From Pantoea coffeiphila (GTDB lineage Bacteria; Pseudomonadota; Gammaproteobacteria; Enterobacterales; Enterobacteriaceae), in contig NZ_JAFBFW010000002.1 of assembly GCF_016909495.1 (NCBI RefSeq), positions 310,001 through 374,000 of the forward strand: a stretch of 64,000 nucleotides of DNA. The letters are read 5' to 3'. Below the pieces are notes generated by a model. That model was not told the DNA's origin and ran no database searches. It worked only from the letters and a program-made list of their open reading frames with translations. Below are positions 1 through 64,000 of the stretch, piece after piece. The translations under genes and the position numbers were made by a program. Position 1 is the first letter of the stretch. Each line of letters starts with the position of its first letter.

Positions 1-1
1 T

Positions 2-121
2 GACGGTGACACGCCGTCACGGCCGCTTCATAACGCCAACTACGATTTTAACGATGGGCTGATTGCTCCCGGTATCGCGCTGTGGACCGCGCTGGTTGAG
101 CAGCTGCTGCCGCGCGGCTGA
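2..121 (+). CDS. C-terminal end of an M20-family metallopeptidase/amidohydrolase (partial)
   Basis: Frame 2 is open from the window edge to a TGA at 119-121 and gives 39 residues. The string HNANYDFND followed by GIALW matches the C-terminal signature of M20 amidohydrolases (hippurate hydrolase/HipO group), in which a His-Asn-x-x-Tyr-Asp-Phe-Asn-Asp stretch precedes the last helix. These enzymes hydrolyse N-acyl amino acids or peptides at a di-metal centre. Only the end of the gene is present, so the substrate cannot be judged. A GC-rich hairpin follows at 156-173. Confidence 0.6.
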   Translation, partial: DGDTPSRPLHNANYDFNDGLIAPGIALWTALVEQLLPRG

Positions 122-155
122 TTGATATTCACCTGGCCGTTGCCACCGCTTCCTA

Positions 156-173
156 TGGCCCCTCACGGGGCCA
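156..173 (+). terminator. GC-rich hairpin after the M20 gene
   Basis: TGGCCCC, a TCAC loop and GGGGCCA form a perfect 7-bp stem 35 bases after the M20 stop codon. No U-run follows, so it may be a weak terminator or only a 3'-end-stabilising hairpin. Confidence 0.35.
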
Positions 174-340
174 ACTACCTTGTACAATTTCCCATTCTGA
201 AACACTGTATTAACGATCCTGACGACCTCATCAGCGAATATTATTAGTTGAATAGACAGGAATTTCTCCCTGAGCGCGTTCTGGTGCCATATTTCCCTGC
301 CCTTGGAAATAGCCCCGCAAGGGAAAATACCAGGGAAGTA

Positions 341-868
341 TTATCCCTGATTCACCCACACCAGTTTATCTACCGGGAAGTTCAGCCCCCGGGCGATAGC
401 CAGGTAGTTTTGCTTTACGCTTTCGGGGATCTGCGGCGTGCGCGACAGTATCCACAGGTAGTCACGGTTTGGCCCGCTGACCAGCGCATAGCGATAGTCC
501 TCATCCAGCGCGATAACGTTATAGCCGCCGTAGAACGGACCGAAGAAGGACACTTTAAGCGCCGCAGTGGACGGTGCACCGGTGAAGTAAGCCCGGCCTT
601 CACTCTCCATCCAGCGCGCTTTCGCCGGGTCGTAGCCACGGTTAAGCACCGATATTCCGCCATCGCTACGTTTGCCATACGTCGCAGTAACCTGTTCCAG
701 GCCGCGCTCGAAGCGATTTTCCAGCCGGGCAACCTCATACCATTTTCCCAGATAGCGATCGGCGTCAAATCCGCTTATCGGCGTGACGCCTTTCGGCGGC
801 GTCGGGGATTTACAGGCGACCAGCCCCAGTGACAGTACCACTCCGGTAAGAACGGGCCACAGCTTCAT
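341..868 (-). CDS. blc: Outer-membrane lipoprotein Blc (bacterial lipocalin)
   Basis: This is a 175-residue lipocalin. A lipoprotein signal peptide ends in the lipobox LVAC, with Cys19 as the lipidated residue. The lipocalin signature GKWYEVAR follows near residues 41-48. The length equals that of E. coli Blc (177 aa). Family members form an eight-stranded barrel anchored in the outer membrane that binds lysophospholipids and fatty acids and is induced by starvation or envelope stress. The residue after Cys19 is Lys, not Asp, which fits outer-membrane sorting by Lol. The gene appears monocistronic. A short hairpin (331-349) spans its stop codon. Confidence 0.93.
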   Translation of the reverse strand: MKLWPVLTGVVLSLGLVACKSPTPPKGVTPISGFDADRYLGKWYEVARLENRFERGLEQVTATYGKRSDGGISVLNRGYDPAKARWMESEGRAYFTGAPSTAALKVSFFGPFYGGYNVIALDEDYRYALVSGPNRDYLWILSRTPQIPESVKQNYLAIARGLNFPVDKLVWVNQG

Positions 869-1139
869 GCTTGCTCCTTAGTCATATCATTATCAGCCAG
901 ACAGAGTGTAGTACAAACCGGTTATCAGGCCATCGACAGGTGGCGAACATCGGTTGACTCAGCTGGCAGGGATATTATTTTCAAACATCACTATCCACAC
1001 GTCGCTATTTAACCCAAAAGAATGATTCAGCACCATAATTTACCCGCAGGGCACATTACGATTATTCCTAGAGATAAATTATCCGTTATCGACCAGGCTT
1101 AAATTGAATTTCTAACCCAGAAGAAGGAAACATTTCATC

Positions 1140-1397
1140 ATGGCTGACATCGAAACCAAAACGAAAGATGACTATATTAATGACGTGCTTTCTCAGCTTA
1201 AAGAGATTCGCCACTACGCCAAAAACAATACGGAAACCCTTTCCGCACAGTGGCTTGCATTTGATTCCGGCGAGTTTAAAGATAAAGAGCTGGCGGGGAA
1301 AATTGATTCGCTGCTGAACGCCCAGGGCAGGCTGCATGACGAAGTGGAAGCGTCTATCGCCGATATTGAAATTTTGGTAAATAAGGCGGCAGCCTGA
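1140..1397 (+). CDS. Small soluble protein of unknown function (85 aa)
   Basis: This 85-residue, charged, mostly helical-looking protein has no signal peptide, Cys or membrane segment. A GAAGAAGGAAAC purine stretch lies about 12 bases upstream of the ATG, and a clean intrinsic terminator lies 40 bases downstream. Together these support an independent expressed gene. The sequence is rich in Asp, Glu, Lys and Ala, with heptad-like hydrophobics (LSQLKEIRHYA, LLNAQGRLHDEV), so a short coiled coil or small helical bundle is plausible. I do not recognise the family and assign no function. Confidence 0.7.
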   Translation: MADIETKTKDDYINDVLSQLKEIRHYAKNNTETLSAQWLAFDSGEFKDKELAGKIDSLLNAQGRLHDEVEASIADIEILVNKAAA

Positions 1398-1434
1398 CAG
1401 ATTATCTGTCCTCGGCAGCACCCAGTTTTAATTT

Positions 1435-1461
1435 AAAAAATGCGCCATTTGGCGCATTTTT
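1435..1461 (+). terminator. Rho-independent terminator of the 85-aa gene
   Basis: TGCGCC, an ATTT loop and GGCGCA are flanked by six A upstream and five T downstream. This is a classic intrinsic terminator on the plus strand. The A-run makes it usable in both directions. Confidence 0.85.
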
Positions 1462-1641
1462 AACTTAGGGATCACGATGAAAAATTGTCGGTAATACTAT
1501 TTCACTGGCGCTATCTTAATTCGTCCCTTAATCAATCGCCCCCGATTTTAATCCTGACTGACCGGCATCCGTTCAAGGCCGCTGTGGATTTGACCGTCGG
1601 CACACTACGCCAACAGTCATATCAGCCTCTTAACGCCTGCT

Positions 1642-2625
1642 TCAGTATCCCGCTAGCTTAATCTCACCCAACGCCGCTTCCAGCGTCTGCGCCCTGCCCG
1701 TTGCCACATAGCAGCAGGCAATCTGCAAACGCAGCGACTGCGGTACCGCCACTTCACGATTCAGACAGCGGGTGATCCAGTCGGCGGTGGTTACGGCATC
1801 TTTCGCTTCGGGCAGCTCACCCGCCGCAAATGACACTTCCTCCTGCCGCGCCAACAGCACCTGGGGTTCTGCGCCGTGGATCAGGCTGATTGACGGGCAA
1901 CGCTGCGGACTGGCGTAGACTTCCCCCTCGGTGCCGTTAAGCAGCAGGCCGCGACCGCCGATGTCGCTGAAGAATTTTCCCACCTTCGGGATATATTCCG
2001 GGTGCGACACGCTGGCCAGCCGCAGCGCCGCGTCTTCGGCAAACGGTGTTGCCAGCTTGGCCAGCGTGTGCGCACTGTTGCGCACGCCCATGCGCCAGCG
2101 CATCGCCAGCTGTCGCTCCATCGGTTCGCACAGCTGGCCGATGGTGATAAACACCAGCTCGCCCGCATTAAGCCTGTTCTGCGCCTCCGCCGTCGTCAGC
2201 ACGGCGGGCACACCCAGCGCCTGAAACACCGCTTCGCTGGTGATGCGCGTCGGGTCATCGCTGACGCCGTGGACCAGCACCGGGAAGCCGAGGCGGCTCA
2301 GCAGCAGCGCCAGCAGCGGAGTCAGATTACCCTGCCGCCGCGCGCCGTTATAGCTGGGGATAACGATCGGCATCGGCAAATGAGCAGGAGGCGTCAGGCG
2401 CGGCATCTGCTCCTGCATCGCCTGATAAAAGCCCAGCATCTCCTCTTCGCCTTCCCCCTTAATACGCAGCGCAATCAGGATCGCGCCCAGTTCAAGGTCC
2501 GGCACGTCGCCCGCCAGCATGCGGCGGTACAGATCGCGCGCGCTGTCGATATCAATATCCCGGGCATGATTTTTACCGCGCCCGATCTCTTTTATAATCT
2601 TGTTAAGTTCCATGCGTTTGCTCAC
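1642..2625 (-). CDS. ybiB: YbiB, TrpD2-type nucleic-acid-binding protein
   Basis: This 327-residue protein has the fold of anthranilate phosphoribosyltransferase (TrpD): a helical N-terminal domain (residues 1-75, with LYRRMLAGDVPDLELGAIL) and an alpha/beta domain. E. coli YbiB (TrpD2) lacks TrpD activity and binds DNA and RNA with high affinity as a dimer. The protein starts MSKRMELNKII; the ATG at 2625 lies only 9 bases after the dinG stop, so the two genes form an operon. It should therefore share the LexA control seen upstream of dinG, as known for E. coli dinG-ybiB. The molecular role is still unclear in the family. Confidence 0.93.
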   Translation of the reverse strand: MSKRMELNKIIKEIGRGKNHARDIDIDSARDLYRRMLAGDVPDLELGAILIALRIKGEGEEEMLGFYQAMQEQMPRLTPPAHLPMPIVIPSYNGARRQGNLTPLLALLLSRLGFPVLVHGVSDDPTRITSEAVFQALGVPAVLTTAEAQNRLNAGELVFITIGQLCEPMERQLAMRWRMGVRNSAHTLAKLATPFAEDAALRLASVSHPEYIPKVGKFFSDIGGRGLLLNGTEGEVYASPQRCPSISLIHGAEPQVLLARQEEVSFAAGELPEAKDAVTTADWITRCLNREVAVPQSLRLQIACCYVATGRAQTLEAALGEIKLAGY

Positions 2626-2634
2626 TAAATAAGG

Positions 2635-4797
2635 TTAACGCCTGCGGCGCGGCGGCACTCTTTTTTTCGCCGTCGGGGCTGCCGCTTTTGGCAGCTCGCC
2701 TTCCGGCATCGGCGGCTGTTCAATAGGAAACACCGGTAGAGCCCCCAGTAAACGTGCGCCGTAGCTTTTGCTCAACAGCCGACGGTCGTAAATCACAATC
2801 TCACCGAAGCAGTCGTGGCTGCGGATCAGTCGCCCCACCTGCTGGATAAGATTAAACGAGGCGCTGGGCAGACTCTGCACCTCAAAAGGATAACGCTTCA
2901 GGCTTTTCAGCCACTCGCCCTCGGTCAAAATAACCGGACTGTCCACCGGGGGGAAAGCGATTTTATGAATATGAACCTGGGAAAGCAGCTCCCCTTTCAG
3001 ATCCAGACCCTCGGCAAAGGACTGCAAACCCACCAGTACGCTGGTTTCCCCACGCTCCACGCGCTGGCGATGCAGCGCCACCAGCGCCGGGCGAGGTTTG
3101 TCGCCCTGAACCAGCATCATTAAACGCAGCTCGGGCAGGTAGGCAATAAACTGCTGCATCGCCCGGTTGCTGGCGAACAGCACCAGCAGCCCTTTATGTT
3201 TCGCCAACTTTATCTGGTGGCGGAAAAAATGCGCCATTTCAGCCAGATGTGCCACTTCATTAGCCAGCAGCGGCTCGTGCTTCATCTGCGGGATGATCAG
3301 TTTGCCCTGCTCTACGTGGTTAAACGGCGAGTCCAGCGCAACAAAACGGTCATCCGCTTTTTCACTGAGCCCGGACATCTCCTGTAGCCGCTGGAAGCTG
3401 TTCAACGAGCGCAGCGTCGCGGAGGTCAGCACCACGTGGGGAATTTTACGCCACAGCAGCTTTTCCAGCTGATCGCTGACGCGGATACCGGCGCAGTGCA
3501 GCATCAGATGCACGTTGCCCTCGCGCAGTTCGCGGGTCACCCACTTTGACACCGGTGCGCCGGATGTCTGCTCCAGCGCCGCCAGCCGCCACAGCTTGCT
3601 GCTGGCTTCAAACCAGCCCAGCGCGCGGTTCATCTGCAGCAGCGTGCGGTGTAGACGCACAACATCAAACTGGCCGCTTTTTTCACTGAGATCGTTGACC
3701 AGTCCTTCGGCCAGCCCGCGCAGCGCATCGCTGAGTTTGAACAGCCTGCCGCAGATCGTCATGATCTCTTCCGGCAGCAGCCCCATCTCGAAACGGTACT
3801 CCCCTTCCTGCCCTTCCGGCGGCAGATAAAGACCGAGGATCTGCGACAGCATTTGCAACTGTTCACGCACCTCTTCGCAGTGCTCTTTCAGGCGATCCGG
3901 GTTCGCCAGCGGCGGCGGGCGTTTGGGCCTGAACTGCGCCATACACTGCTCAACCAGCCGGGCAAACAGATCCAGCTGGAGCGTATTCCAGCCGGGAGTA
4001 ATTTCGCCGCTCATTTCCAGCGCATCGCGCGCCACGTCCGGCAAATGATGCCCTTCGTCCAGCACCAGCAGCAGGTTTTTTGGCGGCGGCAGTACGGATT
4101 CCGTTTCCAGCGCCGCCATCACCAGCGCATGGTTAGCGACCACTACATCGGCGTTTTCGATCTCGCGCCGCGCCACGTAGAACGGGCATTCACGGAACCA
4201 GTGACAGTTGCTGCCGAGGCAGTTGGCTTTGTCGGTGCTGATACGCTGCCACAGTGAATCTTCGATATTGTCCTTACAGTGATCGCGCAGGCCGTCCCAT
4301 TCGTAGCGGTTCAGCGCCTTTTCCAGCTCACAGCAGATCGCCCGCTCCGCCTTGCTGGCGGTCATATCATCATCGAGGAACAGCAGCAGATCGCCCTGCT
4401 TTTCTTCGTCGGTCGCCAGCGCAGACAAATTGCGCGGGCACACGTAGCGCCCGCGGCCAAAGGCGGCGGTAAAGGTCAGTTCGGGAATGATTTTCTTCAG
4501 CAGCGGCAGATCTTTACTGTAGATCTGGTCCTGTAATGCCACGTTGGCTGTGCTGACCACCAGCGGTTTTTCCTCAGCGCGGCTGACGGCAATACCGGGG
4601 ATCAGGTAGGAGAGGGTTTTCCCCACGCCGGTCGGTGCTTCAATAGCCAGATGGCGCCCTTCTTCACCCGACAGCGTTTTCGCCACTTCAGCAATCATCT
4701 GCCGCTGCGGTGCGCGCGGAATAAAATCGGGGACTTGCTGTTGCAGGGCTTTATACCACCCGGCAATTTGCGCTTTTAACGCCGCAGTTAACGCCAT
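2635..4797 (-). CDS. dinG: DinG, damage-inducible ATP-dependent 5'-3' DNA helicase
   Basis: This is a 720-residue superfamily 2, XPD-like helicase. Walker A is EAPTGVGKT (about residue 54) and the DEAH-type box is DEGHHLPDV. Four cysteines typical of the Fe-S domain are visible (YVCPRN, ICCELE, CLGSNC, ECPF). The late motif QQVGRLIRS carries the arginine finger. The C-terminus is basic (RRRR). I chose the ATG at 4797 (MALTAALKAQI), which matches E. coli and has AAAGGG 6-7 bases upstream, over the upstream codon at 4812. DinG unwinds R-loops, D-loops and forked DNA during SOS repair. A LexA box lies 24 bases upstream of the start, and ybiB follows in the same operon. Confidence 0.97.
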   Translation of the reverse strand: MALTAALKAQIAGWYKALQQQVPDFIPRAPQRQMIAEVAKTLSGEEGRHLAIEAPTGVGKTLSYLIPGIAVSRAEEKPLVVSTANVALQDQIYSKDLPLLKKIIPELTFTAAFGRGRYVCPRNLSALATDEEKQGDLLLFLDDDMTASKAERAICCELEKALNRYEWDGLRDHCKDNIEDSLWQRISTDKANCLGSNCHWFRECPFYVARREIENADVVVANHALVMAALETESVLPPPKNLLLVLDEGHHLPDVARDALEMSGEITPGWNTLQLDLFARLVEQCMAQFRPKRPPPLANPDRLKEHCEEVREQLQMLSQILGLYLPPEGQEGEYRFEMGLLPEEIMTICGRLFKLSDALRGLAEGLVNDLSEKSGQFDVVRLHRTLLQMNRALGWFEASSKLWRLAALEQTSGAPVSKWVTRELREGNVHLMLHCAGIRVSDQLEKLLWRKIPHVVLTSATLRSLNSFQRLQEMSGLSEKADDRFVALDSPFNHVEQGKLIIPQMKHEPLLANEVAHLAEMAHFFRHQIKLAKHKGLLVLFASNRAMQQFIAYLPELRLMMLVQGDKPRPALVALHRQRVERGETSVLVGLQSFAEGLDLKGELLSQVHIHKIAFPPVDSPVILTEGEWLKSLKRYPFEVQSLPSASFNLIQQVGRLIRSHDCFGEIVIYDRRLLSKSYGARLLGALPVFPIEQPPMPEGELPKAAAPTAKKRVPPRRRR

Positions 4798-4820
4798 GAC
4801 AACCCTTTGCAAAAAATCAG

Positions 4821-4840
4821 GGCTGTATTTTTACACAGTA
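4821..4840 (-). promoter_or_regulatory. LexA (SOS) box of dinG-ybiB
   Basis: The sequence GGCTGTATTTTTACACAGTA contains CTG-N10-CAG with an AT-rich centre, matching the LexA consensus. It lies 24-43 bases upstream of the dinG ATG, as in the E. coli dinG promoter. Confidence 0.88.
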
Positions 4841-4926
4841 TCGCGCTGGCGTCAGCCTGCGGATGCGGATCGCACCAGGAAAGTCGAACCGCTCCGCATT
4901 TCTCCGGCGGCGCGATGCTCCGTTTC

Positions 4927-5445
4927 TCAGAGCGTTTTGTACATCAGCGTGGTGGCATCCAGAACCCCTTCGGTGGAGCGGGCATAAAAGGGAATTTCCC
5001 CCGCCACCTGCCAGCCCAGCGAGCGGTAGAGCGATTCCGCCACGTCGCCGCTGCGGGTATCTAACACCAGCAGCGTGCGGCCTGCCTGCTTAGCACGCTC
5101 TTCCGCCTTCAGCATCAGCTCGCGCGCAATCCCACGGCGACGCGCATCGGGGTGAACCAGCAGTTTGATCACCTCGGCGCGGTGCGCACCGTTTGGCGGC
5201 ATAGCCAGCACCACCATCACCGTTGCCACGATGCGGTCAGCCAGTCTGGCGACTAACAGCGTTTTATCGCCGCAGGCCAGGCTCAAAACGACATCCTGCC
5301 AGAAGCGGGTGAAGGTCTGCGGGTCACAGTCCACAAAACCCACGCTGGCACCCTGCGCGACACATCCCTTCAGTACGCGGCACAACGCCGGAAGCTCCTC
5401 ACGCGCCTGCTGCGCGTCCAGCCACTCATATTCAATCTGGGTCAT
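4927..5445 (-). CDS. GNAT-family N-acetyltransferase
   Basis: This 172-residue protein has the GNAT fold. The acetyl-CoA motif A appears as VIKLLVHPDARRRGIARELM (Q/R-x-x-G-x-A type), followed by LVLDTRSGDVAESLYRSLGW, the usual motif B for small-molecule acetyltransferases. The start is taken as the ATG at 5445, which overlaps the stop of the upstream XRE gene (ATGA); the longer reading begins inside that gene. Translational coupling implies that the regulator and this enzyme work together, perhaps in detoxification or modification of a small molecule. The substrate is unknown. Confidence 0.82.
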   Translation of the reverse strand: MTQIEYEWLDAQQAREELPALCRVLKGCVAQGASVGFVDCDPQTFTRFWQDVVLSLACGDKTLLVARLADRIVATVMVVLAMPPNGAHRAEVIKLLVHPDARRRGIARELMLKAEERAKQAGRTLLVLDTRSGDVAESLYRSLGWQVAGEIPFYARSTEGVLDATTLMYKTL

Positions 5446-6005
5446 GGGCGTGCCACCACCAGCGCATAATGAGCGCCTCCGGCTTCCGGCGCGCTGAACG
5501 ACGTGCGGCCAAACAGATGAAAGCGCAGGCAGTCGCCCTTTTCCAGCCGCCACTGCTGTTCGTTCATGCGGAATATCAGCACGCCGTCCAGCATCCAGAT
5601 ATGCTGCTCCAGCCCGGCAACCGGCGGCAGGTCATACTCAATCAGCGCGCCCTGCTCCAGCTGCGCCTCCACCAGCTCGGCGTGAAACGCCTGGGCGGGC
5701 GGTGACACGCTGCGCCGCAGATAGCCGCTGCTGGCATCGCGCCAGACGTTCTGCTGCGCTGGCCGCAGGTGCTGCGGGCCGCTCTGTTCCACTTCGCTGA
5801 GCAGACGCGACATGGTCAGTCCGTAGGCGCTGCACAGCCGGTTAAGCAGTGCGGCAGTCGGGCTGTTTTCGCCGCGTTCGATGCGTGACAGCGAGGCGCG
5901 ACTGATACCGGTCATTTCCGCCAGCGTCTCCAGCGACCACCCCTGCTCAACCCGCAGATCGGCCAGCCGCTGCGCCAGACGTTGCTCTGTTTGCTTCTGA
6001 TCCAT
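5442..6005 (-). CDS. XRE-family transcriptional regulator with C-terminal cupin domain
   Basis: This 187-residue protein has an HTH_XRE domain (about residues 10-65; SLETLAEMTGISRASLSRIE is the helix-turn-helix) and a C-terminal cupin-like sensor domain (about 105-185). This is the HipB/PuuR-like architecture of small-molecule-responsive repressors. The ATG at 6005 is preferred. The next upstream ATG (6035) lies inside a perfect palindrome that looks like the operator, so it is unlikely to be coding. The gene overlaps the downstream acetyltransferase gene by 4 bases. The ligand is unknown; autoregulation is likely from the palindrome. Confidence 0.85.
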   Translation of the reverse strand: MDQKQTEQRLAQRLADLRVEQGWSLETLAEMTGISRASLSRIERGENSPTAALLNRLCSAYGLTMSRLLSEVEQSGPQHLRPAQQNVWRDASSGYLRRSVSPPAQAFHAELVEAQLEQGALIEYDLPPVAGLEQHIWMLDGVLIFRMNEQQWRLEKGDCLRFHLFGRTSFSAPEAGGAHYALVVARP

Positions 6006-6028
6006 AGCTATCTCATTTAAGGGAAATA

Positions 6029-6044
6029 ATCTCATATATGAGAT
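6029..6044. promoter_or_regulatory. 16-bp perfect palindrome, probable operator of the XRE regulator
   Basis: ATCTCATATATGAGAT reads the same on both strands. It lies 24 bases upstream of the XRE start, in the divergent region shared with mlrA. A matching half-site ATCTCATTT occurs at 6010-6018. Position and symmetry fit an autoregulatory operator of a dimeric HTH protein; this is an inference. Confidence 0.55.
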
Positions 6045-6151
6045 CTACCGTAATACAGCGCGCAGTTCAAGTTGTACACCCACAATTTATTTGTACAGCA
6101 TGCTATTATTAAATGCGGGCTGGTAAGGCCTGAGAGCGAATGAGGTGAGAA

Positions 6152-6922
6152 ATGACGTTGTACAGCATCGGTGATGTCGCTGAGCGCTGCGGGATTAATC
6201 CGGTAACACTGCGCGCCTGGCAACGCCGCTATGGCCTGCTGAAACCGCAAAGAACCGAAGGCGGTCACCGCCTGTTTGATGAAGACGATATACAGCGCAT
6301 CGAAGAGATCAAACGCTGGATGAGCACCGGTGTGCCGGTGGGAAAAGTGAAGGCGCTGTTGGAAGGCGAAAACATCGAGATCCATGACGGCTGGGTTACG
6401 CTGCAGGAAGAGATGATGACCGTGCTGCGCCACGTGCGCCCGTCAAAGCTGAGAGCAAAAATTGCCACAATTGGCCGCGAAAATCCGGCTGAGGCGCTTA
6501 TAGACCACGTTTTTCTGCCGATCCGCCAGCGACTGAATCTGGACCAGAATACCGCCCGCGCGATGTGCAGCCTGCTGGACGGCGCACTGATTGACTATGT
6601 TGCCTTCTGCCTGACCGGATCGCGCAAAAAAGCCGGCAAAGACGCCCTGCTGATCGGCTGGGGCAGTGAGGATCGCACCCGCCTGTGGCTGGAGGCCTGG
6701 CGGCTTTCGCAACAGGGTTGGCGTATTGATGTGCTGGCAGAACCGCTGGATCAGCCGCGCCCGGAGCTGTTTCCCGGCCAGAAAATTTTCGTTTATACCG
6801 GCAAAGCACTGACCCGGCGCCAGCAGGAACAGCTGGCACACTGGCAGGAACAGGGGTTCACGGTGACCGCGCACGGCAGCGAACCGGCGACTGAAGAGAA
6901 GAAAAACCACTCTTTGGTTTAA
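6152..6922 (+). CDS. mlrA: MlrA, MerR-like activator of csgD/curli and biofilm
   Basis: This 256-residue MerR-family protein has an N-terminal winged HTH that closely matches E. coli MlrA ([20 protein letters not shown] and GGHRLF). The C-terminal half resembles a B12-binding-like fold but lacks the B12 histidine motif, as in MlrA. MlrA activates csgD, and so curli and cellulose, downstream of the c-di-GMP/YciR/DgcM switch. It is followed by yohO, as in E. coli. Its presence about 19 kb from a giant adhesin is notable, but the order mlrA-yohO-...-bglX is ancestral, so the linkage need not be functional. Confidence 0.92.
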
Positions 6923-6977
6923 TAATCTCAAGCGAAGGCGCTATAATCCGCCTTCCTTTGAGAAAACGGGTTACGTT

Positions 6978-7085
6978 ATGAACTGGCAAAAAATTGGTGT
7001 GGTCTTTATCTTTCTGCTGATGGCTTTGGGTGGAATTGGTGGCGTTATGCTGACTGGCTATACCCTGATCCTGCATTCGAAATAA
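6978..7085 (+). CDS. yohO: YohO, 35-residue small membrane protein
   Basis: A 35-codon frame begins [12 protein letters not shown] and contains [15 protein letters not shown], nearly identical to E. coli YohO (UPF0387), which is also 35 residues and lies directly after mlrA. One hydrophobic span covers residues 6-30, flanked by Lys at both ends, so it is a single-pass inner-membrane peptide. The ATG at 6978 has a poor purine stretch upstream (AACGGG). No function is established for the family. Confidence 0.85.
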
Positions 7086-7230
7086 CCCCCTTTTGCTCAC
7101 CAGGCGGCATTTTCTGCCGCTCCTCTTCTGTTTGTAACTTTTCGTTTTATCTTATAACCAGCTGGAATTTAACTCCGCCAGCCGGGCTGGTTATGCTCTG
7201 GGTTTATTCCAAAAAGACCTATAAAACATC

Positions 7231-8712
7231 ATGACCGATATCATCACCTCTTCAGCGCACGTTGCGCAGGCAGGGAATGCGCCCACCGGCGCAGCAGTCA
7301 CCATTCGCCGCGCGGCGGATGTCTCTCAACTGGTTAACAACAGCGACAGCTCACGCAGCAATGCCCGTATTGTTATCGGCATCGCGCTCGGCGGCGTATT
7401 CCTGGATGCTTACGATCTCGGTGCGCTGGCCTTCGGTATGAAGGATGTGACGCGCGAGTTTGGCCTTTCGCCTTCCGGCGCGGGGATGATTGCCTCAGCT
7501 ATTACCCTCGGCGCAATCGTTGGCGCGCTGATTGGCGGCTACCTGACCGACAAAATTGGCCGCTATCGCGTGTTTATGGCGGATATGTTCTTCTTCGTTT
7601 TTGCCGCGCTGGCCTGCGCATTTGCCCCCAACGAGTATGTGCTTGCCGGGGCAAGATTTGTCATGGGAATGGGTATCGGTATCGATTTACCGGTGGCGAT
7701 GGCGTTCCTGGCGGAATTTTCAAAACTAAAAGGGCGCGGTAACAAGGCGGCGAGTATCGCCATGTGGTGTCCGACCTGGTACGCGGCGATCTCGGTTTCT
7801 TACCTGCTGGTGCTGTTCTTCTGGTCGGTGCTGCCGGAGAGCCATAGCGACTGGATGTGGCGTATTATTCTCGGATTTGGTGCCATTCCGGCGCTGATTA
7901 TTATCGCCATTCGCAGCAAATATATGAGCGAATCACCCATCTGGGCCGCGAATCAGGGCGATCTACACGGTGCCGCCGCTATCCTGCGAAATTCCTACGG
8001 CATCAATGCCCACGTGGCGAAGGATGCCGATCTGACGCCAGCACGTCCGGTGCGCCGCGCCAGCTGGGGCAACTACGCCGCGCTGTTTAAAGGCGTTTAT
8101 CTGAAGCGCACCACGCTGGCGACCGTCACGTCTATCGTTTCCCCGTTTGCCTATAACGCCGTGGCCTTCGGCCTGCCGGTGATTATTTCCAGCTTCCTTG
8201 CGCAGTCGATGCTGACCACCATTCTGCTGTCGCTGGCGCTGAATCTGCTGTTTGCCTTTACCGGCGGCATTCTTGCCGTGCGGCTGGTGCCGCGCTTTGG
8301 CGCATGGAAGATGATGACGCTGGGCTATATCTGCCAGATTACCGCCCTGCTGGGCCTGGCGCTGGTTGGCCGCCCGGAAGACGGACATCAGGCGGCAATT
8401 TCAGTGGCAATGCTGGCACTGTTCCTGCTCGGCCAGGGCTTTGGCCCGGGCGCGCACACCATGACCTACGCATCCCTGAGCTATCCAACCTCGCTGCGCG
8501 GCGTTGGCGTGGGCTTCAATCAGATGATGGTGCGCGCCAGCTCGACCGCCTCACTGTTCCTGTTCCCGGTGCTGGCAGCGGCGCTGAGTACCAACGTGTT
8601 CTGGGTGATTGCTCTGGCACCGATCGTTGGTCTGTTGGCGCTGCTGGCGATCCGCTGGGAACCGTCAGGTTACGATGTTGATGCAGAAGATTTCGCGCTG
8701 AACGGCAAGTAA
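7231..8712 (+). CDS. MFS transporter (sugar/aromatic-acid:H+ symporter-like)
   Basis: This 493-residue transporter has twelve predicted membrane spans. A cytoplasmic N-terminal tail of about 50 residues precedes the first span (IVIGIALGGVFLDAYDLGAL), in which the Asp in DAYDLG corresponds to the conserved Asp of aromatic-acid:H+ symporters. The loop 2-3 MFS motif is GGYLTDKIGRYR. It may carry an organic acid or sugar; the sequence alone does not settle this. It occupies the position held in E. coli by the yehWXY-osmF ABC transporter, between yohO and bglX, so the locus has been replaced or expanded. Confidence 0.85.
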   Translation: MTDIITSSAHVAQAGNAPTGAAVTIRRAADVSQLVNNSDSSRSNARIVIGIALGGVFLDAYDLGALAFGMKDVTREFGLSPSGAGMIASAITLGAIVGALIGGYLTDKIGRYRVFMADMFFFVFAALACAFAPNEYVLAGARFVMGMGIGIDLPVAMAFLAEFSKLKGRGNKAASIAMWCPTWYAAISVSYLLVLFFWSVLPESHSDWMWRIILGFGAIPALIIIAIRSKYMSESPIWAANQGDLHGAAAILRNSYGINAHVAKDADLTPARPVRRASWGNYAALFKGVYLKRTTLATVTSIVSPFAYNAVAFGLPVIISSFLAQSMLTTILLSLALNLLFAFTGGILAVRLVPRFGAWKMMTLGYICQITALLGLALVGRPEDGHQAAISVAMLALFLLGQGFGPGAHTMTYASLSYPTSLRGVGVGFNQMMVRASSTASLFLFPVLAAALSTNVFWVIALAPIVGLLALLAIRWEPSGYDVDAEDFALNGK

Positions 8713-8795
8713 ATGCGCTGCGGGGTGCGATTTTTGGCACTCCGCATCTGCGTAACACCCGGACTGACCTTTCTAAACGAAGAGGTGGCTAACCC

Positions 8796-9353
8796 TCATG
8801 CGTCGACGGAGTGTACCGTATTCGCCTTGTCGATAAAGCGGGTAAATTCATCCGGGATACGGGCAAAGGTATGCAGGAACCAGGGCGTAAAGCGCTCGGG
8901 TTCCTGCTGAATTTCGGCCTGAATGTCGGCCAGAGAAGCATAGCGCCACGCATCGGCTTCTTCGGGATTCAGCTGCGGCTGTTGGTCGCTGATGGTGAAG
9001 TAGACGTGGCCGTACTCATGCTCGGTCAGACCGTTGCTCAGCGGCAGGTTATAGCTCAGTTCAAAAACCGGCTCCAGCGTCAACTGCATGCCCATCTCTT
9101 CAAACAGCCGACGCTCCGCAGCGTGGCGGGTAGATTCCTGCGGATACGGATGACCACAGGTGGTATTGCTCCACAGGCCGCCGCAGTGATATTTCCCACT
9201 GGCGCGCTGCTGCAACAGCAGCTGGTGCGCTGAGTTAAAGACATAAACGGTTACCGCGCGGTGCAGTAGTCCCTTTTCGTGCACCTCGAGCTTTTCCATC
9301 TTACCGGTGGCGCGATCGTCACGATCGACAAGGATAACTTCAATAGCTGCCAT
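8796..9353 (-). CDS. idi: Isopentenyl-diphosphate delta-isomerase, type 1
   Basis: This 185-residue Nudix-fold enzyme interconverts IPP and DMAPP. The catalytic motifs are visible: SNTTCGHP with the active-site Cys, AAERRLFEEMG as the Nudix-like box, and EHEYGHVYF with the metal-binding Glu residues. E. coli Idi is 182 residues. The ATG at 9353 has GAGGAG 7 bases upstream. In Pantoea and some Erwinia an idi gene sits inside the carotenoid (crt) cluster, but no crt gene is present here, so this is a stand-alone copy supporting general isoprenoid synthesis. Confidence 0.94.
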   Translation of the reverse strand: MAAIEVILVDRDDRATGKMEKLEVHEKGLLHRAVTVYVFNSAHQLLLQQRASGKYHCGGLWSNTTCGHPYPQESTRHAAERRLFEEMGMQLTLEPVFELSYNLPLSNGLTEHEYGHVYFTISDQQPQLNPEEADAWRYASLADIQAEIQQEPERFTPWFLHTFARIPDEFTRFIDKANTVHSVDA

Positions 9354-9480
9354 GCAAACTCCTCAGATCATTTCCCAGCTATTCTGGCATATCCGGGCGG
9401 CATTATACTGTACAGAATAGTGCGCACAGCCTAAATTTCAGCACAACCGCCACCGTTTGTCGCTTTTAGCGTAGAAAAGA

Positions 9481-10590
9481 TCACTCGCCGGCTTCAATCA
9501 CCTGCTGTCGGGCGCGAAAAATATGCCCTGCGCCATATTGCAGCAGCCGCGCAACCAGCTGATAGCCGCCGTTTTCTTCCGCCTGAGCAAATTCGCGCTC
9601 CAGCTGCGTGACCGGCGCTGCCCACAGCAGATTCACCTTCTCGTCGTCAAAGCGCGGCAGCGGAAACTGCCCGGCTTCGCGACCCAGCGCACCGGAGAGG
9701 ATAAAACCTTCAAATCCTACCGGTGCCATAGAGGACGACAGCGTGTGCCCTTCACCCAGCCAGCTGAGGCGATCCCAGGGCAAATGCGCAAAACCGGCCA
9801 GCGCGCTGGCCATCTGCACGGCATTGTCCTCGGTCATCACCCCGGCATCAATTGCCAGCGCCAGCTCGGTGCGGCGGTACTGCGGAGCCAGATCCTCATA
9901 AAGATGATCCACCCAAGGCATTGGGCGAATGCTCATACCGAGGGTGAGAAAATACCAGCTTCCTTCATGGTAATGCTGAGAGATCGCCATCGGCGGCCAG
10001 CTGCCGCGATCGATGGCGTAATACTTGAGAGACTCGCCAAACTGTTGGCTGTAGCACGCCAGCATCTTCTGCTGGAACGGCTCCCAGCCCTGGCCTTCCT
10101 GCCAGTCGCGCCAGAACTGCCGGTGCTGCTGCGCGCGGGCATAATGCTGATTAGTGGACGCCGATCCGAGCGGCGCGGTCAGCCGGTTCGCTTTGATGCA
10201 GCCAGCGGAGTAGCTCACCTGTTTTTCCTGATACAGGCTCCAGCCGGGGATGACCGCCAACAGCTGTCCCTGATACCACAGGGCCGCGCCGTCGTCGCTG
10301 GGTTCCCAGATAATCTGCAATCCGGCGGGGTCGAGCATCGGTTCCGCCAGCAGCGTGCGGCAGAACTCCGCGCTCAGCAGCGGTGCGCGGCCCTGCTCCA
10401 TGGCTATCGTATCTTCCTGGGCCGGCGCGGGCAGCAGATTACGCAGCCAGCAGCCGCGCACGGCAAACTGGGTGCGAAACGCTTCCGCAGGCCAGATGTA
10501 GAAATAGGCTGTGCGTTCATCCTGTTCAACCAATGCAATCAGCGTCTGCTGTTGATTGGGCACTTCAGCAATCTGATAGGGCTCTGTCAT
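9481..10590 (-). CDS. Suppressor-of-fused (SUFU)-like domain protein
   Basis: This 369-residue soluble protein has no signal peptide. The segment from about residue 190 (AISQHYHEGSWYFLTLGMS, then RRTELALAIDAG, then LGEGHTLSSSMAPVGFEGFIL) follows the conserved pattern of bacterial SUFU-family proteins: the Thr-x-Gly-x-Ser turn, the Glu-Leu strand and the GHTL motif. Bacterial SUFU proteins are of unknown biochemical role and are sometimes associated with polymorphic-toxin immunity. The N-terminal 150 residues match nothing I know. There is no neighbouring toxin gene here. Confidence 0.6.
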   Translation of the reverse strand: MTEPYQIAEVPNQQQTLIALVEQDERTAYFYIWPAEAFRTQFAVRGCWLRNLLPAPAQEDTIAMEQGRAPLLSAEFCRTLLAEPMLDPAGLQIIWEPSDDGAALWYQGQLLAVIPGWSLYQEKQVSYSAGCIKANRLTAPLGSASTNQHYARAQQHRQFWRDWQEGQGWEPFQQKMLACYSQQFGESLKYYAIDRGSWPPMAISQHYHEGSWYFLTLGMSIRPMPWVDHLYEDLAPQYRRTELALAIDAGVMTEDNAVQMASALAGFAHLPWDRLSWLGEGHTLSSSMAPVGFEGFILSGALGREAGQFPLPRFDDEKVNLLWAAPVTQLEREFAQAEENGGYQLVARLLQYGAGHIFRARQQVIEAGE

Positions 10591-10695
10591 AACGCCTCGA
10601 CGTTGTCTGGAGGGGTCCTTCTTCCCGGAGAGTAGAGCAGGATGACGGGTTACGCTATGTCAGAACAAGGGTATTTATCTCAAAAGCCATGCGGG

Positions 10696-11562
10696 TCAGC
10701 GCCCCATGCGCGCCATGGCACGCTGATACGCACCCTGCCGTATCGCCCAGCGCAGCAGTCCGGCGATCAGATAAATCCGCCCGTTGATCGTGCGGTGCCG
10801 TAATGGCGAGTAGTGCAAACCAAAGTCATGCAGCGCCCAGTCGGGCAACAGAGCAATACCCGCCTGTAACATGGCCCGCATCGCCGGACGCGCCTGCCAG
10901 CTGGGTGCCGGCGCGTTCATCAGCAGCGACAGCACCTCGCGGGTACGCTCATCGCAGCGCAGCTGGGGCCGCATACGCTCAAGATAGGCTTCAACTTCCG
11001 CCACGCTTTTCGGCACTTGCTCAGCCCCCAGCGCTTCCGCAACCCGCGCCGCTTCAGCGTAGTAGCGATCCTGATCTTCCAGGCTAAGCTGCGGATTTTT
11101 ATAGCGAAGATGGGCGGCAAGAAAACAGCGGGTCTCGGCAACGTGAACCCAGGTCAGCAGCGCCGGATCGCTGGCGGCATAGGGAACGCCGTACGCATCC
11201 GTGCCGGTAATATGCAGGTGGATGCGCTTTACCCGCTCAATCAGAATATGCGCATCGCGAGAGTTGCCGAAGGTGGTAACGGCGATAAACTGGCTGGTTC
11301 GCCGCAGTCTGCCCATCATATCCTGACGGAAAGTGGAGTGATCCCAGACGCCCGCCAGCGCCAGCGGATGCAGCATCTGTAGCAGCAGCGCCGAAATGCC
11401 GCCGCACAGCATCGATGAAAAATCACCGTGGACTCGCCAGATAACGCTGTCCGGTCCGTAAATACCGGGATCGCCCGGTGGCTGCGTAATATCAAATTCA
11501 TTCAGCGACAGGCCGTTAAGGCGAAAAACCTGCTGCTGAATTCTGTCTCTTAACCCTGGCAT
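10696..11562 (-). CDS. DUF2236 / MpaB-like oxygenase family protein
   Basis: This 288-residue protein carries the DUF2236 (ER-bound oxygenase MpaB / rubber-oxygenase-like) signature: GPDSVIWRVHGDFSSMLCGG near the N-terminus, MLHPLALAGVWDHS, and a later helix with THVAET-like WVHVAETRCFLAAHL whose His would bind haem. The ATG at 11562 is supported by AGGAAC 8 bases upstream; the longer frame runs into bglX. It ends with a basic helical tail. It lies 44 bases downstream of bglX on the same strand and may be co-transcribed. The family is thought to contain haem-dependent oxygenases; the substrate is unknown. Confidence 0.8.
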   Translation of the reverse strand: MPGLRDRIQQQVFRLNGLSLNEFDITQPPGDPGIYGPDSVIWRVHGDFSSMLCGGISALLLQMLHPLALAGVWDHSTFRQDMMGRLRRTSQFIAVTTFGNSRDAHILIERVKRIHLHITGTDAYGVPYAASDPALLTWVHVAETRCFLAAHLRYKNPQLSLEDQDRYYAEAARVAEALGAEQVPKSVAEVEAYLERMRPQLRCDERTREVLSLLMNAPAPSWQARPAMRAMLQAGIALLPDWALHDFGLHYSPLRHRTINGRIYLIAGLLRWAIRQGAYQRAMARMGR

Positions 11563-11606
11563 ACTGTTCCTGCCTGAAACGGGGCAGGCAATCCTGCCCC
11601 CAATCC

Positions 11607-13904
11607 TCAACGGTAATCGAACTCGGCGTTTTCGGTACGGGCGGAATCCAGCCCGATCATCACGCTGAATTTACCCGGCTCGGCAACGTGCTGCATTTTC
11701 GCATTCCAGAATTTCAGCGCGCTGACGTCGATCGGGAAGGTCACGGTCTGCGACTCACCGGCTTTCAGCATAATACGCTTAAAGCCCTTCAGCTCTTTCA
11801 CCGGCCGGCTGATGCTGGCTACCTCATCATGCAGATAGAGCTGCACGACCGTCGCACCGTCACGCTTGCCGCTGTTGGTTACCGTCACGCTGGCGTTAAT
11901 TTTGCCATCACGCGGCATCGAAGAAGAAGAGAGCTTCACCGGCGACAGGCTAAAGGTGGTGTAGCTTAACCCGTAGCCAAACGGATACAGCGGACCGTTG
12001 GCTTCATCATAGTAGTGCGAGGTGTATTTATTCGGCTTCTCAAAGTTATACGGCCGCCCGGTGTTCAGATGGTTGTAATAAATCGGCAGCTGTCCCACCG
12101 AGCGCGGGAAGGACATCGGCAGCTTGCCGGACGGGTTATAGTCGCCGAACAGCACATCGGCAATAGCGTTACCGCCTTCCGTGCCGCTGTACCAGCTCTC
12201 CAACAGTGCATCCGCCTGCTGGCTCTCTTTCACCACCGCCAGGGCACGGCCGTTCATCAGCACCAATACCAGCGGTTTGCCGGTGGCTTTGACCGCATCA
12301 ATCAGTTTACGCTGGCTCTCCGGCAGCGTCAGGTCGCTGCGGCTGGAAGCCTCATGCGCCATCCCGCGCGCTTCGCCAATCGCCAGCACCACGACATCGG
12401 CTTTCTTCGCGGTTTCCACCGCTTCATCCAGCATCTGCTGCGGTGAACGGCTGTCCACCGTCATCGCCGGTTCGTAAAGATTGAGGAAGTCCTGAATGCC
12501 TTTATTATCGGTGACGTTCGCCCCTTTGGCATACAGCAGATTGGCCTTACCGGCAGTGGCATTTTTCATCCCCTGCAGCAGCGTAACGGACTGCTTCGCC
12601 ACGCCCGCGGCGGACCAGCTGCCCATAATATCGATCTGACTGTCGGCCAGTGGCCCAATCAGCGCGATATTACCGCTGTTTTTAAGCGGGAGCGTCTCCT
12701 GGCGGTTTTTCAGCAGCACCATGCTTTTGCGCGCCACATCGCGGGCATCGCTGCGATGCAGGCGGCTTTCGGCGTTGGTATCCGCCGGGTCCTGGTCGGC
12801 CGGGCCTAAGTGGCTGTACGGATCGTTAAACAGCCCCATATCGTATTTCACATTCAGCACGTGGCGCGCGGCATCATCGATTTCCTGCTCGGTGACCGCA
12901 CCGCTTTTGACCAGCCCCGGCAGGTATTTGCTGTAGTACTCATCGCTCATGCTCATGTTCACGCCGGATTTGATCGCCACGCGCACCGCATCCTGTGGAT
13001 CGCTGGCCACGCCATGTTTAATCAGCTCTTTGATCGCGCCGTGATCGCTGATGGTGATGCCTTTAAACTTCCACTCATCGCGCAGCACGTCTTTCAACAG
13101 CCAGCTATCGGCACTGGCCGGTACGCCGTTCAATGAGTTGAGCGCCACCATCACCCCGCCGCTGCCGGCATCCAGTGCCGCTTTATACGGCGGCAGATAG
13201 TCCTGGAACAGCCGCTGCGGACTCATATCCACGGTATTGTAGTCACGGCCGCCTTCAACCGCGCCGTAGGCGGCAAAGTGCTTGACGCTGGTCATCACCG
13301 AGTAGCGGTCCGCCGGGCTTTTACCCTGCATGGCGGTGACCAGCACGCGGCCCATTTCCGCTGTCAGATACGTATCTTCACCAAAGCCTTCCGAGCCGCG
13401 CCCCCAGCGAGGTTCACGGGTCACATCCACCATCGGTGCCCAGGTCATATTCAGACCGTCATCGGCGGCTTCATAAGCAGAAATTCGCCCCACCTTCGCC
13501 ACTGCGTCAGTATCCCAGCTGGAAGCCAACGCCAGTGGGATCGGGAACTGAGTCCGCTGACCGTGGATCACGTCATAGGCGAAAAACAGCGGAATCTTCA
13601 GACGACTGAGCTGCATCACCTGATCCTGCATCTGGCGGATATCGTGCCGGGTTACGGTATTGAAAATCGCCCCCACCTGCCCGTGCTGGATCATGTCGCG
13701 GATCGCTTCTTTCGGGTTATCCGGCCCTACGCTTATCAGGCGCAGCTGGCCGATTTTTTCGTCAAGGGTCATCTTTTTCAGTAGATCGGTGACGAACGCA
13801 TCGCGTGCGGCAGGTGTCAGTTCATGTGGACCAAACAGGTCATCGGCAAGGGCTGGCTGAATCGCCAGAGCGGCAGCAAAGCTGACGGAACAAATCCATT
13901 TCAT
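11607..13904 (-). CDS. bglX: Periplasmic beta-glucosidase BglX (GH3)
   Basis: This 765-residue GH3 enzyme is the same length as E. coli BglX. It has a signal peptide (MKWICSVSFAAALAIQPALA), a GH3 N-terminal TIM barrel, a C-terminal sandwich domain and a terminal FnIII-like domain (TVTNSGKRDGATVVQLYL). The nucleophile Asp is in GITISDHGAI, and VTSVKHFAAYG carries the conserved Lys-His pair. I chose the start at MKWICSV (13904), matching E. coli; the 14 residues upstream lack support. It hydrolyses beta-linked glucosides in the periplasm and is divergent from dld, as in E. coli. Confidence 0.96.
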   Translation of the reverse strand: MKWICSVSFAAALAIQPALADDLFGPHELTPAARDAFVTDLLKKMTLDEKIGQLRLISVGPDNPKEAIRDMIQHGQVGAIFNTVTRHDIRQMQDQVMQLSRLKIPLFFAYDVIHGQRTQFPIPLALASSWDTDAVAKVGRISAYEAADDGLNMTWAPMVDVTREPRWGRGSEGFGEDTYLTAEMGRVLVTAMQGKSPADRYSVMTSVKHFAAYGAVEGGRDYNTVDMSPQRLFQDYLPPYKAALDAGSGGVMVALNSLNGVPASADSWLLKDVLRDEWKFKGITISDHGAIKELIKHGVASDPQDAVRVAIKSGVNMSMSDEYYSKYLPGLVKSGAVTEQEIDDAARHVLNVKYDMGLFNDPYSHLGPADQDPADTNAESRLHRSDARDVARKSMVLLKNRQETLPLKNSGNIALIGPLADSQIDIMGSWSAAGVAKQSVTLLQGMKNATAGKANLLYAKGANVTDNKGIQDFLNLYEPAMTVDSRSPQQMLDEAVETAKKADVVVLAIGEARGMAHEASSRSDLTLPESQRKLIDAVKATGKPLVLVLMNGRALAVVKESQQADALLESWYSGTEGGNAIADVLFGDYNPSGKLPMSFPRSVGQLPIYYNHLNTGRPYNFEKPNKYTSHYYDEANGPLYPFGYGLSYTTFSLSPVKLSSSSMPRDGKINASVTVTNSGKRDGATVVQLYLHDEVASISRPVKELKGFKRIMLKAGESQTVTFPIDVSALKFWNAKMQHVAEPGKFSVMIGLDSARTENAEFDYR

Positions 13905-14091
13905 CAGATGATCATCTCTCAAGTGACTAAGGCGTATGAGTTTCATGACGGACAGGTAACAAGTTGATTCAGTTTGTCATACCTTGAGGATAGCAGCTAG
14001 TGAGGTATCGACGAATGTCGCGTGATAACAACAGCTTTATTGCATCCGTAGCGGTGCTAAAGTAGGGGGGTGATTCTGACAAGGATATGAC

Positions 14092-15813
14092 ATGCACACT
14101 TCTCTTCCGGCAGGACAAAAACTGATTTCTGAACTGGGTCGCATCGTCGGCCGCAACCATCTTCTTACCGATCCCGCGCAAACCGAGCGCTACCGTAAAG
14201 GCTTTCGCTCCGGTGAAGGTGAGGCGCTGGCGGTGGTCTTCCCGGGTTCGCTGCTGGAACAGTGGCGGATACTCCAGGCCTGCGTGGCGGCAGATGCCAT
14301 TATTCTGATGCAGGCAGCCAATACCGGCCTGACCGAAGGCTCCACCCCCAACGGCAACGATTATCCCCGCGATATCGTGATTATCAGCACGCTGCGTATG
14401 GATAAAATCCGCCTGCTGGACGAGGGAAAACAGGTACTGGCGTTCCCCGGCAGTACGCTGTATCAGCTGGAAAAAGAATTAAAGCCGCTGGGGCGCGAAC
14501 CCCACTCGGTGATTGGCTCCTCCTGTATTGGTGCGTCGGTACTGGGGGGGATTTGTAATAACTCCGGCGGTTCGCTGGTGAAACGCGGCCCGGCCTATAC
14601 CGAAATGGCGCTGTACGCGCAGATCGATGCCGACGGCGTGCTGCGCCTGGTTAACCACCTCGGCATTAACCTCGGCACCACGCCGGAGCAGATCCTCACC
14701 CGTCTGGATGATGATACCTGGCAGCAGGGTGACGTCCTGCACGATCAGCGCCACGCCTCGGATCACGACTACGCCGAGCGGGTGCGCGACGTGGAAGCCG
14801 ACACCCCTTCGCGCTTTAACGCCGACGCACGTCGCCTGTTCGAAGCTTCCGGCTGTGCGGGCAAGCTGGCGCTGTTTGCCGTCCGTCTGGATACCTTTGC
14901 CAGCGAAACTGCCCAGCAGGTGTTCTATATCGGCACCAACAATACCGACGTGCTGGACCAGCTGCGCCGCCATATGCTGGCCAACTTCAGCAATCTGCCG
15001 GTTGCCGGTGAATATATGCACCGCGATATCTTCGATATTGCCGAAGTGTACGGTAAAGACACCTTTGTGATGATCGACAAACTCGGCACCGATAAAATGC
15101 CGATGTTCTTTACGATGAAAGGCCGCGTTGATGCCTGGCTGTCGCGCATCAAGTGGTTTAAGCCCCACTTTACGGACCGCGTATTACAGAAGCTGACCGC
15201 CCTGCTACCCTCCCATTTGCCTGCCCGTATGAAGCAGTATCGCGAACGCTATGAGCATCATCTGATGCTGAAAATGTCCGGCGACGGGGTGGCAGAAGCC
15301 CGCGCTTACCTGCAGGAATTTTTCCACCAGGCTGAAGGCGCGTTCTTCGAATGTGAAGGCAAAGAGGGGGCGCACGCGTTTCTGCATCGCTTTGCCGCTG
15401 CCGGTGCCGCCGTGCGCTATCACGCCGTGCATCACGATGAGGTGGAAGATATTCTGGCGTTGGACATTGCGCTGCGCCGCAACGACCGTGAGTGGTTTGA
15501 ACGGCTGCCAGCCGAATTTGACGATGCGCTGACCCACCGTCTCTACTACGGCCACTTCCTTTGCCATGTATTCCATCAGGACTATATTGTGAAAAAAGGA
15601 GTGGATACCCACGCGCTGAAGGAAAAAATGCTGGCACTGCTGGCCGAGCGCGGCGCGGAATATCCGGCAGAGCATAACGTGGGCCATCTTTATAAAGCGA
15701 AACCCCAGCTGAAAGCGTTTTATCAGCAGCTCGATCCGACCAATACCTTTAACCCGGGTATAGGTAAAACAACGAGAGAAAAACACTGGGGCAGCTGCGA
15801 CTGTCAGAAATAA
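14092..15813 (+). CDS. dld: Quinone-dependent D-lactate dehydrogenase
   Basis: This 573-residue FAD-dependent, peripheral inner-membrane respiratory enzyme oxidises D-lactate to pyruvate and passes electrons to the quinone pool. The FAD-binding domain includes TEGSTPNGNDYPRDIVIIS and GSSCIGASVLGGICNNSGG. The membrane-binding and C-terminal substrate domains follow, ending in NPGIGKT. Length agrees with E. coli Dld (571). It is transcribed divergently from bglX across 187 bases that contain an inverted repeat (ATACCT...AGGTAT, 13979-14008). A hairpin follows at 15823. Confidence 0.96.
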   Translation: MHTSLPAGQKLISELGRIVGRNHLLTDPAQTERYRKGFRSGEGEALAVVFPGSLLEQWRILQACVAADAIILMQAANTGLTEGSTPNGNDYPRDIVIISTLRMDKIRLLDEGKQVLAFPGSTLYQLEKELKPLGREPHSVIGSSCIGASVLGGICNNSGGSLVKRGPAYTEMALYAQIDADGVLRLVNHLGINLGTTPEQILTRLDDDTWQQGDVLHDQRHASDHDYAERVRDVEADTPSRFNADARRLFEASGCAGKLALFAVRLDTFASETAQQVFYIGTNNTDVLDQLRRHMLANFSNLPVAGEYMHRDIFDIAEVYGKDTFVMIDKLGTDKMPMFFTMKGRVDAWLSRIKWFKPHFTDRVLQKLTALLPSHLPARMKQYRERYEHHLMLKMSGDGVAEARAYLQEFFHQAEGAFFECEGKEGAHAFLHRFAAAGAAVRYHAVHHDEVEDILALDIALRRNDREWFERLPAEFDDALTHRLYYGHFLCHVFHQDYIVKKGVDTHALKEKMLALLAERGAEYPAEHNVGHLYKAKPQLKAFYQQLDPTNTFNPGIGKTTREKHWGSCDCQK

Positions 15814-15822
15814 CCCACTAAT

Positions 15823-15846
15823 CCGGGGCGGATTATTTCGCCCCGG
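15823..15846 (+). terminator. Hairpin downstream of dld
   Basis: CCGGGGCG and CGCCCCGG form an 8-bp stem with an 8-base loop, 10 bases after the dld stop. No U-run follows, so termination would be weak or Rho-assisted. Confidence 0.45.
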
Positions 15847-15978
15847 TGCGCTCGCTCATATTAATGTTATTTACCCTTCCTGATGCACCCCGAAACATTG
15901 TTTTTTTCCACTTTTGCGCTAATAGTCAATTGTATCCTGTGATAACTGTAATCATGCCAACTGACTGGCGGAGGAAAT

Positions 15979-17430
15979 ATGGGCGTAGTAGCAGAAGAAA
16001 ATATTACTGCTTCAAATAATAATAGCCTTACCAGCAATAAAAATTACTGGACCGTACAAGATGTAGAAAAAGCCACGAAGGGCAGCTGGGTTATTCCCCC
16101 GGCAGAAGGCTGGACCGCAACCGGCGTCTCTATTTTCGCTCCCGCTTTGCAGCCCGGAAATATGGCAATTATCCGCACCGAAGATGATAAAACCGGCCTG
16201 CTGGCCAGCGTGGCTTTACGACTTTCTCCTCCGCCCTCCTGCCTGATCACCACCGAACCGGACAAAATTCTGTCGGACAGTATCCCATTGCTTAAGGTTG
16301 CCGATAATACCGACGCTGTTCTTGCTATGGGCCGCTACGCCCGCGATAAGATGAAAGGCCGGGTGCTGGGCATCACCGGCAGCGCCGGTAAAACCACCTG
16401 TGTAGCCATGGTCGCCGATGCGCTTTCAGCCTGGGGGCCAACCTGCAAGAGTAATAATAACGCTAACCTGCCGCGCGGCGTGGCGTGGAATATCGCCTCC
16501 ATGCCGTGGGACAGCGCCCATATCGTGCTGGAAATGGCCATTGGCAGAATGGCGGTCAGCTCGCGCATGGTACGCCCGGAAGTCGCAATTTTTACCAATA
16601 TTCAGCCCGCCCACCTCGGTGAAAACACCACAGTCCACGATGTTGCCCTGACCAAAAGCGCCATCTTTGTCGGCATGGCTCCCGGCGGCGTGGCGATTTT
16701 AAACCGCGATATGCTGGAGTGGGAAACGGTCAGCCAGGCGGCCGAAGCGAAGCAGCAGAATATTGTTAACTACGGTACGCATCCCGACTGTCAGTACCGT
16801 CTGGTTGAATATGACGCGCAGAAGCAGCAGGTTACCGCGCAGATTGGCGACCGCACCCTGCACTACACGCTGGCGGCGGGCGGAAAGCATATGGCACTGA
16901 ACAGCCTGGCGACGCTGGCCGCGGTGGAAGCGCTGGGCTATCCGCTGGAACCGGCCATTGAGAAGATCGGGCAATTTGCCGCCCTGGCCGGGCGCGGTGA
17001 GGAAAAACAGGTCACTGTTAACGGCCTGCCGCTGACCCTGATCGATGATGCCTATAACGCCAATCCAGGCTCGATGCAGGCAGCCATTGAGCGCCTGAGC
17101 GGCCAGAGCTGTAGCGGGCGCCGTATTGCCGTACTGGGTGAAATGGCCGAGCTGGGTCCCGGCTCGGAGAGCTATCATACCGAACTGGCACCGCTGCTGA
17201 ACGCCAGCCAGATCGACCAGATCTTCCTGGCAGGATCGAGCTATAAACACTGCTGGGAACAGCTGGATGAAGGGAAAAAAGGGGCGTGGGTTGATGCGCC
17301 GGACGACCTGAAACCGCTGCTGCTGGAGGCACTACAGGCCAATGATACGGTGCTGTTGAAGGGCTCAAACAGCACCAAAGTTCATCAGTTGGTGAGTTGG
17401 ATAGACCAGATGCAGGATAAAGCAGGCTAA
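15979..17430 (+). CDS. MurF-like Mur ligase paralogue
   Basis: This 483-residue protein has the three-domain Mur ligase fold. The N-terminal part (30-115) resembles the UDP-sugar-binding domain but lacks the usual DSR motif. The central ATPase domain has the P-loop GITGSAGKTT (about residue 133) and FTNIQPAHLGE. LTKSAIF carries the Lys that is carbamylated in MurF. The C-terminal domain has DDAYNANPGSMQAAI, the MurF hallmark. It is not in the dcw cell-division cluster, so it is a second, specialised MurF-type amide ligase, perhaps joining an amino acid or dipeptide to a non-UDP-MurNAc substrate. It has its own GGAGG site and no operon partner. Confidence 0.8.
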   Translation: MGVVAEENITASNNNSLTSNKNYWTVQDVEKATKGSWVIPPAEGWTATGVSIFAPALQPGNMAIIRTEDDKTGLLASVALRLSPPPSCLITTEPDKILSDSIPLLKVADNTDAVLAMGRYARDKMKGRVLGITGSAGKTTCVAMVADALSAWGPTCKSNNNANLPRGVAWNIASMPWDSAHIVLEMAIGRMAVSSRMVRPEVAIFTNIQPAHLGENTTVHDVALTKSAIFVGMAPGGVAILNRDMLEWETVSQAAEAKQQNIVNYGTHPDCQYRLVEYDAQKQQVTAQIGDRTLHYTLAAGGKHMALNSLATLAAVEALGYPLEPAIEKIGQFAALAGRGEEKQVTVNGLPLTLIDDAYNANPGSMQAAIERLSGQSCSGRRIAVLGEMAELGPGSESYHTELAPLLNASQIDQIFLAGSSYKHCWEQLDEGKKGAWVDAPDDLKPLLLEALQANDTVLLKGSNSTKVHQLVSWIDQMQDKAG

Positions 17431-17441
17431 GCCATCAGGCT

Positions 17442-17462
17442 GCCGGTGGGGTTGCCACCGGC
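17442..17462. terminator. Bidirectional hairpin between convergent genes
   Basis: GCCGGTGG and CCACCGGC pair across a 5-base loop. It lies between the stop codons of the MurF-like gene (17430) and the convergent channel gene (17476) and could end both transcripts, although the U-runs are poor. Confidence 0.55.
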
Positions 17463-17475
17463 GGTCATTATGCGT

Positions 17476-19908
17476 TTACTCTGCGGCATCCTGTAAAACC
17501 ACCTTCCCGTCTTTACGCTCAATAATCATCGTCTGCGGTGCAGACAGCGCCACGCCTTCCTTGCGCAGTCGGGTCAGAATATCGAACAGCAGATCGCTTT
17601 TCGCTCCGCTCACCTGACGCGGGCTGGCGACGTTGCCGGTAACGGCCAGTACAATACCGGTCGAGGTGAGATCTTTAAACGACACCGACGGCTCCGGGGT
17701 TTCCAGAATACGTTCATTATCGTTGTAAACGTCCAGCAGCAGCTGACGCACCTGCTGCGGATCGATATCCAGCGGGAAGGTCAGCGTAATGGTCGCTACC
17801 CCCTGCGCATTGCCCATGGTGGCGTTACGTACGTTCTGCGAAATCAGCTGCGAATTCGGCACAATGACCGTGGACTTATCGCTGAGCTGGATCTCAGTAG
17901 CACGCACGTTAATACGACGGATATCACCCTCAATACCGCTGATACTGACCAGGTCACCCACTTTTACCGGGCGTTCAGTCAGCAGGATCAGACCGGAGAT
18001 AAAGTTCTTCACAATCTCCTGTAAACCGAAACCGATACCGACCGACAGCGCGCTGACGATCCAGGCCAGTTTGTTCCACTGCACGCCCATAATCGACAGC
18101 GTCATCAGGATCACCAGCACAAAGCCGATGTTGCTGAACAGGGTGATCAGCGAAACTCGCATCCCCTTATCCATGGTAGTTTTAGGCAGGAATTCGTTTT
18201 CCAGCCAGCGTTTCACCGAGCGCAGTACCCAGATACCCACCGCCAGGCACACCAGCGCGTTCACCACATGCGCCGGAACGATATTCATCGACTCCAGGCC
18301 TTTACCACCCCAGAATTCGATGGCTTTCTGCACCAGTTCTATCGGCGTTGCGCTACCGAAAGTGCCGTTCAGTAATGCCATCGCCGCCGCCAGCAGCAGC
18401 AGCGTTTTACCAATCGCACCCAGCAGGGCTGCAACCTGACCAAGATGGCGCGCGTCGATGTTTAACGAGGCCTGGATGCGCTTGCCCGAGGCATTATTAG
18501 TGGAGAACAGGCTCTCGCTGGCATCGGTCACCAGCTGGCTGAATATGTAGAACAGGCCAAACACAATGCCCATCCAGATCAGCTCATAAGCAAGGAATCG
18601 CGCCAGGGTAATGTAACCAATGACCAGCGCAACCATGATGGCAAAACCGATCAGCGTCAGCGCCATCTGAATCAGCCCGACCAGCGTTGACCTCGCTTCC
18701 GGCTGATGGCCTTCCTGAATCATTCTGCGACGTACGCGGTTAGTACGAATGCTGATCGATAGCGCGGTTGCCCCAATCAGCAACGCGGTCATACCGTTGG
18801 CAAAAATCGTTGTCGCCACGCTGGTATTCGCGCTGCTGTTAAAGTTTTCAACCGTCTGAAAAATAAACACCAGCGCGGCGGTCAGCGGCGGATACGGCTT
18901 CAGGGACAACGCCACTTCATTGGAGATTTGCGGCAGGCGCCATGAAGGGCGGCGAGTGGAGAGGAAAGCGCGCCCCAGGCCGGCAATCAGACCGCAGAAA
19001 ATACTCAGCCCGACCAGCTTATCGGCGAAGACGCGAACGTCATCCACGACCTCATCATGGCGGGTAAAAGCCAGATCGAGGAAGTTAAACGCCAGCACCA
19101 CCGCACCGAGCGTGGTTAACGCCGTGGCGGCGGCAAGGAAGCTGCGGCGCAGGCGCCCTTCCGGCAAATGGTTAATACCTACCCAGGCGAGGAACTGTTC
19201 CAGGTAACGGCGGCCCAGCGTTGCCACCAGACCGGCGGCGAGTATCCAGCTGACGGTGCCAAACACCCAGCCCGGCTCAAAGGAGAGCAACGCGGCGGTT
19301 TTCAACTCATCAATAAAGTCACCGATCTTTTCGCTGTCGTCGCTCTGGTTGTTGGTCAGCGGTGCCCAGAAGCGCGGACCAAAAATACTGCCTGCATTCA
19401 GCGCCAGCTGGGTTTTCAGCGCATCGCGGCGCAGATTGACAATTTGAGCAGAAAGGTTGATCGAACTGGCTTTGATCGCTTCAGCCTGCTTGATTTGATC
19501 GTCAGTTTTACTTTTCTGGCTTTCCAGCTTGCTGCGTTTGGTCGTAACTTCGCTGGTTTCCTTTACGCCGCTGTCCGCCGCAGGCGCGGGGCCAAGTACC
19601 GCCAGCTGCGCCTGTAACTGCGCGCGTTGCGGAATCAGCCCCTGAATCAGGGCATCGGCATCACCGGATAGCTCCAGCGCGAGGTCATTAAGCGCATTCA
19701 GGCGGGTATCGTTGGTTTCGCCGGATACCTGCTGCTTTATTTTGTCGAGCACCTTCTGCATCTTAGGCAGCTCAACGGCAGCATTGACCTTGATCGGCGC
19801 ATCACCATTTTGCTGAGCGCTGTCGCTGTCTGCCGCCTGCACCCACTGCGGCGACAGCGCCACCAGTGCCAGCAGACACACCCGAAGAAAAGTTAACATG
19901 CCTGACAT
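17476..19908 (-). CDS. DUF3772-type MscS-family mechanosensitive channel
   Basis: This 810-residue protein has a signal peptide ending at VQA|AD, a periplasmic helical region (about 30-170, DUF3772-like, with a KLESQKSKTDDQIKQAEAIK-type coiled coil) and about 10 membrane spans. The MscS core lies at about 600-790. Its pore-lining helix is followed by VGIGFGLQEIVKNFISGLI, and the beta domain includes GIEGDIRRINVRATEIQL. Large MscS-family proteins of this type (as in MscK and YjeP) release solutes on hypo-osmotic shock. The ATG at 19908 has AGGAAC upstream at a good distance. It is not an orthologue of E. coli YbiO by sequence. Confidence 0.9.
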   Translation of the reverse strand: MSGMLTFLRVCLLALVALSPQWVQAADSDSAQQNGDAPIKVNAAVELPKMQKVLDKIKQQVSGETNDTRLNALNDLALELSGDADALIQGLIPQRAQLQAQLAVLGPAPAADSGVKETSEVTTKRSKLESQKSKTDDQIKQAEAIKASSINLSAQIVNLRRDALKTQLALNAGSIFGPRFWAPLTNNQSDDSEKIGDFIDELKTAALLSFEPGWVFGTVSWILAAGLVATLGRRYLEQFLAWVGINHLPEGRLRRSFLAAATALTTLGAVVLAFNFLDLAFTRHDEVVDDVRVFADKLVGLSIFCGLIAGLGRAFLSTRRPSWRLPQISNEVALSLKPYPPLTAALVFIFQTVENFNSSANTSVATTIFANGMTALLIGATALSISIRTNRVRRRMIQEGHQPEARSTLVGLIQMALTLIGFAIMVALVIGYITLARFLAYELIWMGIVFGLFYIFSQLVTDASESLFSTNNASGKRIQASLNIDARHLGQVAALLGAIGKTLLLLAAAMALLNGTFGSATPIELVQKAIEFWGGKGLESMNIVPAHVVNALVCLAVGIWVLRSVKRWLENEFLPKTTMDKGMRVSLITLFSNIGFVLVILMTLSIMGVQWNKLAWIVSALSVGIGFGLQEIVKNFISGLILLTERPVKVGDLVSISGIEGDIRRINVRATEIQLSDKSTVIVPNSQLISQNVRNATMGNAQGVATITLTFPLDIDPQQVRQLLLDVYNDNERILETPEPSVSFKDLTSTGIVLAVTGNVASPRQVSGAKSDLLFDILTRLRKEGVALSAPQTMIIERKDGKVVLQDAAE

Positions 19909-20102
19909 GAACGAAGTTCCTGATAAAAAAGAGAGGGCACCGGTCGGTGCCGGATGAATATCGCGGCATAGTTTATGCCTTTGCCGTGGGCCGCACTATA
20001 AGATTTGCGATAGAAAAAAAAAGTCTCATCCATAAGAAGGATCTATGGTGTTTCATCGTGAGCTGCGTGGCAAATTAGAAAGAAAAACCACAAGGACTCG
20101 TC

Positions 20103-20648
20103 ATGGTTAACCCTGCATCTGCCGTCTGCATCCGCGACGCAGAAGAAGCCGATTTTGATATCATCACCCGCATCTATGGCTGGCATGTCCTGCACGGCTG
20201 TGGCTCATTCGAAGAAACACCACCGGATGTGCATGAAATGACCGAGCGTTTCCGCAAAGTTCGCTCCTTTGGCCTGCCCTGGATGGTTGCGCTGATTAAT
20301 AATGAAGTTGTCGGCTACTGCTATGCCACGCAGTATCGCCCTCGCCCCGCCTACCGTTACACCATTGAAGACTCCATTTATCTGGCACCCGACGCGGGCG
20401 GCAAAGGCATTGGCAGCGTGCTGATGGCGGCGCTGATCGTCCGCTGCCAGCAGGGACCGTGGCGGCAAATGCTGGCGATTGTCGGCAACGGCGAACGCAA
20501 CGCCGGTTCGCTGAACCTGCATAAAAAAATGGGCTTCGAAACGGTGGGCAATTTCCGCAACGTGGGATTTAAGCACGGTGAATGGCGGGATACGCTGCTG
20601 ATGCAGCTGGCGCTACAGCCGGACGCGCCAGAAGTGCCGGAAAGTTAG
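20103..20648 (+). CDS. Phosphinothricin/methionine-sulfoximine-type N-acetyltransferase
   Basis: This 181-residue GNAT protein of the PAT/Bar/MnaT group contains IRDAEEADFDIITRIY near the start, then GYCYATQYRPRPAYRYTIED and DSIYLAPDAGGKGIGSVLM. These are the hallmark residues of phosphinothricin acetyltransferases, including the Arg-Tyr-Thr-x-Glu-Asp catalytic strip and the G-x-G-x-G CoA loop. In enteric bacteria such enzymes acetylate methionine sulfone/sulfoximine or related Glu analogues and can confer resistance to phosphinothricin-like metabolites. Its start follows CACAAGGACT. It is divergent from the channel gene and lies 25 bases from the convergent pbpG. Confidence 0.85.
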   Translation: MVNPASAVCIRDAEEADFDIITRIYGWHVLHGCGSFEETPPDVHEMTERFRKVRSFGLPWMVALINNEVVGYCYATQYRPRPAYRYTIEDSIYLAPDAGGKGIGSVLMAALIVRCQQGPWRQMLAIVGNGERNAGSLNLHKKMGFETVGNFRNVGFKHGEWRDTLLMQLALQPDAPEVPES

Positions 20649-20673
20649 ACCCTTCCGGCACGCTGTAAGCGGG

Positions 20674-21624
20674 TTACTCCACCGCGCTGTCGTCGGCAAC
20701 ACCATTACTGGCTACCTGAGCGGCCTTCTGCTTTTTATAGCTGAGCGCGGCGGCAGGAACCGGGGAGATCTTACCGGTTTCAATCCAGCTGCGCAGGCGG
20801 TTGGCATCGGCGAAATGCGTGTACTTCCCGAAGGCATCCAGCACGACCAGCGACACCGGGCGCTTATTGATCACCGTGCGCATGACCAGGCAGTGCCCGG
20901 CCTGATTGGTGAAACCGGTTTTGGTCAGCTGAATATTCCAGTCCGGGCGATACACCAGATGGTTGGTGTTGCGGAACGGCAGCGTGTAATTCGGATGGCT
21001 AAAAGTGGCCATATCTTCGCGGGTGGTACTCAACTCGCCCAGCAGCGGGTAGCGCTTACTGGCGATCAGCAGTTTGGTCAGATCGCGGGCGGTTGATACG
21101 TTATGAATAGACAAACCGGTTGGTTCAACGTAGCGGGTATTCGTCATCCCCAGCGAGCGTGCCTTGGCGTTCATCGCCCGAATGAAAGCATCGTAACCGC
21201 CCGGATAATGATGCGCCAGGCTTGCCGCCGCGCGGTTTTCCGAGGACATCAGCGCCAGCAGCATCATATTCTTACGGCTGATTTCGCTGTTGAGCCGCAC
21301 GCGCGAATAGATCCCGCGCATTTCCGGAGTCTGACTGATATCCACGCTGAGGATCTCATCCATCGGCAGATGCGCATCCAGCACCACCATCACCGTCATC
21401 AGTTTGGTGATTGAGGCAATCGGACGCACCAGGTCTGGGTGATTAGCGTAGATAACTTTATTCGTATCCATATCGACAATCATCGCACTGCCGGAGGCAA
21501 TTTCCGGCTGCGCCGCGCGCGTGGTTTCAGATTGTGGAGTACGGGCATTGGCCTGAGTAACGAGTAGCGGGCCGGAAAACAGCAGGGCCAAACTCAAAAG
21601 AGATAAACGGATTTTTGCAGGCAT
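20674..21624 (-). CDS. pbpG: D-alanyl-D-alanine endopeptidase PBP7
   Basis: This 316-residue periplasmic penicillin-binding protein carries a signal peptide and the three class C motifs: S71-I-T-K (ASITKLM), SEN (SSENRAA) and KTG ([12 protein letters not shown]). E. coli PBP7 (DacD/PbpG family, 310-313 aa) cleaves D-Ala-mDAP cross-links in peptidoglycan and helps remodelling and biofilm or serum survival. It starts [10 protein letters not shown]. It lies next to yohC as in E. coli, though dld, which adjoins it there, is here separated by three accessory genes. Confidence 0.95.
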
Positions 21625-21773
21625 CAGTTCAGAACTTAACGGCTAGTGATTCAGGTGTGGTAACCACACGCCGCCACCCGCTGAAACGAGAATACGCGAG
21701 GGCTGGCTCGCGCATAATACGCTGTAAACCGGGTATTTTCCTACCGATTATTCGTTTCCAGGCGTTTCCAGAT

Positions 21774-21795
21774 CGCCACCGGTTTCCCGGTGGCG
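21774..21795 (-). terminator. Hairpin downstream of yohC
   Basis: CGCCACCGG and CCGGTGGCG form a perfect 9-bp stem with a GAAA tetraloop on the minus strand, 8 bases past the yohC stop. It lacks a U-run, so its strength as an intrinsic terminator is uncertain. Confidence 0.55.
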
Positions 21796-21802
21796 AAGGC
21801 AC

Positions 21803-22390
21803 TTAAAACAGGCGATAACCATAGCCCCACATCAGGACCGTGATCGCCAGCAACACTTCCAGCACCAGGATACCAATCGCCAGCGTAGAACCCGAAATTC
21901 GCAGGCTCTCTTCGCGATCAATGTTCAGGAACAGGGGAATGCCGACGTAAAGCAGATAGCCGGTGTAGACCAGCGCCAGAGCGCCGACCAGTACGCACAG
22001 CCAGACCAGCGGGTAAAGCGCAACCAGCCCGCTAAGGAACAGGGGCGTGGCGATATAGCCGGCGAAAACCATACAGCTGTTCAACTGTGGCCGCTGCGGA
22101 TAATCACGCGCCATCCACCAGATTACCCGCCCCATCACCGCTACCCCGCCAAGGATCACGGCATAAAACACAATCGCCAGCGCGAAGGCACTGAACAACG
22201 ATAGCGGGATGGTCTGACCCACGCCGATATCCCAGCCAATTTGAGTGGTACCAATAAAGGCGCAGACCACCGGGATCAGCGCCATCAGCAAAACATGATG
22301 AGTGTAATGATGGGAGAGCGTTTCGTTCTCCCGTTTGATATCCCGCATCTCACGGTCAGGATGCGCAAGAAGTCCCCATACGTGGTTCAT
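21803..22390 (-). CDS. yohC: YohC, YIP1-family inner-membrane protein
   Basis: This 195-residue integral membrane protein has five to six spans and a cytoplasmic N-terminal part (MNHVWGLLAHPDREM). The length equals E. coli YohC. The ATG at 22390 has GAGGAG 8 bases upstream. The longer reading from 22483 adds 31 residues with no conservation and is rejected. E. coli YohC is an uncharacterised Yip1-domain protein. It is divergent from yohD and adjacent to pbpG, as in E. coli. Confidence 0.92.
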   Translation of the reverse strand: MNHVWGLLAHPDREMRDIKRENETLSHHYTHHVLLMALIPVVCAFIGTTQIGWDIGVGQTIPLSLFSAFALAIVFYAVILGGVAVMGRVIWWMARDYPQRPQLNSCMVFAGYIATPLFLSGLVALYPLVWLCVLVGALALVYTGYLLYVGIPLFLNIDREESLRISGSTLAIGILVLEVLLAITVLMWGYGYRLF

Positions 22391-22611
22391 ATCTTCACTC
22401 CTCACAACGTCTGGCCGCCCGTGGTTTCTGTCTTGAGCGGCAACACTATCAGTATATGCGCCACTGAATTGTTTGCTTTTCACCCGGCAACGTCGATCGG
22501 CTAACGCCCTATTTTTACTTCAAAAATAAATGCGCGGATTTTCTGCAGGCTGCGGGATCGATCACAAAACGCTAGACTAATAAGGAGAAAACACTTTTAA
22601 GGAGATCTATT

Positions 22612-23181
22612 TTGCCTGCTGATGTGAATGCGCTGATTACGGAATACGGCTATTGGGCACTGTTTATAGGCTGCCTGGCGGAAGGAGAAACCTTCACTCT
22701 GCTGGGCGGCGTTGCCGCTCATGAAGGACTTTTGCACTACGGCTGGGTACTGCTGGTGACAGCCTGCGGCGGCATTCTGGGCGATACTGCGCTATTTTTC
22801 CTGGGCCGATACTACGGCACCAGCATTCTGAAACGCTTTAAAAAGCATGAGGACAAAATAACCTCAGCGAATCAACTGATCCGCAAACGACCCGTGCTTT
22901 TTGTTATCGGCGTACGTTTTATGTATGGCCTGCGCATTGTCGGGCCGATCATCATCGGTGCCAGCCGCCTGCGTCCTGCCACTTTTCTGATGCTTAACGT
23001 GATTGGCGCACTGCTTTGGGCGACGCTGTTTGTCTCACTGGGCTATCTGGGAGGCCAGGTGATTGCGCCATGGCTGCACGCGCTGGACCATCATATTAAA
23101 CAGCTGTTCTGGCTGGTGCTGGCGATCGCTTTAGTCTGGGGTGCCCGCTTCACCTTCCGCCGCTATAAGCGCAACAGATGA
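22612..23181 (+). CDS. yohD: YohD, DedA-family membrane protein
   Basis: This 189-residue DedA-superfamily protein contains the conserved LAEGETFTLLGGVAAHEG and GVRFMYGLRIVGPIIIGAS segments. DedA proteins are lipid scramblases/flippases and proton-dependent transporters that affect membrane integrity and drug tolerance. The start is a TTG at 22612, chosen because AAGGAGATC lies 7 bases upstream and the reading matches E. coli YohD in length. A GTG 12 bases inside has no ribosome-binding site at the right distance. The basic tail FRRYKRNR is cytoplasmic. Confidence 0.92.
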   Translation: MPADVNALITEYGYWALFIGCLAEGETFTLLGGVAAHEGLLHYGWVLLVTACGGILGDTALFFLGRYYGTSILKRFKKHEDKITSANQLIRKRPVLFVIGVRFMYGLRIVGPIIIGASRLRPATFLMLNVIGALLWATLFVSLGYLGGQVIAPWLHALDHHIKQLFWLVLAIALVWGARFTFRRYKRNR

Positions 23182-23529
23182 TACTTCGGCCTTATCCTGC
23201 GGGATGCAACTCCCGTATCCTGCAGGATGCAAAATCATCATCCCAGGGATAGCCCTTCAGCCCCTTCCCCACCGCGAGTAACAGGCAGTGAGATATCGAA
23301 CTGCCTTCCATCACTTTATGTGATTGAAAAACCGACGCCTTACTATTGTTAACATTAACTGATGGGCATTTGCTGCCTAAGAGAATCAGTCACATAAAAA
23401 AGCATAGAAATAATGAAAAAATATTTCTTAACTTTTACTGAGATAGTCTATGCAAACTAATGAGTCATAACTGCAATCCGCTATAATAACGTTGATTTTT
23501 CAGGATTTTTACATAAAAAGGCAATTTAT

Positions 23530-23545
23530 TGTGATCACGATCACA
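23530..23545. promoter_or_regulatory. CRP-cAMP binding site (perfect consensus)
   Basis: TGTGATCACGATCACA fits TGTGA-N6-TCACA exactly and is flanked by AT-rich sequence. It is 1.45 kb upstream of the adhesin start and 350 bp past yohD. No promoter could be placed with confidence, so which transcript it controls is not settled. Confidence 0.75.
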
Positions 23546-24045
23546 TTTTAAAATAAAAAAAACGATAAGTTTTTTAATGATTTTACGAATAAATCACACT
23601 TTTCACGGGCAATAAGTATAAAAAGAAATCAATAATTACATTTTTAAACAACAGAAAGTCTTATCAATCACGTTCAGACCAGGAATTTTCGCAATCTAAA
23701 CTGTCTCATCCTTTAACGCATAAATTTTTTTAATGCAAAAAAACCATTTCAATTCATGATGTTATCAATATGTGACAATTCACCGTCACTGGTAATGCCA
23801 TTAAGTGAGACTTATCTTAATTTTAGATAGCCTGCTGTTACCATATGAAACCATCCAATAGGAAATGCCTATCAAATGGCGTTCTGCCTCGTATTCAAAC
23901 CAATTTCAATTAACTGAATTAACACACTAAGCTCCAATTTAGTTAGAGATCGGTGTGCTCAGGTCGTGGAGATGATTTCAAATTGAGTGATGCGCTGCTA
24001 ATGATGAAGAGCTTTAACCTATTGATGGTGTTAAAGGACTGCAGT

Positions 24046-24474
24046 ATGAAAGTACATCGTGTTGACTATCGGTTAGTCCCTGGCCTTACTCATGCTATGG
24101 CAGGTGCACTACTTCCCCGTGAATGCTCAGCAGATACTCTTATTTCGCCCTCTATCATTGGCTCAGCGATCGATCATGACGCTTGCACCGGTCCTCGTTT
24201 CACCGCGCAGAGAACGGCGCTGACCGCCTGTTTACCCTATCAATCCGAAACGAATGTCGGCCTGAGCGATCGCGTCGACGCTGATCCACAGATCCAATAC
24301 AGCGAGCTTGATCTCAGGATTATCCTCCGCAACGGATACTGTCGATTGGCAAGGGTTGTGGCTACGGCTGGCAAATATGTGAAGCCCGGCAGGATATATT
24401 CCAGGATAGCTGAAAATAATGTGAGCTTTAGCAAACTATTTTCTCATCCCCCTTATTTGAATATGGGTAAATAA
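24046..24474 (+). CDS. Doubtful ORF, 142 residues, unknown
   Basis: A frame starting MKVHRVDYRLVPG has AAAGGA about 9 bases upstream of the ATG and a base composition nearer that of coding DNA than the AT-rich DNA around it. The 142-residue product has no signal peptide, membrane segment or domain that I recognise; the mixture of Cys, Pro and Ser is not typical of a conserved fold. It may be a small lineage-specific gene, a decayed gene fragment or chance. I give it low confidence. Confidence 0.25.
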   Translation: MKVHRVDYRLVPGLTHAMAGALLPRECSADTLISPSIIGSAIDHDACTGPRFTAQRTALTACLPYQSETNVGLSDRVDADPQIQYSELDLRIILRNGYCRLARVVATAGKYVKPGRIYSRIAENNVSFSKLFSHPPYLNMGK

Positions 24475-24935
24475 ATTTCTACCTGGTGAAAATAAGGACT
24501 GCGCTTCCTGAATAAGTAAGAAATTCCAGTTTTGTAGGGAGGAGAGATCCGCCCTGCCATCATGAGGTACTGCGCTGATAGTGATATTAATTATATCAAT
24601 ATCAGAAAGTCACCTCTGACAATAATAATCCAGGGCAATCAACTGGATAATAAAACTATTTTTATGCCCCTTATTCAGGGCGGCATCGTCTTGTCCGTTT
24701 GTCAGATTAATCGTTGTTTATTAGTGAATTTATGCCTAATTAAATGCGTAAACCACAAGAACAATAAAAACAATCCGATAGTCCGGTAACAGACCTGCCT
24801 CACTGAAAATGTCATTCGACAAGGTACGCATAAAACTTCCGCGCCAGAAGCAGTAAGCAGTTGAAATAAGAAGGGAATAAGCTCCAAAGGTGCTTGCTAT
24901 AACTTCTATTAAGTACGTATCAAATTAGTAAACAA

Positions 24936-24962
24936 TTTGGCAAAGCCTTGAGGCCTGCCAAA
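24936..24962 (+). promoter_or_regulatory. Hairpin in the adhesin leader
   Basis: TTTGGCA (24936-24942) pairs with TGCCAAA (24956-24962), with an inner GCC/GGC stem and a TTGA loop. It ends 28 bases before the adhesin ATG and 12 bases before its GGGAG site. No U-run follows, so it looks like an mRNA leader structure rather than a terminator. Confidence 0.5.
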
Positions 24963-24990
24963 TGCTCAATCCTCATGGGAGTGCAAGTTT

Positions 24991-27900
24991 ATGAATAACA
25001 TAGCTGTAACCGTAAAGGACGGCGGAGCAACCTCCAGCGTATCAGCTGATCAGGTTAATCTGACCGCGCCTAGCGTAGTAAAGCTACAACTGGAGCGCAG
25101 CGAAATCGCTGCTACAACACGCTCCGGGAATGATTTGATCGTTACGCTACATTCTGGCGAAAAAGTCGTACTCCAGAATTTCTTTGTGGCTGATGCAGAG
25201 GGCCACACAAGTGATTTAGTCCTGGAAGATAGTCAGGGCGCGCTGTGGTGGGTGCAAGATCCCGCCACTGGTTTCCATTTCGAATCTATTGCCGACATCG
25301 ACGGCTTATTGCTGGGCGGTGCGGAATCTAACTATGCAGCCGGGCTGGCATTTGCTGGCGCCGGACTGCTTGGTATAGGTGCAATGTTCCTGGGCGAAAG
25401 CGACGATCACAACAACAGTGATGACAGTGATGCTGACGCCGATGCCGATGCCGACGCCGATGCGGACGCCGATGCGGACGCCGATGCGGATGCGGATGCG
25501 GATGCGGATGCGGATGCCGATGCCGATGCCGATGCCGATGCCGATGCTGATGCTGATGCTGATGCCGATGCTGATGCGGATGCCGATGCGGATGCCGATG
25601 CGGATGCCGATGCGGATGCGGATGCGGATGCGGATGCTGATGCTGATGCGGATGCTGACGCAGATGCGGATGCTGACGCCGATGCCGACGCCGATGCGGA
25701 TGCCGACGCCGATGCGGATGCCGACGCCGATGCGGATGCCGACGCCGATGCGGATGCGGATGCCGATGCCGATGCCGACGCCGACGCCGACGCCGATGCG
25801 GATGCCGACGCCGATGCGGACGCCGATGCCGATGCGGACGCCGATGCGGATGCGGATGCGGATGCCGATGCCGATGCGGATGCGGACGCGGATGCCGACG
25901 CCGATGCGGATGCGGATGCGGATGCGGATGCCGACGCGGATGCTGATGCAGACGCGGATGCCGACGCCGACGCTGATGCCGATGCGGATGCGGATGCCGA
26001 TGCGGACGCGGATGCCGATGCTGATGCCGACGCTGATGCCGATGCGGATGCGGATGCGGATGCTGATGCCGATGCCGATGCCGATGCTGACGCCGATGCG
26101 GATGCGGACGCGGACGCCGATGCGGATGCCGATGCCGACGCGGATGCGGATGCCGATGCGGACGCGGATGCCGACGCCGATGCGGATGCCGACGCCGATG
26201 CGGATGCGGATGCCGATGCCGACGCCGACGCCGATGCGGATGCCGATGCTGACGCCGATGCCGATGCGGATGCCGACGCCGATGCCGACGCCGATGCGGA
26301 TGCGGATGCCGATGCCGATGCGGATGCCGATGCCGATGCGGACGCCGATGCGGATGCCGATGCTGACGCGGATGCCGATGCCGATGCCGACGCCGATGCC
26401 GATGCCGATGCCGATGCGGATGCCGACGCCGATGCTGATGCCGACGCCGACGCCGATGCGGATGCCGATGCGGATGCCGATGCCGATGCCGATGCGGATG
26501 CGGATGCGGATGCCGACGCGGATGCGGATGCGGATGCGGATGCGGATGCGGACGCCGATGCGGATGCCGATGCCGATGCGGACGCCGATGCCGATGCGGA
26601 CGCGGATGCCGATGCCGATGCCGATGCCGATGCTGATGCTGATGCTGATGCGGATGCGGATGCAGATGCCGATGCGGATGCTGATGCCGACGCGGATGCG
26701 GATGCAGATGCGGATGCGGATGCTGACGCCGATGCGGACGCTGATGCGGATGCCGATGCCGATGCTGACGCCGATGCGGATGCCGACGCCGATGCGGATG
26801 CCGATGCGGATGCCGACGCGGATGCTGATGCGGATGCGGATGCGGATGCGGACGCGGATGCCGATGCTGATGCCGACGCTGATGCCGACGCTGATGCCGA
26901 TGCGGATGCTGATGCCGACGCCGACGCCGATGCCGATGCCGACGCCGATGCGGACGCTGATGCCGATGCGGATGCTGACGCCGATGCCGATGCCGATGCG
27001 GATGCCGATGCGGACGCCGATGCCGATGCTGACGCCGATGCGGATGCCGATGCGGATGCGGACGCCGACGCCGATGCGGATGCCGATGCGGACGCGGATG
27101 CGGATGCCGACGCTGATGCCGATGCCGATGCTGACGCGGATGCGGATGCGGATGCTGATGCCGACGCGGATGCTGATGCGGATGCCGATGCCGATGCGGA
27201 TGCCGACGCCGATGCTGATGCGGACGCCGATGCGGATGCCGATGCCGACGCGGATGCGGATGCCGATGCCGACGCGGATGCGGATGCCGATGCGGATGCC
27301 GATGCGGATGCCGACGCGGATGCTGATGCGGATGCTGATGCGGATGCGGATGCGGATGCGGACGCCGATGCCGACGCCGATGCCGATGCCGATGCCGATG
27401 CTGACGCCGATGCGGATGCCGACGCCGATGCGGATGCCGACGCCGATGCCGACGCCGATGCGGATGCGGATGCCGATGCCGATGCTGATGCCGATGCCGA
27501 CGCGGATGCCGATGCGGATGCCGACGCCGATGCGGATGCCGACGCGGATGCGGATGCCGACGCCGATGCGGATGCGGATGCTGACGCCGATGCCGATGCC
27601 GATGCCGACGCCGATGCGGATGCCGACGCCGATGCGGATGCCGATGCGGACGCCGATGCGGATGCAGATGCTGACGCCGATGCCGATGCCGATGCCGATG
27701 CCGATGCCGATGCGGATGCCGATGCGGATGCTGACGCCGATGCGGATGCGGATGCTGACGCCGATGCGGATGCTGATGCGGATGCTGATGCCGACGCCGA
27801 TGCGGATGCCGATGCGGACGCGGATGCCGATGCTGATGCCGACGCTGATGCCGATGCGGATGCTGATGCCGATGCTGATGCCGATGCGGACGCCGATGCC

Positions 27901-30900
27901 GACGCCGATGCGGACGCTGATGCGGATGCCGATGCCGATGCCGATGCTGACGCCGATGCGGATGCCGACGCCGATGCGGATGCCGATGCGGATGCCGACG
28001 CGGATGCCGACGCGGATGCTGATGCGGATGCGGATGCGGACGCGGATGCCGATGCTGATGCCGACGCTGATGCCGATGCCGATGCCGATGCCGATGCGGA
28101 TGCTGATGCCGACGCGGATGCGGATGCAGATGCGGATGCGGATGCTGACGCTGATGCGGATGCCGATGCCGATGCTGACGCCGATGCGGATGCCGATGCC
28201 GATGCCGATGCCGATGCCGACGCCGACGCCGATGCGGATGCCGATGCGGATGCGGATGCGGATGCGGATGCCGATGCCGATGCTGACGCCGATGCCGATG
28301 CGGATGCGGATGCCGACGCCGATGCGGATGCCGATGCGGATGCTGATGCGGATGCGGATGCCGACGCCGACGCCGATGCGGATGCCGACGCCGATGCCGA
28401 TGCCGATGCCGATGCTGATGCCGATGCTGACGCGGATGCGGATGCGGATGCGGATGCCGATGCCGATGCCGATGCTGACGCCGATGCGGATGCCGATGCG
28501 GATGCGGATGCGGATGCGGATGCCGACGCCGATGCGGATGCCGACGCCGACGCCGACGCCGACGCTGATGCCGATGCGGATGCGGATGCCGATGCCGATG
28601 CGGATGCGGATGCGGATGCCGATGCGGATGCCGATGCGGACGCCGATGCGGATGCGGATGCCGATGCCGATGCCGATGCGGATGCGGACGCTGATGCGGA
28701 TGCCGATGCCGATGCGGACGCTGATGCCGATGCTGATGCCGACGCCGATGCGGATGCCGACGCCGATGCGGACGCCGATGCCGATGCGGACGCGGACGCC
28801 GATGCTGACGCCGATGCCGATGCGGATGCGGATGCCGATGCCGATGCCGATGCCGATGCCGATGCCGATGCGGATGCTGACGCCGATGCGGATGCTGACG
28901 CGGATGCCGATGCGGATGCGGATGCGGACGCCGATGCCGATGCCGATGCCGATGCCGATGCCGATGCCGATGCTGACGCCGATGCTGACGCCGATGCGGA
29001 TGCGGATGCGGACGCTGATGCAGATGCGGATGCCGATGCGGATGCCGATGCGGACGCCGATGCGGATGCCGATGCCGATGCGGATGCCGACGCCGATGCT
29101 GACGCCGATGCGGATGCTGATGCCGATGCCGATGCCGATGCTGACGCGGATGCGGATGCAGATGCCGATGCTGACGCCGATGCGGATGCGGATGCCGATG
29201 CCGATGCGGATGCCGACGCCGATGCGGATGCCGATGCGGATGCCGATGCGGATGCCGATGCTGATGCGGATGCCGATGCCGATGCGGATGCCGATGCGGA
29301 TGCTGACGCCGATGCGGACGCCGATGCGGATGCCGATGCGGATGCTGATGCCGATGCCGATGCCGACGCGGATGCAGACGCGGATGCCGATGCTGACGCC
29401 GATGCCGATGCGGATGCGGATGCCGACGCTGATGCCGATGCCGATGCCGATGCCGATGCGGATGCTGACGCCGATGCGGACGCCGATGCGGATGCCGATG
29501 CGGATGCGGATGCCGACGCTGATGCCGATGCCGATGCCGATGCCGATGCCGATGCGGATGCCGATGCGGATGCTGACGCCGATGCGGACGCCGACGCCGA
29601 TGCGGATGCCGATGCCGATGCCGATGCCGATGCGGATGCGGATGCGGATGCCGATGCCGATGCCGATGCCGATGCTGACGCCGATGCCGATGCCGATGCG
29701 GATGCGGATGCGGATGCCGATGCGGACGCGGATGCCGATGCTGACGCCGATGCCGATGCTGACGCCGATGCCGATGCCGATGCGGATGCCGACGCGGATG
29801 CGGATGCCGACGCGGATGCGGATGCCGACGCGGATGCGGACGCGGATGCGGATGCCGATGCGGATGCCGATGCGGATGCTGATGCTGATGCGGATGCCGA
29901 TGCCGACGCCGATGCGGACGCTGACGTTGATGCACCTGACGCACCGGAAGGTCTCGTTGTTAACGCAGGCGGCCTGACCGTAAGCGGTACGGGTGAACCT
30001 GGCTCTGCTGTTACCGTCTATGACGCTAACAACAATGTGATCAGCGTTCCGGGCACCGTGGTTGACGAAGACGGCAACTTCACCGTGACTCTGACTACAC
30101 CTCAGACTAATGGCGAAACCCTGACCGTTACCCTGACCGATGAAGCCGGTAACGAATCACAGCCTGGCACCGTTGAAGCAGACGACACCACACCTCCGGA
30201 TCAGGTTGACGAGCTGAACGTGGCGGAAGACGGCCTGAGCATCAGTGGTACTGGCGAACCGGGTGCGGCAATTACCGTACGCGATGCCGATGGCAACGTG
30301 ATCAGCGTTCCGGGTGCTGTGGTGGGCGAGGACGGTAACTTCACCGTATCCCTGACTTCACCTCAGACCAACGGCGAAACCCTCTCCGTGACCCAGACCG
30401 ACGAAGCAGGTAATCCGTCCGAACCGGCCACCGTTGAAGCGGGCGATACCACGCCTCCGGCGCAGGTTGACGCTCTTGAAGTAGCGGAAGACGGCCTGAG
30501 CATCACGGGTACCGGCGAACCGGGTGCCTCCATCACCGTACGCGATGCTGATGGCAACGTGATCAGTGCACCGGGCGCTGTGGTGGGCGAAGACGGTAAC
30601 TTCACCGTGAACCTGACTTCACCTCAGACCAACGGCGAAACCCTCTCCGTAACCCAGACCGATGAAGCGGGTAACCCGTCCGAACCGGCAACCGTTGAAG
30701 CGGGTGACACCACACCTCCGGCACAGGTTGACGCTCTTGAAGTGGCGGAAGATGGCCTGAGCATCACCGGTACCGGTGAACCGGGTGCCTCTATCACCGT
30801 TCGTGATGCTGATGGCAACATTATCAGCCTGCCGGGCGCCGTGGTAGGCGAAGACGGTAACTTCACTGTGAATCTGAGTATTCCTCAGACCAACGGCGAA

Positions 30901-33900
30901 ACCCTCTCCGTGACCCAGACCGATGAAGCGGGTAACCCTTCCGAACCGGCAACGGTTGACGCGGGTGATACCACGCCTCCGGCACAGGTTGACGCTCTTG
31001 AAGTGGCGGAAGATGGCCTGAGCATCACCGGTACCGGCGAACCGGGAGCTTCCATCATCGTGCGCGATGCTGACGGCAACGTCATCAGCCTCCCGGGTGC
31101 TGTGGTGGGCGAAGACGGTAACTTCACCGTGAATCTGAGCACGCCTCAGACCAACGGCGAAACCCTCTCCGTGACCCAGACCGATGAAGCGGGCAACCCG
31201 TCTGAACCGGCAACGGTTGACGCGGGCGATACCACGCCTCCGGCACAGGTTGACGGTCTGAGTGTGTCCGGTGACGGCCTGACTATTAGCGGTACAGGTG
31301 AACCAGGTGCCACCATCACCGTTCGCGATGCTGACGGCAACATTATCAGCCTGCCGGGCGCTGTAGTGGGCGAAAATGGCAGCTTCTCTGTGAGTCTGGG
31401 TTCGCCTCAGACCAACGGCGAAACCCTGTCCGTGACCCAGACCGATGAAGCGGGCAACCCGTCCGAACCGGCAACGGTTGAAGCGGGCGATAGCACGCCT
31501 CCGGCACAGGTTGACGCTCTTGAAGTGGCGGAAGATGGACTGAGCATTAGCGGTACCGGTGAACCGGGAGCTTCTATCATCGTTCGTGATGCTGACGGCA
31601 ACATTATCAGCCTCCCAGGCGCTGTAGTAGGCGAAGACGGCAACTTCACCGTGAATCTGAGCACGCCTCAGACCAACGGCGAAACCCTGTCCGTGACCCA
31701 GACCGATGAAGCGGGCAACCCATCCGAACCAGCCACCGTTGAAGCGGGCGATACCACGCCTCCGGCACAGGTTGACGCTCTTGAAGTCGCGGAAAATGGC
31801 CTGAGCATCAGCGGTACCGGCGAACCGGGTGCCTCCATCACCGTTCGTGATGCTGATGGTAATCTGCTCAGCCTGCCGGGTGCTGTGGTTGGCGAAGACG
31901 GTAACTTCACCGTACTGCTGAACGCACCACAGACTAACGGTCAGACCCTGTCTGTGATCCAGACCGATGAAGCGGGCAACCCGTCTGAGCCGGCAACGGT
32001 TGACGCGGGCGATACCACGCCTCCGGCGCAGGTTGGCGCTCTTGAAGTGGCGGAAGACGGCCTGAGCATCACCGGTACCGGTGAACCGGGTGCCTCCATC
32101 ACCGTTCGCGATGCTAACAATAACGTCATCAGCCTCCCGGGTGCGGTAGTGGGCGAAGACGGTAACTTCACCGTGACTCTGAGCACGCCTCAGACCAACG
32201 GCGAAACCCTCTCCGTCACCCAGACCGATGAAGCGGGCAACCCGTCCGAACCGGCAACGGTTGACGCGGGTGATACCACGCCTCCGGCGCAGGTTGACGC
32301 TCTTGAAGTGGCGGAAGACGGCCTGAGCATCACCGGTACGGGTGAACCGGGTGCCTCCATCATCGTTCGCGATGCTAACAATAACGTGATTAGCGTAGCG
32401 GGTGCTGTAGTGGGCGAAGACGGTAACTTCACCGTAAATCTGACATCTGCACAGACTAACGGCCAGACACTGACCGTCATCCAGACCGATGAAGCGGGTA
32501 ACCCGTCCGAGCCGGCCACCGTTGATGCGGGCGATACCACGCCACCAATCGCGCCAACGGGTCTGAGTATCACTGAGGATGGTCTGACGATTACCGGTAC
32601 CGGCGAACCGGGTGCCTCCATCACCGTACGCGATGCTAACAATAACGTGATTAGCGTAGCGGGTGCGGTTGTTGGGGAAAACGGTAGCTTTACCGTCACG
32701 CTGTCTTCACCTCAGACCAACGGCCAGCCGCTGACCGTGCTGCAGACCGATGAAGCGGGCAACCCATCGCCAACTGCACCGATCGTCGCTCACGACTCAA
32801 CGCCACCGGATACACCAACCGCGCTGTCAATCAATGCGGCAGGTACGGTGCTGACGGGTACCGGTGAGCCTGGCTCAACGGTGACGGTGAAAGATGTTAA
32901 CGGCAATACCATCAGCCCGGCGAACGTGAAAGTTGGAGAAAACGGTACCTTCACCGTGAATCTGACCACAGCGCAAACCAACGGCACGCAGCTGTCGGTA
33001 ACACTGACTGATGCCGCGAATAACCCATCACAAGTTGGTCATGTCAACGGAGCGGTTCTCGTTTCCGCACATGCCGACCTGGATCAGGTTAACTTCGGAA
33101 CAACATCGTCAACCGTTACCAGCCCAACTACCATCGCACCAGCAAGTGGTTCGGCGGTTCTGAGTGTGGGATTACCGGCACTGCTCGACCTTACTCTGTT
33201 GGGCACTAACCCGCACCTGAGCTTCTCCGTGGGTGCAGGCGATAGCCGTACAATCGGCGTGACCGGTTCGGTTACGGGTGCTCAGCTAGCTTCCACAGTG
33301 AGTGCGGTACTCTACGTACAAAACGCTGCAGGAAACTATGTCAGGGTCGAAAACCCTCACTCCCTGTTCACCACCGTCTTGGCTCTTGGCGGTACAAGGA
33401 GCGGTTCAACCACCTTCACCGTGGCTAACTCGGGTAACTACATCGTCGTGCTGCAGTCTACGGGTGCAAGTGTAGGAACAACGAACGGCCTGAGCGTGAC
33501 AAGCGATACCACGACGTCAACCGTGACTCAGTCGGCGATTGCGGACGGTAACCTGCTTGAGAATGATACCAGCGCAGCTAACGGTAGCATTCCAACTGGT
33601 GCCCATGTGACCACCGTTAACGGTACAACGCTGCTGGCATCGGGTTACACCTCCATTACCACTACATATGGGGTACTGCAGGTTAACCAGGCGGGTGACT
33701 ACATCTTCACGCTGAACTCCGGCCTGAAAGTCACGTCTCTGCCTCCAAATGTTACCTACACCTATCAGATTGTCGACCATCACGGCGTCACGTCCGGCGC
33801 TAACCTGGTGATCACACTGCACAATGGTGTGGCAACGTTCAGCTCGCTGATGGCACTGGATTCACTTGACGGTCTGGACGGTGATACGTCTGTGCACGGC

Positions 33901-34548
33901 AACGTTCACGATGGCGATAACATCAATCATTCCGGCGCAACGCTGGGCATTGATGGCATCAGCCTGAGTGAAACCGGTACGGAAACCACCACGGTCGACG
34001 GTCTGTACGGAACGCTGACTATCAACGCTGACGGTTCCTACAGTTATGCACTTAACGAAGGAATTACAGCGGCTGATATCACCAGCAAAGAGGTGTTCTC
34101 TTACACCCTGACCGACACCGATGGAACGGTAACGCTGAATTCACTGACCATTGATTTGGCTCCAACAATCAACGGCACCAGTGAAGACGACTCTGTCTCT
34201 GGCAGTGCCTACAACGACACCTTCACGCTGGGTGACGGAGCAGACACGGTGGTTTACCACCTGCTGGATCAAGAGGATTCAACCGGCGGCAACGGTGCGG
34301 ATACCTGGACCGACTTCACCGTCGGCGAAGACCACATCGATGTCAGTGAACTGCTGCAGGGCTGGGACGGTTCGGCCGCCACCATCGGGAACTATGTCTC
34401 GGTAGAACATACCGACGACGGCAATACCGTGGTGTCGATTGACCGTGACGGTGCAGGAACGCAGTACGACTCAACCGAACTGATTACTCTCGAAAATGTG
34501 ACCGTTACCCTGGACGAATTGCTGCAACAGCACAATACTTCCGTGTAA
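24991..34548 (+). CDS. Giant BapA-like type I-secreted adhesin with a 749-unit Asp-Ala stalk
   Basis: This 3185-residue protein is built as follows. Residues 1-110 form a beta-rich BapA-prefix-like domain. A Gly/Ala-rich hydrophobic segment (115-135, [14 protein letters not shown]) is next, then an acidic linker. Residues 147-1644 are pure Asp-Ala. Twelve Ig-like (BapA/Big_6-type) repeats of 87 residues (about 1650-2690) carry the core GTGEPG...TVRDA...GNFTV. The last 495 residues contain VCBS-like beta domains and a type I secretion C-terminal target with GGNGAD (3099-3104) and an acidic Asp/Leu-rich tail. BapA- and LapA-like proteins are exported by TolC/HlyB/HlyD systems and mediate biofilm formation; matching genes follow. 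The ATG has GGGAG 8 bases upstream. The extreme DA tract is the main oddity. Confidence 0.93.
25429..29922 (+). repeat. 4494-bp GAYGCN array encoding (Asp-Ala)749
   Basis: Every codon pair reads GAT/GAC followed by GCC/GCG/GCT/GCA, with no other residue from 25429 to 29922. The next pair is Asp-Val, then Asp-Ala-Pro. GCC and GCG dominate, GCT is moderate, and GCA occurs only about nine times. Perfect tandem units at DNA level are short, for example an 18-bp unit repeated four times at 25681-25752, but longer dispersed duplications exist (26671-26886 compared with 27901-28194). Indels of any number of 6-bp units keep the frame. Confidence 0.97.
29938..33060 (+). repeat. Twelve tandem 261-bp (87-residue) Ig-like repeats
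   Basis: Repeat boundaries fall at 29938, 30199 and every 261 bp to 32809, the last unit being slightly short. Each unit starts after TTPP and contains GTGEPG, VRDA (or YDAN), [20 protein letters not shown] and TDEAGN. Units 3-5, 7, 9 and 10 are almost identical, while units 1, 11 and 12 have diverged, as expected for an array homogenised in its middle. Confidence 0.93.
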
Positions 34549-34571
34549 CTAATGTTTGAGGGATATTTCAG

Positions 34572-34589
34572 TGGCACAGGGATGTGCCA
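34572..34589 (+). promoter_or_regulatory. Hairpin 1 after the adhesin gene
   Basis: TGGCACA, a GGGA loop and TGTGCCA form a 7-bp stem 24 bases after the adhesin stop. It is followed by A residues rather than U residues, so it is not an intrinsic terminator. It could protect an mRNA 3' end. Confidence 0.45.
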
Positions 34590-34610
34590 AAAAATGTAAC
34601 GTTATTTACT

Positions 34611-34649
34611 AACGGGGGTAGTGCAGCCGAGGGCTGCCGCACCCCCGTT
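34611..34649 (+). terminator. Strong hairpin between adhesin and secretion genes
   Basis: AACGGGGGT...GTGCAGCC pairs with GGCTGC...ACCCCCGTT through about 17 base pairs with single-base bulges and a GAG loop. Only three U residues follow. It may act as a partial terminator or RNA-end stabiliser that sets adhesin mRNA above secretion-gene mRNA; this is an inference. Confidence 0.55.
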
Positions 34650-34766
34650 TCCTGTTACGGTTTGCCTGAAGGAGTACGCGGATTGTTAAATGTTACAACA
34701 GTAAAACCCCGCAGACGGGTGAAGCATGTAAGAGATCAGCAACAGCGAACAGGAAAAAGAATTTCT

Positions 34767-36200
34767 ATGATTCGTCGCGTAAAACGCAGTACGGCAGGCT
34801 TATTAATGCTGACCGGTGCTTTATTTCCACTGGCTCCGGCCCAGGCCGAAGAGCTGGATGAAGATTCCTCCTCGCGCATCAGCGCACAATATCTTGTTTC
34901 ACAACAGGAATTACCCAGTCTTAACGGTGAAATCACCGAACCCATTATCGAAAATAGCTCACAACCCCTGGATATCACCAAAGCGGTGCAGCGCGCGGTA
35001 CAGTGGCACCCCGCGATCAGTGAACAGGTGGGAAAGCTGTTTGAGCAGAACGAGCAGGTCAATTACGCCCGCTCCAAGTACTACCCGCAAATCAGCGGTG
35101 GAATGAACAACGGCATTACCAACACGTACAGTGGACACGGTTACAGCCCGTCGCTGGTGCTTTCGCTTTCACAGATGCTGTATGACTTCGGAAAAGTTGA
35201 CAGTTCGGTGCGTTCCGCGAATGCCGGCGTGGCACAACAGCAGGCTAAAGTATTGGTGAGCATCGATCAGGTCGCTCATGATACGGCCGCCGCACTCGTT
35301 CAGGTTCAGGGCTATCAGGAACTGGTTGCTATCGCGCAGGCGCAACTCGACTCGCTTAACACCATCGGTGGCCTGGCGCGTGAACGTAACGATCAGGGGG
35401 CCAGTTCCCTCTCCGATGTGGTACAGACCAACACCCGTATTGAAGGCGCACGCGCCACGCTGATGCAGTATCGCGCGAACCTTGACCGCTGGCGCGCAAC
35501 GCTGGCCACCTATCTTGGCTGGAAAGCCGTGAACCGCGTCAATAATGATTTCCCTCCAAAGCTGGGGAAAGCCTGTGAAGTTACCCAGGTTGACGATCGC
35601 TTAATACCTTCCGTGCTGGCGGCCTGGGCACAAGCCAATCAGGCACAGGCCCAGTTGGATTACGCCAATGCTCAGCGGATGCCGACCATCTCCCTGGAGC
35701 CGGAAGTCACTCACTACCTCAACGATCGCTATCCAAATAATCAGTCGCTGGATCGTACTCAGTACTCCGCCTATGTGCGGGTGCAGATGCCGCTGTATCA
35801 GGGCGGCGGTCTTGACGCGCAGCGCGCGGCGGCAGCACACACGCTGGAAGCCGCCAATGCGATGGTTCGCTCTGCCCGCCTGGATGCACGTCAGCAGCTC
35901 AGCGCTTCGCAGAATGAGTCGATGAGCCTCAGCACGACGCTGGCCATTCAGGCCCGTCAACAGGCACTCGGTGAAAAAACCCGCGAGCTGTATCAACAGC
36001 AGTATCTGCAGCTTGGCACCCGTCAGCTGCTCGACGTGCTGAACGCCGAGCAGGAAATTTATCAGTCCCGTTTTACCGAGCAGCAGACCATCGCCCAGCT
36101 GCGCACCCTGCAGCTGGACTGTCTGTACAGCACGGGGCATATCCGAAGTGCCTTTGCACTGGATAATCAGAAGATCCAGCAGGTGGAGATCCAACCATGA
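34767..36200 (+). CDS. TolC-family outer-membrane factor of the type I secretion system
   Basis: This 477-residue protein has a signal peptide (MIRRVKRSTAGLLMLTGALF, cleaved after PAQA) and the duplicated helical-hairpin pattern of outer-membrane efflux proteins: ALVQVQGYQELVAIAQAQLDSL, NDQGASSLSDVVQTNTRIEG, and near the end LGTRQLLDVLNAEQEIYQSR. It would form the trimeric outer-membrane channel for adhesin export. I chose the ATG at 34767 because it begins a standard signal peptide. A TTG at 34683 has a good GAAGGAG site and would add 28 basic residues, so the start is not fully settled. It overlaps the ABC gene by 4 bases. Confidence 0.9.
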   Translation: MIRRVKRSTAGLLMLTGALFPLAPAQAEELDEDSSSRISAQYLVSQQELPSLNGEITEPIIENSSQPLDITKAVQRAVQWHPAISEQVGKLFEQNEQVNYARSKYYPQISGGMNNGITNTYSGHGYSPSLVLSLSQMLYDFGKVDSSVRSANAGVAQQQAKVLVSIDQVAHDTAAALVQVQGYQELVAIAQAQLDSLNTIGGLARERNDQGASSLSDVVQTNTRIEGARATLMQYRANLDRWRATLATYLGWKAVNRVNNDFPPKLGKACEVTQVDDRLIPSVLAAWAQANQAQAQLDYANAQRMPTISLEPEVTHYLNDRYPNNQSLDRTQYSAYVRVQMPLYQGGGLDAQRAAAAHTLEAANAMVRSARLDARQQLSASQNESMSLSTTLAIQARQQALGEKTRELYQQQYLQLGTRQLLDVLNAEQEIYQSRFTEQQTIAQLRTLQLDCLYSTGHIRSAFALDNQKIQQVEIQP

Positions 36201-38395
36201 GTCAGCTGCACCAGGAACCTCTCGAACCCGATAACGGCGAGAATAATAATGAGAAAAGCCATCTTCACGACTGGGTGACTGCCATTGGACACATCGCCAG
36301 ACACTACCGTCTGGAATATTCCCCCGGCGGCCTGCAGGCTGCGGCCAGCTGGCAGATGGATAAACCCCTGGCTTCGGTGATCCAGAACCTCGGTCGCCAG
36401 GCCGGGCTGTCAGGGCGCTTGCTGAATGAAAAAGACAGTGAGATCTCTAACTGGCGGCTGCCGCTGGTGATCCAGCTGAAAGACGGCCAGGTGGGAATTA
36501 TCGAAAGCTATGACGGCCTGGACACCGTCGGCGTCAGTTTTATCAGCGATGCCCAGCTGGTGACCCAACTGCCGTTTTCCGAACTGCTGCCGGAAATCCG
36601 CCATATTGCCGCCTTCCGCCCGGTCGCTGTAGCAAAAGATATCCGTGCCGACCGCTATCTGGCCGATTACACGCCAAACTGGCTGCGCAACCTGGTACTG
36701 CGCGATATCCGCCCCTACTGGTATGTGATGCTGGCCTCGCTGATCATTAATATTATGGCGCTGTCCGGCATCGTTTTCTCGATGCAGGTGTATGACCGGG
36801 TGATCCCGGCGCAGTCTTACCCAACGCTGTATGTGCTGTTCGGCGGCGTGATGATTGCGATCCTGTTCTCATTTATTATGCGTATTGCGCGCGGGCATAT
36901 TACCGACCTGTTGGGAAAACGCGCCGATTTGCGCGTCTCAGACCGCGTATTTGGCCACGCGCTGCGCCTGCGTAACAGCGCGGTCCCCCGCTCTACCGGT
37001 AGTTTTATTTCCCAGGTGCGCGAGCTGGAGCAGGTACGCGAAATGGTCACCTCCAGCACCGTTTCCGCCATCGTCGATATGCCGTTCTTCCTGCTGTTTA
37101 TGGGCGTTCTGGTGGTGATTTCCCCGCATCTGGCGTGGATAGCCCCGGTCGCCACCATCCTGATGCTGGTTCCTGGTCTGTTACTGCAAAAGAAACTGGC
37201 CCGTCTGGCGCGTCAGTCCTCGCTGGAAACCACCCTGCGTAACGCCATTTTGGTAGAAAGCCTGCAGGGACTGGAAGATATCAAACTGATGCAGGCCGAG
37301 CAGCGCTTCCAGCAGCAGTGGAACAGCTACATTCAGATCACCGCGCAGTCCGGTTTAAAAACCCGCCGCCTGACCCAGGGGCTGATCAGCTGGGGGATGA
37401 CGGTACAGAATCTTGTCTATGCCACGGTAGTGATGATCGGTGCCCCGATGGTGATTGAGGGTGAAATTACCACCGGTGCTATCGTTGCGGCCTCAATGCT
37501 CTCTTCGCGCATGATTGCGCCGATGACCAGCCTGTGCGGCGTGCTGGCCCGCTGGCAGCAGGTCAAATCGGCGAAGGACGGTCTGGATAACATCATGCAG
37601 CTACCGGTGGAAAACGGCGGCGATGAAGCCCGCGTCCACTGCGCCACGCTGTATGGCGACTATCAGTTTAAATCCGCCGTGTTCCGCTACGACCTGGATT
37701 CCAATCAGATACCGCTGCGCGTAGCCAAGCTGGAGATTCGCCGCGGCGAGCGTATTGCGGTACTCGGCCGTAACGGGGCCGGTAAATCCACTTTCCTACA
37801 GGCGCTGGCCGGTGGGGTTGAGCTGGCTGAAGGTGAGCTGAGGTTAGATAACCTCAGCCTGCCGCATATCGACGTGGCCGATCTGCGCCGCAACGTCGGC
37901 CTGTTAACGCAGAACGCCCGCATGTTCCACGGTACGCTGCGCGACAATCTGACGATGGGTGCCCCTCATGCCCGCGACGAGGATATCTTTGCGGTGCTGG
38001 AAGTCTGCGGCGCGGCCGACTTTATCAAGCGCCTGCCGCTGGGGCTGGAACATAAAATTATGGAGGGCGGGCTGGGCCTTTCCGGTGGGCAACGTCAGTC
38101 CATTCTGCTGGCGCGTATGCTGCTGCGCGATCCCAATATTGTCCTGCTTGATGAACCCACCGCCTCTCTGGATGAACACACCGAACGTGACTTCCTGCAG
38201 CGCCTGAGCGGCTGGCTGGCCGGTCGTACGCTGATTATTGCCACCCACCGCGCCGCCGTGCTGGAGCTGGCCGAACGCGTGCTGGTGCTGAAAGATGGTG
38301 CGCTGGTAATGGATGCACCGAAGGATAAAGCAATGAATCGTGCCGAAGAGAAAAAACGCACTCAGGAGATCGGTGATGAAAGCAAATTTGCCTGA
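36197..38395 (+). CDS. Type I secretion ABC transporter (permease-ATPase, LapB/HlyB type)
   Basis: This 732-residue protein has an N-terminal C39-like domain (about 20-150) without a catalytic Cys, so it would bind substrate rather than cleave a leader. Six membrane spans (about 170-460) and an ATPase domain follow. Walker A is GRNGAGKST (about residue 523), the signature is LSGGQRQ (about 628) and Walker B is IVLLDEP (about 648), followed by the switch His in IIATHR. It powers export of the C-terminally tagged adhesin. The ATG overlaps the preceding stop (ATGA), showing translational coupling. Confidence 0.93.
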   Translation: MSQLHQEPLEPDNGENNNEKSHLHDWVTAIGHIARHYRLEYSPGGLQAAASWQMDKPLASVIQNLGRQAGLSGRLLNEKDSEISNWRLPLVIQLKDGQVGIIESYDGLDTVGVSFISDAQLVTQLPFSELLPEIRHIAAFRPVAVAKDIRADRYLADYTPNWLRNLVLRDIRPYWYVMLASLIINIMALSGIVFSMQVYDRVIPAQSYPTLYVLFGGVMIAILFSFIMRIARGHITDLLGKRADLRVSDRVFGHALRLRNSAVPRSTGSFISQVRELEQVREMVTSSTVSAIVDMPFFLLFMGVLVVISPHLAWIAPVATILMLVPGLLLQKKLARLARQSSLETTLRNAILVESLQGLEDIKLMQAEQRFQQQWNSYIQITAQSGLKTRRLTQGLISWGMTVQNLVYATVVMIGAPMVIEGEITTGAIVAASMLSSRMIAPMTSLCGVLARWQQVKSAKDGLDNIMQLPVENGGDEARVHCATLYGDYQFKSAVFRYDLDSNQIPLRVAKLEIRRGERIAVLGRNGAGKSTFLQALAGGVELAEGELRLDNLSLPHIDVADLRRNVGLLTQNARMFHGTLRDNLTMGAPHARDEDIFAVLEVCGAADFIKRLPLGLEHKIMEGGLGLSGGQRQSILLARMLLRDPNIVLLDEPTASLDEHTERDFLQRLSGWLAGRTLIIATHRAAVLELAERVLVLKDGALVMDAPKDKAMNRAEEKKRTQEIGDESKFA

Positions 38396-39632
38396 TCTGC
38401 CCGCCACGCTCGACGCGGCGCGCCTACCGGCTCCAACTTACAATGCCGCAGCCATTTCGCTGGCGGATGATGTTGATGGCATTCACAGCGATGAAGTCAA
38501 GCTCTCTGGTGCAACGCGGATTGTCTGGCTTTGCGGACTGATGCTGGCAGTGATCGGCGTCTGGGCGTGGTTTGGCACGCTGGACGAAGTGTCTAACGGT
38601 ACCGGTAAGGTGATCCCCAGCACCCGCGAACAGGTCCTGCAGTCACTGGACGGCGGTATTCTTGGCGGCCTGAACGTGCGTGAAGGTTCACGGGTTGAGG
38701 CAGGAGAAATTGTCGCCTGGATGGACCCGACGCGTTCACAGTCCAACGTCGGTGAAAGTGCGGCACGCTATCGCGCCTCGCTGGCCTCGGCTGCGCGTCT
38801 GACTGCCGAAGTGAACGATCTGCCGCTGACCTTCCCGGCGGACCTGGACAAATACACGGACCTGAAAGCCTCAGAGACACGCCTGTATAACACCCGCCGG
38901 GCACAGCTCAACGATTCTGAGTCGCGGATTTCCGAAGCGCTGGACCTGGTGAAACGCGAACTGCAAATCACCGAAAGGCTGGCTACCACCGGCGCGGCCA
39001 GTAACGTGGAAGTGCTGCGCCTGCGCCGTCAGAAAGCGGATCTCGACCTGAAAATGACCGACCTGCGCTCACAGTACTATGTGCAGGCGCGGGAAGAACT
39101 GTCGAAGGCCAACGCCGAAGTCGATACGCTTGCCGAGGTGATTAAAGGCCGCGCGGACTCCGTTGATCGCCTGACCGTCCGCTCGCCGGTACGCGGCATC
39201 GTCAAAAATATCAAAGTAAACACCATCGGCGGGGTTATCCCCCCTAACGGCGATCTGATGGAGATCGTACCGCTGGACGATCGCCTGCTGATCGAAGCCC
39301 GCCTGTCCCCGCGCGACATCGCCTTTATCCACCCCGGCCAGGATGCCCTGGTCAAGATCAGCGCCTATGACTATGCCATCTACGGCGGGCTGCACGGCGT
39401 GGTTGAGACGATTTCGCCGGATACCATCCAGGACGAAGTGAAACCCGAAATTTACTACTACCGCGTATTTATCCGCACGGATGTCGACTATTTGCAGAAT
39501 AAAAATGGCAAACACTTCTCCATTTCACCGGGAATGATCGCGTCGGTTGACATTAAAACCGGCGAGAAAACCGTTATGGATTACCTGTTTAAACCGTTTA
39601 ACCGCGTAAAAGAAGCGCTCAGAGAGCGTTAA
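38376..39632 (+). CDS. HlyD-family membrane fusion protein of the type I system
   Basis: This 418-residue adaptor has a cytoplasmic tail, one membrane span (about 47-67, VWLCGLMLAVIGVWAWF) and a split lipoyl domain (VIPSTREQVLQSLDGGILGG and VRSPVRGIVKNIKVNTIGG) flanking a long coiled coil. The HlyD/PrtE/LapC-type beta-barrel ends the protein. It bridges the inner-membrane ABC protein and the TolC-like channel. The ATG at 38376 has AGGAG 8 bases upstream and lies within the last 20 bases of the ABC gene; the reading from 38340 is rejected. The downstream glycosyltransferase gene starts 20 bases later. Confidence 0.93.
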   Translation: MKANLPDLPATLDAARLPAPTYNAAAISLADDVDGIHSDEVKLSGATRIVWLCGLMLAVIGVWAWFGTLDEVSNGTGKVIPSTREQVLQSLDGGILGGLNVREGSRVEAGEIVAWMDPTRSQSNVGESAARYRASLASAARLTAEVNDLPLTFPADLDKYTDLKASETRLYNTRRAQLNDSESRISEALDLVKRELQITERLATTGAASNVEVLRLRRQKADLDLKMTDLRSQYYVQAREELSKANAEVDTLAEVIKGRADSVDRLTVRSPVRGIVKNIKVNTIGGVIPPNGDLMEIVPLDDRLLIEARLSPRDIAFIHPGQDALVKISAYDYAIYGGLHGVVETISPDTIQDEVKPEIYYYRVFIRTDVDYLQNKNGKHFSISPGMIASVDIKTGEKTVMDYLFKPFNRVKEALRER

Positions 39633-39652
39633 TAGTCTCTGGAGGAGATGAG

Positions 39653-42600
39653 ATGTCATTAAGCAAATTCTTGCAGGCAGCCCGTATTTCTGCCGAAAGT
39701 GTGACGACCACAGCACTGCCGGAAGGCCATCCTGGCTGGGTACTCTTTTTCAGTCTCTGTCACGGTAATAAACGTGCGCATGTCCATATTGCCAGCGGCA
39801 ACAGTTTTGAACAGGCCTGGAGTGAAGGCGCGGAAGCGCTGCAAAAATGGAGTAAAAAGCAAAGCCGTAAGCCACTCTGGCTGCGGGTTGATGTGGTGGA
39901 TCAGGTCCGCGCGGTGAGCTGGGAAGATTTGCAGCGTGAATTCGGCAAAACCAAGCGTAACTACTTTGGCTGCGGGCTGTCGCTGGACAGTCAGTTTACC
40001 CTCGCCATGCTGCCTCAGGAGCTGTGCGCCAACGCCGTGCTGTACGAAGGCAATAAAAACCTGGCGACGCCGAACGTGATTAACCTGGCCAGCTATGGCC
40101 GCCAGCGTTTTGGCCAGCCGCTTCAGTGGCCGCAGCGTGATGATGAAACCATCTGGTGCTTTACCACCAGCGGCGTATTTACCGACGGCACGCAAACCCT
40201 GCCGCTGGAAAATCGCGGACTAAACGCGGGCTATCGCCGCATCGACAACTGGCCGGGCGAGGCACTGCCCCAGGTGATTGACAGTGCCACCAGCTTCCTG
40301 GCCGAACAGGTGAAATCCTCCGGTGAGTTTTACTACGGCTGGTTCCCCTGCTTTGACCGCCCTATCGACTCCTACAACGCGCTGCGCCACGCCAGTTCCA
40401 CCTATGCCCTGCTTGAAGGCTGGGAGAAAAGCCAGCAGCCGCAGCAGATGGAAGCCGTTGAGCGCTCGCTGCGCTACCTGACCGGCAAGCTGATCCACAC
40501 GCGCAAACTGCCGGACGGCAGCGATGCCGATTTCCTCGTGGATACGGGAAATGAGATCAAGCTGGGCGGTAACGCCGTCTGTATTCTGGCGATGGCGAAA
40601 TACACCGAACTGACCGGCGATGAGCGCTATCTGGCACAGATGGAACGGCTGGCAAACGGCATCGGCTTTATGCAGACCGATAAGAAGTCGTTTGTCCACG
40701 TGCTGAACTTCCCCAGCCTGTCGGTGAAGGCGGAACAGCGCATCATCTATTACGACGGTGAAGCGGCGTTTGCACTGATGCGGCTGTACGGCATTACGCG
40801 TAATCCGCGCTGGCTGGAGATCGTTGAGCGCGCGTTTGACTACTTTATTGAGAATAAGCACTGGCAGGCGCACGACCACTGGTTGAGCTACTGCGTTAAT
40901 GAACTGACGCTGTATCGCCCGGAAGAGCGCTATTTCAAGTTCGGGCTGGATAACGTGCGCGACTATCTCAATTTTGTGCTGACGCGTATCACTACTTTCC
41001 CAACGCTGCTTGAGCTGATGATGGCGGCGCAGAAAATGATCGTGCGGATGGCCGCCGACGAGCGCCACGCCCATCTGCTGTTTGACTTCGACCTGAATAA
41101 ATTCTACGAAGCGCTGGAGTTCCGCGCCCGCTACCTGCTGAACGGCTTCTTCTGGCCGGAACTGGCGATGTTCTTTAAAAACCCCGAGCGTATTGTTGGC
41201 AGCTTCTTTATCCGCCACCACAGCTTCCGAGTGAGGATCGATGATGTTGAACACTATCTGTCTGGCTATGTCGCCTACCATAACTACCTCCGTCAGCCAT
41301 CCCATGAACAGGCGGCCGCTGTGAAGGCCTCGGTAGCGGCTAAGGCCCTGGCCGCGCGCGGTGGCCCGCGCAAATCAGGCGATCCGCGCGTGCTGTTCCT
41401 GTGTGAAAACCTGCGCAACGTCGGTAACGGCATTGAAGTGGCGACACTGCAGCGCGCGAGACTGTTTAAAGAGTATCTTGGCGTGGTGCCGACCATCCTG
41501 ATTTCATCGTTTAACCCGGCGCTGGAAGAAACCACTGAAGCCTTCAAGGCGGCCGGTAAGCTGCCGGCAGAGACTCAAGTGATGAGCATTTATCAGTGGC
41601 TGTCGCCGCTCTGCGATAGCAAAAAACTCGCGCCGCTGGCGGCGATCCCGCAGGGCGTGCTGTTACGTTCAACGGGGGCGAAAGACGCGCCGCTGCGCGT
41701 GTTGCAGTATGCGCTGCCGGGGCGTGAAGGCGAGCTGAGCTTTGAAGATTATGTCGACAGCCGTCAGCGCATCGTTCTGCGCAAGCACTATACCCAGCGC
41801 CAGCAGAGCAGCCTGTTATCCAGCATTGAGGTCGGCCAGCCAAACGGTGAGAAACTCAGCTGGCGCAGCGATGCGGCGTTCGTTGCGGAAATGGCGATTA
41901 TGTGCCTCGATTCGCGCACCGAATGGCACTTTGTGGTCGATAAAACCCGTCCGTGGAGCGAATTTATCCGCCGCGCGCCGCATTTACAGTGCAACGGTAC
42001 GCTCACCTCACTGTTCCACTCCACCCATCTGTTAGCCGATGGCAAACTGAAAGCGGGCTATGCGCGCGTTCTCGACAGCGAGAAAAACATCGACCAGTTA
42101 GTCGTCTTAACGGATGGACAGCAGCAGGCATTGACCAACGGTGGTTTTGCCTCGCAGCGACTGCGCGTTATCCCAAACCATATTGATAATCCGCAGGCGA
42201 CAAAAAAAATCAGCAAGAAGGCCAGTAAAAATGTGCTCTATGTGGCCCGCTATGCCCCGGAAAAGCGTCACGACCTTCTTATTCGAGTATTTGAAAAAGT
42301 CCTGAAGGCCGTTCCTGATGCGCAGCTGCATACCTGGGGCGTTGGCCCACTGCGTGCTGGCCTGATTAAACAGGTACAGGACAAAGACCTGACGCAAAAT
42401 ATTCATATCAATGGCTTCTCTAACAATATCGAAGAGATTCATCGCGAGGCCTGCTGCGCGGTACTGTGTTCCGACCAGGAAGGGTTCTCACTCTCTGGCC
42501 TGGAAGCGCTGGCCTACAGTACGCCGCTGGTCAGCTTTGACGTCGATTACGGTCCGCGCAATCTGCTGAGCAATTTCAAGGCAGGCGTGCTGGTTGAAGA

Positions 42601-42823
42601 CGGTAACGAGCAGGCGCTGGCGGATACGTTGATCGATCTGCTCGAGCACCCCGGCAAATTGCGCACCATGCGCGGGGCAGCTGCACGCAGCGCGGCACGC
42701 TTTTTCACCCCGGTTGTGGCAGAGAAATGGCGGCAGTGGTGGGATGATATGCGCCAGCTGGCGGCCGAACGCGAACAGCAGGCGCTACCAGCCAGCCAGG
42801 AACGTGCCGCAATCGGCCAGTAA
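39653..42823 (+). CDS. Fused alpha/alpha-barrel-like and GT4 glycosyltransferase, adhesin-linked
   Basis: This 1056-residue cytoplasmic protein has three parts. Residues 1-215 are of unknown fold. Residues about 216-550 are helical with repeated aromatic-rich turns (FYYGWFPCFDRP, DTGNEIKLGGNAVCILAMAK, IIYYDGEAAFALMRLYG), typical of (alpha/alpha)6-barrel sugar epimerase or glycoside-processing domains. After a linker, residues 577-1040 form a GT-B glycosyltransferase with GNGIEVATLQRA, VLYVARYAPEKRHDLLI and the E-x7-E motif EGFSLSGLE. The GT insert (RQRIVLRKHYTQ...FHSTHLL...DQLVVLTDGQQ) resembles TarM/GtfA/SdgB-type enzymes. GGAGGAGATG precedes the start and hlyD ends 20 bases before. A role in adhesin glycosylation is inferred from linkage. 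Confidence 0.8.
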   Translation: MSLSKFLQAARISAESVTTTALPEGHPGWVLFFSLCHGNKRAHVHIASGNSFEQAWSEGAEALQKWSKKQSRKPLWLRVDVVDQVRAVSWEDLQREFGKTKRNYFGCGLSLDSQFTLAMLPQELCANAVLYEGNKNLATPNVINLASYGRQRFGQPLQWPQRDDETIWCFTTSGVFTDGTQTLPLENRGLNAGYRRIDNWPGEALPQVIDSATSFLAEQVKSSGEFYYGWFPCFDRPIDSYNALRHASSTYALLEGWEKSQQPQQMEAVERSLRYLTGKLIHTRKLPDGSDADFLVDTGNEIKLGGNAVCILAMAKYTELTGDERYLAQMERLANGIGFMQTDKKSFVHVLNFPSLSVKAEQRIIYYDGEAAFALMRLYGITRNPRWLEIVERAFDYFIENKHWQAHDHWLSYCVNELTLYRPEERYFKFGLDNVRDYLNFVLTRITTFPTLLELMMAAQKMIVRMAADERHAHLLFDFDLNKFYEALEFRARYLLNGFFWPELAMFFKNPERIVGSFFIRHHSFRVRIDDVEHYLSGYVAYHNYLRQPSHEQAAAVKASVAAKALAARGGPRKSGDPRVLFLCENLRNVGNGIEVATLQRARLFKEYLGVVPTILISSFNPALEETTEAFKAAGKLPAETQVMSIYQWLSPLCDSKKLAPLAAIPQGVLLRSTGAKDAPLRVLQYALPGREGELSFEDYVDSRQRIVLRKHYTQRQQSSLLSSIEVGQPNGEKLSWRSDAAFVAEMAIMCLDSRTEWHFVVDKTRPWSEFIRRAPHLQCNGTLTSLFHSTHLLADGKLKAGYARVLDSEKNIDQLVVLTDGQQQALTNGGFASQRLRVIPNHIDNPQATKKISKKASKNVLYVARYAPEKRHDLLIRVFEKVLKAVPDAQLHTWGVGPLRAGLIKQVQDKDLTQNIHINGFSNNIEEIHREACCAVLCSDQEGFSLSGLEALAYSTPLVSFDVDYGPRNLLSNFKAGVLVEDGNEQALADTLIDLLEHPGKLRTMRGAAARSAARFFTPVVAEKWRQWWDDMRQLAAEREQQALPASQERAAIGQ

Positions 42824-43353
42824 TGCTTTCCCGCGCCGGTAGACGTTACGACCGGCATCGGGAGCATCATGGTCTGAGGCATGACATGCTTTATTCAAAG
42901 ACATAACAGGCTTTATTCAATCGTTAACGGGGCGGTTTTTCCGCCCCGACACTCCCATCATCCGCGATTTTTCTGCTCGTACTCATACCCAGGCGAATAT
43001 CACCGTTCTGATTGGTTAAGAAAACACACGATCTTTATTGTGCTTATCGGCGTGCCCTGACCACTTCAGGGGCTTTAACATCGCACGGGTTCTGCTACCT
43101 TGACTGAATAATGTAGTGTTTTCTTCAGAATTAACTGAGAGGAAAAATCACTGAGGTCATTGTTGACGCTGGCTCGGGTGAAAATTCACCGTGATTTGGT
43201 GGCATTGCAGACAATTCTTCGTAAAGAAAGTTCAACAAAGATAAATCCTGGTTTCATCCGAGGCCATTATGAACATATAATGTGCAGCCGGTCACAGTTG
43301 ACCAGTATTGGGTCGTTTATCAACAGTCTACATGGCGCTACACCTGAAATAAT
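42824..43353. other. 530-bp intergenic region between the adhesin operon and ldtB
   Basis: It contains a GGGGCGG/CCGCCCC hairpin with a T5 loop at 42928-42948, which probably helps end the adhesin operon, and a second hairpin (CCTGA/TCAGG) near 43053-43070. The rest is presumably the ldtB promoter and leader. A 65-codon frame ending at 43357 overlaps ldtB and shows no sign of being a gene. Confidence 0.4.
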
Positions 43354-44556
43354 ATGAAAAAAAGCATCCGTGCATTTGTCACCCTGTTTCTGGCCGCAGC
43401 GGCGTTCAGCCACTCAGCCTTAGCCGTGGTTTATCCGCTTCCGGCCGCCAACAGCCGCCTGACCGGACAGAATCTGGAAATCACTATTCCTGAAGACAGC
43501 AAGCTTCCGCTGGAAGCCTTTGCTGCGCAGTACCAGATGGGTCTGAGCAACCTGATGGAAGCGAACCCGGGCGTTGACGTTTATCTGCCGAAAGCGGGCA
43601 CTAAACTGATCATTCCTCAGCAGCTGATCCTGCCAGATGCTCCGCGTGAAGGCATTGTGATCAACAGCGCCGAAATGCGTCTTTACTACTATCCGAAAGG
43701 CACAAAAACCGTTGTCGTGCTGCCAATCGGCATCGGTGAATTGGGTAAAGATACGCCGGTTAACTGGACCACGTCAGTTCAGCGTAAAAAAGACGGCCCG
43801 ACCTGGACCCCGACCAAGAAAATGCACGAAGAGTACGCCGCGCGCGGTGAATCTCTGCCTGCCGTTTTCCCGGCTGGCCCGGATAACCCAATGGGTCTTT
43901 ATGCGCTGTATATTGGCCGCCTGTACGCCATCCACGGCACCAACGCCAACTTTGGTATCGGCCTGCGCGTAAGCCACGGTTGCGTGCGTCTGCGCGCTGA
44001 CGATATTAAATGGCTGTTCGACAACGTGCCGGTTGGCACGCGCGTGCAGTTTATCGATCAGCCTGTTAAGGCAACGGTCGAGCCGGACGGTTCACGCTAT
44101 GTCGAGATCCACAACCCGCTGTCGCAGACTGAAGAGCAGTTCCAGTCACGCGAGCCGGTTCCACTGACGCTTACCGCTGCGGTAACGAAAGTGGTTAGCG
44201 ATGCCAGCGTTAACACCACCAGCATGGAAGACGCGCTGAAAACCCGTTCCGGTATGCCGGTAAAAGTCAACGGTGAAGCCGATGCCACCGCTCCGGTTGC
44301 TGTCCCAGAGCAGGAAGGTGCACTGCCGAAAGAAGAGCCGATGACGCCGGTCACCCCGCAGGGTGCCAACGTGATTGATTCTGTTACCGGTGATGCCACT
44401 GCCGCAGCGCAGCAACCCGCTGAACAGGCCGCGGCGGAGCAGCCAGCCACCGAGCAGTCTGCACCGGCAGCGACCGATGCACCCGCTGAAAGCAACGCCC
44501 AGACCATTCCAGGTCTGAGCCAGCCAGGCCCAATCTACAGCACGCCGAAATCCTGA
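43354..44556 (+). CDS. ldtB: L,D-transpeptidase LdtB (YbiS) with a long C-terminal extension
   Basis: This 400-residue periplasmic YkuD-domain enzyme attaches Braun lipoprotein to peptidoglycan. It has a signal peptide ending ALA|VVY, a LysM-like region ([16 protein letters not shown]) and the catalytic motif HGTN...SHGCVRL with the active-site Cys. The first 306 residues align closely with E. coli YbiS, which ends at RSGMPVRLN. The extra 94 residues are Ala/Pro/Gln/Glu-rich and low-complexity, unlike E. coli. A long terminator with a 13-bp stem follows. Confidence 0.93.
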
Positions 44557-44590
44557 TTCACATCAGGGGCCGCTCACTGGCCCGGTGATT

Positions 44591-44643
44591 AAAAACTGCA
44601 CCTGAAAGGCGGCCAGAGGCGCTGATTAAGGTGCAGTTTTTTT
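44591..44643. terminator. Terminator of ldtB
   Basis: AAAAACTGCACCT and AGGTGCAGTTTTT form a 13-bp stem with a long loop (which itself contains GCGGCC/GGCGC-type pairing) and seven T at the end. It can work on both strands. Confidence 0.8.
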
Positions 44644-44879
44644 ATGCCATAAAGCTTCACTTGCAGAATAATGAACCCTTCTCCCGGATGGCTGCGGACA
44701 CCTTCAGCTGCACATCTTCGAATCGCGTCCTGCTCCTTTTTGATCGCCCGCAATTTATATAATTACTTCGAATTAGGCTACATCTTACTACCTGATTTAA
44801 TTAATGAAAATACGCACAAGCGCACGGAATGACTCGTACTGACCAGGCTAATCGCATTAGCTTAATGCTGCGTTAGCGT

Positions 44880-45000
44880 TAATTTGCTAATGCCCTCGAC
44901 AACAATAGGCTTTGGAGAACCCATGTTGTTCTCACCGCTGGCGTTTGTGTCTCGGCCAGCATTTCCACCGGGAAAGGATGCCACCCTTTCCCTTTTTTTT
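44880..45000 (+). ncRNA. Candidate small RNA ending in an intrinsic terminator
   Basis: No coding gene precedes this plus-strand terminator (44970-45000) after ldtB has already ended at 44643. The stretch folds into successive hairpins: GAGAAC with GTTCTC (about 44924-44942), GCTGGC with GCCAGC (about 44950-44970), then GGGAAAGG with CCTTTCCC and a U8 tail. That is the usual layout of an Hfq-bound sRNA. The 5' end and promoter could not be fixed. It does not match the E. coli sRNAs I can recall. Confidence 0.4.
44970..45000 (+). terminator. Intrinsic terminator with U8 tail
   Basis: GGGAAAGG and CCTTTCCC form an 8-bp stem followed by eight T (44993-45000). It works only on the plus strand. 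The tail reaches the stop codon of the convergent transporter gene. Confidence 0.85.
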
Positions 45001-46030
45001 ATCTCGGTTCCCGCCGCCGAAGCACCAGCCAGGCCGCCGCACAGCTAAATACCATCACCAGCATCACTAACAGCACGAAACCATGTGGGTTACCTGAAAG
45101 CGGTATCCCTCCTACATTCATGCCGAAAAAACCGGCGACCAGATTAATGGGCAGCGCCAGCACGGTAATCAGCGTCAGGGTAAACAGCGTGCGATTGCTC
45201 TGCTCCAACTGCTGTGCAGCCACTTCTTCCTGCAGCAGACGGATGCGTTCGGTCAGACCATTAAGGTCGTTCAGTACCACCGTAAACTCTTCGGTAAACT
45301 GCCGAAGATCCTGCACCACGCTGGGGTTCAGCCAGCCGGGTGGCCGATTTATCAGCCGAAAAAGCGCGGCCGGCTCCGGGGCCAGCAGGCGCTGAAAACG
45401 CAGCAGGGTGCGCCGCAGTCTGCCCAGTTCTGCGCGATTGCTTTTGATATGCTGACCTAACAGTCTCTCTTCAATCTGATCGACATACTGATTCGACTGG
45501 CGCACGATCAAACCGAGTACATCTTCCTGTTCCGCCAGCAGCTGGGCCAGCAGCTCGGTTGGCGATCGCAGGTCCATGGCAATCAGCTTCTGCTGTAACC
45601 GCTCCACCAGCCTGACCGGCTTAAAGCGGGCGCTGACCACCAGCCCCGCCCGGCACCAGATCCACAGCGTGGCACTCTCCTCCCGGCTTTCACGCGCATC
45701 AAAAATCACGTCGTTCAGTACCGCCATCAGCGCATCGTTCTGCCGCTCAATACGGGTACTGTGTGAACCGTGCTGGATCTCGTCGAAGAACTCTTCGTCT
45801 ACGGCAAAATGGGTTTGCAGCCAGCGCGCGGCGGCAGCGTGATTCAGATTAACGTGAAGCCACAGAAAGCTATCTTCCGTGCTGCTCTGGCTGTTCCACG
45901 CCTCACACGACTGCTGTACGGTCAAACTTTGCGGCTCGCGGCCGTTGAAAAACTGATAGCCATAAATCAGGCCAGAAACATCATCACTAAAGTCAGGTTT
46001 TTGCCGCACCAGCGGCAGGCGTTGAGTCAT
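44999..46030 (-). CDS. CorA/ZntB-like divalent-cation transporter
   Basis: This 343-residue protein has a large cytoplasmic N-terminal domain and a long stalk helix (LLRFQRLLAPEPAALFRLI). Two C-terminal membrane spans follow, with the pore signature GMN (FFGMNVGGIPL) between them. The loop GGIP is shared with ZntB rather than with Mg2+-specific CorA (GMN-FE-MP). ZntB-type members transport Zn2+ with protons. Sequence identity to E. coli ZntB appears modest, so orthology is not claimed. It is convergent with the candidate sRNA and divergent from ppk2. Confidence 0.85.
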   Translation of the reverse strand: MTQRLPLVRQKPDFSDDVSGLIYGYQFFNGREPQSLTVQQSCEAWNSQSSTEDSFLWLHVNLNHAAAARWLQTHFAVDEEFFDEIQHGSHSTRIERQNDALMAVLNDVIFDARESREESATLWIWCRAGLVVSARFKPVRLVERLQQKLIAMDLRSPTELLAQLLAEQEDVLGLIVRQSNQYVDQIEERLLGQHIKSNRAELGRLRRTLLRFQRLLAPEPAALFRLINRPPGWLNPSVVQDLRQFTEEFTVVLNDLNGLTERIRLLQEEVAAQQLEQSNRTLFTLTLITVLALPINLVAGFFGMNVGGIPLSGNPHGFVLLVMLVMVFSCAAAWLVLRRREPR

Positions 46031-46228
46031 AGATTTACCAGGCTAAAACAGGGCCGTATTAACCCTATCCTGACCTATGCAGATGACAGTTTTGTTACCA
46101 CCGCCGTCGAATGAGCATTTATTCGCCCGCTTCGTCATTTCTTTGTCATAAAAACTGCGTATTACCGGAGAGTAATTCTGTTTAACAGCACAATGACTAC
46201 TTTTTAACCTTACCGGGGGTAAGCGAGA

Positions 46229-47146
46229 ATGGCGATGCAAGGTAATGATTTCTCCATTGAGAATATTAACCAGCGCCTGCTGCAGGAGTTCTACGACAGC
46301 TACGACGAAGAGCTGGAGATGGAACTTGACGATCTGCGTTTTGGCGACGGCCGCGAGCCTGAACCGGGTGAAAAGGCCTGGCGTAAGCACTATTTCCGCG
46401 AGCTGCTGCGCCTGCAGGGTGAACTGGTCAAGCTGCAGGAGTGGGTCACTCGCACCGGCCACCGCCTGGTGATTATTTTTGAAGGCCGCGATGCTGCCGG
46501 CAAAGGCGGGGTGATTAAACGCATTACCCAGCGCCTTAATCCACGCAACTGCCGCGTTGCCGCCCTGCCCGCCCCTAACGATCGGGAACGCACCCAGTGG
46601 TATTTCCAGCGCTATATCGCGCACCTTCCGGCCGCAGGAGAAATGGTGCTGTTTGACCGCAGCTGGTACAACCGTGCGGGCGTTGAGCGGGTGATGGGTT
46701 TCTGCAACGAACAGGAAGTGGAAGAGTTTTTCCGCAGCGTGCCGGAGTTTGAAAAGATGCTGACGCGCAGCGGAATTCAGATCGTTAAATACTGGTTCTC
46801 CATTACCGATGAAGAGCAGGAACTGCGCTTCCTCAGCCGCATCCACGATCCGTTAAAACAGTGGAAGCTCAGCCCAATGGACCTGGAAAGCCGCCGCCGC
46901 TGGGAAGAGTACACCGAGGCGAAAGAAGAGATGCTGGAACGTACCAATATTGATGAAGCCCCATGGTGGATCGTGCAGGGCGTGGACAAAAAGAAAGCGC
47001 GCCTGAACTGCATCAGCCATCTGCTGCGCCAGATCCCGTATGAGGACACGGAGCAGAAAACTATCACCCTGCCGCACCGGGAGCGTCACGATGAGTATCG
47101 CCGCAACCCGGTGCCGGAAGAGATGATCGTACCGGAAATTTACTGA
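46229..47146 (+). CDS. ppk2: Polyphosphate kinase 2 (PPK2) family protein
   Basis: This 305-residue enzyme moves phosphate between polyphosphate and nucleotides, in most members using polyP to make GTP or ATP. Walker A is E85GRDAAGKGG and Walker B is LFDRSWYNRAGVE. The lid segment is SRRRWEEYTEAKEEML, then APWWIVQGVDKKKARLN. The domain is single and about 300 residues, a class I PPK2 pattern. PPK2 is absent from E. coli K-12. It starts MAMQGNDF after GGGGGTAAGCGAGA. Its stop overlaps the convergent MFS gene by 7 bases. Confidence 0.93.
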   Translation: MAMQGNDFSIENINQRLLQEFYDSYDEELEMELDDLRFGDGREPEPGEKAWRKHYFRELLRLQGELVKLQEWVTRTGHRLVIIFEGRDAAGKGGVIKRITQRLNPRNCRVAALPAPNDRERTQWYFQRYIAHLPAAGEMVLFDRSWYNRAGVERVMGFCNEQEVEEFFRSVPEFEKMLTRSGIQIVKYWFSITDEEQELRFLSRIHDPLKQWKLSPMDLESRRRWEEYTEAKEEMLERTNIDEAPWWIVQGVDKKKARLNCISHLLRQIPYEDTEQKTITLPHRERHDEYRRNPVPEEMIVPEIY

Positions 47147-48342
47147 TCCGGCCGGGGGGATCGACCGTCCCCCCGCATCAGCATTCTCACGATCAGCGCC
47201 AGCGCAATCAGCACCACGCCCGCCGCAGCCAGATAGATAGCATCAATTCCCCAGTGCCCAATCAGTAAGCCAGCCAGCGGCCCGGTGATCCCCAGACCGC
47301 AGTCGAGGAAGGCAGAATAAAGCCCCAGTGCCGATCCCTGATTCTGCGGCTTAACGCGCCGAATCGCCTCCACGCCCAGCGCCGGGAAAATCAGTGAGAA
47401 GCCGGAGCCGGTGAGAAACGCCCCCAAATCCACCATCCATACGCTGCTCGCCTGCCAGATAATCAACAGGCCGACGCACTCAATAGTGAACGACACCAGC
47501 GATACGCGCATCGCACCAAAGCGGCTGATGCTGTTGTTGAACAGCAGGCGCATCAGAATAAATCCGCAGCTAAACAGCGTCAGCGAGAAGGCCGCACCGC
47601 TCCAGCCGTGATGGCTGAAATAGAGGGTGATAAAGGTGGCAATCGTACCGAAGCCCACCGTGCCCAGCCCCAGGCACAGGCCGTAGATCCAGATTTTGCC
47701 AAACACCTGGCTGAACGACGTGCGCTCGCCCACCTGCACTTTGACCGCCGGCCGGCGCGTTGCCATCCAGAAGCCGAGAATCGCCATCACCACGATCAAC
47801 CCGGCAAAGCCAGGAATGCCAAACAGCGAATTCAGCATCACGCCGAGCGGTGCGCCCATTGCCATGGCCAGATAGGTCGCCACGCCGTTCCAGGAGATCA
47901 CCCGGGCGCTCTGCACCGTGCCGACCACATTAATCCCCCACAGGATCGATCCGGTAGCCGTCAGGCTTTCACCGAAGCCCAGCACCACCCTTCCCGCAGC
48001 CAGCAGCAGCAGGCTGACCAGTGGAGAGCTATTAAATATCACCGCCAGAATACTCAGCGCACCGCTGGCACCGCACAGCACCAGCCCGGCCAGCACCACT
48101 TTTTTTGGTCCGAGCAGATCGGCATAGCGACCGGCCTGGGGGCGGCTAATCAACGTGGCGAAGTACTGCAGACTGATGATAAGTCCGGCAACAAACGAAC
48201 TGTATCCCAGCTGGTTATGCACATAGCCCGGCAGCACCGCCAGCGGCAGACCGATGGAGAGGTAACAGAAAAAGGTAAAAACCACGACGGAGATAATGCG
48301 TTTATTAAGCTGGGCATTGGTTAATGCCGGAATTGCAGACAT
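47140..48342 (-). CDS. MFS transporter of the YhhS/YfcJ (UPF0226) family
   Basis: This 400-residue, 12-span MFS protein contains SIGLPLAVLPGYVHNQLGYS, LQYFATLISRPQAGRYAD, VISWNGVATYLAMAMGAPLG and SLIFPALGVEAI, the diagnostic strings of the UPF0226 group that includes E. coli YhhS and YfcJ. It is nearest to YhhS by these motifs, but its position differs, so no symbol is given. YhhS has been linked to arabinose efflux and glyphosate tolerance on overproduction. It is convergent and overlapping with ppk2 and divergent from the SDR gene. Confidence 0.85.
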   Translation of the reverse strand: MSAIPALTNAQLNKRIISVVVFTFFCYLSIGLPLAVLPGYVHNQLGYSSFVAGLIISLQYFATLISRPQAGRYADLLGPKKVVLAGLVLCGASGALSILAVIFNSSPLVSLLLLAAGRVVLGFGESLTATGSILWGINVVGTVQSARVISWNGVATYLAMAMGAPLGVMLNSLFGIPGFAGLIVVMAILGFWMATRRPAVKVQVGERTSFSQVFGKIWIYGLCLGLGTVGFGTIATFITLYFSHHGWSGAAFSLTLFSCGFILMRLLFNNSISRFGAMRVSLVSFTIECVGLLIIWQASSVWMVDLGAFLTGSGFSLIFPALGVEAIRRVKPQNQGSALGLYSAFLDCGLGITGPLAGLLIGHWGIDAIYLAAAGVVLIALALIVRMLMRGDGRSPRPDQ

Positions 48343-48521
48343 AGCAGAGCCAAAACAGGTTGTAATAGTCGCTATATCATACCCTTAGCTTGCTAACAGA
48401 TCCCGCGAAGAATCACGATAAGTTATGTCAAAAAGAGGATTATTGTTGCCAGCAGCGAATGTTAAACGCGAATTGCCGTTGAAGCTTAGGCTGAATGGGT
48501 TCATTTAAGGGAGATTTGATC

Positions 48522-49268
48522 ATGCGATTTAAAGGAAAAGTGGCGATCGTGACCGGCGGTGCCAGCGGGATTGGCGCAGCGACCGTTCAACGGCTGGCAT
48601 CGGAAGGTGCTGCAGTGGTGATTGCTGACCTGAATGAGACGGCGGGTAAAAAGCTGGAAAACCGCCTGAACAGCGAAGGTCATCAGAGCCTGTTCTTTAA
48701 GATTAACGTCACCGATGCCCTGCAGAATCAACAGCTGATTGAGCAGACGGTTGTGCGCTTTGGCCGCCTGGATATTGTATTTGCCAATGCAGGTATCGCC
48801 GATGATGCCCCCGCCGACGCGCTTTCGCTGGAGAAATGGCGCAAAACCATTGATATCAACCTCACCGGCGTTTTTCTGTTGGATAAGGCCGCCATAGAGT
48901 ATTGGCTCGCGCAGCAGCAGCCTGGCGTTATCGTTAACTGCGGCTCAATTCACAGTTGGGTAGGGAAACACGGGGTGACCGCTTATTCCGCGGCGAAAGG
49001 CGGCGTGAAGTTGCTGACGCAAACCCTGGCAATAGACTACGCTGCCAGGAATATACGCGTGAATGCCGTTTGCCCTGGTTACATAGATACGCCGCTGCTC
49101 GATCCGCAGGGAGCGGCAGCGAAAGCCGCGCTGGTGAAACTGCATCCGGCAGGCCGCCTTGGTCGCCCGGAGGAAGTTGCCAGCGCGGTAGCGTTTCTCG
49201 CCAGCGATGATGCTTCATTTATTAACGGCGCCGCCCTGCTGGTGGACGGTGGCTATGTGGCTCAGTAA
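48522..49268 (+). CDS. Short-chain dehydrogenase/reductase
   Basis: This 248-residue classical SDR has the Rossmann TGGASGIG motif (residues 9-16), NAG in the middle of the sheet, the catalytic Ser in NCGSIHS, Y-x3-K as YSAAK, and VCPGYIDTPL for cofactor and loop closure. It ends in GAALLVDGGYVAQ. The Asp in VIADL after strand 2 suggests NAD(H). The ATG at 48522 has GGGAG 9 bases upstream. It sits where E. coli carries yohF, also an SDR, but is not similar enough to call an orthologue. The substrate is unknown. Confidence 0.9.
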   Translation: MRFKGKVAIVTGGASGIGAATVQRLASEGAAVVIADLNETAGKKLENRLNSEGHQSLFFKINVTDALQNQQLIEQTVVRFGRLDIVFANAGIADDAPADALSLEKWRKTIDINLTGVFLLDKAAIEYWLAQQQPGVIVNCGSIHSWVGKHGVTAYSAAKGGVKLLTQTLAIDYAARNIRVNAVCPGYIDTPLLDPQGAAAKAALVKLHPAGRLGRPEEVASAVAFLASDDASFINGAALLVDGGYVAQ

Positions 49269-49394
49269 GCCAGATTTAGCGCCAACCTGCGCGGGGCCGG
49301 ACAGCGAACGACAAACGCCCCGCACGAGATAACAAAGTAACATAGCGTGCTTTCGGCGAATTCAGGTCAGGTGGTTATCGCTGTTCGGCCTGGT

Positions 49395-50333
49395 TCAGAC
49401 GCGGATATTGCCAATCGCCTGCGCGATATCCTTTGAAGTGCCCAGCGCACGAATTTCAGCAAACAGCCCGCTGGCTTCTTCGTATTCCTTACGCAGATAG
49501 CCCAGCCACTGCTTGATGCGCGCGACGTGGTACAGGCCGGTATCGCCCTGTTTTTCCAACAGTACGTATTTCTTCAGCAGCATCACGACGTCGTTCCACG
49601 GCATACGCGGCTCGTTGTACTTGATCACCCGGCTGAGGTTGGGCACGTTCAGCGCGCCGCGCCCAATCATGACCGCATCGCATCCTGTCGCCGCCAGGCA
49701 GTCCTGCGCGCTCTGCCAGTCCCAGATTTCGCCGTTGGCGATCACCGGAATCGTTAAACGTTGACGGATTTCACCAATTGCCGCCCAGTTAATGCGCTCG
49801 GCTTTGTAACCGTCTTCTTTGGTGCGGCCGTGTACGGCAAGCTCGGTCGCGCCCGCCTGCTGTACCGCATCGGCAATTTCAAACTGGCGATCGCCGGAAT
49901 CCCAGCCGAGGCGAATTTTTACCGTCACCGGCAGATGAGCAGGCACAGCGGCACGCATCGCCTTCGCGCCCTGGTATATCAGCTCGGGATCTTTTAACAG
50001 CGTGGCACCGCCGCCGCTGCCGTTGACCGTTTTCGACGGGCAGCCGCAGTTGAGATCCACACCCCATGAGCCCAGCTCCACCGCTCGCGCGGCATTTTCC
50101 GCCAGCCATTCAGGGTACTGGCCCAGCAGCTGAATGCGCACCAGCGTACCGGAGGGCGTCCGGCTGGCGTGATCCAGTTCAGGGCAGAGACGAGAAAAAC
50201 ACTTCACCGGCAGCAGTGCATCCACTACCCGCAAAAATTCGGTAATACAGAGATCGTAATCGTTGACGTCGGTCAGCAGTTCACGCACCAGCGAATCGAG
50301 AACGCCTTCCATCGGGGCAAGTAGCACGCGCAT
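49395..50333 (-). CDS. dusC: tRNA-dihydrouridine(16) synthase DusC
   Basis: This 312-residue FMN-dependent TIM-barrel enzyme reduces U16 of tRNA. It has [20 protein letters not shown] at the start, the catalytic Cys in [27 protein letters not shown] and IANGEIWDW, and the C-terminal helical tRNA-binding domain. The sequence matches the DusC subfamily by its ME-G-V-x-D start and DLNCGCPSK. It follows the yoh-type genes as in E. coli, and rhlE lies just upstream on the same strand, a neighbour not found in E. coli. Confidence 0.96.
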
Positions 50334-50355
50334 GATAAACCTGTGGATTGTAAAA

Positions 50356-50377
50356 GGGGGAACCGGGCGGTTCCCCC
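50356..50377 (-). terminator. Terminator of rhlE
   Basis: On the minus strand GGGGGAACCG and CGGTTCCCCC form a long stem with a 2-4 base loop, followed by TTTT (50355-50352). It lies 8 bases past the rhlE stop and 22 bases before the dusC start, so it separates the two genes. Confidence 0.8.
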
Positions 50378-50384
50378 GAATGAA

Positions 50385-51869
50385 TTAGCCGTTGTTGCCA
50401 GGATTAGCACGACGCTGACGGGTACGGTTTACGCGTGGTGCTGCACCGTTGCCGCCTTCCGGGCGCGCACCGCGTGCTGCTCCGGAACCGTTAGCCGCAC
50501 CGCCGCCGTTACCCTGACGACGCTGTTCACCACCGTTGCCCTGGCGACGCTGCTCGCCACCGCTGTTACCGCTACTGTTGCTGCTGCCGTTGCCACTGCG
50601 GTTGCCACCGGCACCGCGTCCGCCGCCACCACTACGCTGGCCCGGCGCACCGCCGCGACCGCGACCACCGCCGCCACCTGCGCCGCCGCGCTGCTGACGA
50701 CCGTTAACGATCGGCTCAGCCTTGATCGTTGGGTCCGGCTCGTAGCCATCGATAGCCATTCGTGGGATTTCACGCTTCAGCACGCGCTCAATGTCACGCA
50801 GCAGCTTATGTTCGTCCACGCAGACCAGCGACAGCGCCTCGCCCACCGCCGCTGCACGACCGGTACGACCAATACGGTGTACATAGTCTTCCGGCACGTT
50901 TGGCAGCTCGTAGTTCACCACGTGCGGCAGCTCTTCGATGTCGATGCCGCGCGCGGCGATATCGGTTGCCACCAGCACGCGAATTTTACCGTCTTTAAAA
51001 TCGCTCAGCGCACGAGTACGCGCACCCTGGCTTTTATTGCCGTGGATCGCAGCGGCAGTAATACCGTCTTTGTTCAGCTGCTCGGCCAGGTGGTTAGCAC
51101 CGTGCTTGGTACGGGTGAAGACCAGCACCTGCTGCCAGTTGCCGCTACCAATCAGCTGCGACAGCAGTTCCCGCTTGCGCTTTTTATCAACGAAATGAAC
51201 GTGCTGAGTAACCTGCTCAGATGCGGTGTTGCGGCGAGCCACTTCCACCTGCTCCGGGTTGTGCAGCAGTTTTTCCGCCAGAGATTTGATCTCATCAGAG
51301 AAGGTAGCGGAGAACAGCAGGTTCTGACGTTTTGCCGGCAGCTTGGCCAGCACACGGCGGATATCGTGAATAAAGCCCATATCCAGCATGCGGTCGGCTT
51401 CATCCAGCACCATAATCTCAACCTTGGACAGGTCAAGTGCGTTCTGATGTTCCAGATCCAACAGACGGCCCGGCGTGGCGACCAGTACGTCAACGCCGCC
51501 GCGCAGCTTCATCATCTGTGGGTTAATACTTACGCCGCCAAATACCACCAGCGAACGAATGTTCAGATATTTGCTGTACTCAGCAACGTTCTCACCGACC
51601 TGCGCTGCCAGCTCGCGGGTTGGCGTTAAAATCAACGCACGAACCGGGCGACGGCCCTTAGCGTGCGGATTACTGCTGCTCAGCAGTTGCAGCAACGGCA
51701 GGGTAAAACCGGCGGTTTTACCGGTACCGGTTTGGGCGCTGGCCATCAGGTCGCGACCGGAAAGCACTACCGGGATTGCCTGACGCTGAATCGGCGTTGG
51801 CTCGTTATAGCCCTGTTCAGCGACAGCGCGAAGAATATCGGCATTAAGGCCGAGAGAATCAAATGACAT
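50385..51869 (-). CDS. rhlE: DEAD-box ATP-dependent RNA helicase RhlE
   Basis: This 494-residue helicase has the Q motif ([14 protein letters not shown]), Walker [19 protein letters not shown] ([12 protein letters not shown]), SAT, and HRIGRTGR. The tail from about 400 is rich in Gly, Arg and Asn (RGG-like), longer and more Gly/Asn-rich than in E. coli. RhlE helps ribosome assembly and RNA turnover with the degradosome. The start [13 protein letters not shown] at 51869 matches E. coli; the frame upstream to 51968 is not supported. A terminator follows. Confidence 0.96.
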
Positions 51870-52098
51870 AAAGTTGACTGACTCCGGGTCCGCCCTGACC
51901 GCAAAGCGGTGTAGTTTCCAGGGGGAGAATATGACGCCAGGATTGTCCTGACGCTTGAATGAGAGCACAAACCACGGTGCGTAAGCGGCAGATTATAACA
52001 GATCCCCACGCTCTACAGGGAGTTATTCTTGGTACTGAAATCCTAAAAAAGATGCGGGTATCATGGGAGGCATACGGGGATATTCAGCGGATAAAATA

Positions 52099-52120
52099 AC
52101 GGGCCACCGAAGTGGCCCGT
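52099..52120 (-). terminator. Terminator of ybhQ
   Basis: On the minus strand ACGGGCCAC, a stable UUCG tetraloop and GTGGCCCGT are followed by TATTTTAT. It ends 7 bases past the ybhQ stop codon. Confidence 0.8.
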
Positions 52121-52126
52121 CTGGGA

Positions 52127-52516
52127 TTAACGCTGGCGGTGGCGCGAACGCGCCGGCTCTTTCGCCAGCAGCGAAACAACCGCCGGACCGGCCAGCATCA
52201 CAACCCCTACGGCACCGAGCAGCAGGTTATTGTGGATCACCCGCGACAGTACCAGCAGCACTAACATCGCTGCACCGAAATAGTAAGTGGTTGTAACATC
52301 TTCAAGGAAATCGCCAATGCGCCGCAAACCCGGCACACGCTGCGTCAACAGCATGGCGGCAAACACGCTGGCATACATCGCCAGCAGCAGCAGGCTAACC
52401 TGCAGCAGCGCATGGTGCTTCCATCCCCACACCAGTGCGGCAATCAGCAGCAGGTGTAGCGCGATGTGTAAACAGTTTTGCCCAGTGACAATCTGAATAC
52501 GATTAGACCATTTCAT
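52127..52516 (-). CDS. ybhQ: YbhQ inner-membrane protein
   Basis: This 129-residue protein has four membrane spans. The string TTYYFGAAMLVLLVLSRVI...GPAVVSLLAKE matches E. coli YbhQ (136 aa). The ATG at 52516 (MKWSNRI) has GGGAG 8 bases upstream; the 38 residues in the longer frame are not conserved. The gene is divergent from ybhP, as in E. coli. No function is known. Confidence 0.9.
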   Translation of the reverse strand: MKWSNRIQIVTGQNCLHIALHLLLIAALVWGWKHHALLQVSLLLLAMYASVFAAMLLTQRVPGLRRIGDFLEDVTTTYYFGAAMLVLLVLSRVIHNNLLLGAVGVVMLAGPAVVSLLAKEPARSRHRQR

Positions 52517-52698
52517 TTGTTTCTCCCGGTGGTCCATGACTGGCCACCCAAGCATGTTACTGACACAGGCCAGTAACGCAGTTCTCCAGACTAACTCAAC
52601 TTTCGGACAAATCCGCAAAAAAAAGCGCAATTAAGCACTCTTTTGTGACAAGGACTACACTTTACTCTTCACAAGTTGAAAGGGAGAGCGCGCTAATT

Positions 52699-53460
52699 AT
52701 GTCACAAAATGCGCAAGGATTTTCATTTAAAATCCTGACGATTAATACACATATGGGTTTTGCCCCCTTTAACCGACGTTTTATCCTGCCAGAGCTACGA
52801 GACGCAGTACGTGCTACCGGGGCCGATATTGTTCTCTTACAGGAGGTGATGGGCAGCCACCGTCTGCATGCGCTGAAGGTGGAAAACTGGCCCGGCGTGC
52901 CGCATTACGAATTTCTTGCAGATTCGATCTGGCAGGACTTCGCCTATGGCCGCAACGCTGTCTATCCCGATGGGGATCACGGGAATGCCGTGCTCTCTCG
53001 CCTGCCCATTACCCAATTTGAGAATCGCGATATTTCCATTGCGGGAACGGAAAAGCGCGGCATCCTGCACTGCCAGATCGCCCTGCCCGGAAAAGCGGGA
53101 ACGCTGCACGTTTTCTGTGTGCATCTGGGGCTGCGCGAAGCCGATCGCCGTGCTCAGCTGCTGAAGATCTGTCAGATGGTAAACGAACTGTCGCCCGATG
53201 CTCCGGTGGTGATCGCCGGGGATTTTAACGACTGGCGGCAGCGTGCCAACGATATGTTGAAACGCCAGGCGGGCCTGGAAGAGGTGTTCAGCCAGCAGCG
53301 CGGACGACCGGCACGCACCTTTCCTGCACGCTTTCCGCTGTTACGGCTTGACCGCATTTACGTGCGCAATGTCGGTATCAGTCATCCGCAAACTATCCCG
53401 CTACGCCCGTGGTCACATCTTTCCGATCATGCGCCGCTGGCGGTGGAAATCCATCTATGA
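52699..53460 (+). CDS. ybhP: YbhP, endonuclease/exonuclease/phosphatase-family protein
   Basis: This 253-residue EEP-fold protein contains [10 protein letters not shown] at the start, the metal Glu in [29 protein letters not shown] and IAGDFNDWR, and ends with [10 protein letters not shown]. These are the standard EEP catalytic motifs (Asn, Glu, Asp-x-Asn, His). The substrate may be a phosphodiester lipid or nucleic acid. Its stop overlaps the ATG of clsB (ATGA), and clsB overlaps ybhN, so ybhP-clsB-ybhN form a coupled operon pointing to membrane phospholipid metabolism. The start follows AAGGGAGAG. Confidence 0.92.
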
Positions 53461-54701
53461 AACCAGGCTGGCGAGAAGGTAACTCCATCAGACTGCTGGA
53501 GAACGGCGAGGAATTTTTCCCTCGCGTTTTCGGCGCAATTCAACGCGCACAGCACAACCTGCTGCTGGAAACGTTTATTTTGTTCGATGACGACGTCGGC
53601 CAGGCGCTGCACGCTGAACTTCTGGCGGCGGCCCGGCGCGGGGTTCATATCGAAATGATGGTGGATGGCTATGGCTCACCCGATCTGCCTGACACTTTCG
53701 TTAACAGCCTGACCGCGGAGGGGGTTCGCTTCGTCTATTACGATCCGCGCCCGCTGGTGCTGGGGATGCGGACCAACGTTTTCCGCCGCCTGCATCGCAA
53801 AATCGTGGTCGCCGATGGTGATATTGCCTTCGTAGGCGGCATTAACTATTCGGCGGAGCACAACGCCAGCTTTGGCCCCCAGGCCAAGCAGGACTATGCC
53901 GTCGAGGTGAAAGGGCCAATCGTCGCCGATATTGCCGCCTACGTGCAGCAGGAGATCGGCAGCAAGCGTTCGGGTCACCGCTGGTGGGGTACCCGACGCC
54001 ATCGCCCGGCGCAGAATGCCACACCCGGTGACGCACAGGCGCTGCTGGTCTGGCGCGATAACGGCGATCACCGCGATGACATCGAGCAGCATTACCTCGA
54101 GATGCTGCGCACGGCCAAAGAAGATGTGATTATCGCTAACGCCTACTTCTTTCCCGGATATCGCCTGCTGCGCGAGATGCGCAATGCGGCCCGCCGTGGC
54201 GTTCGCGTGCGGCTGATTGTTCAGGGTGAACCGGATATGCCCATCGTTAAAGTCGGTGCAGAGCTGCTCTACAGCTTTCTGGTGAAAGGCGGCGTGGAGG
54301 TTTATGAATATTGCCGCCGCCCGCTGCACGCCAAAATTGCGGTAAAAGACCGGCAGTGGGCCACCGTCGGTTCCAGCAATCTTGACCCGCTCAGCCTGTC
54401 GCTGAATCTGGAAGCGAATCTGATGATCCACGACCGCGACTTTAACCAGCAGGTGCGGGATAACCTTGAGCGCCTGCTGCAGGAGGACTGTCGCCGGGTG
54501 GAAGAGAGCGAGCTGCCGCCGCAGAGCTGGTGGCAGTTAAGTAAAAACGTGGTGGTGTTTCACTTCCTGCGCCATTTTCCCGCGATTGCCGGCTGGCTAC
54601 CTGCCCATACGCCTAAACTGGCCGAAGTCCCTGCCCCGGTACAGCCGGAAATGGAAACTCAGGACCGCATGGGGACGGAAAACGAAGGAGCCAAATTCTG
54701 A
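53457..54701 (+). CDS. clsB: Cardiolipin synthase B
   Basis: This 414-residue phospholipase D-superfamily enzyme makes cardiolipin from phosphatidylglycerol and has PG synthase activity from PE and glycerol in E. coli. It has two HKD motifs, [10 protein letters not shown] and LHAKIAVKD. The long C-terminal segment includes [17 protein letters not shown] and METQDRM, nearly identical to the E. coli tail. The start at 53457 (MKPGWREGN) overlaps the ybhP stop and matches E. coli MKCSWREGN. The frame upstream to 53409 runs inside ybhP and is rejected. Confidence 0.96.
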
Positions 54702-55654
54702 TGTCGACATCCCATCGCTTATGGAAACCGGTGAAAAAGGCGATGACCTGGCTGTTTTTTATCGCCGTTATCGTTCTGCTGGTTATTTACGCTCGCAAAG
54801 TTGACTGGAGTGAGGTGCTGGACACCATCGTGAACTACAACCGCACGGCGGTTCTGGCTTCGGTGGCGCTGGTAATCGTCAGCTATCTGACTTACGGCGT
54901 GTACGACCTGATCGGCCGCGCCAGCTGCGGCCACAAGCTGGAAAAACGCCAGGTGATGCTGGTGTCGTTTATCTGTTACGCCTTCAATCTGACGCTCAGC
55001 ACCTGGGTGGGCGGCGTGGCGATGCGCTATCGCCTCTACTCAAGGCTGGGCTTAAGCAGCAGCACTATTACCCGCATTTTTACCCTGAGTATCGCCACCA
55101 ACTGGCTGGGCTATGTGCTGGTGTCCGGCATTATATTTAGCGCGGGCATGGTGAAAATTCCCGCCGGATGGTTTGTCGGGTCGGCAACCTTACGCACTAT
55201 TGGCATCGGGCTGCTGCTGTTTGTGTTTGTCTATCTGTTGCTGTGTGCCTTTTCCCGCCGCCGCCGCTGGAGCATCCGGGGCCACAGACTGGCGCTGCCT
55301 TCGCTGCGCATGGCGCTGGTGCAGTTTACGGTTTCCAGCGCGAACTGGCTGGTGATGGGGGCGATTATCTGGCTGCTGCTGATGCAGAAAGTGGATTTCC
55401 CACAGGTACTGGGCGTGCTGCTGATTAGCAGTATTGCCGGGGTGATTATTCATATTCCTGCCGGGATCGGCGTACTGGAAGCAGTGTTTCTGGCGCTGCT
55501 GCGCGGTGAACCGGTGGGCCACGGCACGATTATTGCCGCGCTGCTGGCCTATCGCCTGCTCTATTTTATCGCCCCGCTGCTACTGGCGCTGGTGCTGTAT
55601 CTGTGGCTGGAGAGCCGGGCTAAATCGTTGAAAGCAAAGAATCTGGCGGCGTGA
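54701..55654 (+). CDS. ybhN: YbhN, UPF0104 / LPG-synthase-like flippase domain membrane protein
   Basis: This 317-residue protein has eight predicted membrane spans. It matches E. coli YbhN and the membrane domain of MprF-type lysylphosphatidylglycerol flippases (VGGVAMRYRLYSRLG and IHIPAGIGVLEAVFLALL). Gene linkage to clsB suggests movement of anionic phospholipid across the inner membrane. The ATG shares one base with the clsB stop (TGATG), so translation is coupled. Confidence 0.93.
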   Translation: MSTSHRLWKPVKKAMTWLFFIAVIVLLVIYARKVDWSEVLDTIVNYNRTAVLASVALVIVSYLTYGVYDLIGRASCGHKLEKRQVMLVSFICYAFNLTLSTWVGGVAMRYRLYSRLGLSSSTITRIFTLSIATNWLGYVLVSGIIFSAGMVKIPAGWFVGSATLRTIGIGLLLFVFVYLLLCAFSRRRRWSIRGHRLALPSLRMALVQFTVSSANWLVMGAIIWLLLMQKVDFPQVLGVLLISSIAGVIIHIPAGIGVLEAVFLALLRGEPVGHGTIIAALLAYRLLYFIAPLLLALVLYLWLESRAKSLKAKNLAA

Positions 55655-55659
55655 CGCAA

Positions 55660-55685
55660 ACGGTCCGGGGATAAGCCCGGACCGT
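55660..55685. terminator. Hairpin between convergent ybhN and ybhL
   Basis: ACGGTCCGGG and CCCGGACCGT form a perfect 10-bp stem with a 6-base loop between the two stop codons. The U-runs are short on both strands, but the symmetry and position fit a shared terminator. Confidence 0.6.
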
Positions 55686-55697
55686 GATAAGGTTGAA

Positions 55698-56408
55698 TCA
55701 GCGGCGATTGCCGAAGATCCGCAGCAGCATCAGGAACAGGTTAATAAAGTCGAGATACAGCGTCAGTGCGCCCATAATCGAGTAGCGACGCAGATTCTCT
55801 TTATCTTCTACGTTGATACTCTCGCCGATATTTTTCAGCTTCTGGGTGTCATAGGCGGTCAGCCCGACAAACACCACCACACCGATATAGGTCACTGCCC
55901 ACATCAGCGCGGTGCTTTTCAGCCACAAATTCACCAGCGAGGCGAGAAGAATGCCGATCAGCGCCATAAACAGCATACTTCCCATACCGCTGAGGTCACG
56001 TTTGGTGGTGTAGCCCCACAGGCTCATCGCACCGAACATCCCCGCGGTCACCACAAAAGTGCTGGCAATCGATGAGTAGGTGTAAACGAGGAAGATACTG
56101 GCCATGGTCAGGCCGGTCAGCGCCGAGTAAAGCATAAAGATGCCGGTAGCGACGGCCCCACTGAGCTTCTGCACCATCATCGACAGCAGTACCACCAGCC
56201 CAAGCTGCACGATAATCAGTCCGAAGAAGGTAATGCGATTGGCAAAGACCAGCTGCATTACCTCCGGGGTGTTCGCCGCATACCAGGAAACAAACGCCGT
56301 CAGCAGCAGGCCGCAGGTCATCCAGCCGTATACCTGCGCCATATAAGTGGACAGGCCCGTACTGGCACGTTGAACGATTGAATCACTGGAACGTGGATAT
56401 CTGTCCAT
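55698..56408 (-). CDS. ybhL: YbhL, BAX inhibitor-1 family membrane protein
   Basis: This 236-residue protein has seven spans. The BI-1/YccA-type strings VYGWMTCGLLLTAFVSWY, FVGLTAYDTQKL (with the conserved Asp) and LYLDFINLFLMLLRIFGNRR match E. coli YbhL (234 aa). BI-1 proteins act as pH-sensitive Ca2+ leak channels in other systems; the bacterial role is unclear. E. coli has ybhM next to it, which is missing here. Start MDRYPRSSDS follows GAGAGGAGC. Confidence 0.94.
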   Translation of the reverse strand: MDRYPRSSDSIVQRASTGLSTYMAQVYGWMTCGLLLTAFVSWYAANTPEVMQLVFANRITFFGLIIVQLGLVVLLSMMVQKLSGAVATGIFMLYSALTGLTMASIFLVYTYSSIASTFVVTAGMFGAMSLWGYTTKRDLSGMGSMLFMALIGILLASLVNLWLKSTALMWAVTYIGVVVFVGLTAYDTQKLKNIGESINVEDKENLRRYSIMGALTLYLDFINLFLMLLRIFGNRR

Positions 56409-56530
56409 GATGCTCCTCTCAAAGATAAGTGAATAAACCCGTTAATCTGCTCTCAGTCTGGCACATAGATTCCCGACTGTGCCAGTTCGTCGTGAAACAA
56501 ACTCACCCCGTTGAGCCAGGGTTGAAGCTG

Positions 56531-57622
56531 TTACTGGCGCGCCAGGCAGCTCTGATAGCGACTGTTCACCCGCTGGGCGAACCAGGCGGTGGTCAGATTA
56601 CGGGTTATTTTCGGGCTTTCCAGCTTGATACCCGGCAGCACGGCACGCGGCAGCGTCTTCCCGGCGTCTTTATCCGCCAGCGCGAAGACCGCCTGCCACA
56701 GATCGCTGTTGCCGAAGTCCGCTTCATCTCCTTTTTCCAGCGCACGGCGAATGGCCCGGTCGCTGTAGTCCAGCCGTTTTCCCAGCGTGCGCAGCGCTTT
56801 TTCCGTTGATCCTGCGCTGTCGGAGCCGTAGTTAATCAGGTCACCGTCCAGCGCCAGTTTGATACCGCTCAGCCGCGATACGGCCGCCTGGAAAGCGGCG
56901 TTGCGGCTGGCGTACCAGCCCGCGTTATAGTCGGCAAAGCGGTAAAGCGGAGCCGGATAGTCGGCCGGATAGCCCAACAGGTGCTGGGTGCCAAACCACA
57001 CGCCTCCGCGCCGCGTGAATACCTCTCGGCGGATAGATCCGTCCGGCGTATAGGGATAGCCGCGGGCGTGAGCCTCAGCAAAGGCGATACTGACCTGCAT
57101 CGGCCCGCCGGTATGGATGGGATTCAGATTGCCGAACAGCTTCTGCCCCATCGGCACCATATTGATAAAGTCATCAAATATTGCGCTCAGCTCTTTTTCA
57201 CTCTTCACACGATCGAGCCGGTCGGCGTAGCTTTTACCATTCGGGGAATCGATCATCAGCGCGGTACGCACCAGGAATGACGGGATATGCAGCTGGCCCG
57301 CGCGGCGGTCAATTTCAGCCCAGGCAATTTTCGGCAGCCCCGCGACGGGCGCATCGGCGTTAAAATTAGATTCCTGCCCGGCGACGGCGATAACCGAGCA
57401 AATATTGCTGGCGGTCGGCGGGATATTCAGACCGTTAAGCGCCACGAAAATATCCCCGGCCCAGCCCTGGCGATCGCTAACGCCCGCAGGCAGCAGGCGG
57501 GTGATTTGCGTTTTCACATCGGCGGGACGCGGCGCGTCGGCTTTTTTAGAGGTCGGGCTGCTACAGCCTGCCAGGATCAGCAGGGCCAGCAAAGAGAGGC
57601 GATTCAGAGCGCGATAAAGCAT
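56531..57622 (-). CDS. yaiW: YaiW-like outer-membrane lipoprotein (DUF1615)
   Basis: This 363-residue lipoprotein has the lipobox LAGC at residues 17-20 and Ser after the Cys, pointing to the outer membrane. SVIAVAGQESNFNAD, NMVPMGQKLFG, GPMQVSIAFAEAHARGYP, RFADYNAGWYASRNAAF and ITRNLTTAWFA match E. coli YaiW, a surface-exposed lipoprotein that affects uptake of the peptide Bac7. The E-S-N and GPMQVS strings resemble lytic transglycosylases. In E. coli yaiW lies elsewhere, so its place beside moa is a local difference. Confidence 0.88.
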   Translation of the reverse strand: MLYRALNRLSLLALLILAGCSSPTSKKADAPRPADVKTQITRLLPAGVSDRQGWAGDIFVALNGLNIPPTASNICSVIAVAGQESNFNADAPVAGLPKIAWAEIDRRAGQLHIPSFLVRTALMIDSPNGKSYADRLDRVKSEKELSAIFDDFINMVPMGQKLFGNLNPIHTGGPMQVSIAFAEAHARGYPYTPDGSIRREVFTRRGGVWFGTQHLLGYPADYPAPLYRFADYNAGWYASRNAAFQAAVSRLSGIKLALDGDLINYGSDSAGSTEKALRTLGKRLDYSDRAIRRALEKGDEADFGNSDLWQAVFALADKDAGKTLPRAVLPGIKLESPKITRNLTTAWFAQRVNSRYQSCLARQ

Positions 57623-57700
57623 GGATATCCTTACGATTAACCCGATTTATGCGCTCAGACTAGCGGCTGATTCACCGTAGATCCATCAGATAAAGCGGTT

Positions 57701-58168
57701 TTACTCCGCCTTTTGCTGCTGCCAGCGCCCGGCGGCCTGCTTGTCGCTGTCGCGGGATTCAACCCAGCGATCGCCTTCGGCGGTGGCTTCCCGTTTCCAG
57801 AACGGCGCGCGAGTTTTCAGGTAGTCCATAATAAACTCTGCACCGTCAAAGGCGGCACCGCGGTGCGCACCGCTGACGCCCACCAGCACAATTTCGTCAC
57901 CGGGGAACAGCTCGCCGATGCGGTGGATCACCGTCACCCGCTGCATCGGCCAGCGCTGACGGGCCTCGGCTACAATATCGGCCAGCGCTTTTTCGGTCAT
58001 CCCCGGATAGTGCTCCAGGGTCAGCGCGCTGACGTTATCGCCGAGGTTGTGATTACGGACTTTGCCGGTAAAGGTCACCACCGCCCCGTCGCTGTCGCAG
58101 GCGGAAAGCCAGGCATATTCTGCGGCCATATCGAAAGGTTCGGCACTGACCCGGATTCGCGTTTCCAT
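57701..58168 (-). CDS. moaE: Molybdopterin synthase catalytic subunit MoaE
   Basis: This 155-residue subunit converts precursor Z (cPMP) to molybdopterin using the MoaD thiocarboxylate. The conserved motifs GAVVTFTGKVRNHN, LEHYPGMTEKAL, HRIGELFPGDEIVLVGVSGAHR and KTRAPFWKRE (with the catalytic Lys residues) are all present. It starts one base after the moaD stop and is the last gene of moaABCDE. Confidence 0.97.
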   Translation of the reverse strand: METRIRVSAEPFDMAAEYAWLSACDSDGAVVTFTGKVRNHNLGDNVSALTLEHYPGMTEKALADIVAEARQRWPMQRVTVIHRIGELFPGDEIVLVGVSGAHRGAAFDGAEFIMDYLKTRAPFWKREATAEGDRWVESRDSDKQAAGRWQQQKAE

Positions 58169-58169
58169 C

Positions 58170-58415
58170 TCAGCCTCCGGTTACGGGCGGAAAGAAGGCA
58201 ACTTCATCCCCGGCTCGCAAAGGGTGCTGATGTGAAACCAGCGTCTGATTGACCGCCGCCAGCAGCTTGCCGGACTCCAGCGCCAGCGCCCAGCGATCGC
58301 TGCGTTCGGCCAGCGCCGCGCGCAGCGATTCCACGTCGGCATACTCGGCAGGCAGCTCGATACGATCGGTGCCAACCAGTTCCCGCACCTGAGCGAAGAA
58401 AAGAATATTAAGCAT
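58170..58415 (-). CDS. moaD: Molybdopterin synthase sulfur carrier MoaD
   Basis: This 81-residue ubiquitin-like sulfur carrier has the C-terminal Gly-Gly required for thiocarboxylation by MoeB and the conserved VTGG ending, as in E. coli MoaD (81 aa). The ATG at 58415 ([13 protein letters not shown]) overlaps the end of moaC by 8 bases; the longer frame is rejected because it enters moaC further. Confidence 0.97.
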
Positions 58416-58893
58416 GAGGCACCGCCTGGAAATCACCGGATTTACCGCCGCTTTTGCTCAGCAGGCGGCACTGTTCGATGCCGATATCCTTCTGCACCGC
58501 TTTGCACATATCGTAGATGGTCAGCGCGGCTACCGAGGCGGCGGTCAGTGCTTCCATCTCCACGCCGGTTTTGCCGGTCAGGCGGCAGAGCGTTTCGATG
58601 CGCACCCGGTGATGATCGGGCTGCGCTTCAAGCGTGACTTCTACCTTGCTCAGCATCAGCGGATGGCACAGCGGGATCAGCTCCCAGGTGCGTTTTGCCG
58701 CCTGAATACCGGCGATGCGTGCGGTGGCAAACACGTCACCTTTATGATGGCTGCCGTCGATAATCATTTGCAGCGTTTCCGGACGCATCACCACAAAAGC
58801 TTCAGCGCGGGCTTCGCGCACGGTTTCCTGTTTGGTGGAGACATCCACCATATGCGCCTCACCGGCGGCATTAATGTGGGTTAACTGAGACAT
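58408..58893 (-). CDS. moaC: Cyclic pyranopterin monophosphate synthase MoaC
   Basis: This 161-residue enzyme completes cPMP formation from the MoaA product. Signature strings are [47 protein letters not shown] and SKSGGKSG, with the catalytic Asp and Lys. Length equals E. coli MoaC. The start [11 protein letters not shown] lies one base past the moaB stop, within the moa operon. Confidence 0.97.
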
Positions 58894-58894
58894 A

Positions 58895-59410
58895 TCAAAG
58901 CTTCTTTACATGTGAAACGAAATTGCACGGACGCGTTCTGGCATCCAGCTGATCCTGAATGATGCGCTCCCAGGCCAGCTGGCAGGCGGACGTTGACCCC
59001 GGCACGGCAAGGATCAGCGTCTGGTTGGCGATGCCACCTACCGCCCGTGATTGCAGCGTTGAGGTACCGATATCTTCAAATGAAACCATGCGAAACAGCT
59101 CGCCGAAGCCTTCAATTTCGCGGTCAAACAGCGGCAGTAAGGCTTCCGGGGTGCTGTTTTTACTGTTGAAACCGGTGCCGCCGTTGATCAGCACCACCTG
59201 CATATCCGTGCTGGCGATCCAGCTGGATACGACAGCACGAATGCGGTAGCGGTTATCCGGCACGATGGCGCGATCGAGCACCTGGTGCCCGGCTTCGCTC
59301 ACCGCCTCTTTCAGCCAGTCACCGGACGTGTCGCTGGCCAACGTATGCTTGTCCGACACGGTAAGAATCGCCACGTTGAGTGCGATGAACTCCGCTGTAC
59401 CTTTACCCAT
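58895..59410 (-). CDS. moaB: MoaB, molybdopterin-binding/adenylyl-transfer-like protein
   Basis: This 171-residue MogA/MoaB-fold protein contains [37 protein letters not shown] and [14 protein letters not shown]. coli MoaB is inactive in MPT adenylylation, and MogA does that step; the role of MoaB is not settled. The ATG at 59410 (MGKGTAEFI) has AAGGA 8 bases upstream. A TTG two codons earlier is too near the ribosome-binding site. Confidence 0.94.
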
Positions 59411-59425
59411 AATCAAATCCTTAGA

Positions 59426-60412
59426 TTAACCGCCGATAAACGAGAGGTTTTGTGTGATGCCGGTATTGCCCTGGTGCAGGAAATGCGTCTGCTTTTTATG
59501 GCTGAGGCTGCTGGCGATACGCGCCTGCAGGGCGTCCTGCTGATCGTCATTCTCCAGCAGATCGCGCAGCGGCACGCCGCCGTCACCGAACAGGCAAAGA
59601 TGCAGTTTACCGACGGCCGAGACGCGTAGCCGGTTACAGCTGGCGCAGAAATCCTTCTCATAGGGCATGATCAGACCGATTTCCCCCAAATAGTCGGGGT
59701 GGTGAAACACCTGTGCCGGGCCATCGCTGCGCGCGCGCGCCTGCAGGACCCAGCCGTGCTCAAGCAGATACTGACGAATAGATTCACCGGAGACGTGCTG
59801 CCGGCGAAACAGATCGCCGCCTTCACCGGTTTCCATCAGTTCAATAAAACGCAGCTGAATGGGACGCGTGCGGATCCAGCCGAGGAAGGAGTCGAGCTGG
59901 CGGTAGTTAACGTCACGCATCAGCACGCTGTTCACCTTCACCTTGCTGAAACCGGCGTCGAAGGCGGCATCAATACCGCGCATCACTTCTTCAAATTTAT
60001 CCTGGCCGGTGATGGCGTGAAACTGGCGGGGATCGAGGCTGTCGACGCTGACGTTAATCCCGGTCAGCCCGGCATCTCGCCATTGGGCAACGTCACGCTT
60101 CAGTCGATAGCCGTTGGTGGTGACTGCCAGTTGGCGGATACCTTTGTTTTCGCGAACGGCGGCTATAATATCGGTGAAGTCACGGCGCATTGAGGGCTCC
60201 CCGCCGGTGAGACGCACTTTTTCAGTGCCCGCGGCGGCAAACGCCCGGGTCACACGGCGGATTTCATCCAGCGAAAGGAAGCTTTTATTATTTGCGCCCT
60301 GCGGCCGATAGCCGTCGGGGAGACAGTAGGTGCAACGAAAGTTGCACACGTCAGTGATCGATAAACGCAGGTAGTAAAAACTACGGGCGTAATTATCCGT
60401 GAAATTTAGCAC
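59426..60412 (-). CDS. moaA: GTP 3',8-cyclase MoaA (radical SAM)
   Basis: This 328-residue enzyme is the first of molybdenum cofactor synthesis. The radical-SAM cluster is C23-x3-C27-x2-C30 (CNFRCTYC). [11 protein letters not shown] is the SAM-binding Gly-Gly-Glu motif, and the second [4Fe-4S] cluster is CASCNRLR with a later Cys in LHLCLFG. It ends in the catalytic GG. The start is GTG at 60412, with AAGG about 8 bases upstream; [14 protein letters not shown] matches the E. coli start in register. A Moco riboswitch precedes it. Confidence 0.97.
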
Positions 60413-60414
60413 CA

Positions 60415-60540
60415 GCTACACCTTTCCAATGTCGGGAGATGCAGGCATTTCTTTCTGCACCCTGGCAACTCGAGGTTGCGGCCAGGACACCGTATCCGCT
60501 TAAAGACTTAGGTATCAGGGCTAAGTGTGATTTACCGCTC
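60415..60540 (-). ncRNA. Moco riboswitch upstream of moaA
   Basis: The minus-strand leader contains ATACGGTG, CTGGCCGCAAC, TTGCCAGGGTGCAGAAAG, AAATGCCTGCATCTCCCG and ATTGGAAAGGTGTA in the same order and spacing as the E. coli moaA Moco-sensing RNA, which blocks moaA translation when cofactor is present. The last conserved part overlaps the moaA ribosome-binding site. Ends are approximate. Confidence 0.85.
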
Positions 60541-60703
60541 ATCGGTAAACCAAGTTGGTTAAAACTTTAACGCTAAAGCAGGCTGGATTCCAGTACAAAG
60601 TTTCGGTATATATTATGATATATAACGATTTTTCCGCATTTTCGCCGCCGGTTAGCGTAAAATGCTAAACATAATGATTCTTGTAGCGTGATGAAAAAAT
60701 TCT

Positions 60704-61612
60704 ATGCGTAATCGCACGTTAGCCGACCTCGATCGCGTGGTGGCTCTGGGTGGCGGGCACGGTCTGGGCCGTGTGATGTCTGCTCTTTCTCCTTTGGGTT
60801 CTCGTCTGACCGGGATTGTCACCACCACCGATAATGGGGGCTCCACCGGGCGAATTCGCCGCTCGGAAGGCGGCATTGCCTGGGGCGATATGCGTAACTG
60901 CCTTAATCAGCTGATCGCAGAACCGAGTGTGGCTTCCGCCATGTTTGAGTACCGCTTTGCCGGAAACGGCGAGCTGGCCGGGCATAATCTCGGCAATCTG
61001 ATGCTGAAATCCCTCGACCACCTCAGCGTACGCCCGCTTGAAGCAATCAATCTTATCCGCAATTTGCTGAAGGTCGATGCATTTCTGATCCCGATGTCCG
61101 AGCAGCCGGTGGATCTGGTGGCCGTCGATGCAGAGGGGCATCTGGTGTACGGCGAAACCGAGATCGATCAGATGAGCCAACGGCCGCAGGAGCTGAGGCT
61201 GTCGCCGGTGGTCAGCGCCACCCGCGAAGCCGTAGAAGCGATTGCCGAAGCCGACCTGATTCTGATTGGCCCCGGCAGCTTTTACACCAGCCTGATGCCG
61301 GTACTGCTGGTGCCTGAACTGGCACAGGCGCTGCGCCGCAGCCCGGCCACCATGGTGTTTATCGGCAATCTGGGCAAGGAACTCAGCCCGGCGGCGGCAA
61401 AACTGACCGTCGCCGATAAACTGGAGATTATGGAAAAAGCGATTGGCAAGCGGGTGATTGACGCACTGGTGGTCGGCCCGGTCAGCGATACCAGCCTGCT
61501 GAGCGACCGGGTGGTTGTACAGGAGCCGCTGGAGGCTAACGATATTCGCTATCGCCACGATCGCCAGCTGCTGCGCAATGCGCTGGAGCACGCCATCCAG
61601 GCGATGAACTAA
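60704..61612 (+). CDS. yvcK: YvcK/YbhK, gluconeogenesis factor-type protein
   Basis: This 302-residue protein has the same length as E. coli YbhK. Motifs are [55 protein letters not shown] and [17 protein letters not shown]. It belongs to the CofD/YvcK fold with a Rossmann UDP-sugar-binding site; Bacillus YvcK is needed for growth on gluconeogenic carbon sources and binds UDP-GlcNAc, while the enteric role is little known. It is divergent from moaA across 290 bases, as in E. coli. Confidence 0.96.
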
Positions 61613-61783
61613 CTAAGCGAAAAACAGCACCGCTACGCTCCCTGGTCGCCTTGCTCTGAGTCAGCCTGCCCCGCAAGACTGTGCGCTACGGGGCCGGATT
61701 CAGGATAGTGAGTCATCATTACCCATTGCCTCACTGCCGCGACGTTCCCATCTGTGAAGAGCCGCCAATCAGCGCGTCGTTGC

Positions 61784-63808
61784 TTACGACGCGGCGATAA
61801 ACAGCTCCCGCACCTGATGCAGCTTATCGCGCACCTCGGCGGCCTCCTCAAACTCAAGGTTCTGCGCATGCTGCTGCATTAGCGCCTCCAGTTCGTGGAT
61901 GCGTTTCTGCAGCCCCTGCGGCGACAGATCCACATAACCCGGATCGTCTTCCACAATGCTGCGGCCCTTCATGCTGCGCGGTTTGGCTTTGTTTTTCGCC
62001 AGCCCCTGCCCCAGCTCCAGAATGTCGGCAATTTTCTTGTTCAGCGCCTGCGGCACGATACCGTTTTCTTTGTTAAAGGCGTCCTGTTTCTCACGGCGGC
62101 GCTCCGTTTCACCAATGGCGCGCTCCATCGACGGGGTGATCTTATCACCGTACAGAATCGCTTTACCGTTGAGGTTACGCGCCGCACGGCCGATGGTCTG
62201 GATCAGTGAACGTTCAGAACGCAGGAAGCCCTCTTTATCCGCGTCGAGGATCGCCACCAGCGAGACTTCCGGCATATCCAGCCCTTCTCGCAGCAGGTTG
62301 ATACCCACCAGCACATCAAACTTGCCGAGGCGCAGGTCGCGGATAATTTCAACACGCTCAACAGTGTCGATGTCGGAGTGCAGATAGCGTACCCGCTCGC
62401 CGTGCTCTTCCAGATACTCGGTTAAATCTTCCGCCATGCGCTTGGTCAGCACCGTCACCAGCACGCGTTCGTTAATCGCCACCCGCTGGCGAATCTCCGA
62501 CAGCAGATCGTCAACCTGGGTACTGACCGGGCGCACTTCGACGATCGGGTCGAGCAGACCGGTTGGGCGCACCACCTGATCGATCACATCACCGCCGGAT
62601 TTTTCCAACTCGTAATTTCCCGGCGTGGCGGAAACATAGATGGTCTGGGGAGCCAGCGCCTCAAACTCTTCAAACTTCATCGGGCGATTATCCAGCGCCG
62701 AAGGCAGGCGGAAACCGTATTCCACCAGCGTCTCTTTTCGCGCCCGGTCGCCGCGATACATACCGCCGATCTGCGGAATGGTGACGTGTGATTCATCAAT
62801 CACCAGCAGGCCATCGGGAGGCAGATAGTCAAACAGCGTCGGCGGCGCTTCGCCCGGACCGCGCCCGGAAAGATAGCGCGAGTAGTTTTCAATGCCCGAG
62901 CAGTAGCCCAGCTCATTCATCATTTCCAGATCAAACTGGGTGCGCTGGCTGATACGCTGTTCTTCCAGCAGTTTATTGTTGGCCAGCAGCACCTGGCGGC
63001 GATCGGCCAGTTCCACTTTGATCTCTTCCATCGCCTGCAAAATACGCTCACGCGGCGTCACATAGTGGGTTTTCGGATAGATGGTGTAGCGTGGGATCAC
63101 CGAGGTAATTTGCCCGGTCAGCGGATCGAAAATCGACAGCCGTTCCACTTCTTCGTCAAACAGTTCAACCCGCAGCGCGTAATCGTCGGACTCCGCCGGG
63201 AAAATATCGATAACCTCACCGCGTACGCGGAACGTGCCGCGCTGGAAGGCCTGATCGTTGCGGGTGTACTGGAGTTCGGCCAGCCGCCGCAGAATGGCGC
63301 GCTGGTCAATCACCATGCCGCGCGTCAGGTGCAGCATCATCTTCAGATAGAGGTCGGGGTCGCCCAGACCGTAAATCGCCGAGACCGACGCCACCACGAT
63401 CACATCACGGCGCTCCAGCAGCGCCTTCGTCGCCGACAGGCGCATCTGTTCAATGTGTTCGTTTACTGAGGCATCTTTCTCGATAAAGGTATCCGAGCTG
63501 GGGACGTAGGCTTCAGGCTGGTAATAATCGTAATAGGAGACAAAGTATTCCACCGCATTGTCGGGGAAAAACTCCTTCATCTCGCCGTACAGCTGCGCTG
63601 CCAGGGTTTTATTGGGTGCCAGCACCATGGTTGGCCGATTGAGATCGGCAATCACGTTGGCGACGGTAAACGTTTTTCCTGAACCCGTTACCCCAAGCAG
63701 AGTCTGGTGAGCCAGCCCGTCTTCCAGACCCTCTTCCAGACGGCGGATCGCCTCAGGCTGATCGCCAGAGGGTTTAAAATCGGAGTTGAGTTTAAAGACT
63801 TTGCTCAT
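61784..63808 (-). CDS. uvrB: UvrB, excinuclease ABC subunit B
   Basis: This 674-residue DNA-damage-verification helicase of nucleotide excision repair has Walker [11 protein letters not shown], the beta-hairpin [38 protein letters not shown], helicase motifs V/VI ([12 protein letters not shown] and QTIGRAARN) and the C-terminal UvrC-binding UVR domain. E. coli UvrB is 673 residues. It starts [12 protein letters not shown] LexA box lies 78 bases upstream, as in E. coli. Confidence 0.98.
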
Positions 63809-63885
63809 TAGCAGGCTACCTGATGGAAATATGCACGAACCGGGTTCTAATTCTACTCCGCCATCGCCAATTTGCCAGTTAAAAA

Positions 63886-63905
63886 TACTGGATAAATTAA
63901 CAGTT
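63886..63905 (-). promoter_or_regulatory. LexA (SOS) box of uvrB
   Basis: TACTGGATAAATTAACAGTT contains CTG-N10-CAG. It corresponds to the E. coli uvrB operator, which reads TACTGGATAAAAAAACAGTA on the same strand, and lies 78-97 bases from the start codon. Confidence 0.88.
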
Positions 63906-64000
63906 AATTTGCATAATGCGAATCCAGAGGGCAGAGCCGCACTTTTGTCGGACAGTACGCAAACGACTGCGCATAAACTGTTACCGGGTTATCCCCAGAA

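Follow-up and report, generated by a model that had tools for sequence, protein, structure and literature searches.

Adhesins with an Asp-Ala stalk and type I secretion, and stalk glycosylation by SdgA/B, are already known; the details below follow those parts of the cited reports that were consulted. BapA of Paracoccus denitrificans is a biofilm adhesin secreted by a type I system, carries 891 Asp-Ala repeats and is encoded beside bapBCD (PMC5588039). It runs above 300 kDa against a predicted 212 kDa, and a modification is not excluded in the part of the report consulted (PMC5588039). In staphylococci, SdgB adds sugar to Ser in Ser-Asp stalks (PMC3794999, PMC8561734, PMC7029136). In Listeria, the LPXTG protein Lmo1799 carries 226 Ala-Asp repeats (PMC8687577), and Acinetobacter Bap (PMC4647330) served as a further comparison adhesin. 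The Mur-like (M) domain of cyanophycin synthetase adds Arg to the beta-carboxyl of Asp in poly-Asp (PMC9427784).

Operon structure

The window (the whole stretch of 64,000 nucleotides that was analysed) holds five open reading frames in a row on the + strand, in agreement with the earlier note. They encode a giant adhesin (24991-34548), a TolC-type outer membrane protein of type I secretion (34584-36200; TIGR01844, 297.6 bits, cut-off 225), a type I secretion permease/ATPase of the LssB type (36197-38395; TIGR03375, 752 bits, cut-off 693), an HlyD-type adaptor (38340-39632; TIGR01843, 324.5 bits, cut-off 209) and a protein that joins a domain here called GTN to a glycosyltransferase. The type I secretion genes adjoin the adhesin gene, as in Bap/BapA-type adhesin operons. 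The ABC gene start overlaps the tolC end by 4 bases and the last gene begins 20 bases past hlyD, both as previously noted; the 20-base overlap reported for ABC and hlyD holds with the likely hlyD start at ATG 38376 and becomes 56 bases with GTG 38340. The tolC frame opens at a GTG, and a signal-peptide-like start at Met62 (about 34767) may be the true one, so the gap between adhesin and tolC may be about 220 bases. A scan of this junction (34400-34900) found no promoter-like or terminator-like match. As an insertion, the operon separates a gene that we take to be dedA-like from an L,D-transpeptidase gene (ldt); in one other Erwinia, the matches of these two genes lie 240 bp apart.

The adhesin (3185 aa) begins with a BapA_N domain (PF22783, 128.6 bits, cut-off 27). 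Residues 147-1644 (25429-29922, +) are exactly (DA)749, the unit count of the earlier note, with zero Ser or Thr, the repeat number being known from one 25-contig assembly. The stalk DNA uses eight different hexamers, each encoding Asp-Ala, and the stalk is therefore no simple recent expansion. A large antisense open reading frame across the array was taken as a by-product of the repeat. The tandem Ig-like repeats comprise 12 Big_6 stretches, and the repeat region contains 221 Ser/Thr in 1056 residues. The C-terminal region is weakly BapA/Bap/LapF-like (NF045619, 120.9 bits, cut-off 180). The earlier note saw the unusual part in the coupled glycosyltransferase together with the 749-unit stalk; an Asp-Ala stalk joined to type I secretion has a precedent in Paracoccus BapA with its 891 repeats (PMC5588039).

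A MurF-like ligase of 483 aa is encoded 7.5 kb upstream of the operon (15979-17430, +), between dld and an mscS-like gene. Its Mur ligase middle and C domains were matched, and it missed the MurF cut-offs of TIGR01143 (258.9 bits, cut-off 288.6) and NF010693 (297.4 bits, cut-off 544). Ligases of this type are found beside or fused to GTN. The gene was present in 11 of 392 genomes of the family, all 11 falling among the 33 with GTN, and a second Mur ligase, 29% identical to that of the window, lies at G000:C5:402840. Since the ligase is tied to the system, the description of the locus as a 'self-contained' island was too strong.

GTN and the glycosyltransferase

The last gene product (1056 aa; 39653-42823, +) had been described as a large, fused glycosyltransferase, which is correct for its C-terminal half; the N-terminal half is a different, unnamed domain. 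This domain, GTN (residues 1-550; 39653-41302, +), defines a highly conserved family and is better conserved than the glycosyltransferase half. An alignment of 50 rows contained 89 invariant columns, many of them His, Glu, Asp or Arg; H246, H349, H403, H407, H409, H522, E301, E370 and E417 are among the invariant residues. Family entries are annotated as 'hypothetical protein' or 'poly(glycerol-phosphate) alpha-glucosyltransferase'. Residues 198-550 are predicted to form an (alpha/alpha)6 barrel like that of sugar 2-epimerases such as cellobiose 2-epimerase; members of the AGE/cellobiose 2-epimerase superfamily use a catalytic histidine pair. The corresponding sequence family, PF07221, matched 1 of the 50 GTN rows (E 0.017), and phmmer and profile searches of GTN against solved structures returned nothing credible. 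That GTN is part of the glycosyltransferase was ruled out, as it occurs alone or with other partners.

The glycosyltransferase domain (residues 577-1056; 41381-42823, +) is SdgB/TarM-like, residues 577-1038 being predicted as a GT-B fold with a beta insert domain. R866, K871, E943 and E951 were identical in 14/14 aligned rows, the window counted, and E943/E951 presumably form the EX7E motif. Scores against the NCBIfam SdgA and SdgB models were 153.5 and 116.2 bits, below the cut-off of 800. R866/K871 probably correspond to R329/K334 of SdgB (PMC8561734). The half is under purifying selection (dN/dS 0.08-0.11), which together with the intact catalytic residues argues against a decayed enzyme. 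D-S-D acceptors were sought in the adjoining stalk: none lies inside, and one DSD stands just before it, at aa 145. The suggestion that the adhesin is modified is supported in one respect: the enzyme goes with adhesins of this kind. Its SdgB-like part resembles enzymes that glycosylate Ser in Ser-Asp stalks, and Ser is absent from the stalk here.

Distribution of GTN beside Asp-X stalks

Relatives were gathered from 94 candidates, of which 80 were kept. The earlier note would have been refuted by an enzyme that occurs mostly without the adhesin. Its claim withstood this test: at 69 of 87 Proteobacterial loci the GTN half adjoined an Asp-X stalk of at least 12 units. Of 14 loci beyond these 87, read from plasmid and E. 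coli collections, 13 had a D-X stalk and the fourteenth a 7-unit stretch. In Gram-positives, all nine loci that were read, including sdrF, had an Asp-X stalk beside GTN. The threshold of 12 units applies to the 87-row table; 6 units were used in stalk readings, in the plasmid and E. coli loci and in a control on BapA_N adhesins of GTN-minus genomes. This control gave a D-X stalk in 1 of 42 cases, detecting only stalks near the N-terminus and including one incomplete locus (L141). In the single case, G119, the stalk is DS and a relative of the glycosyltransferase half is encoded on its own. Chance neighbourhood was ruled out by the 69/87 and 13/14 counts.

Ten of the 18 stalkless rows are loci under 17 kb ended by contig ends. 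L033 breaks off within the adhesin, L068 and L074 were used at their original length, and L076 was extended into a stretch that includes 5000 N. The Variovorax loci L061-L063 and L110 are long and still have no stalk within about 10 kb.

GTN without an adjacent glycosyltransferase still follows D-X stalks in Sphingopyxis, Oceanimonas and Listeria. In one L. monocytogenes record with annotation, the gene of a DA LPXTG protein has a stand-alone GTN gene behind it, with the same spacing in an unannotated record; we take the protein to be Lmo1799 and the GTN gene to be lmo1798. In the Listeria and Atlantibacter loci no partner lies next door to GTN. The Acinetobacter GTN gene stands directly downstream of a region that encodes an Ig-like type I adhesin and includes a short DA stretch; the adhesin gene is probably bap. 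Across the order to which the Aquamicrobium genome (G405) belongs, GTN was found in 1 of 199 genomes, G405 itself, and is therefore sporadic there. By DNA similarity it occurs in 3 of 5426 E. coli genomes, every time on a plasmid.

Partner modules and stalk composition

The 18 stalkless rows were omitted from module statistics. A Ser/Thr-rich stalk was present in 15/18 rows with the glycosyltransferase and in 1/51 without it (Fisher 2.2e-11). Six of the genomes had been added as glycosyltransferase fusions picked for a contiguous adhesin region; without them the counts were 9/12 against 1/51 (8.8e-8). The ligase was present in 46 of 51 tested rows with an Ala-rich stalk and in none of 16 with a Ser/Thr-rich one, L056 and L058 being left out of these counts. 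For 41 Ala-rich rows the ligase call rests on adjacency, for all other rows on a whole-genome search; L038 was judged via G050, taken as the same MAG. As rows share descent, genera, as named in the record titles, were also counted, which offsets kinship only partly: Ser/Thr-rich stalks were found in 11/13 genera with the glycosyltransferase and 0/20 without, and the ligase in 19/22 Ala-rich and 0/11 Ser/Thr-rich genera.

No recognisable ligase was seen in five of the 51 Ala-rich rows; one of the five, L080, has an unclear 30% match. The three glycosyltransferase rows without a Ser/Thr-rich stalk, the window included, all have the ligase. L049 has a Ser-rich stalk and an ATP-grasp gene, with no glycosyltransferase in the locus. 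The S. aureus plasmid locus L194 (70% Ser) carries a short (390-bp) Mur ligase annotation, with no glycosyltransferase in its incomplete gene table. The literature searched, whose scope left out preprints and most subscription papers, described neither GTN as a companion of such stalks nor a Mur ligase linked to adhesins nor a module rule.

Proposed function and alternatives

We consider it probable that the operon exports an adhesin whose stalk is modified by a dedicated, modular cytosolic machine, with GTN constant and the partner exchanged according to X. The adhesin would be synthesised in the cytosol and leave through the type I system of its operon, and the Asp-X stalk would be modified before or during export. 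GTN would bind and/or alter the Asp-X chain, and the partner would act according to X. Where X is Ser or Thr, the glycosyltransferase would add sugar to it; where X is mostly Ala, the Mur-type ligase would probably form amides on Asp carboxylates, because a DA stalk offers no other reactive side chains; the Mur-like domain of cyanophycin synthetase acts in this way on poly-Asp. The window strain has both modules, the GTN-fused glycosyltransferase and the ligase. Several observations speak against a modular machine: the stalk of the window strain offers the fused glycosyltransferase hardly any Ser, and the DS stalk with glycosyltransferase of G119 manages without GTN. The loci L049 and L194, the five Ala-rich rows with no recognisable ligase and the 18 stalkless rows, the long Variovorax loci among them, count against it as well, as does the shared descent of the rows. 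A wider reading, possible though doubtful, is that one unrecognised system modifies Asp-X stalks in Gram-positives and Gram-negatives, with GTN as a stalk-dedicated enzyme that, for instance, epimerises or isomerises residues of the chain, as an epimerase-type barrel would allow. Partner modules would then follow the chemistry of X, placing sugars on Ser/Thr or, where X is Ala, ligating amino acids to Asp side chains, and the DA stalk would become a cyanophycin-like, branched polymer on a ribosomally made protein.

GTN could instead be a non-catalytic domain for docking or chaperoning, keeping acidic Asp-X chains ready for export or for a partner enzyme. A precedent is the basic tract in the insert domain of SdgB, which, in the part of the report consulted, binds Asp of SD repeats (PMC8561734), and GTN stays constant while partners vary. 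Its better conservation than the glycosyltransferase half, its 89 invariant columns, its predicted enzyme-type barrel and the partnerless Listeria and Atlantibacter loci make this somewhat unlikely. The glycosyltransferase might also sugar other parts of the adhesin, for instance Ser/Thr of the Ig-like repeats, leaving the DA stalk a passive spacer; the 221 Ser/Thr of the repeat region beside a stalk devoid of them, and an enzyme still under purifying selection, suit this idea. We regard it as rather unlikely, as partner type tracks stalk composition and GTN follows D-X stalks with no glycosyltransferase adjacent.

That the glycosyltransferase half is a relic in the Erwinia lineage, its stalk having shifted from Asp-Ser to Asp-Ala, would agree with the 41 Ser retained in the 828 units of the JUb26 stalk and the absence of any inside that of the window; the low dN/dS and the intact catalytic residues render it improbable. 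A further alternative is that GTN and the Mur ligase, PGA_cap and S11 modules make a separate surface polymer or small molecule that is only co-regulated with the adhesin. The likeness of PGA_cap and Mur ligases to genes of poly-gamma-glutamate synthesis would agree with this, as would the Variovorax copies of GTN, which have no stalk nearby. As the D-X association spans type I and sortase adhesins and partner type matches the stalk residue, this too is improbable.

Stalk modification by a modular machine would bear on several points. Dipeptide stalks (SD, DA, DT) recur in adhesins, and in the literature consulted an enzyme is assigned only for SD glycosylation. A constant companion domain with exchangeable partners in two cell-envelope types makes stalk chemistry directly testable and points to a function for the GTN family. 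It also suggests why Asp-Ala arrays remain pure. If the ligase does act on the stalk, the Mur ligase fold would have a role not seen before. The data suggest a modular, mostly undescribed chemical modification of protein stalks.

Comparison with known systems

GTN resembles cellobiose 2-epimerase and the AGE sugar epimerases in the predicted fold of its barrel; it differs in having no match to their sequence family and an extra N-terminal region of 197 residues. The ligase shares the Mur type with the M domain of cyanophycin synthetase, which acts on a free polymer and not on a ribosomally made stalk, and the comparison is one of analogy. The Listeria protein has a DA stalk as well, but is sortase anchored, with no adjacent glycosyltransferase or ligase in the annotated record. 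Acinetobacter Bap shares the Ig-like type I adhesin and GTN, with about 7 D-X units and a GTN 37% identical. Paracoccus BapA has in common a DA stalk and adjacent type I secretion genes; the part of its report consulted describes no modifying enzyme beside it (PMC5588039), and its high apparent mass on gels would be compatible with one. Staphylococcal SdgA/SdgB, and GtfC/D of Pls, share with the window enzyme the predicted fold, the catalytic residues and a gene beside an Asp-X stalk adhesin, as far as the consulted parts of the reports go (PMC3794999, PMC8561734, PMC7029136). In contrast to these, the window enzyme is fused to GTN and belongs to a Gram-negative type I operon with a Ser-free Asp-Ala stalk.

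The adhesin operon

The five plus-strand genes described in the earlier note, running from the adhesin (24991-34548) through TolC-type, ABC and HlyD-type genes to the glycosyltransferase gene (39653-42823), were present as described in the ORF calls and translations, and the overlaps claimed are correct provided that hlyD starts at 38376. All three secretion genes passed curated cut-offs. In the adhesin, a BapA_N domain scored 128.6 bits; there are also 12 Big_6 stretches, and the C-terminal region bears a weak resemblance to BapA/Bap/LapF. Residues 147-1644 form the stalk, (Asp-Ala)749 with 0 Ser and 0 Thr, which is encoded by eight different hexamers, so synonymous change continued while the Asp-Ala alternation stayed perfect. 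The last gene product (1056 aa) joins a domain here termed GTN (aa 1-550), with a predicted (alpha/alpha)6 barrel at aa 198-550, to an SdgB/TarM-like glycosyltransferase (aa 577-1056). Elsewhere in the window, a SUFU-domain protein gene (9481-10590, minus strand) lies next to an mpaB/Lcp-type oxygenase gene (10696-11610).

Distribution of GTN and Asp-X stalks

A search with the whole GTN-glycosyltransferase protein gave matches in 35 of 392 genomes of the window's family; 33 of these hold GTN, and G119 and G355 matched the glycosyltransferase half only. The GTDB contig set yielded 94 confirmed relatives, of which 80 loci were kept; these, the window and six genomes with a glycosyltransferase fusion and contiguous adhesin formed an 87-row table. 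An array of at least 12 Asp-X units was found in 69 of the 87 rows, in the locus or its fetched extension. Ten of the 18 rows lacking one were truncated by contig ends and shorter than 17 kb, L033 stops inside the adhesin, and sequence past L068, L074 and L076 was not or not fully readable. The Variovorax loci (L061, L062, L063, L110) span 20-22 kb and have no array. GTN is fused there to PGA_cap and a Mur ligase, and an Asp-X stalk is absent within ~10 kb; either the adhesin is located elsewhere or GTN has another substrate. LapG and LapD genes lie between GTN and adhesin in many enteric loci among L035-L065 and L095; the Erwinia loci L032 and L033 showed neither.

GTN was also found in 54 records of a plasmid collection. 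Fourteen further loci were read (13 of these records and one of three E. coli plasmids), and 13 contained an Asp-X run of at least 12 units, as did all nine Gram-positive loci among them. The gene order is sdrF, GTN and a convergent glycosyltransferase gene in S. epidermidis, SdrD_B adhesin, GTN and Mur ligase in S. simulans, and DA LPXTG protein and GTN in L. monocytogenes. The fourteenth locus, from Acinetobacter baumannii, has a short Asp-X stretch (14 residues) upstream and GTN directly downstream. The gene with this stretch, open in pieces in that record, was taken for Bap; an excerpt of PMC4647330 describes A. baumannii Bap as carrying a 38-residue insertion made up of tandem DA repeats.

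The control consisted of BapA_N adhesins (156/392 family genomes). Thirty loci were sampled, and an Asp-X stalk was found in 5/8 from GTN genomes and 1/22 from GTN-minus genomes. The other three of the eight (G246, G158, G313) are seemingly the genomes of L095, L060 and L039, where the Asp-X adhesin is a different gene. Twenty GTN-minus loci, hand-picked down the list, were added and none had a stalk, giving 5/8 versus 1/42 (Fisher, 1.5e-4). Erwinia G119 is the single GTN-minus case. Its adhesin, readable in pieces, has a stalk made entirely of DS; the secretion genes share 70% identity with those of the window, and the operon ends with a free-standing 536-aa protein related (23%) to the glycosyltransferase half.

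Partner modules and residue X

GTN occurs with fused or adjacent partners or with none. The partners are a C-terminal SdgB-like glycosyltransferase, an N-terminal family 2 glycosyltransferase (L044, L060, L095), or a MurF-like ligase, in some cases accompanied by PGA_cap and S11 peptidase domains. In L078 and L076 the C-terminal partner weakly matches aspartyl/asparaginyl beta-hydroxylase and may be a third type of Asp-directed module; a DA stalk adjoins in L078. The PGA_cap modules of L070 and L063 also match MslH, a model for lasso peptide epimerase, at scores far below cut-off. Together with the MurF-like modules and one resembling D-Ala-D-Ala carboxypeptidase (L041), these matches hint at D-amino acid chemistry.

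Stalks were called Ser/Thr-rich when at least 50% of X was Ser or Thr. This held for 15/18 rows with a glycosyltransferase versus 1/51 without (Fisher, 2.2e-11), for 11/13 versus 0/20 by genus (4e-7), and for 9/12 versus 1/51 after removal of the six added fusion genomes (8.8e-8). Three rows with a glycosyltransferase are Ala-rich exceptions, their Ser/Thr share being 0.1% in the window, 5% in Erwinia sp. JUb26 and 15% in Entomohabitans. The JUb26 adhesin (L155) is in two ORFs, in a stretch containing 8 N, and all 41 stalk Ser lie within the 233 units closest to the N-terminus.

These exceptions are explained by the ligase as second module. The window encodes a MurF-like ligase of 483 aa (15979-17430), 59-60% identical to GTN-adjacent ligases of Superficieibacter and 55% to the ligase fused to GTN in Agrobacterium. 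By whole-genome search of 34 genomes, it was found at 50% identity or more in the window genome, in JUb26, Entomohabitans and an Erwinia MAG, and in three further GTN genomes whose stalks are Ala-rich (L053, L055, L057). All 16 Ser/Thr-rich genomes and four Erwinia without GTN gave matches of 29-32% only, taken as ordinary MurF. Relatives of the longer Kluyvera ligase (L041) were found in 6 of 24 genomes searched; the 16 Ser/Thr-rich genomes contributed none. Within the family the ligase (E up to 1e-60) occurs in 11/392 genomes, all among the 33 with GTN (hypergeometric, 2.7e-13). It accompanies 46 of the 51 tested Ala-rich rows (of 53) versus 0/16 Ser/Thr-rich rows (1.8e-11), or 19/22 versus 0/11 by genus.

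Several loci depart from this rule. L194, an S. aureus plasmid locus, is contrary to it: stalk Ser outnumber Ala (93 versus 40), and the annotation lists a short Mur ligase but not a glycosyltransferase. The Ser-rich locus L049 contains no glycosyltransferase; the neighbouring gene (L049:8693-9751), divergent from GTN, encodes a YheC/D-like ATP-grasp protein, and a Mur ligase gene takes this position in several relatives. The Ala-rich loci L050, L078, L080, L105 and L111 have no clear ligase, the L080 genome giving an ambiguous 30% match (1e-53). The window glycosyltransferase is under purifying selection (dN/dS 0.08-0.11 between three Erwinia) despite a stalk without Ser; candidate acceptors are the Ig-like repeats, the single DSD preceding the stalk, and sister-strain stalks.

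Insertion sites

The strain is treated here as Erwinia. The genes flanking the ligase, dld and an mscS-like gene, adjoin (~80-210 bp) in three of four other Erwinia; the fourth gave no dld match. The dedA-like gene and ldt (L,D-transpeptidase), which flank the 20-kb operon, are 0.24, 2.1, 3.0 and 9.1 kb apart in these four Erwinia. Both sites are filled in the window genome, so two separate insertions go together. In Erwinia L218 (G353) the 9.1 kb between the dedA-like gene and ldt is other content, and this interval may thus be an insertion hot spot.

Proposed mechanism and relation to known systems

As read from their sequences, the GTN-glycosyltransferase and the ligase have no evident signal peptide. 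Nucleotide sugars and ATP are cytosolic, and stalk modification would therefore likely precede or accompany type I export. In SdgB a basic tract binds Asp of the SD chain and the sugar goes onto Ser (PMC8561734, excerpt). In cyanophycin synthetase the Mur-like domain attaches Arg to Asp beta-carboxyls of an Asp polymer (PMC9427784, excerpt); by analogy, Asp of the DA stalk may be amidated by the ligase. Paracoccus BapA, with 891 Asp-Ala repeats, runs at >300 kDa versus 212 kDa predicted, modification being a possibility that its authors left open (PMC5588039, excerpt).

In the literature searched, no description was found of GTN as a constant stalk companion, of GTN fusions or of the ligase/stalk rule. 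Excerpts of earlier work already describe a DA-stalk type I adhesin with its exporter in Paracoccus (PMC5588039), the addition of sugars to SD stalks by SdgA/B, and glycosyltransferase genes adjoining sdr and sesJ (PMC3794999, PMC7029136, PMC8360574).
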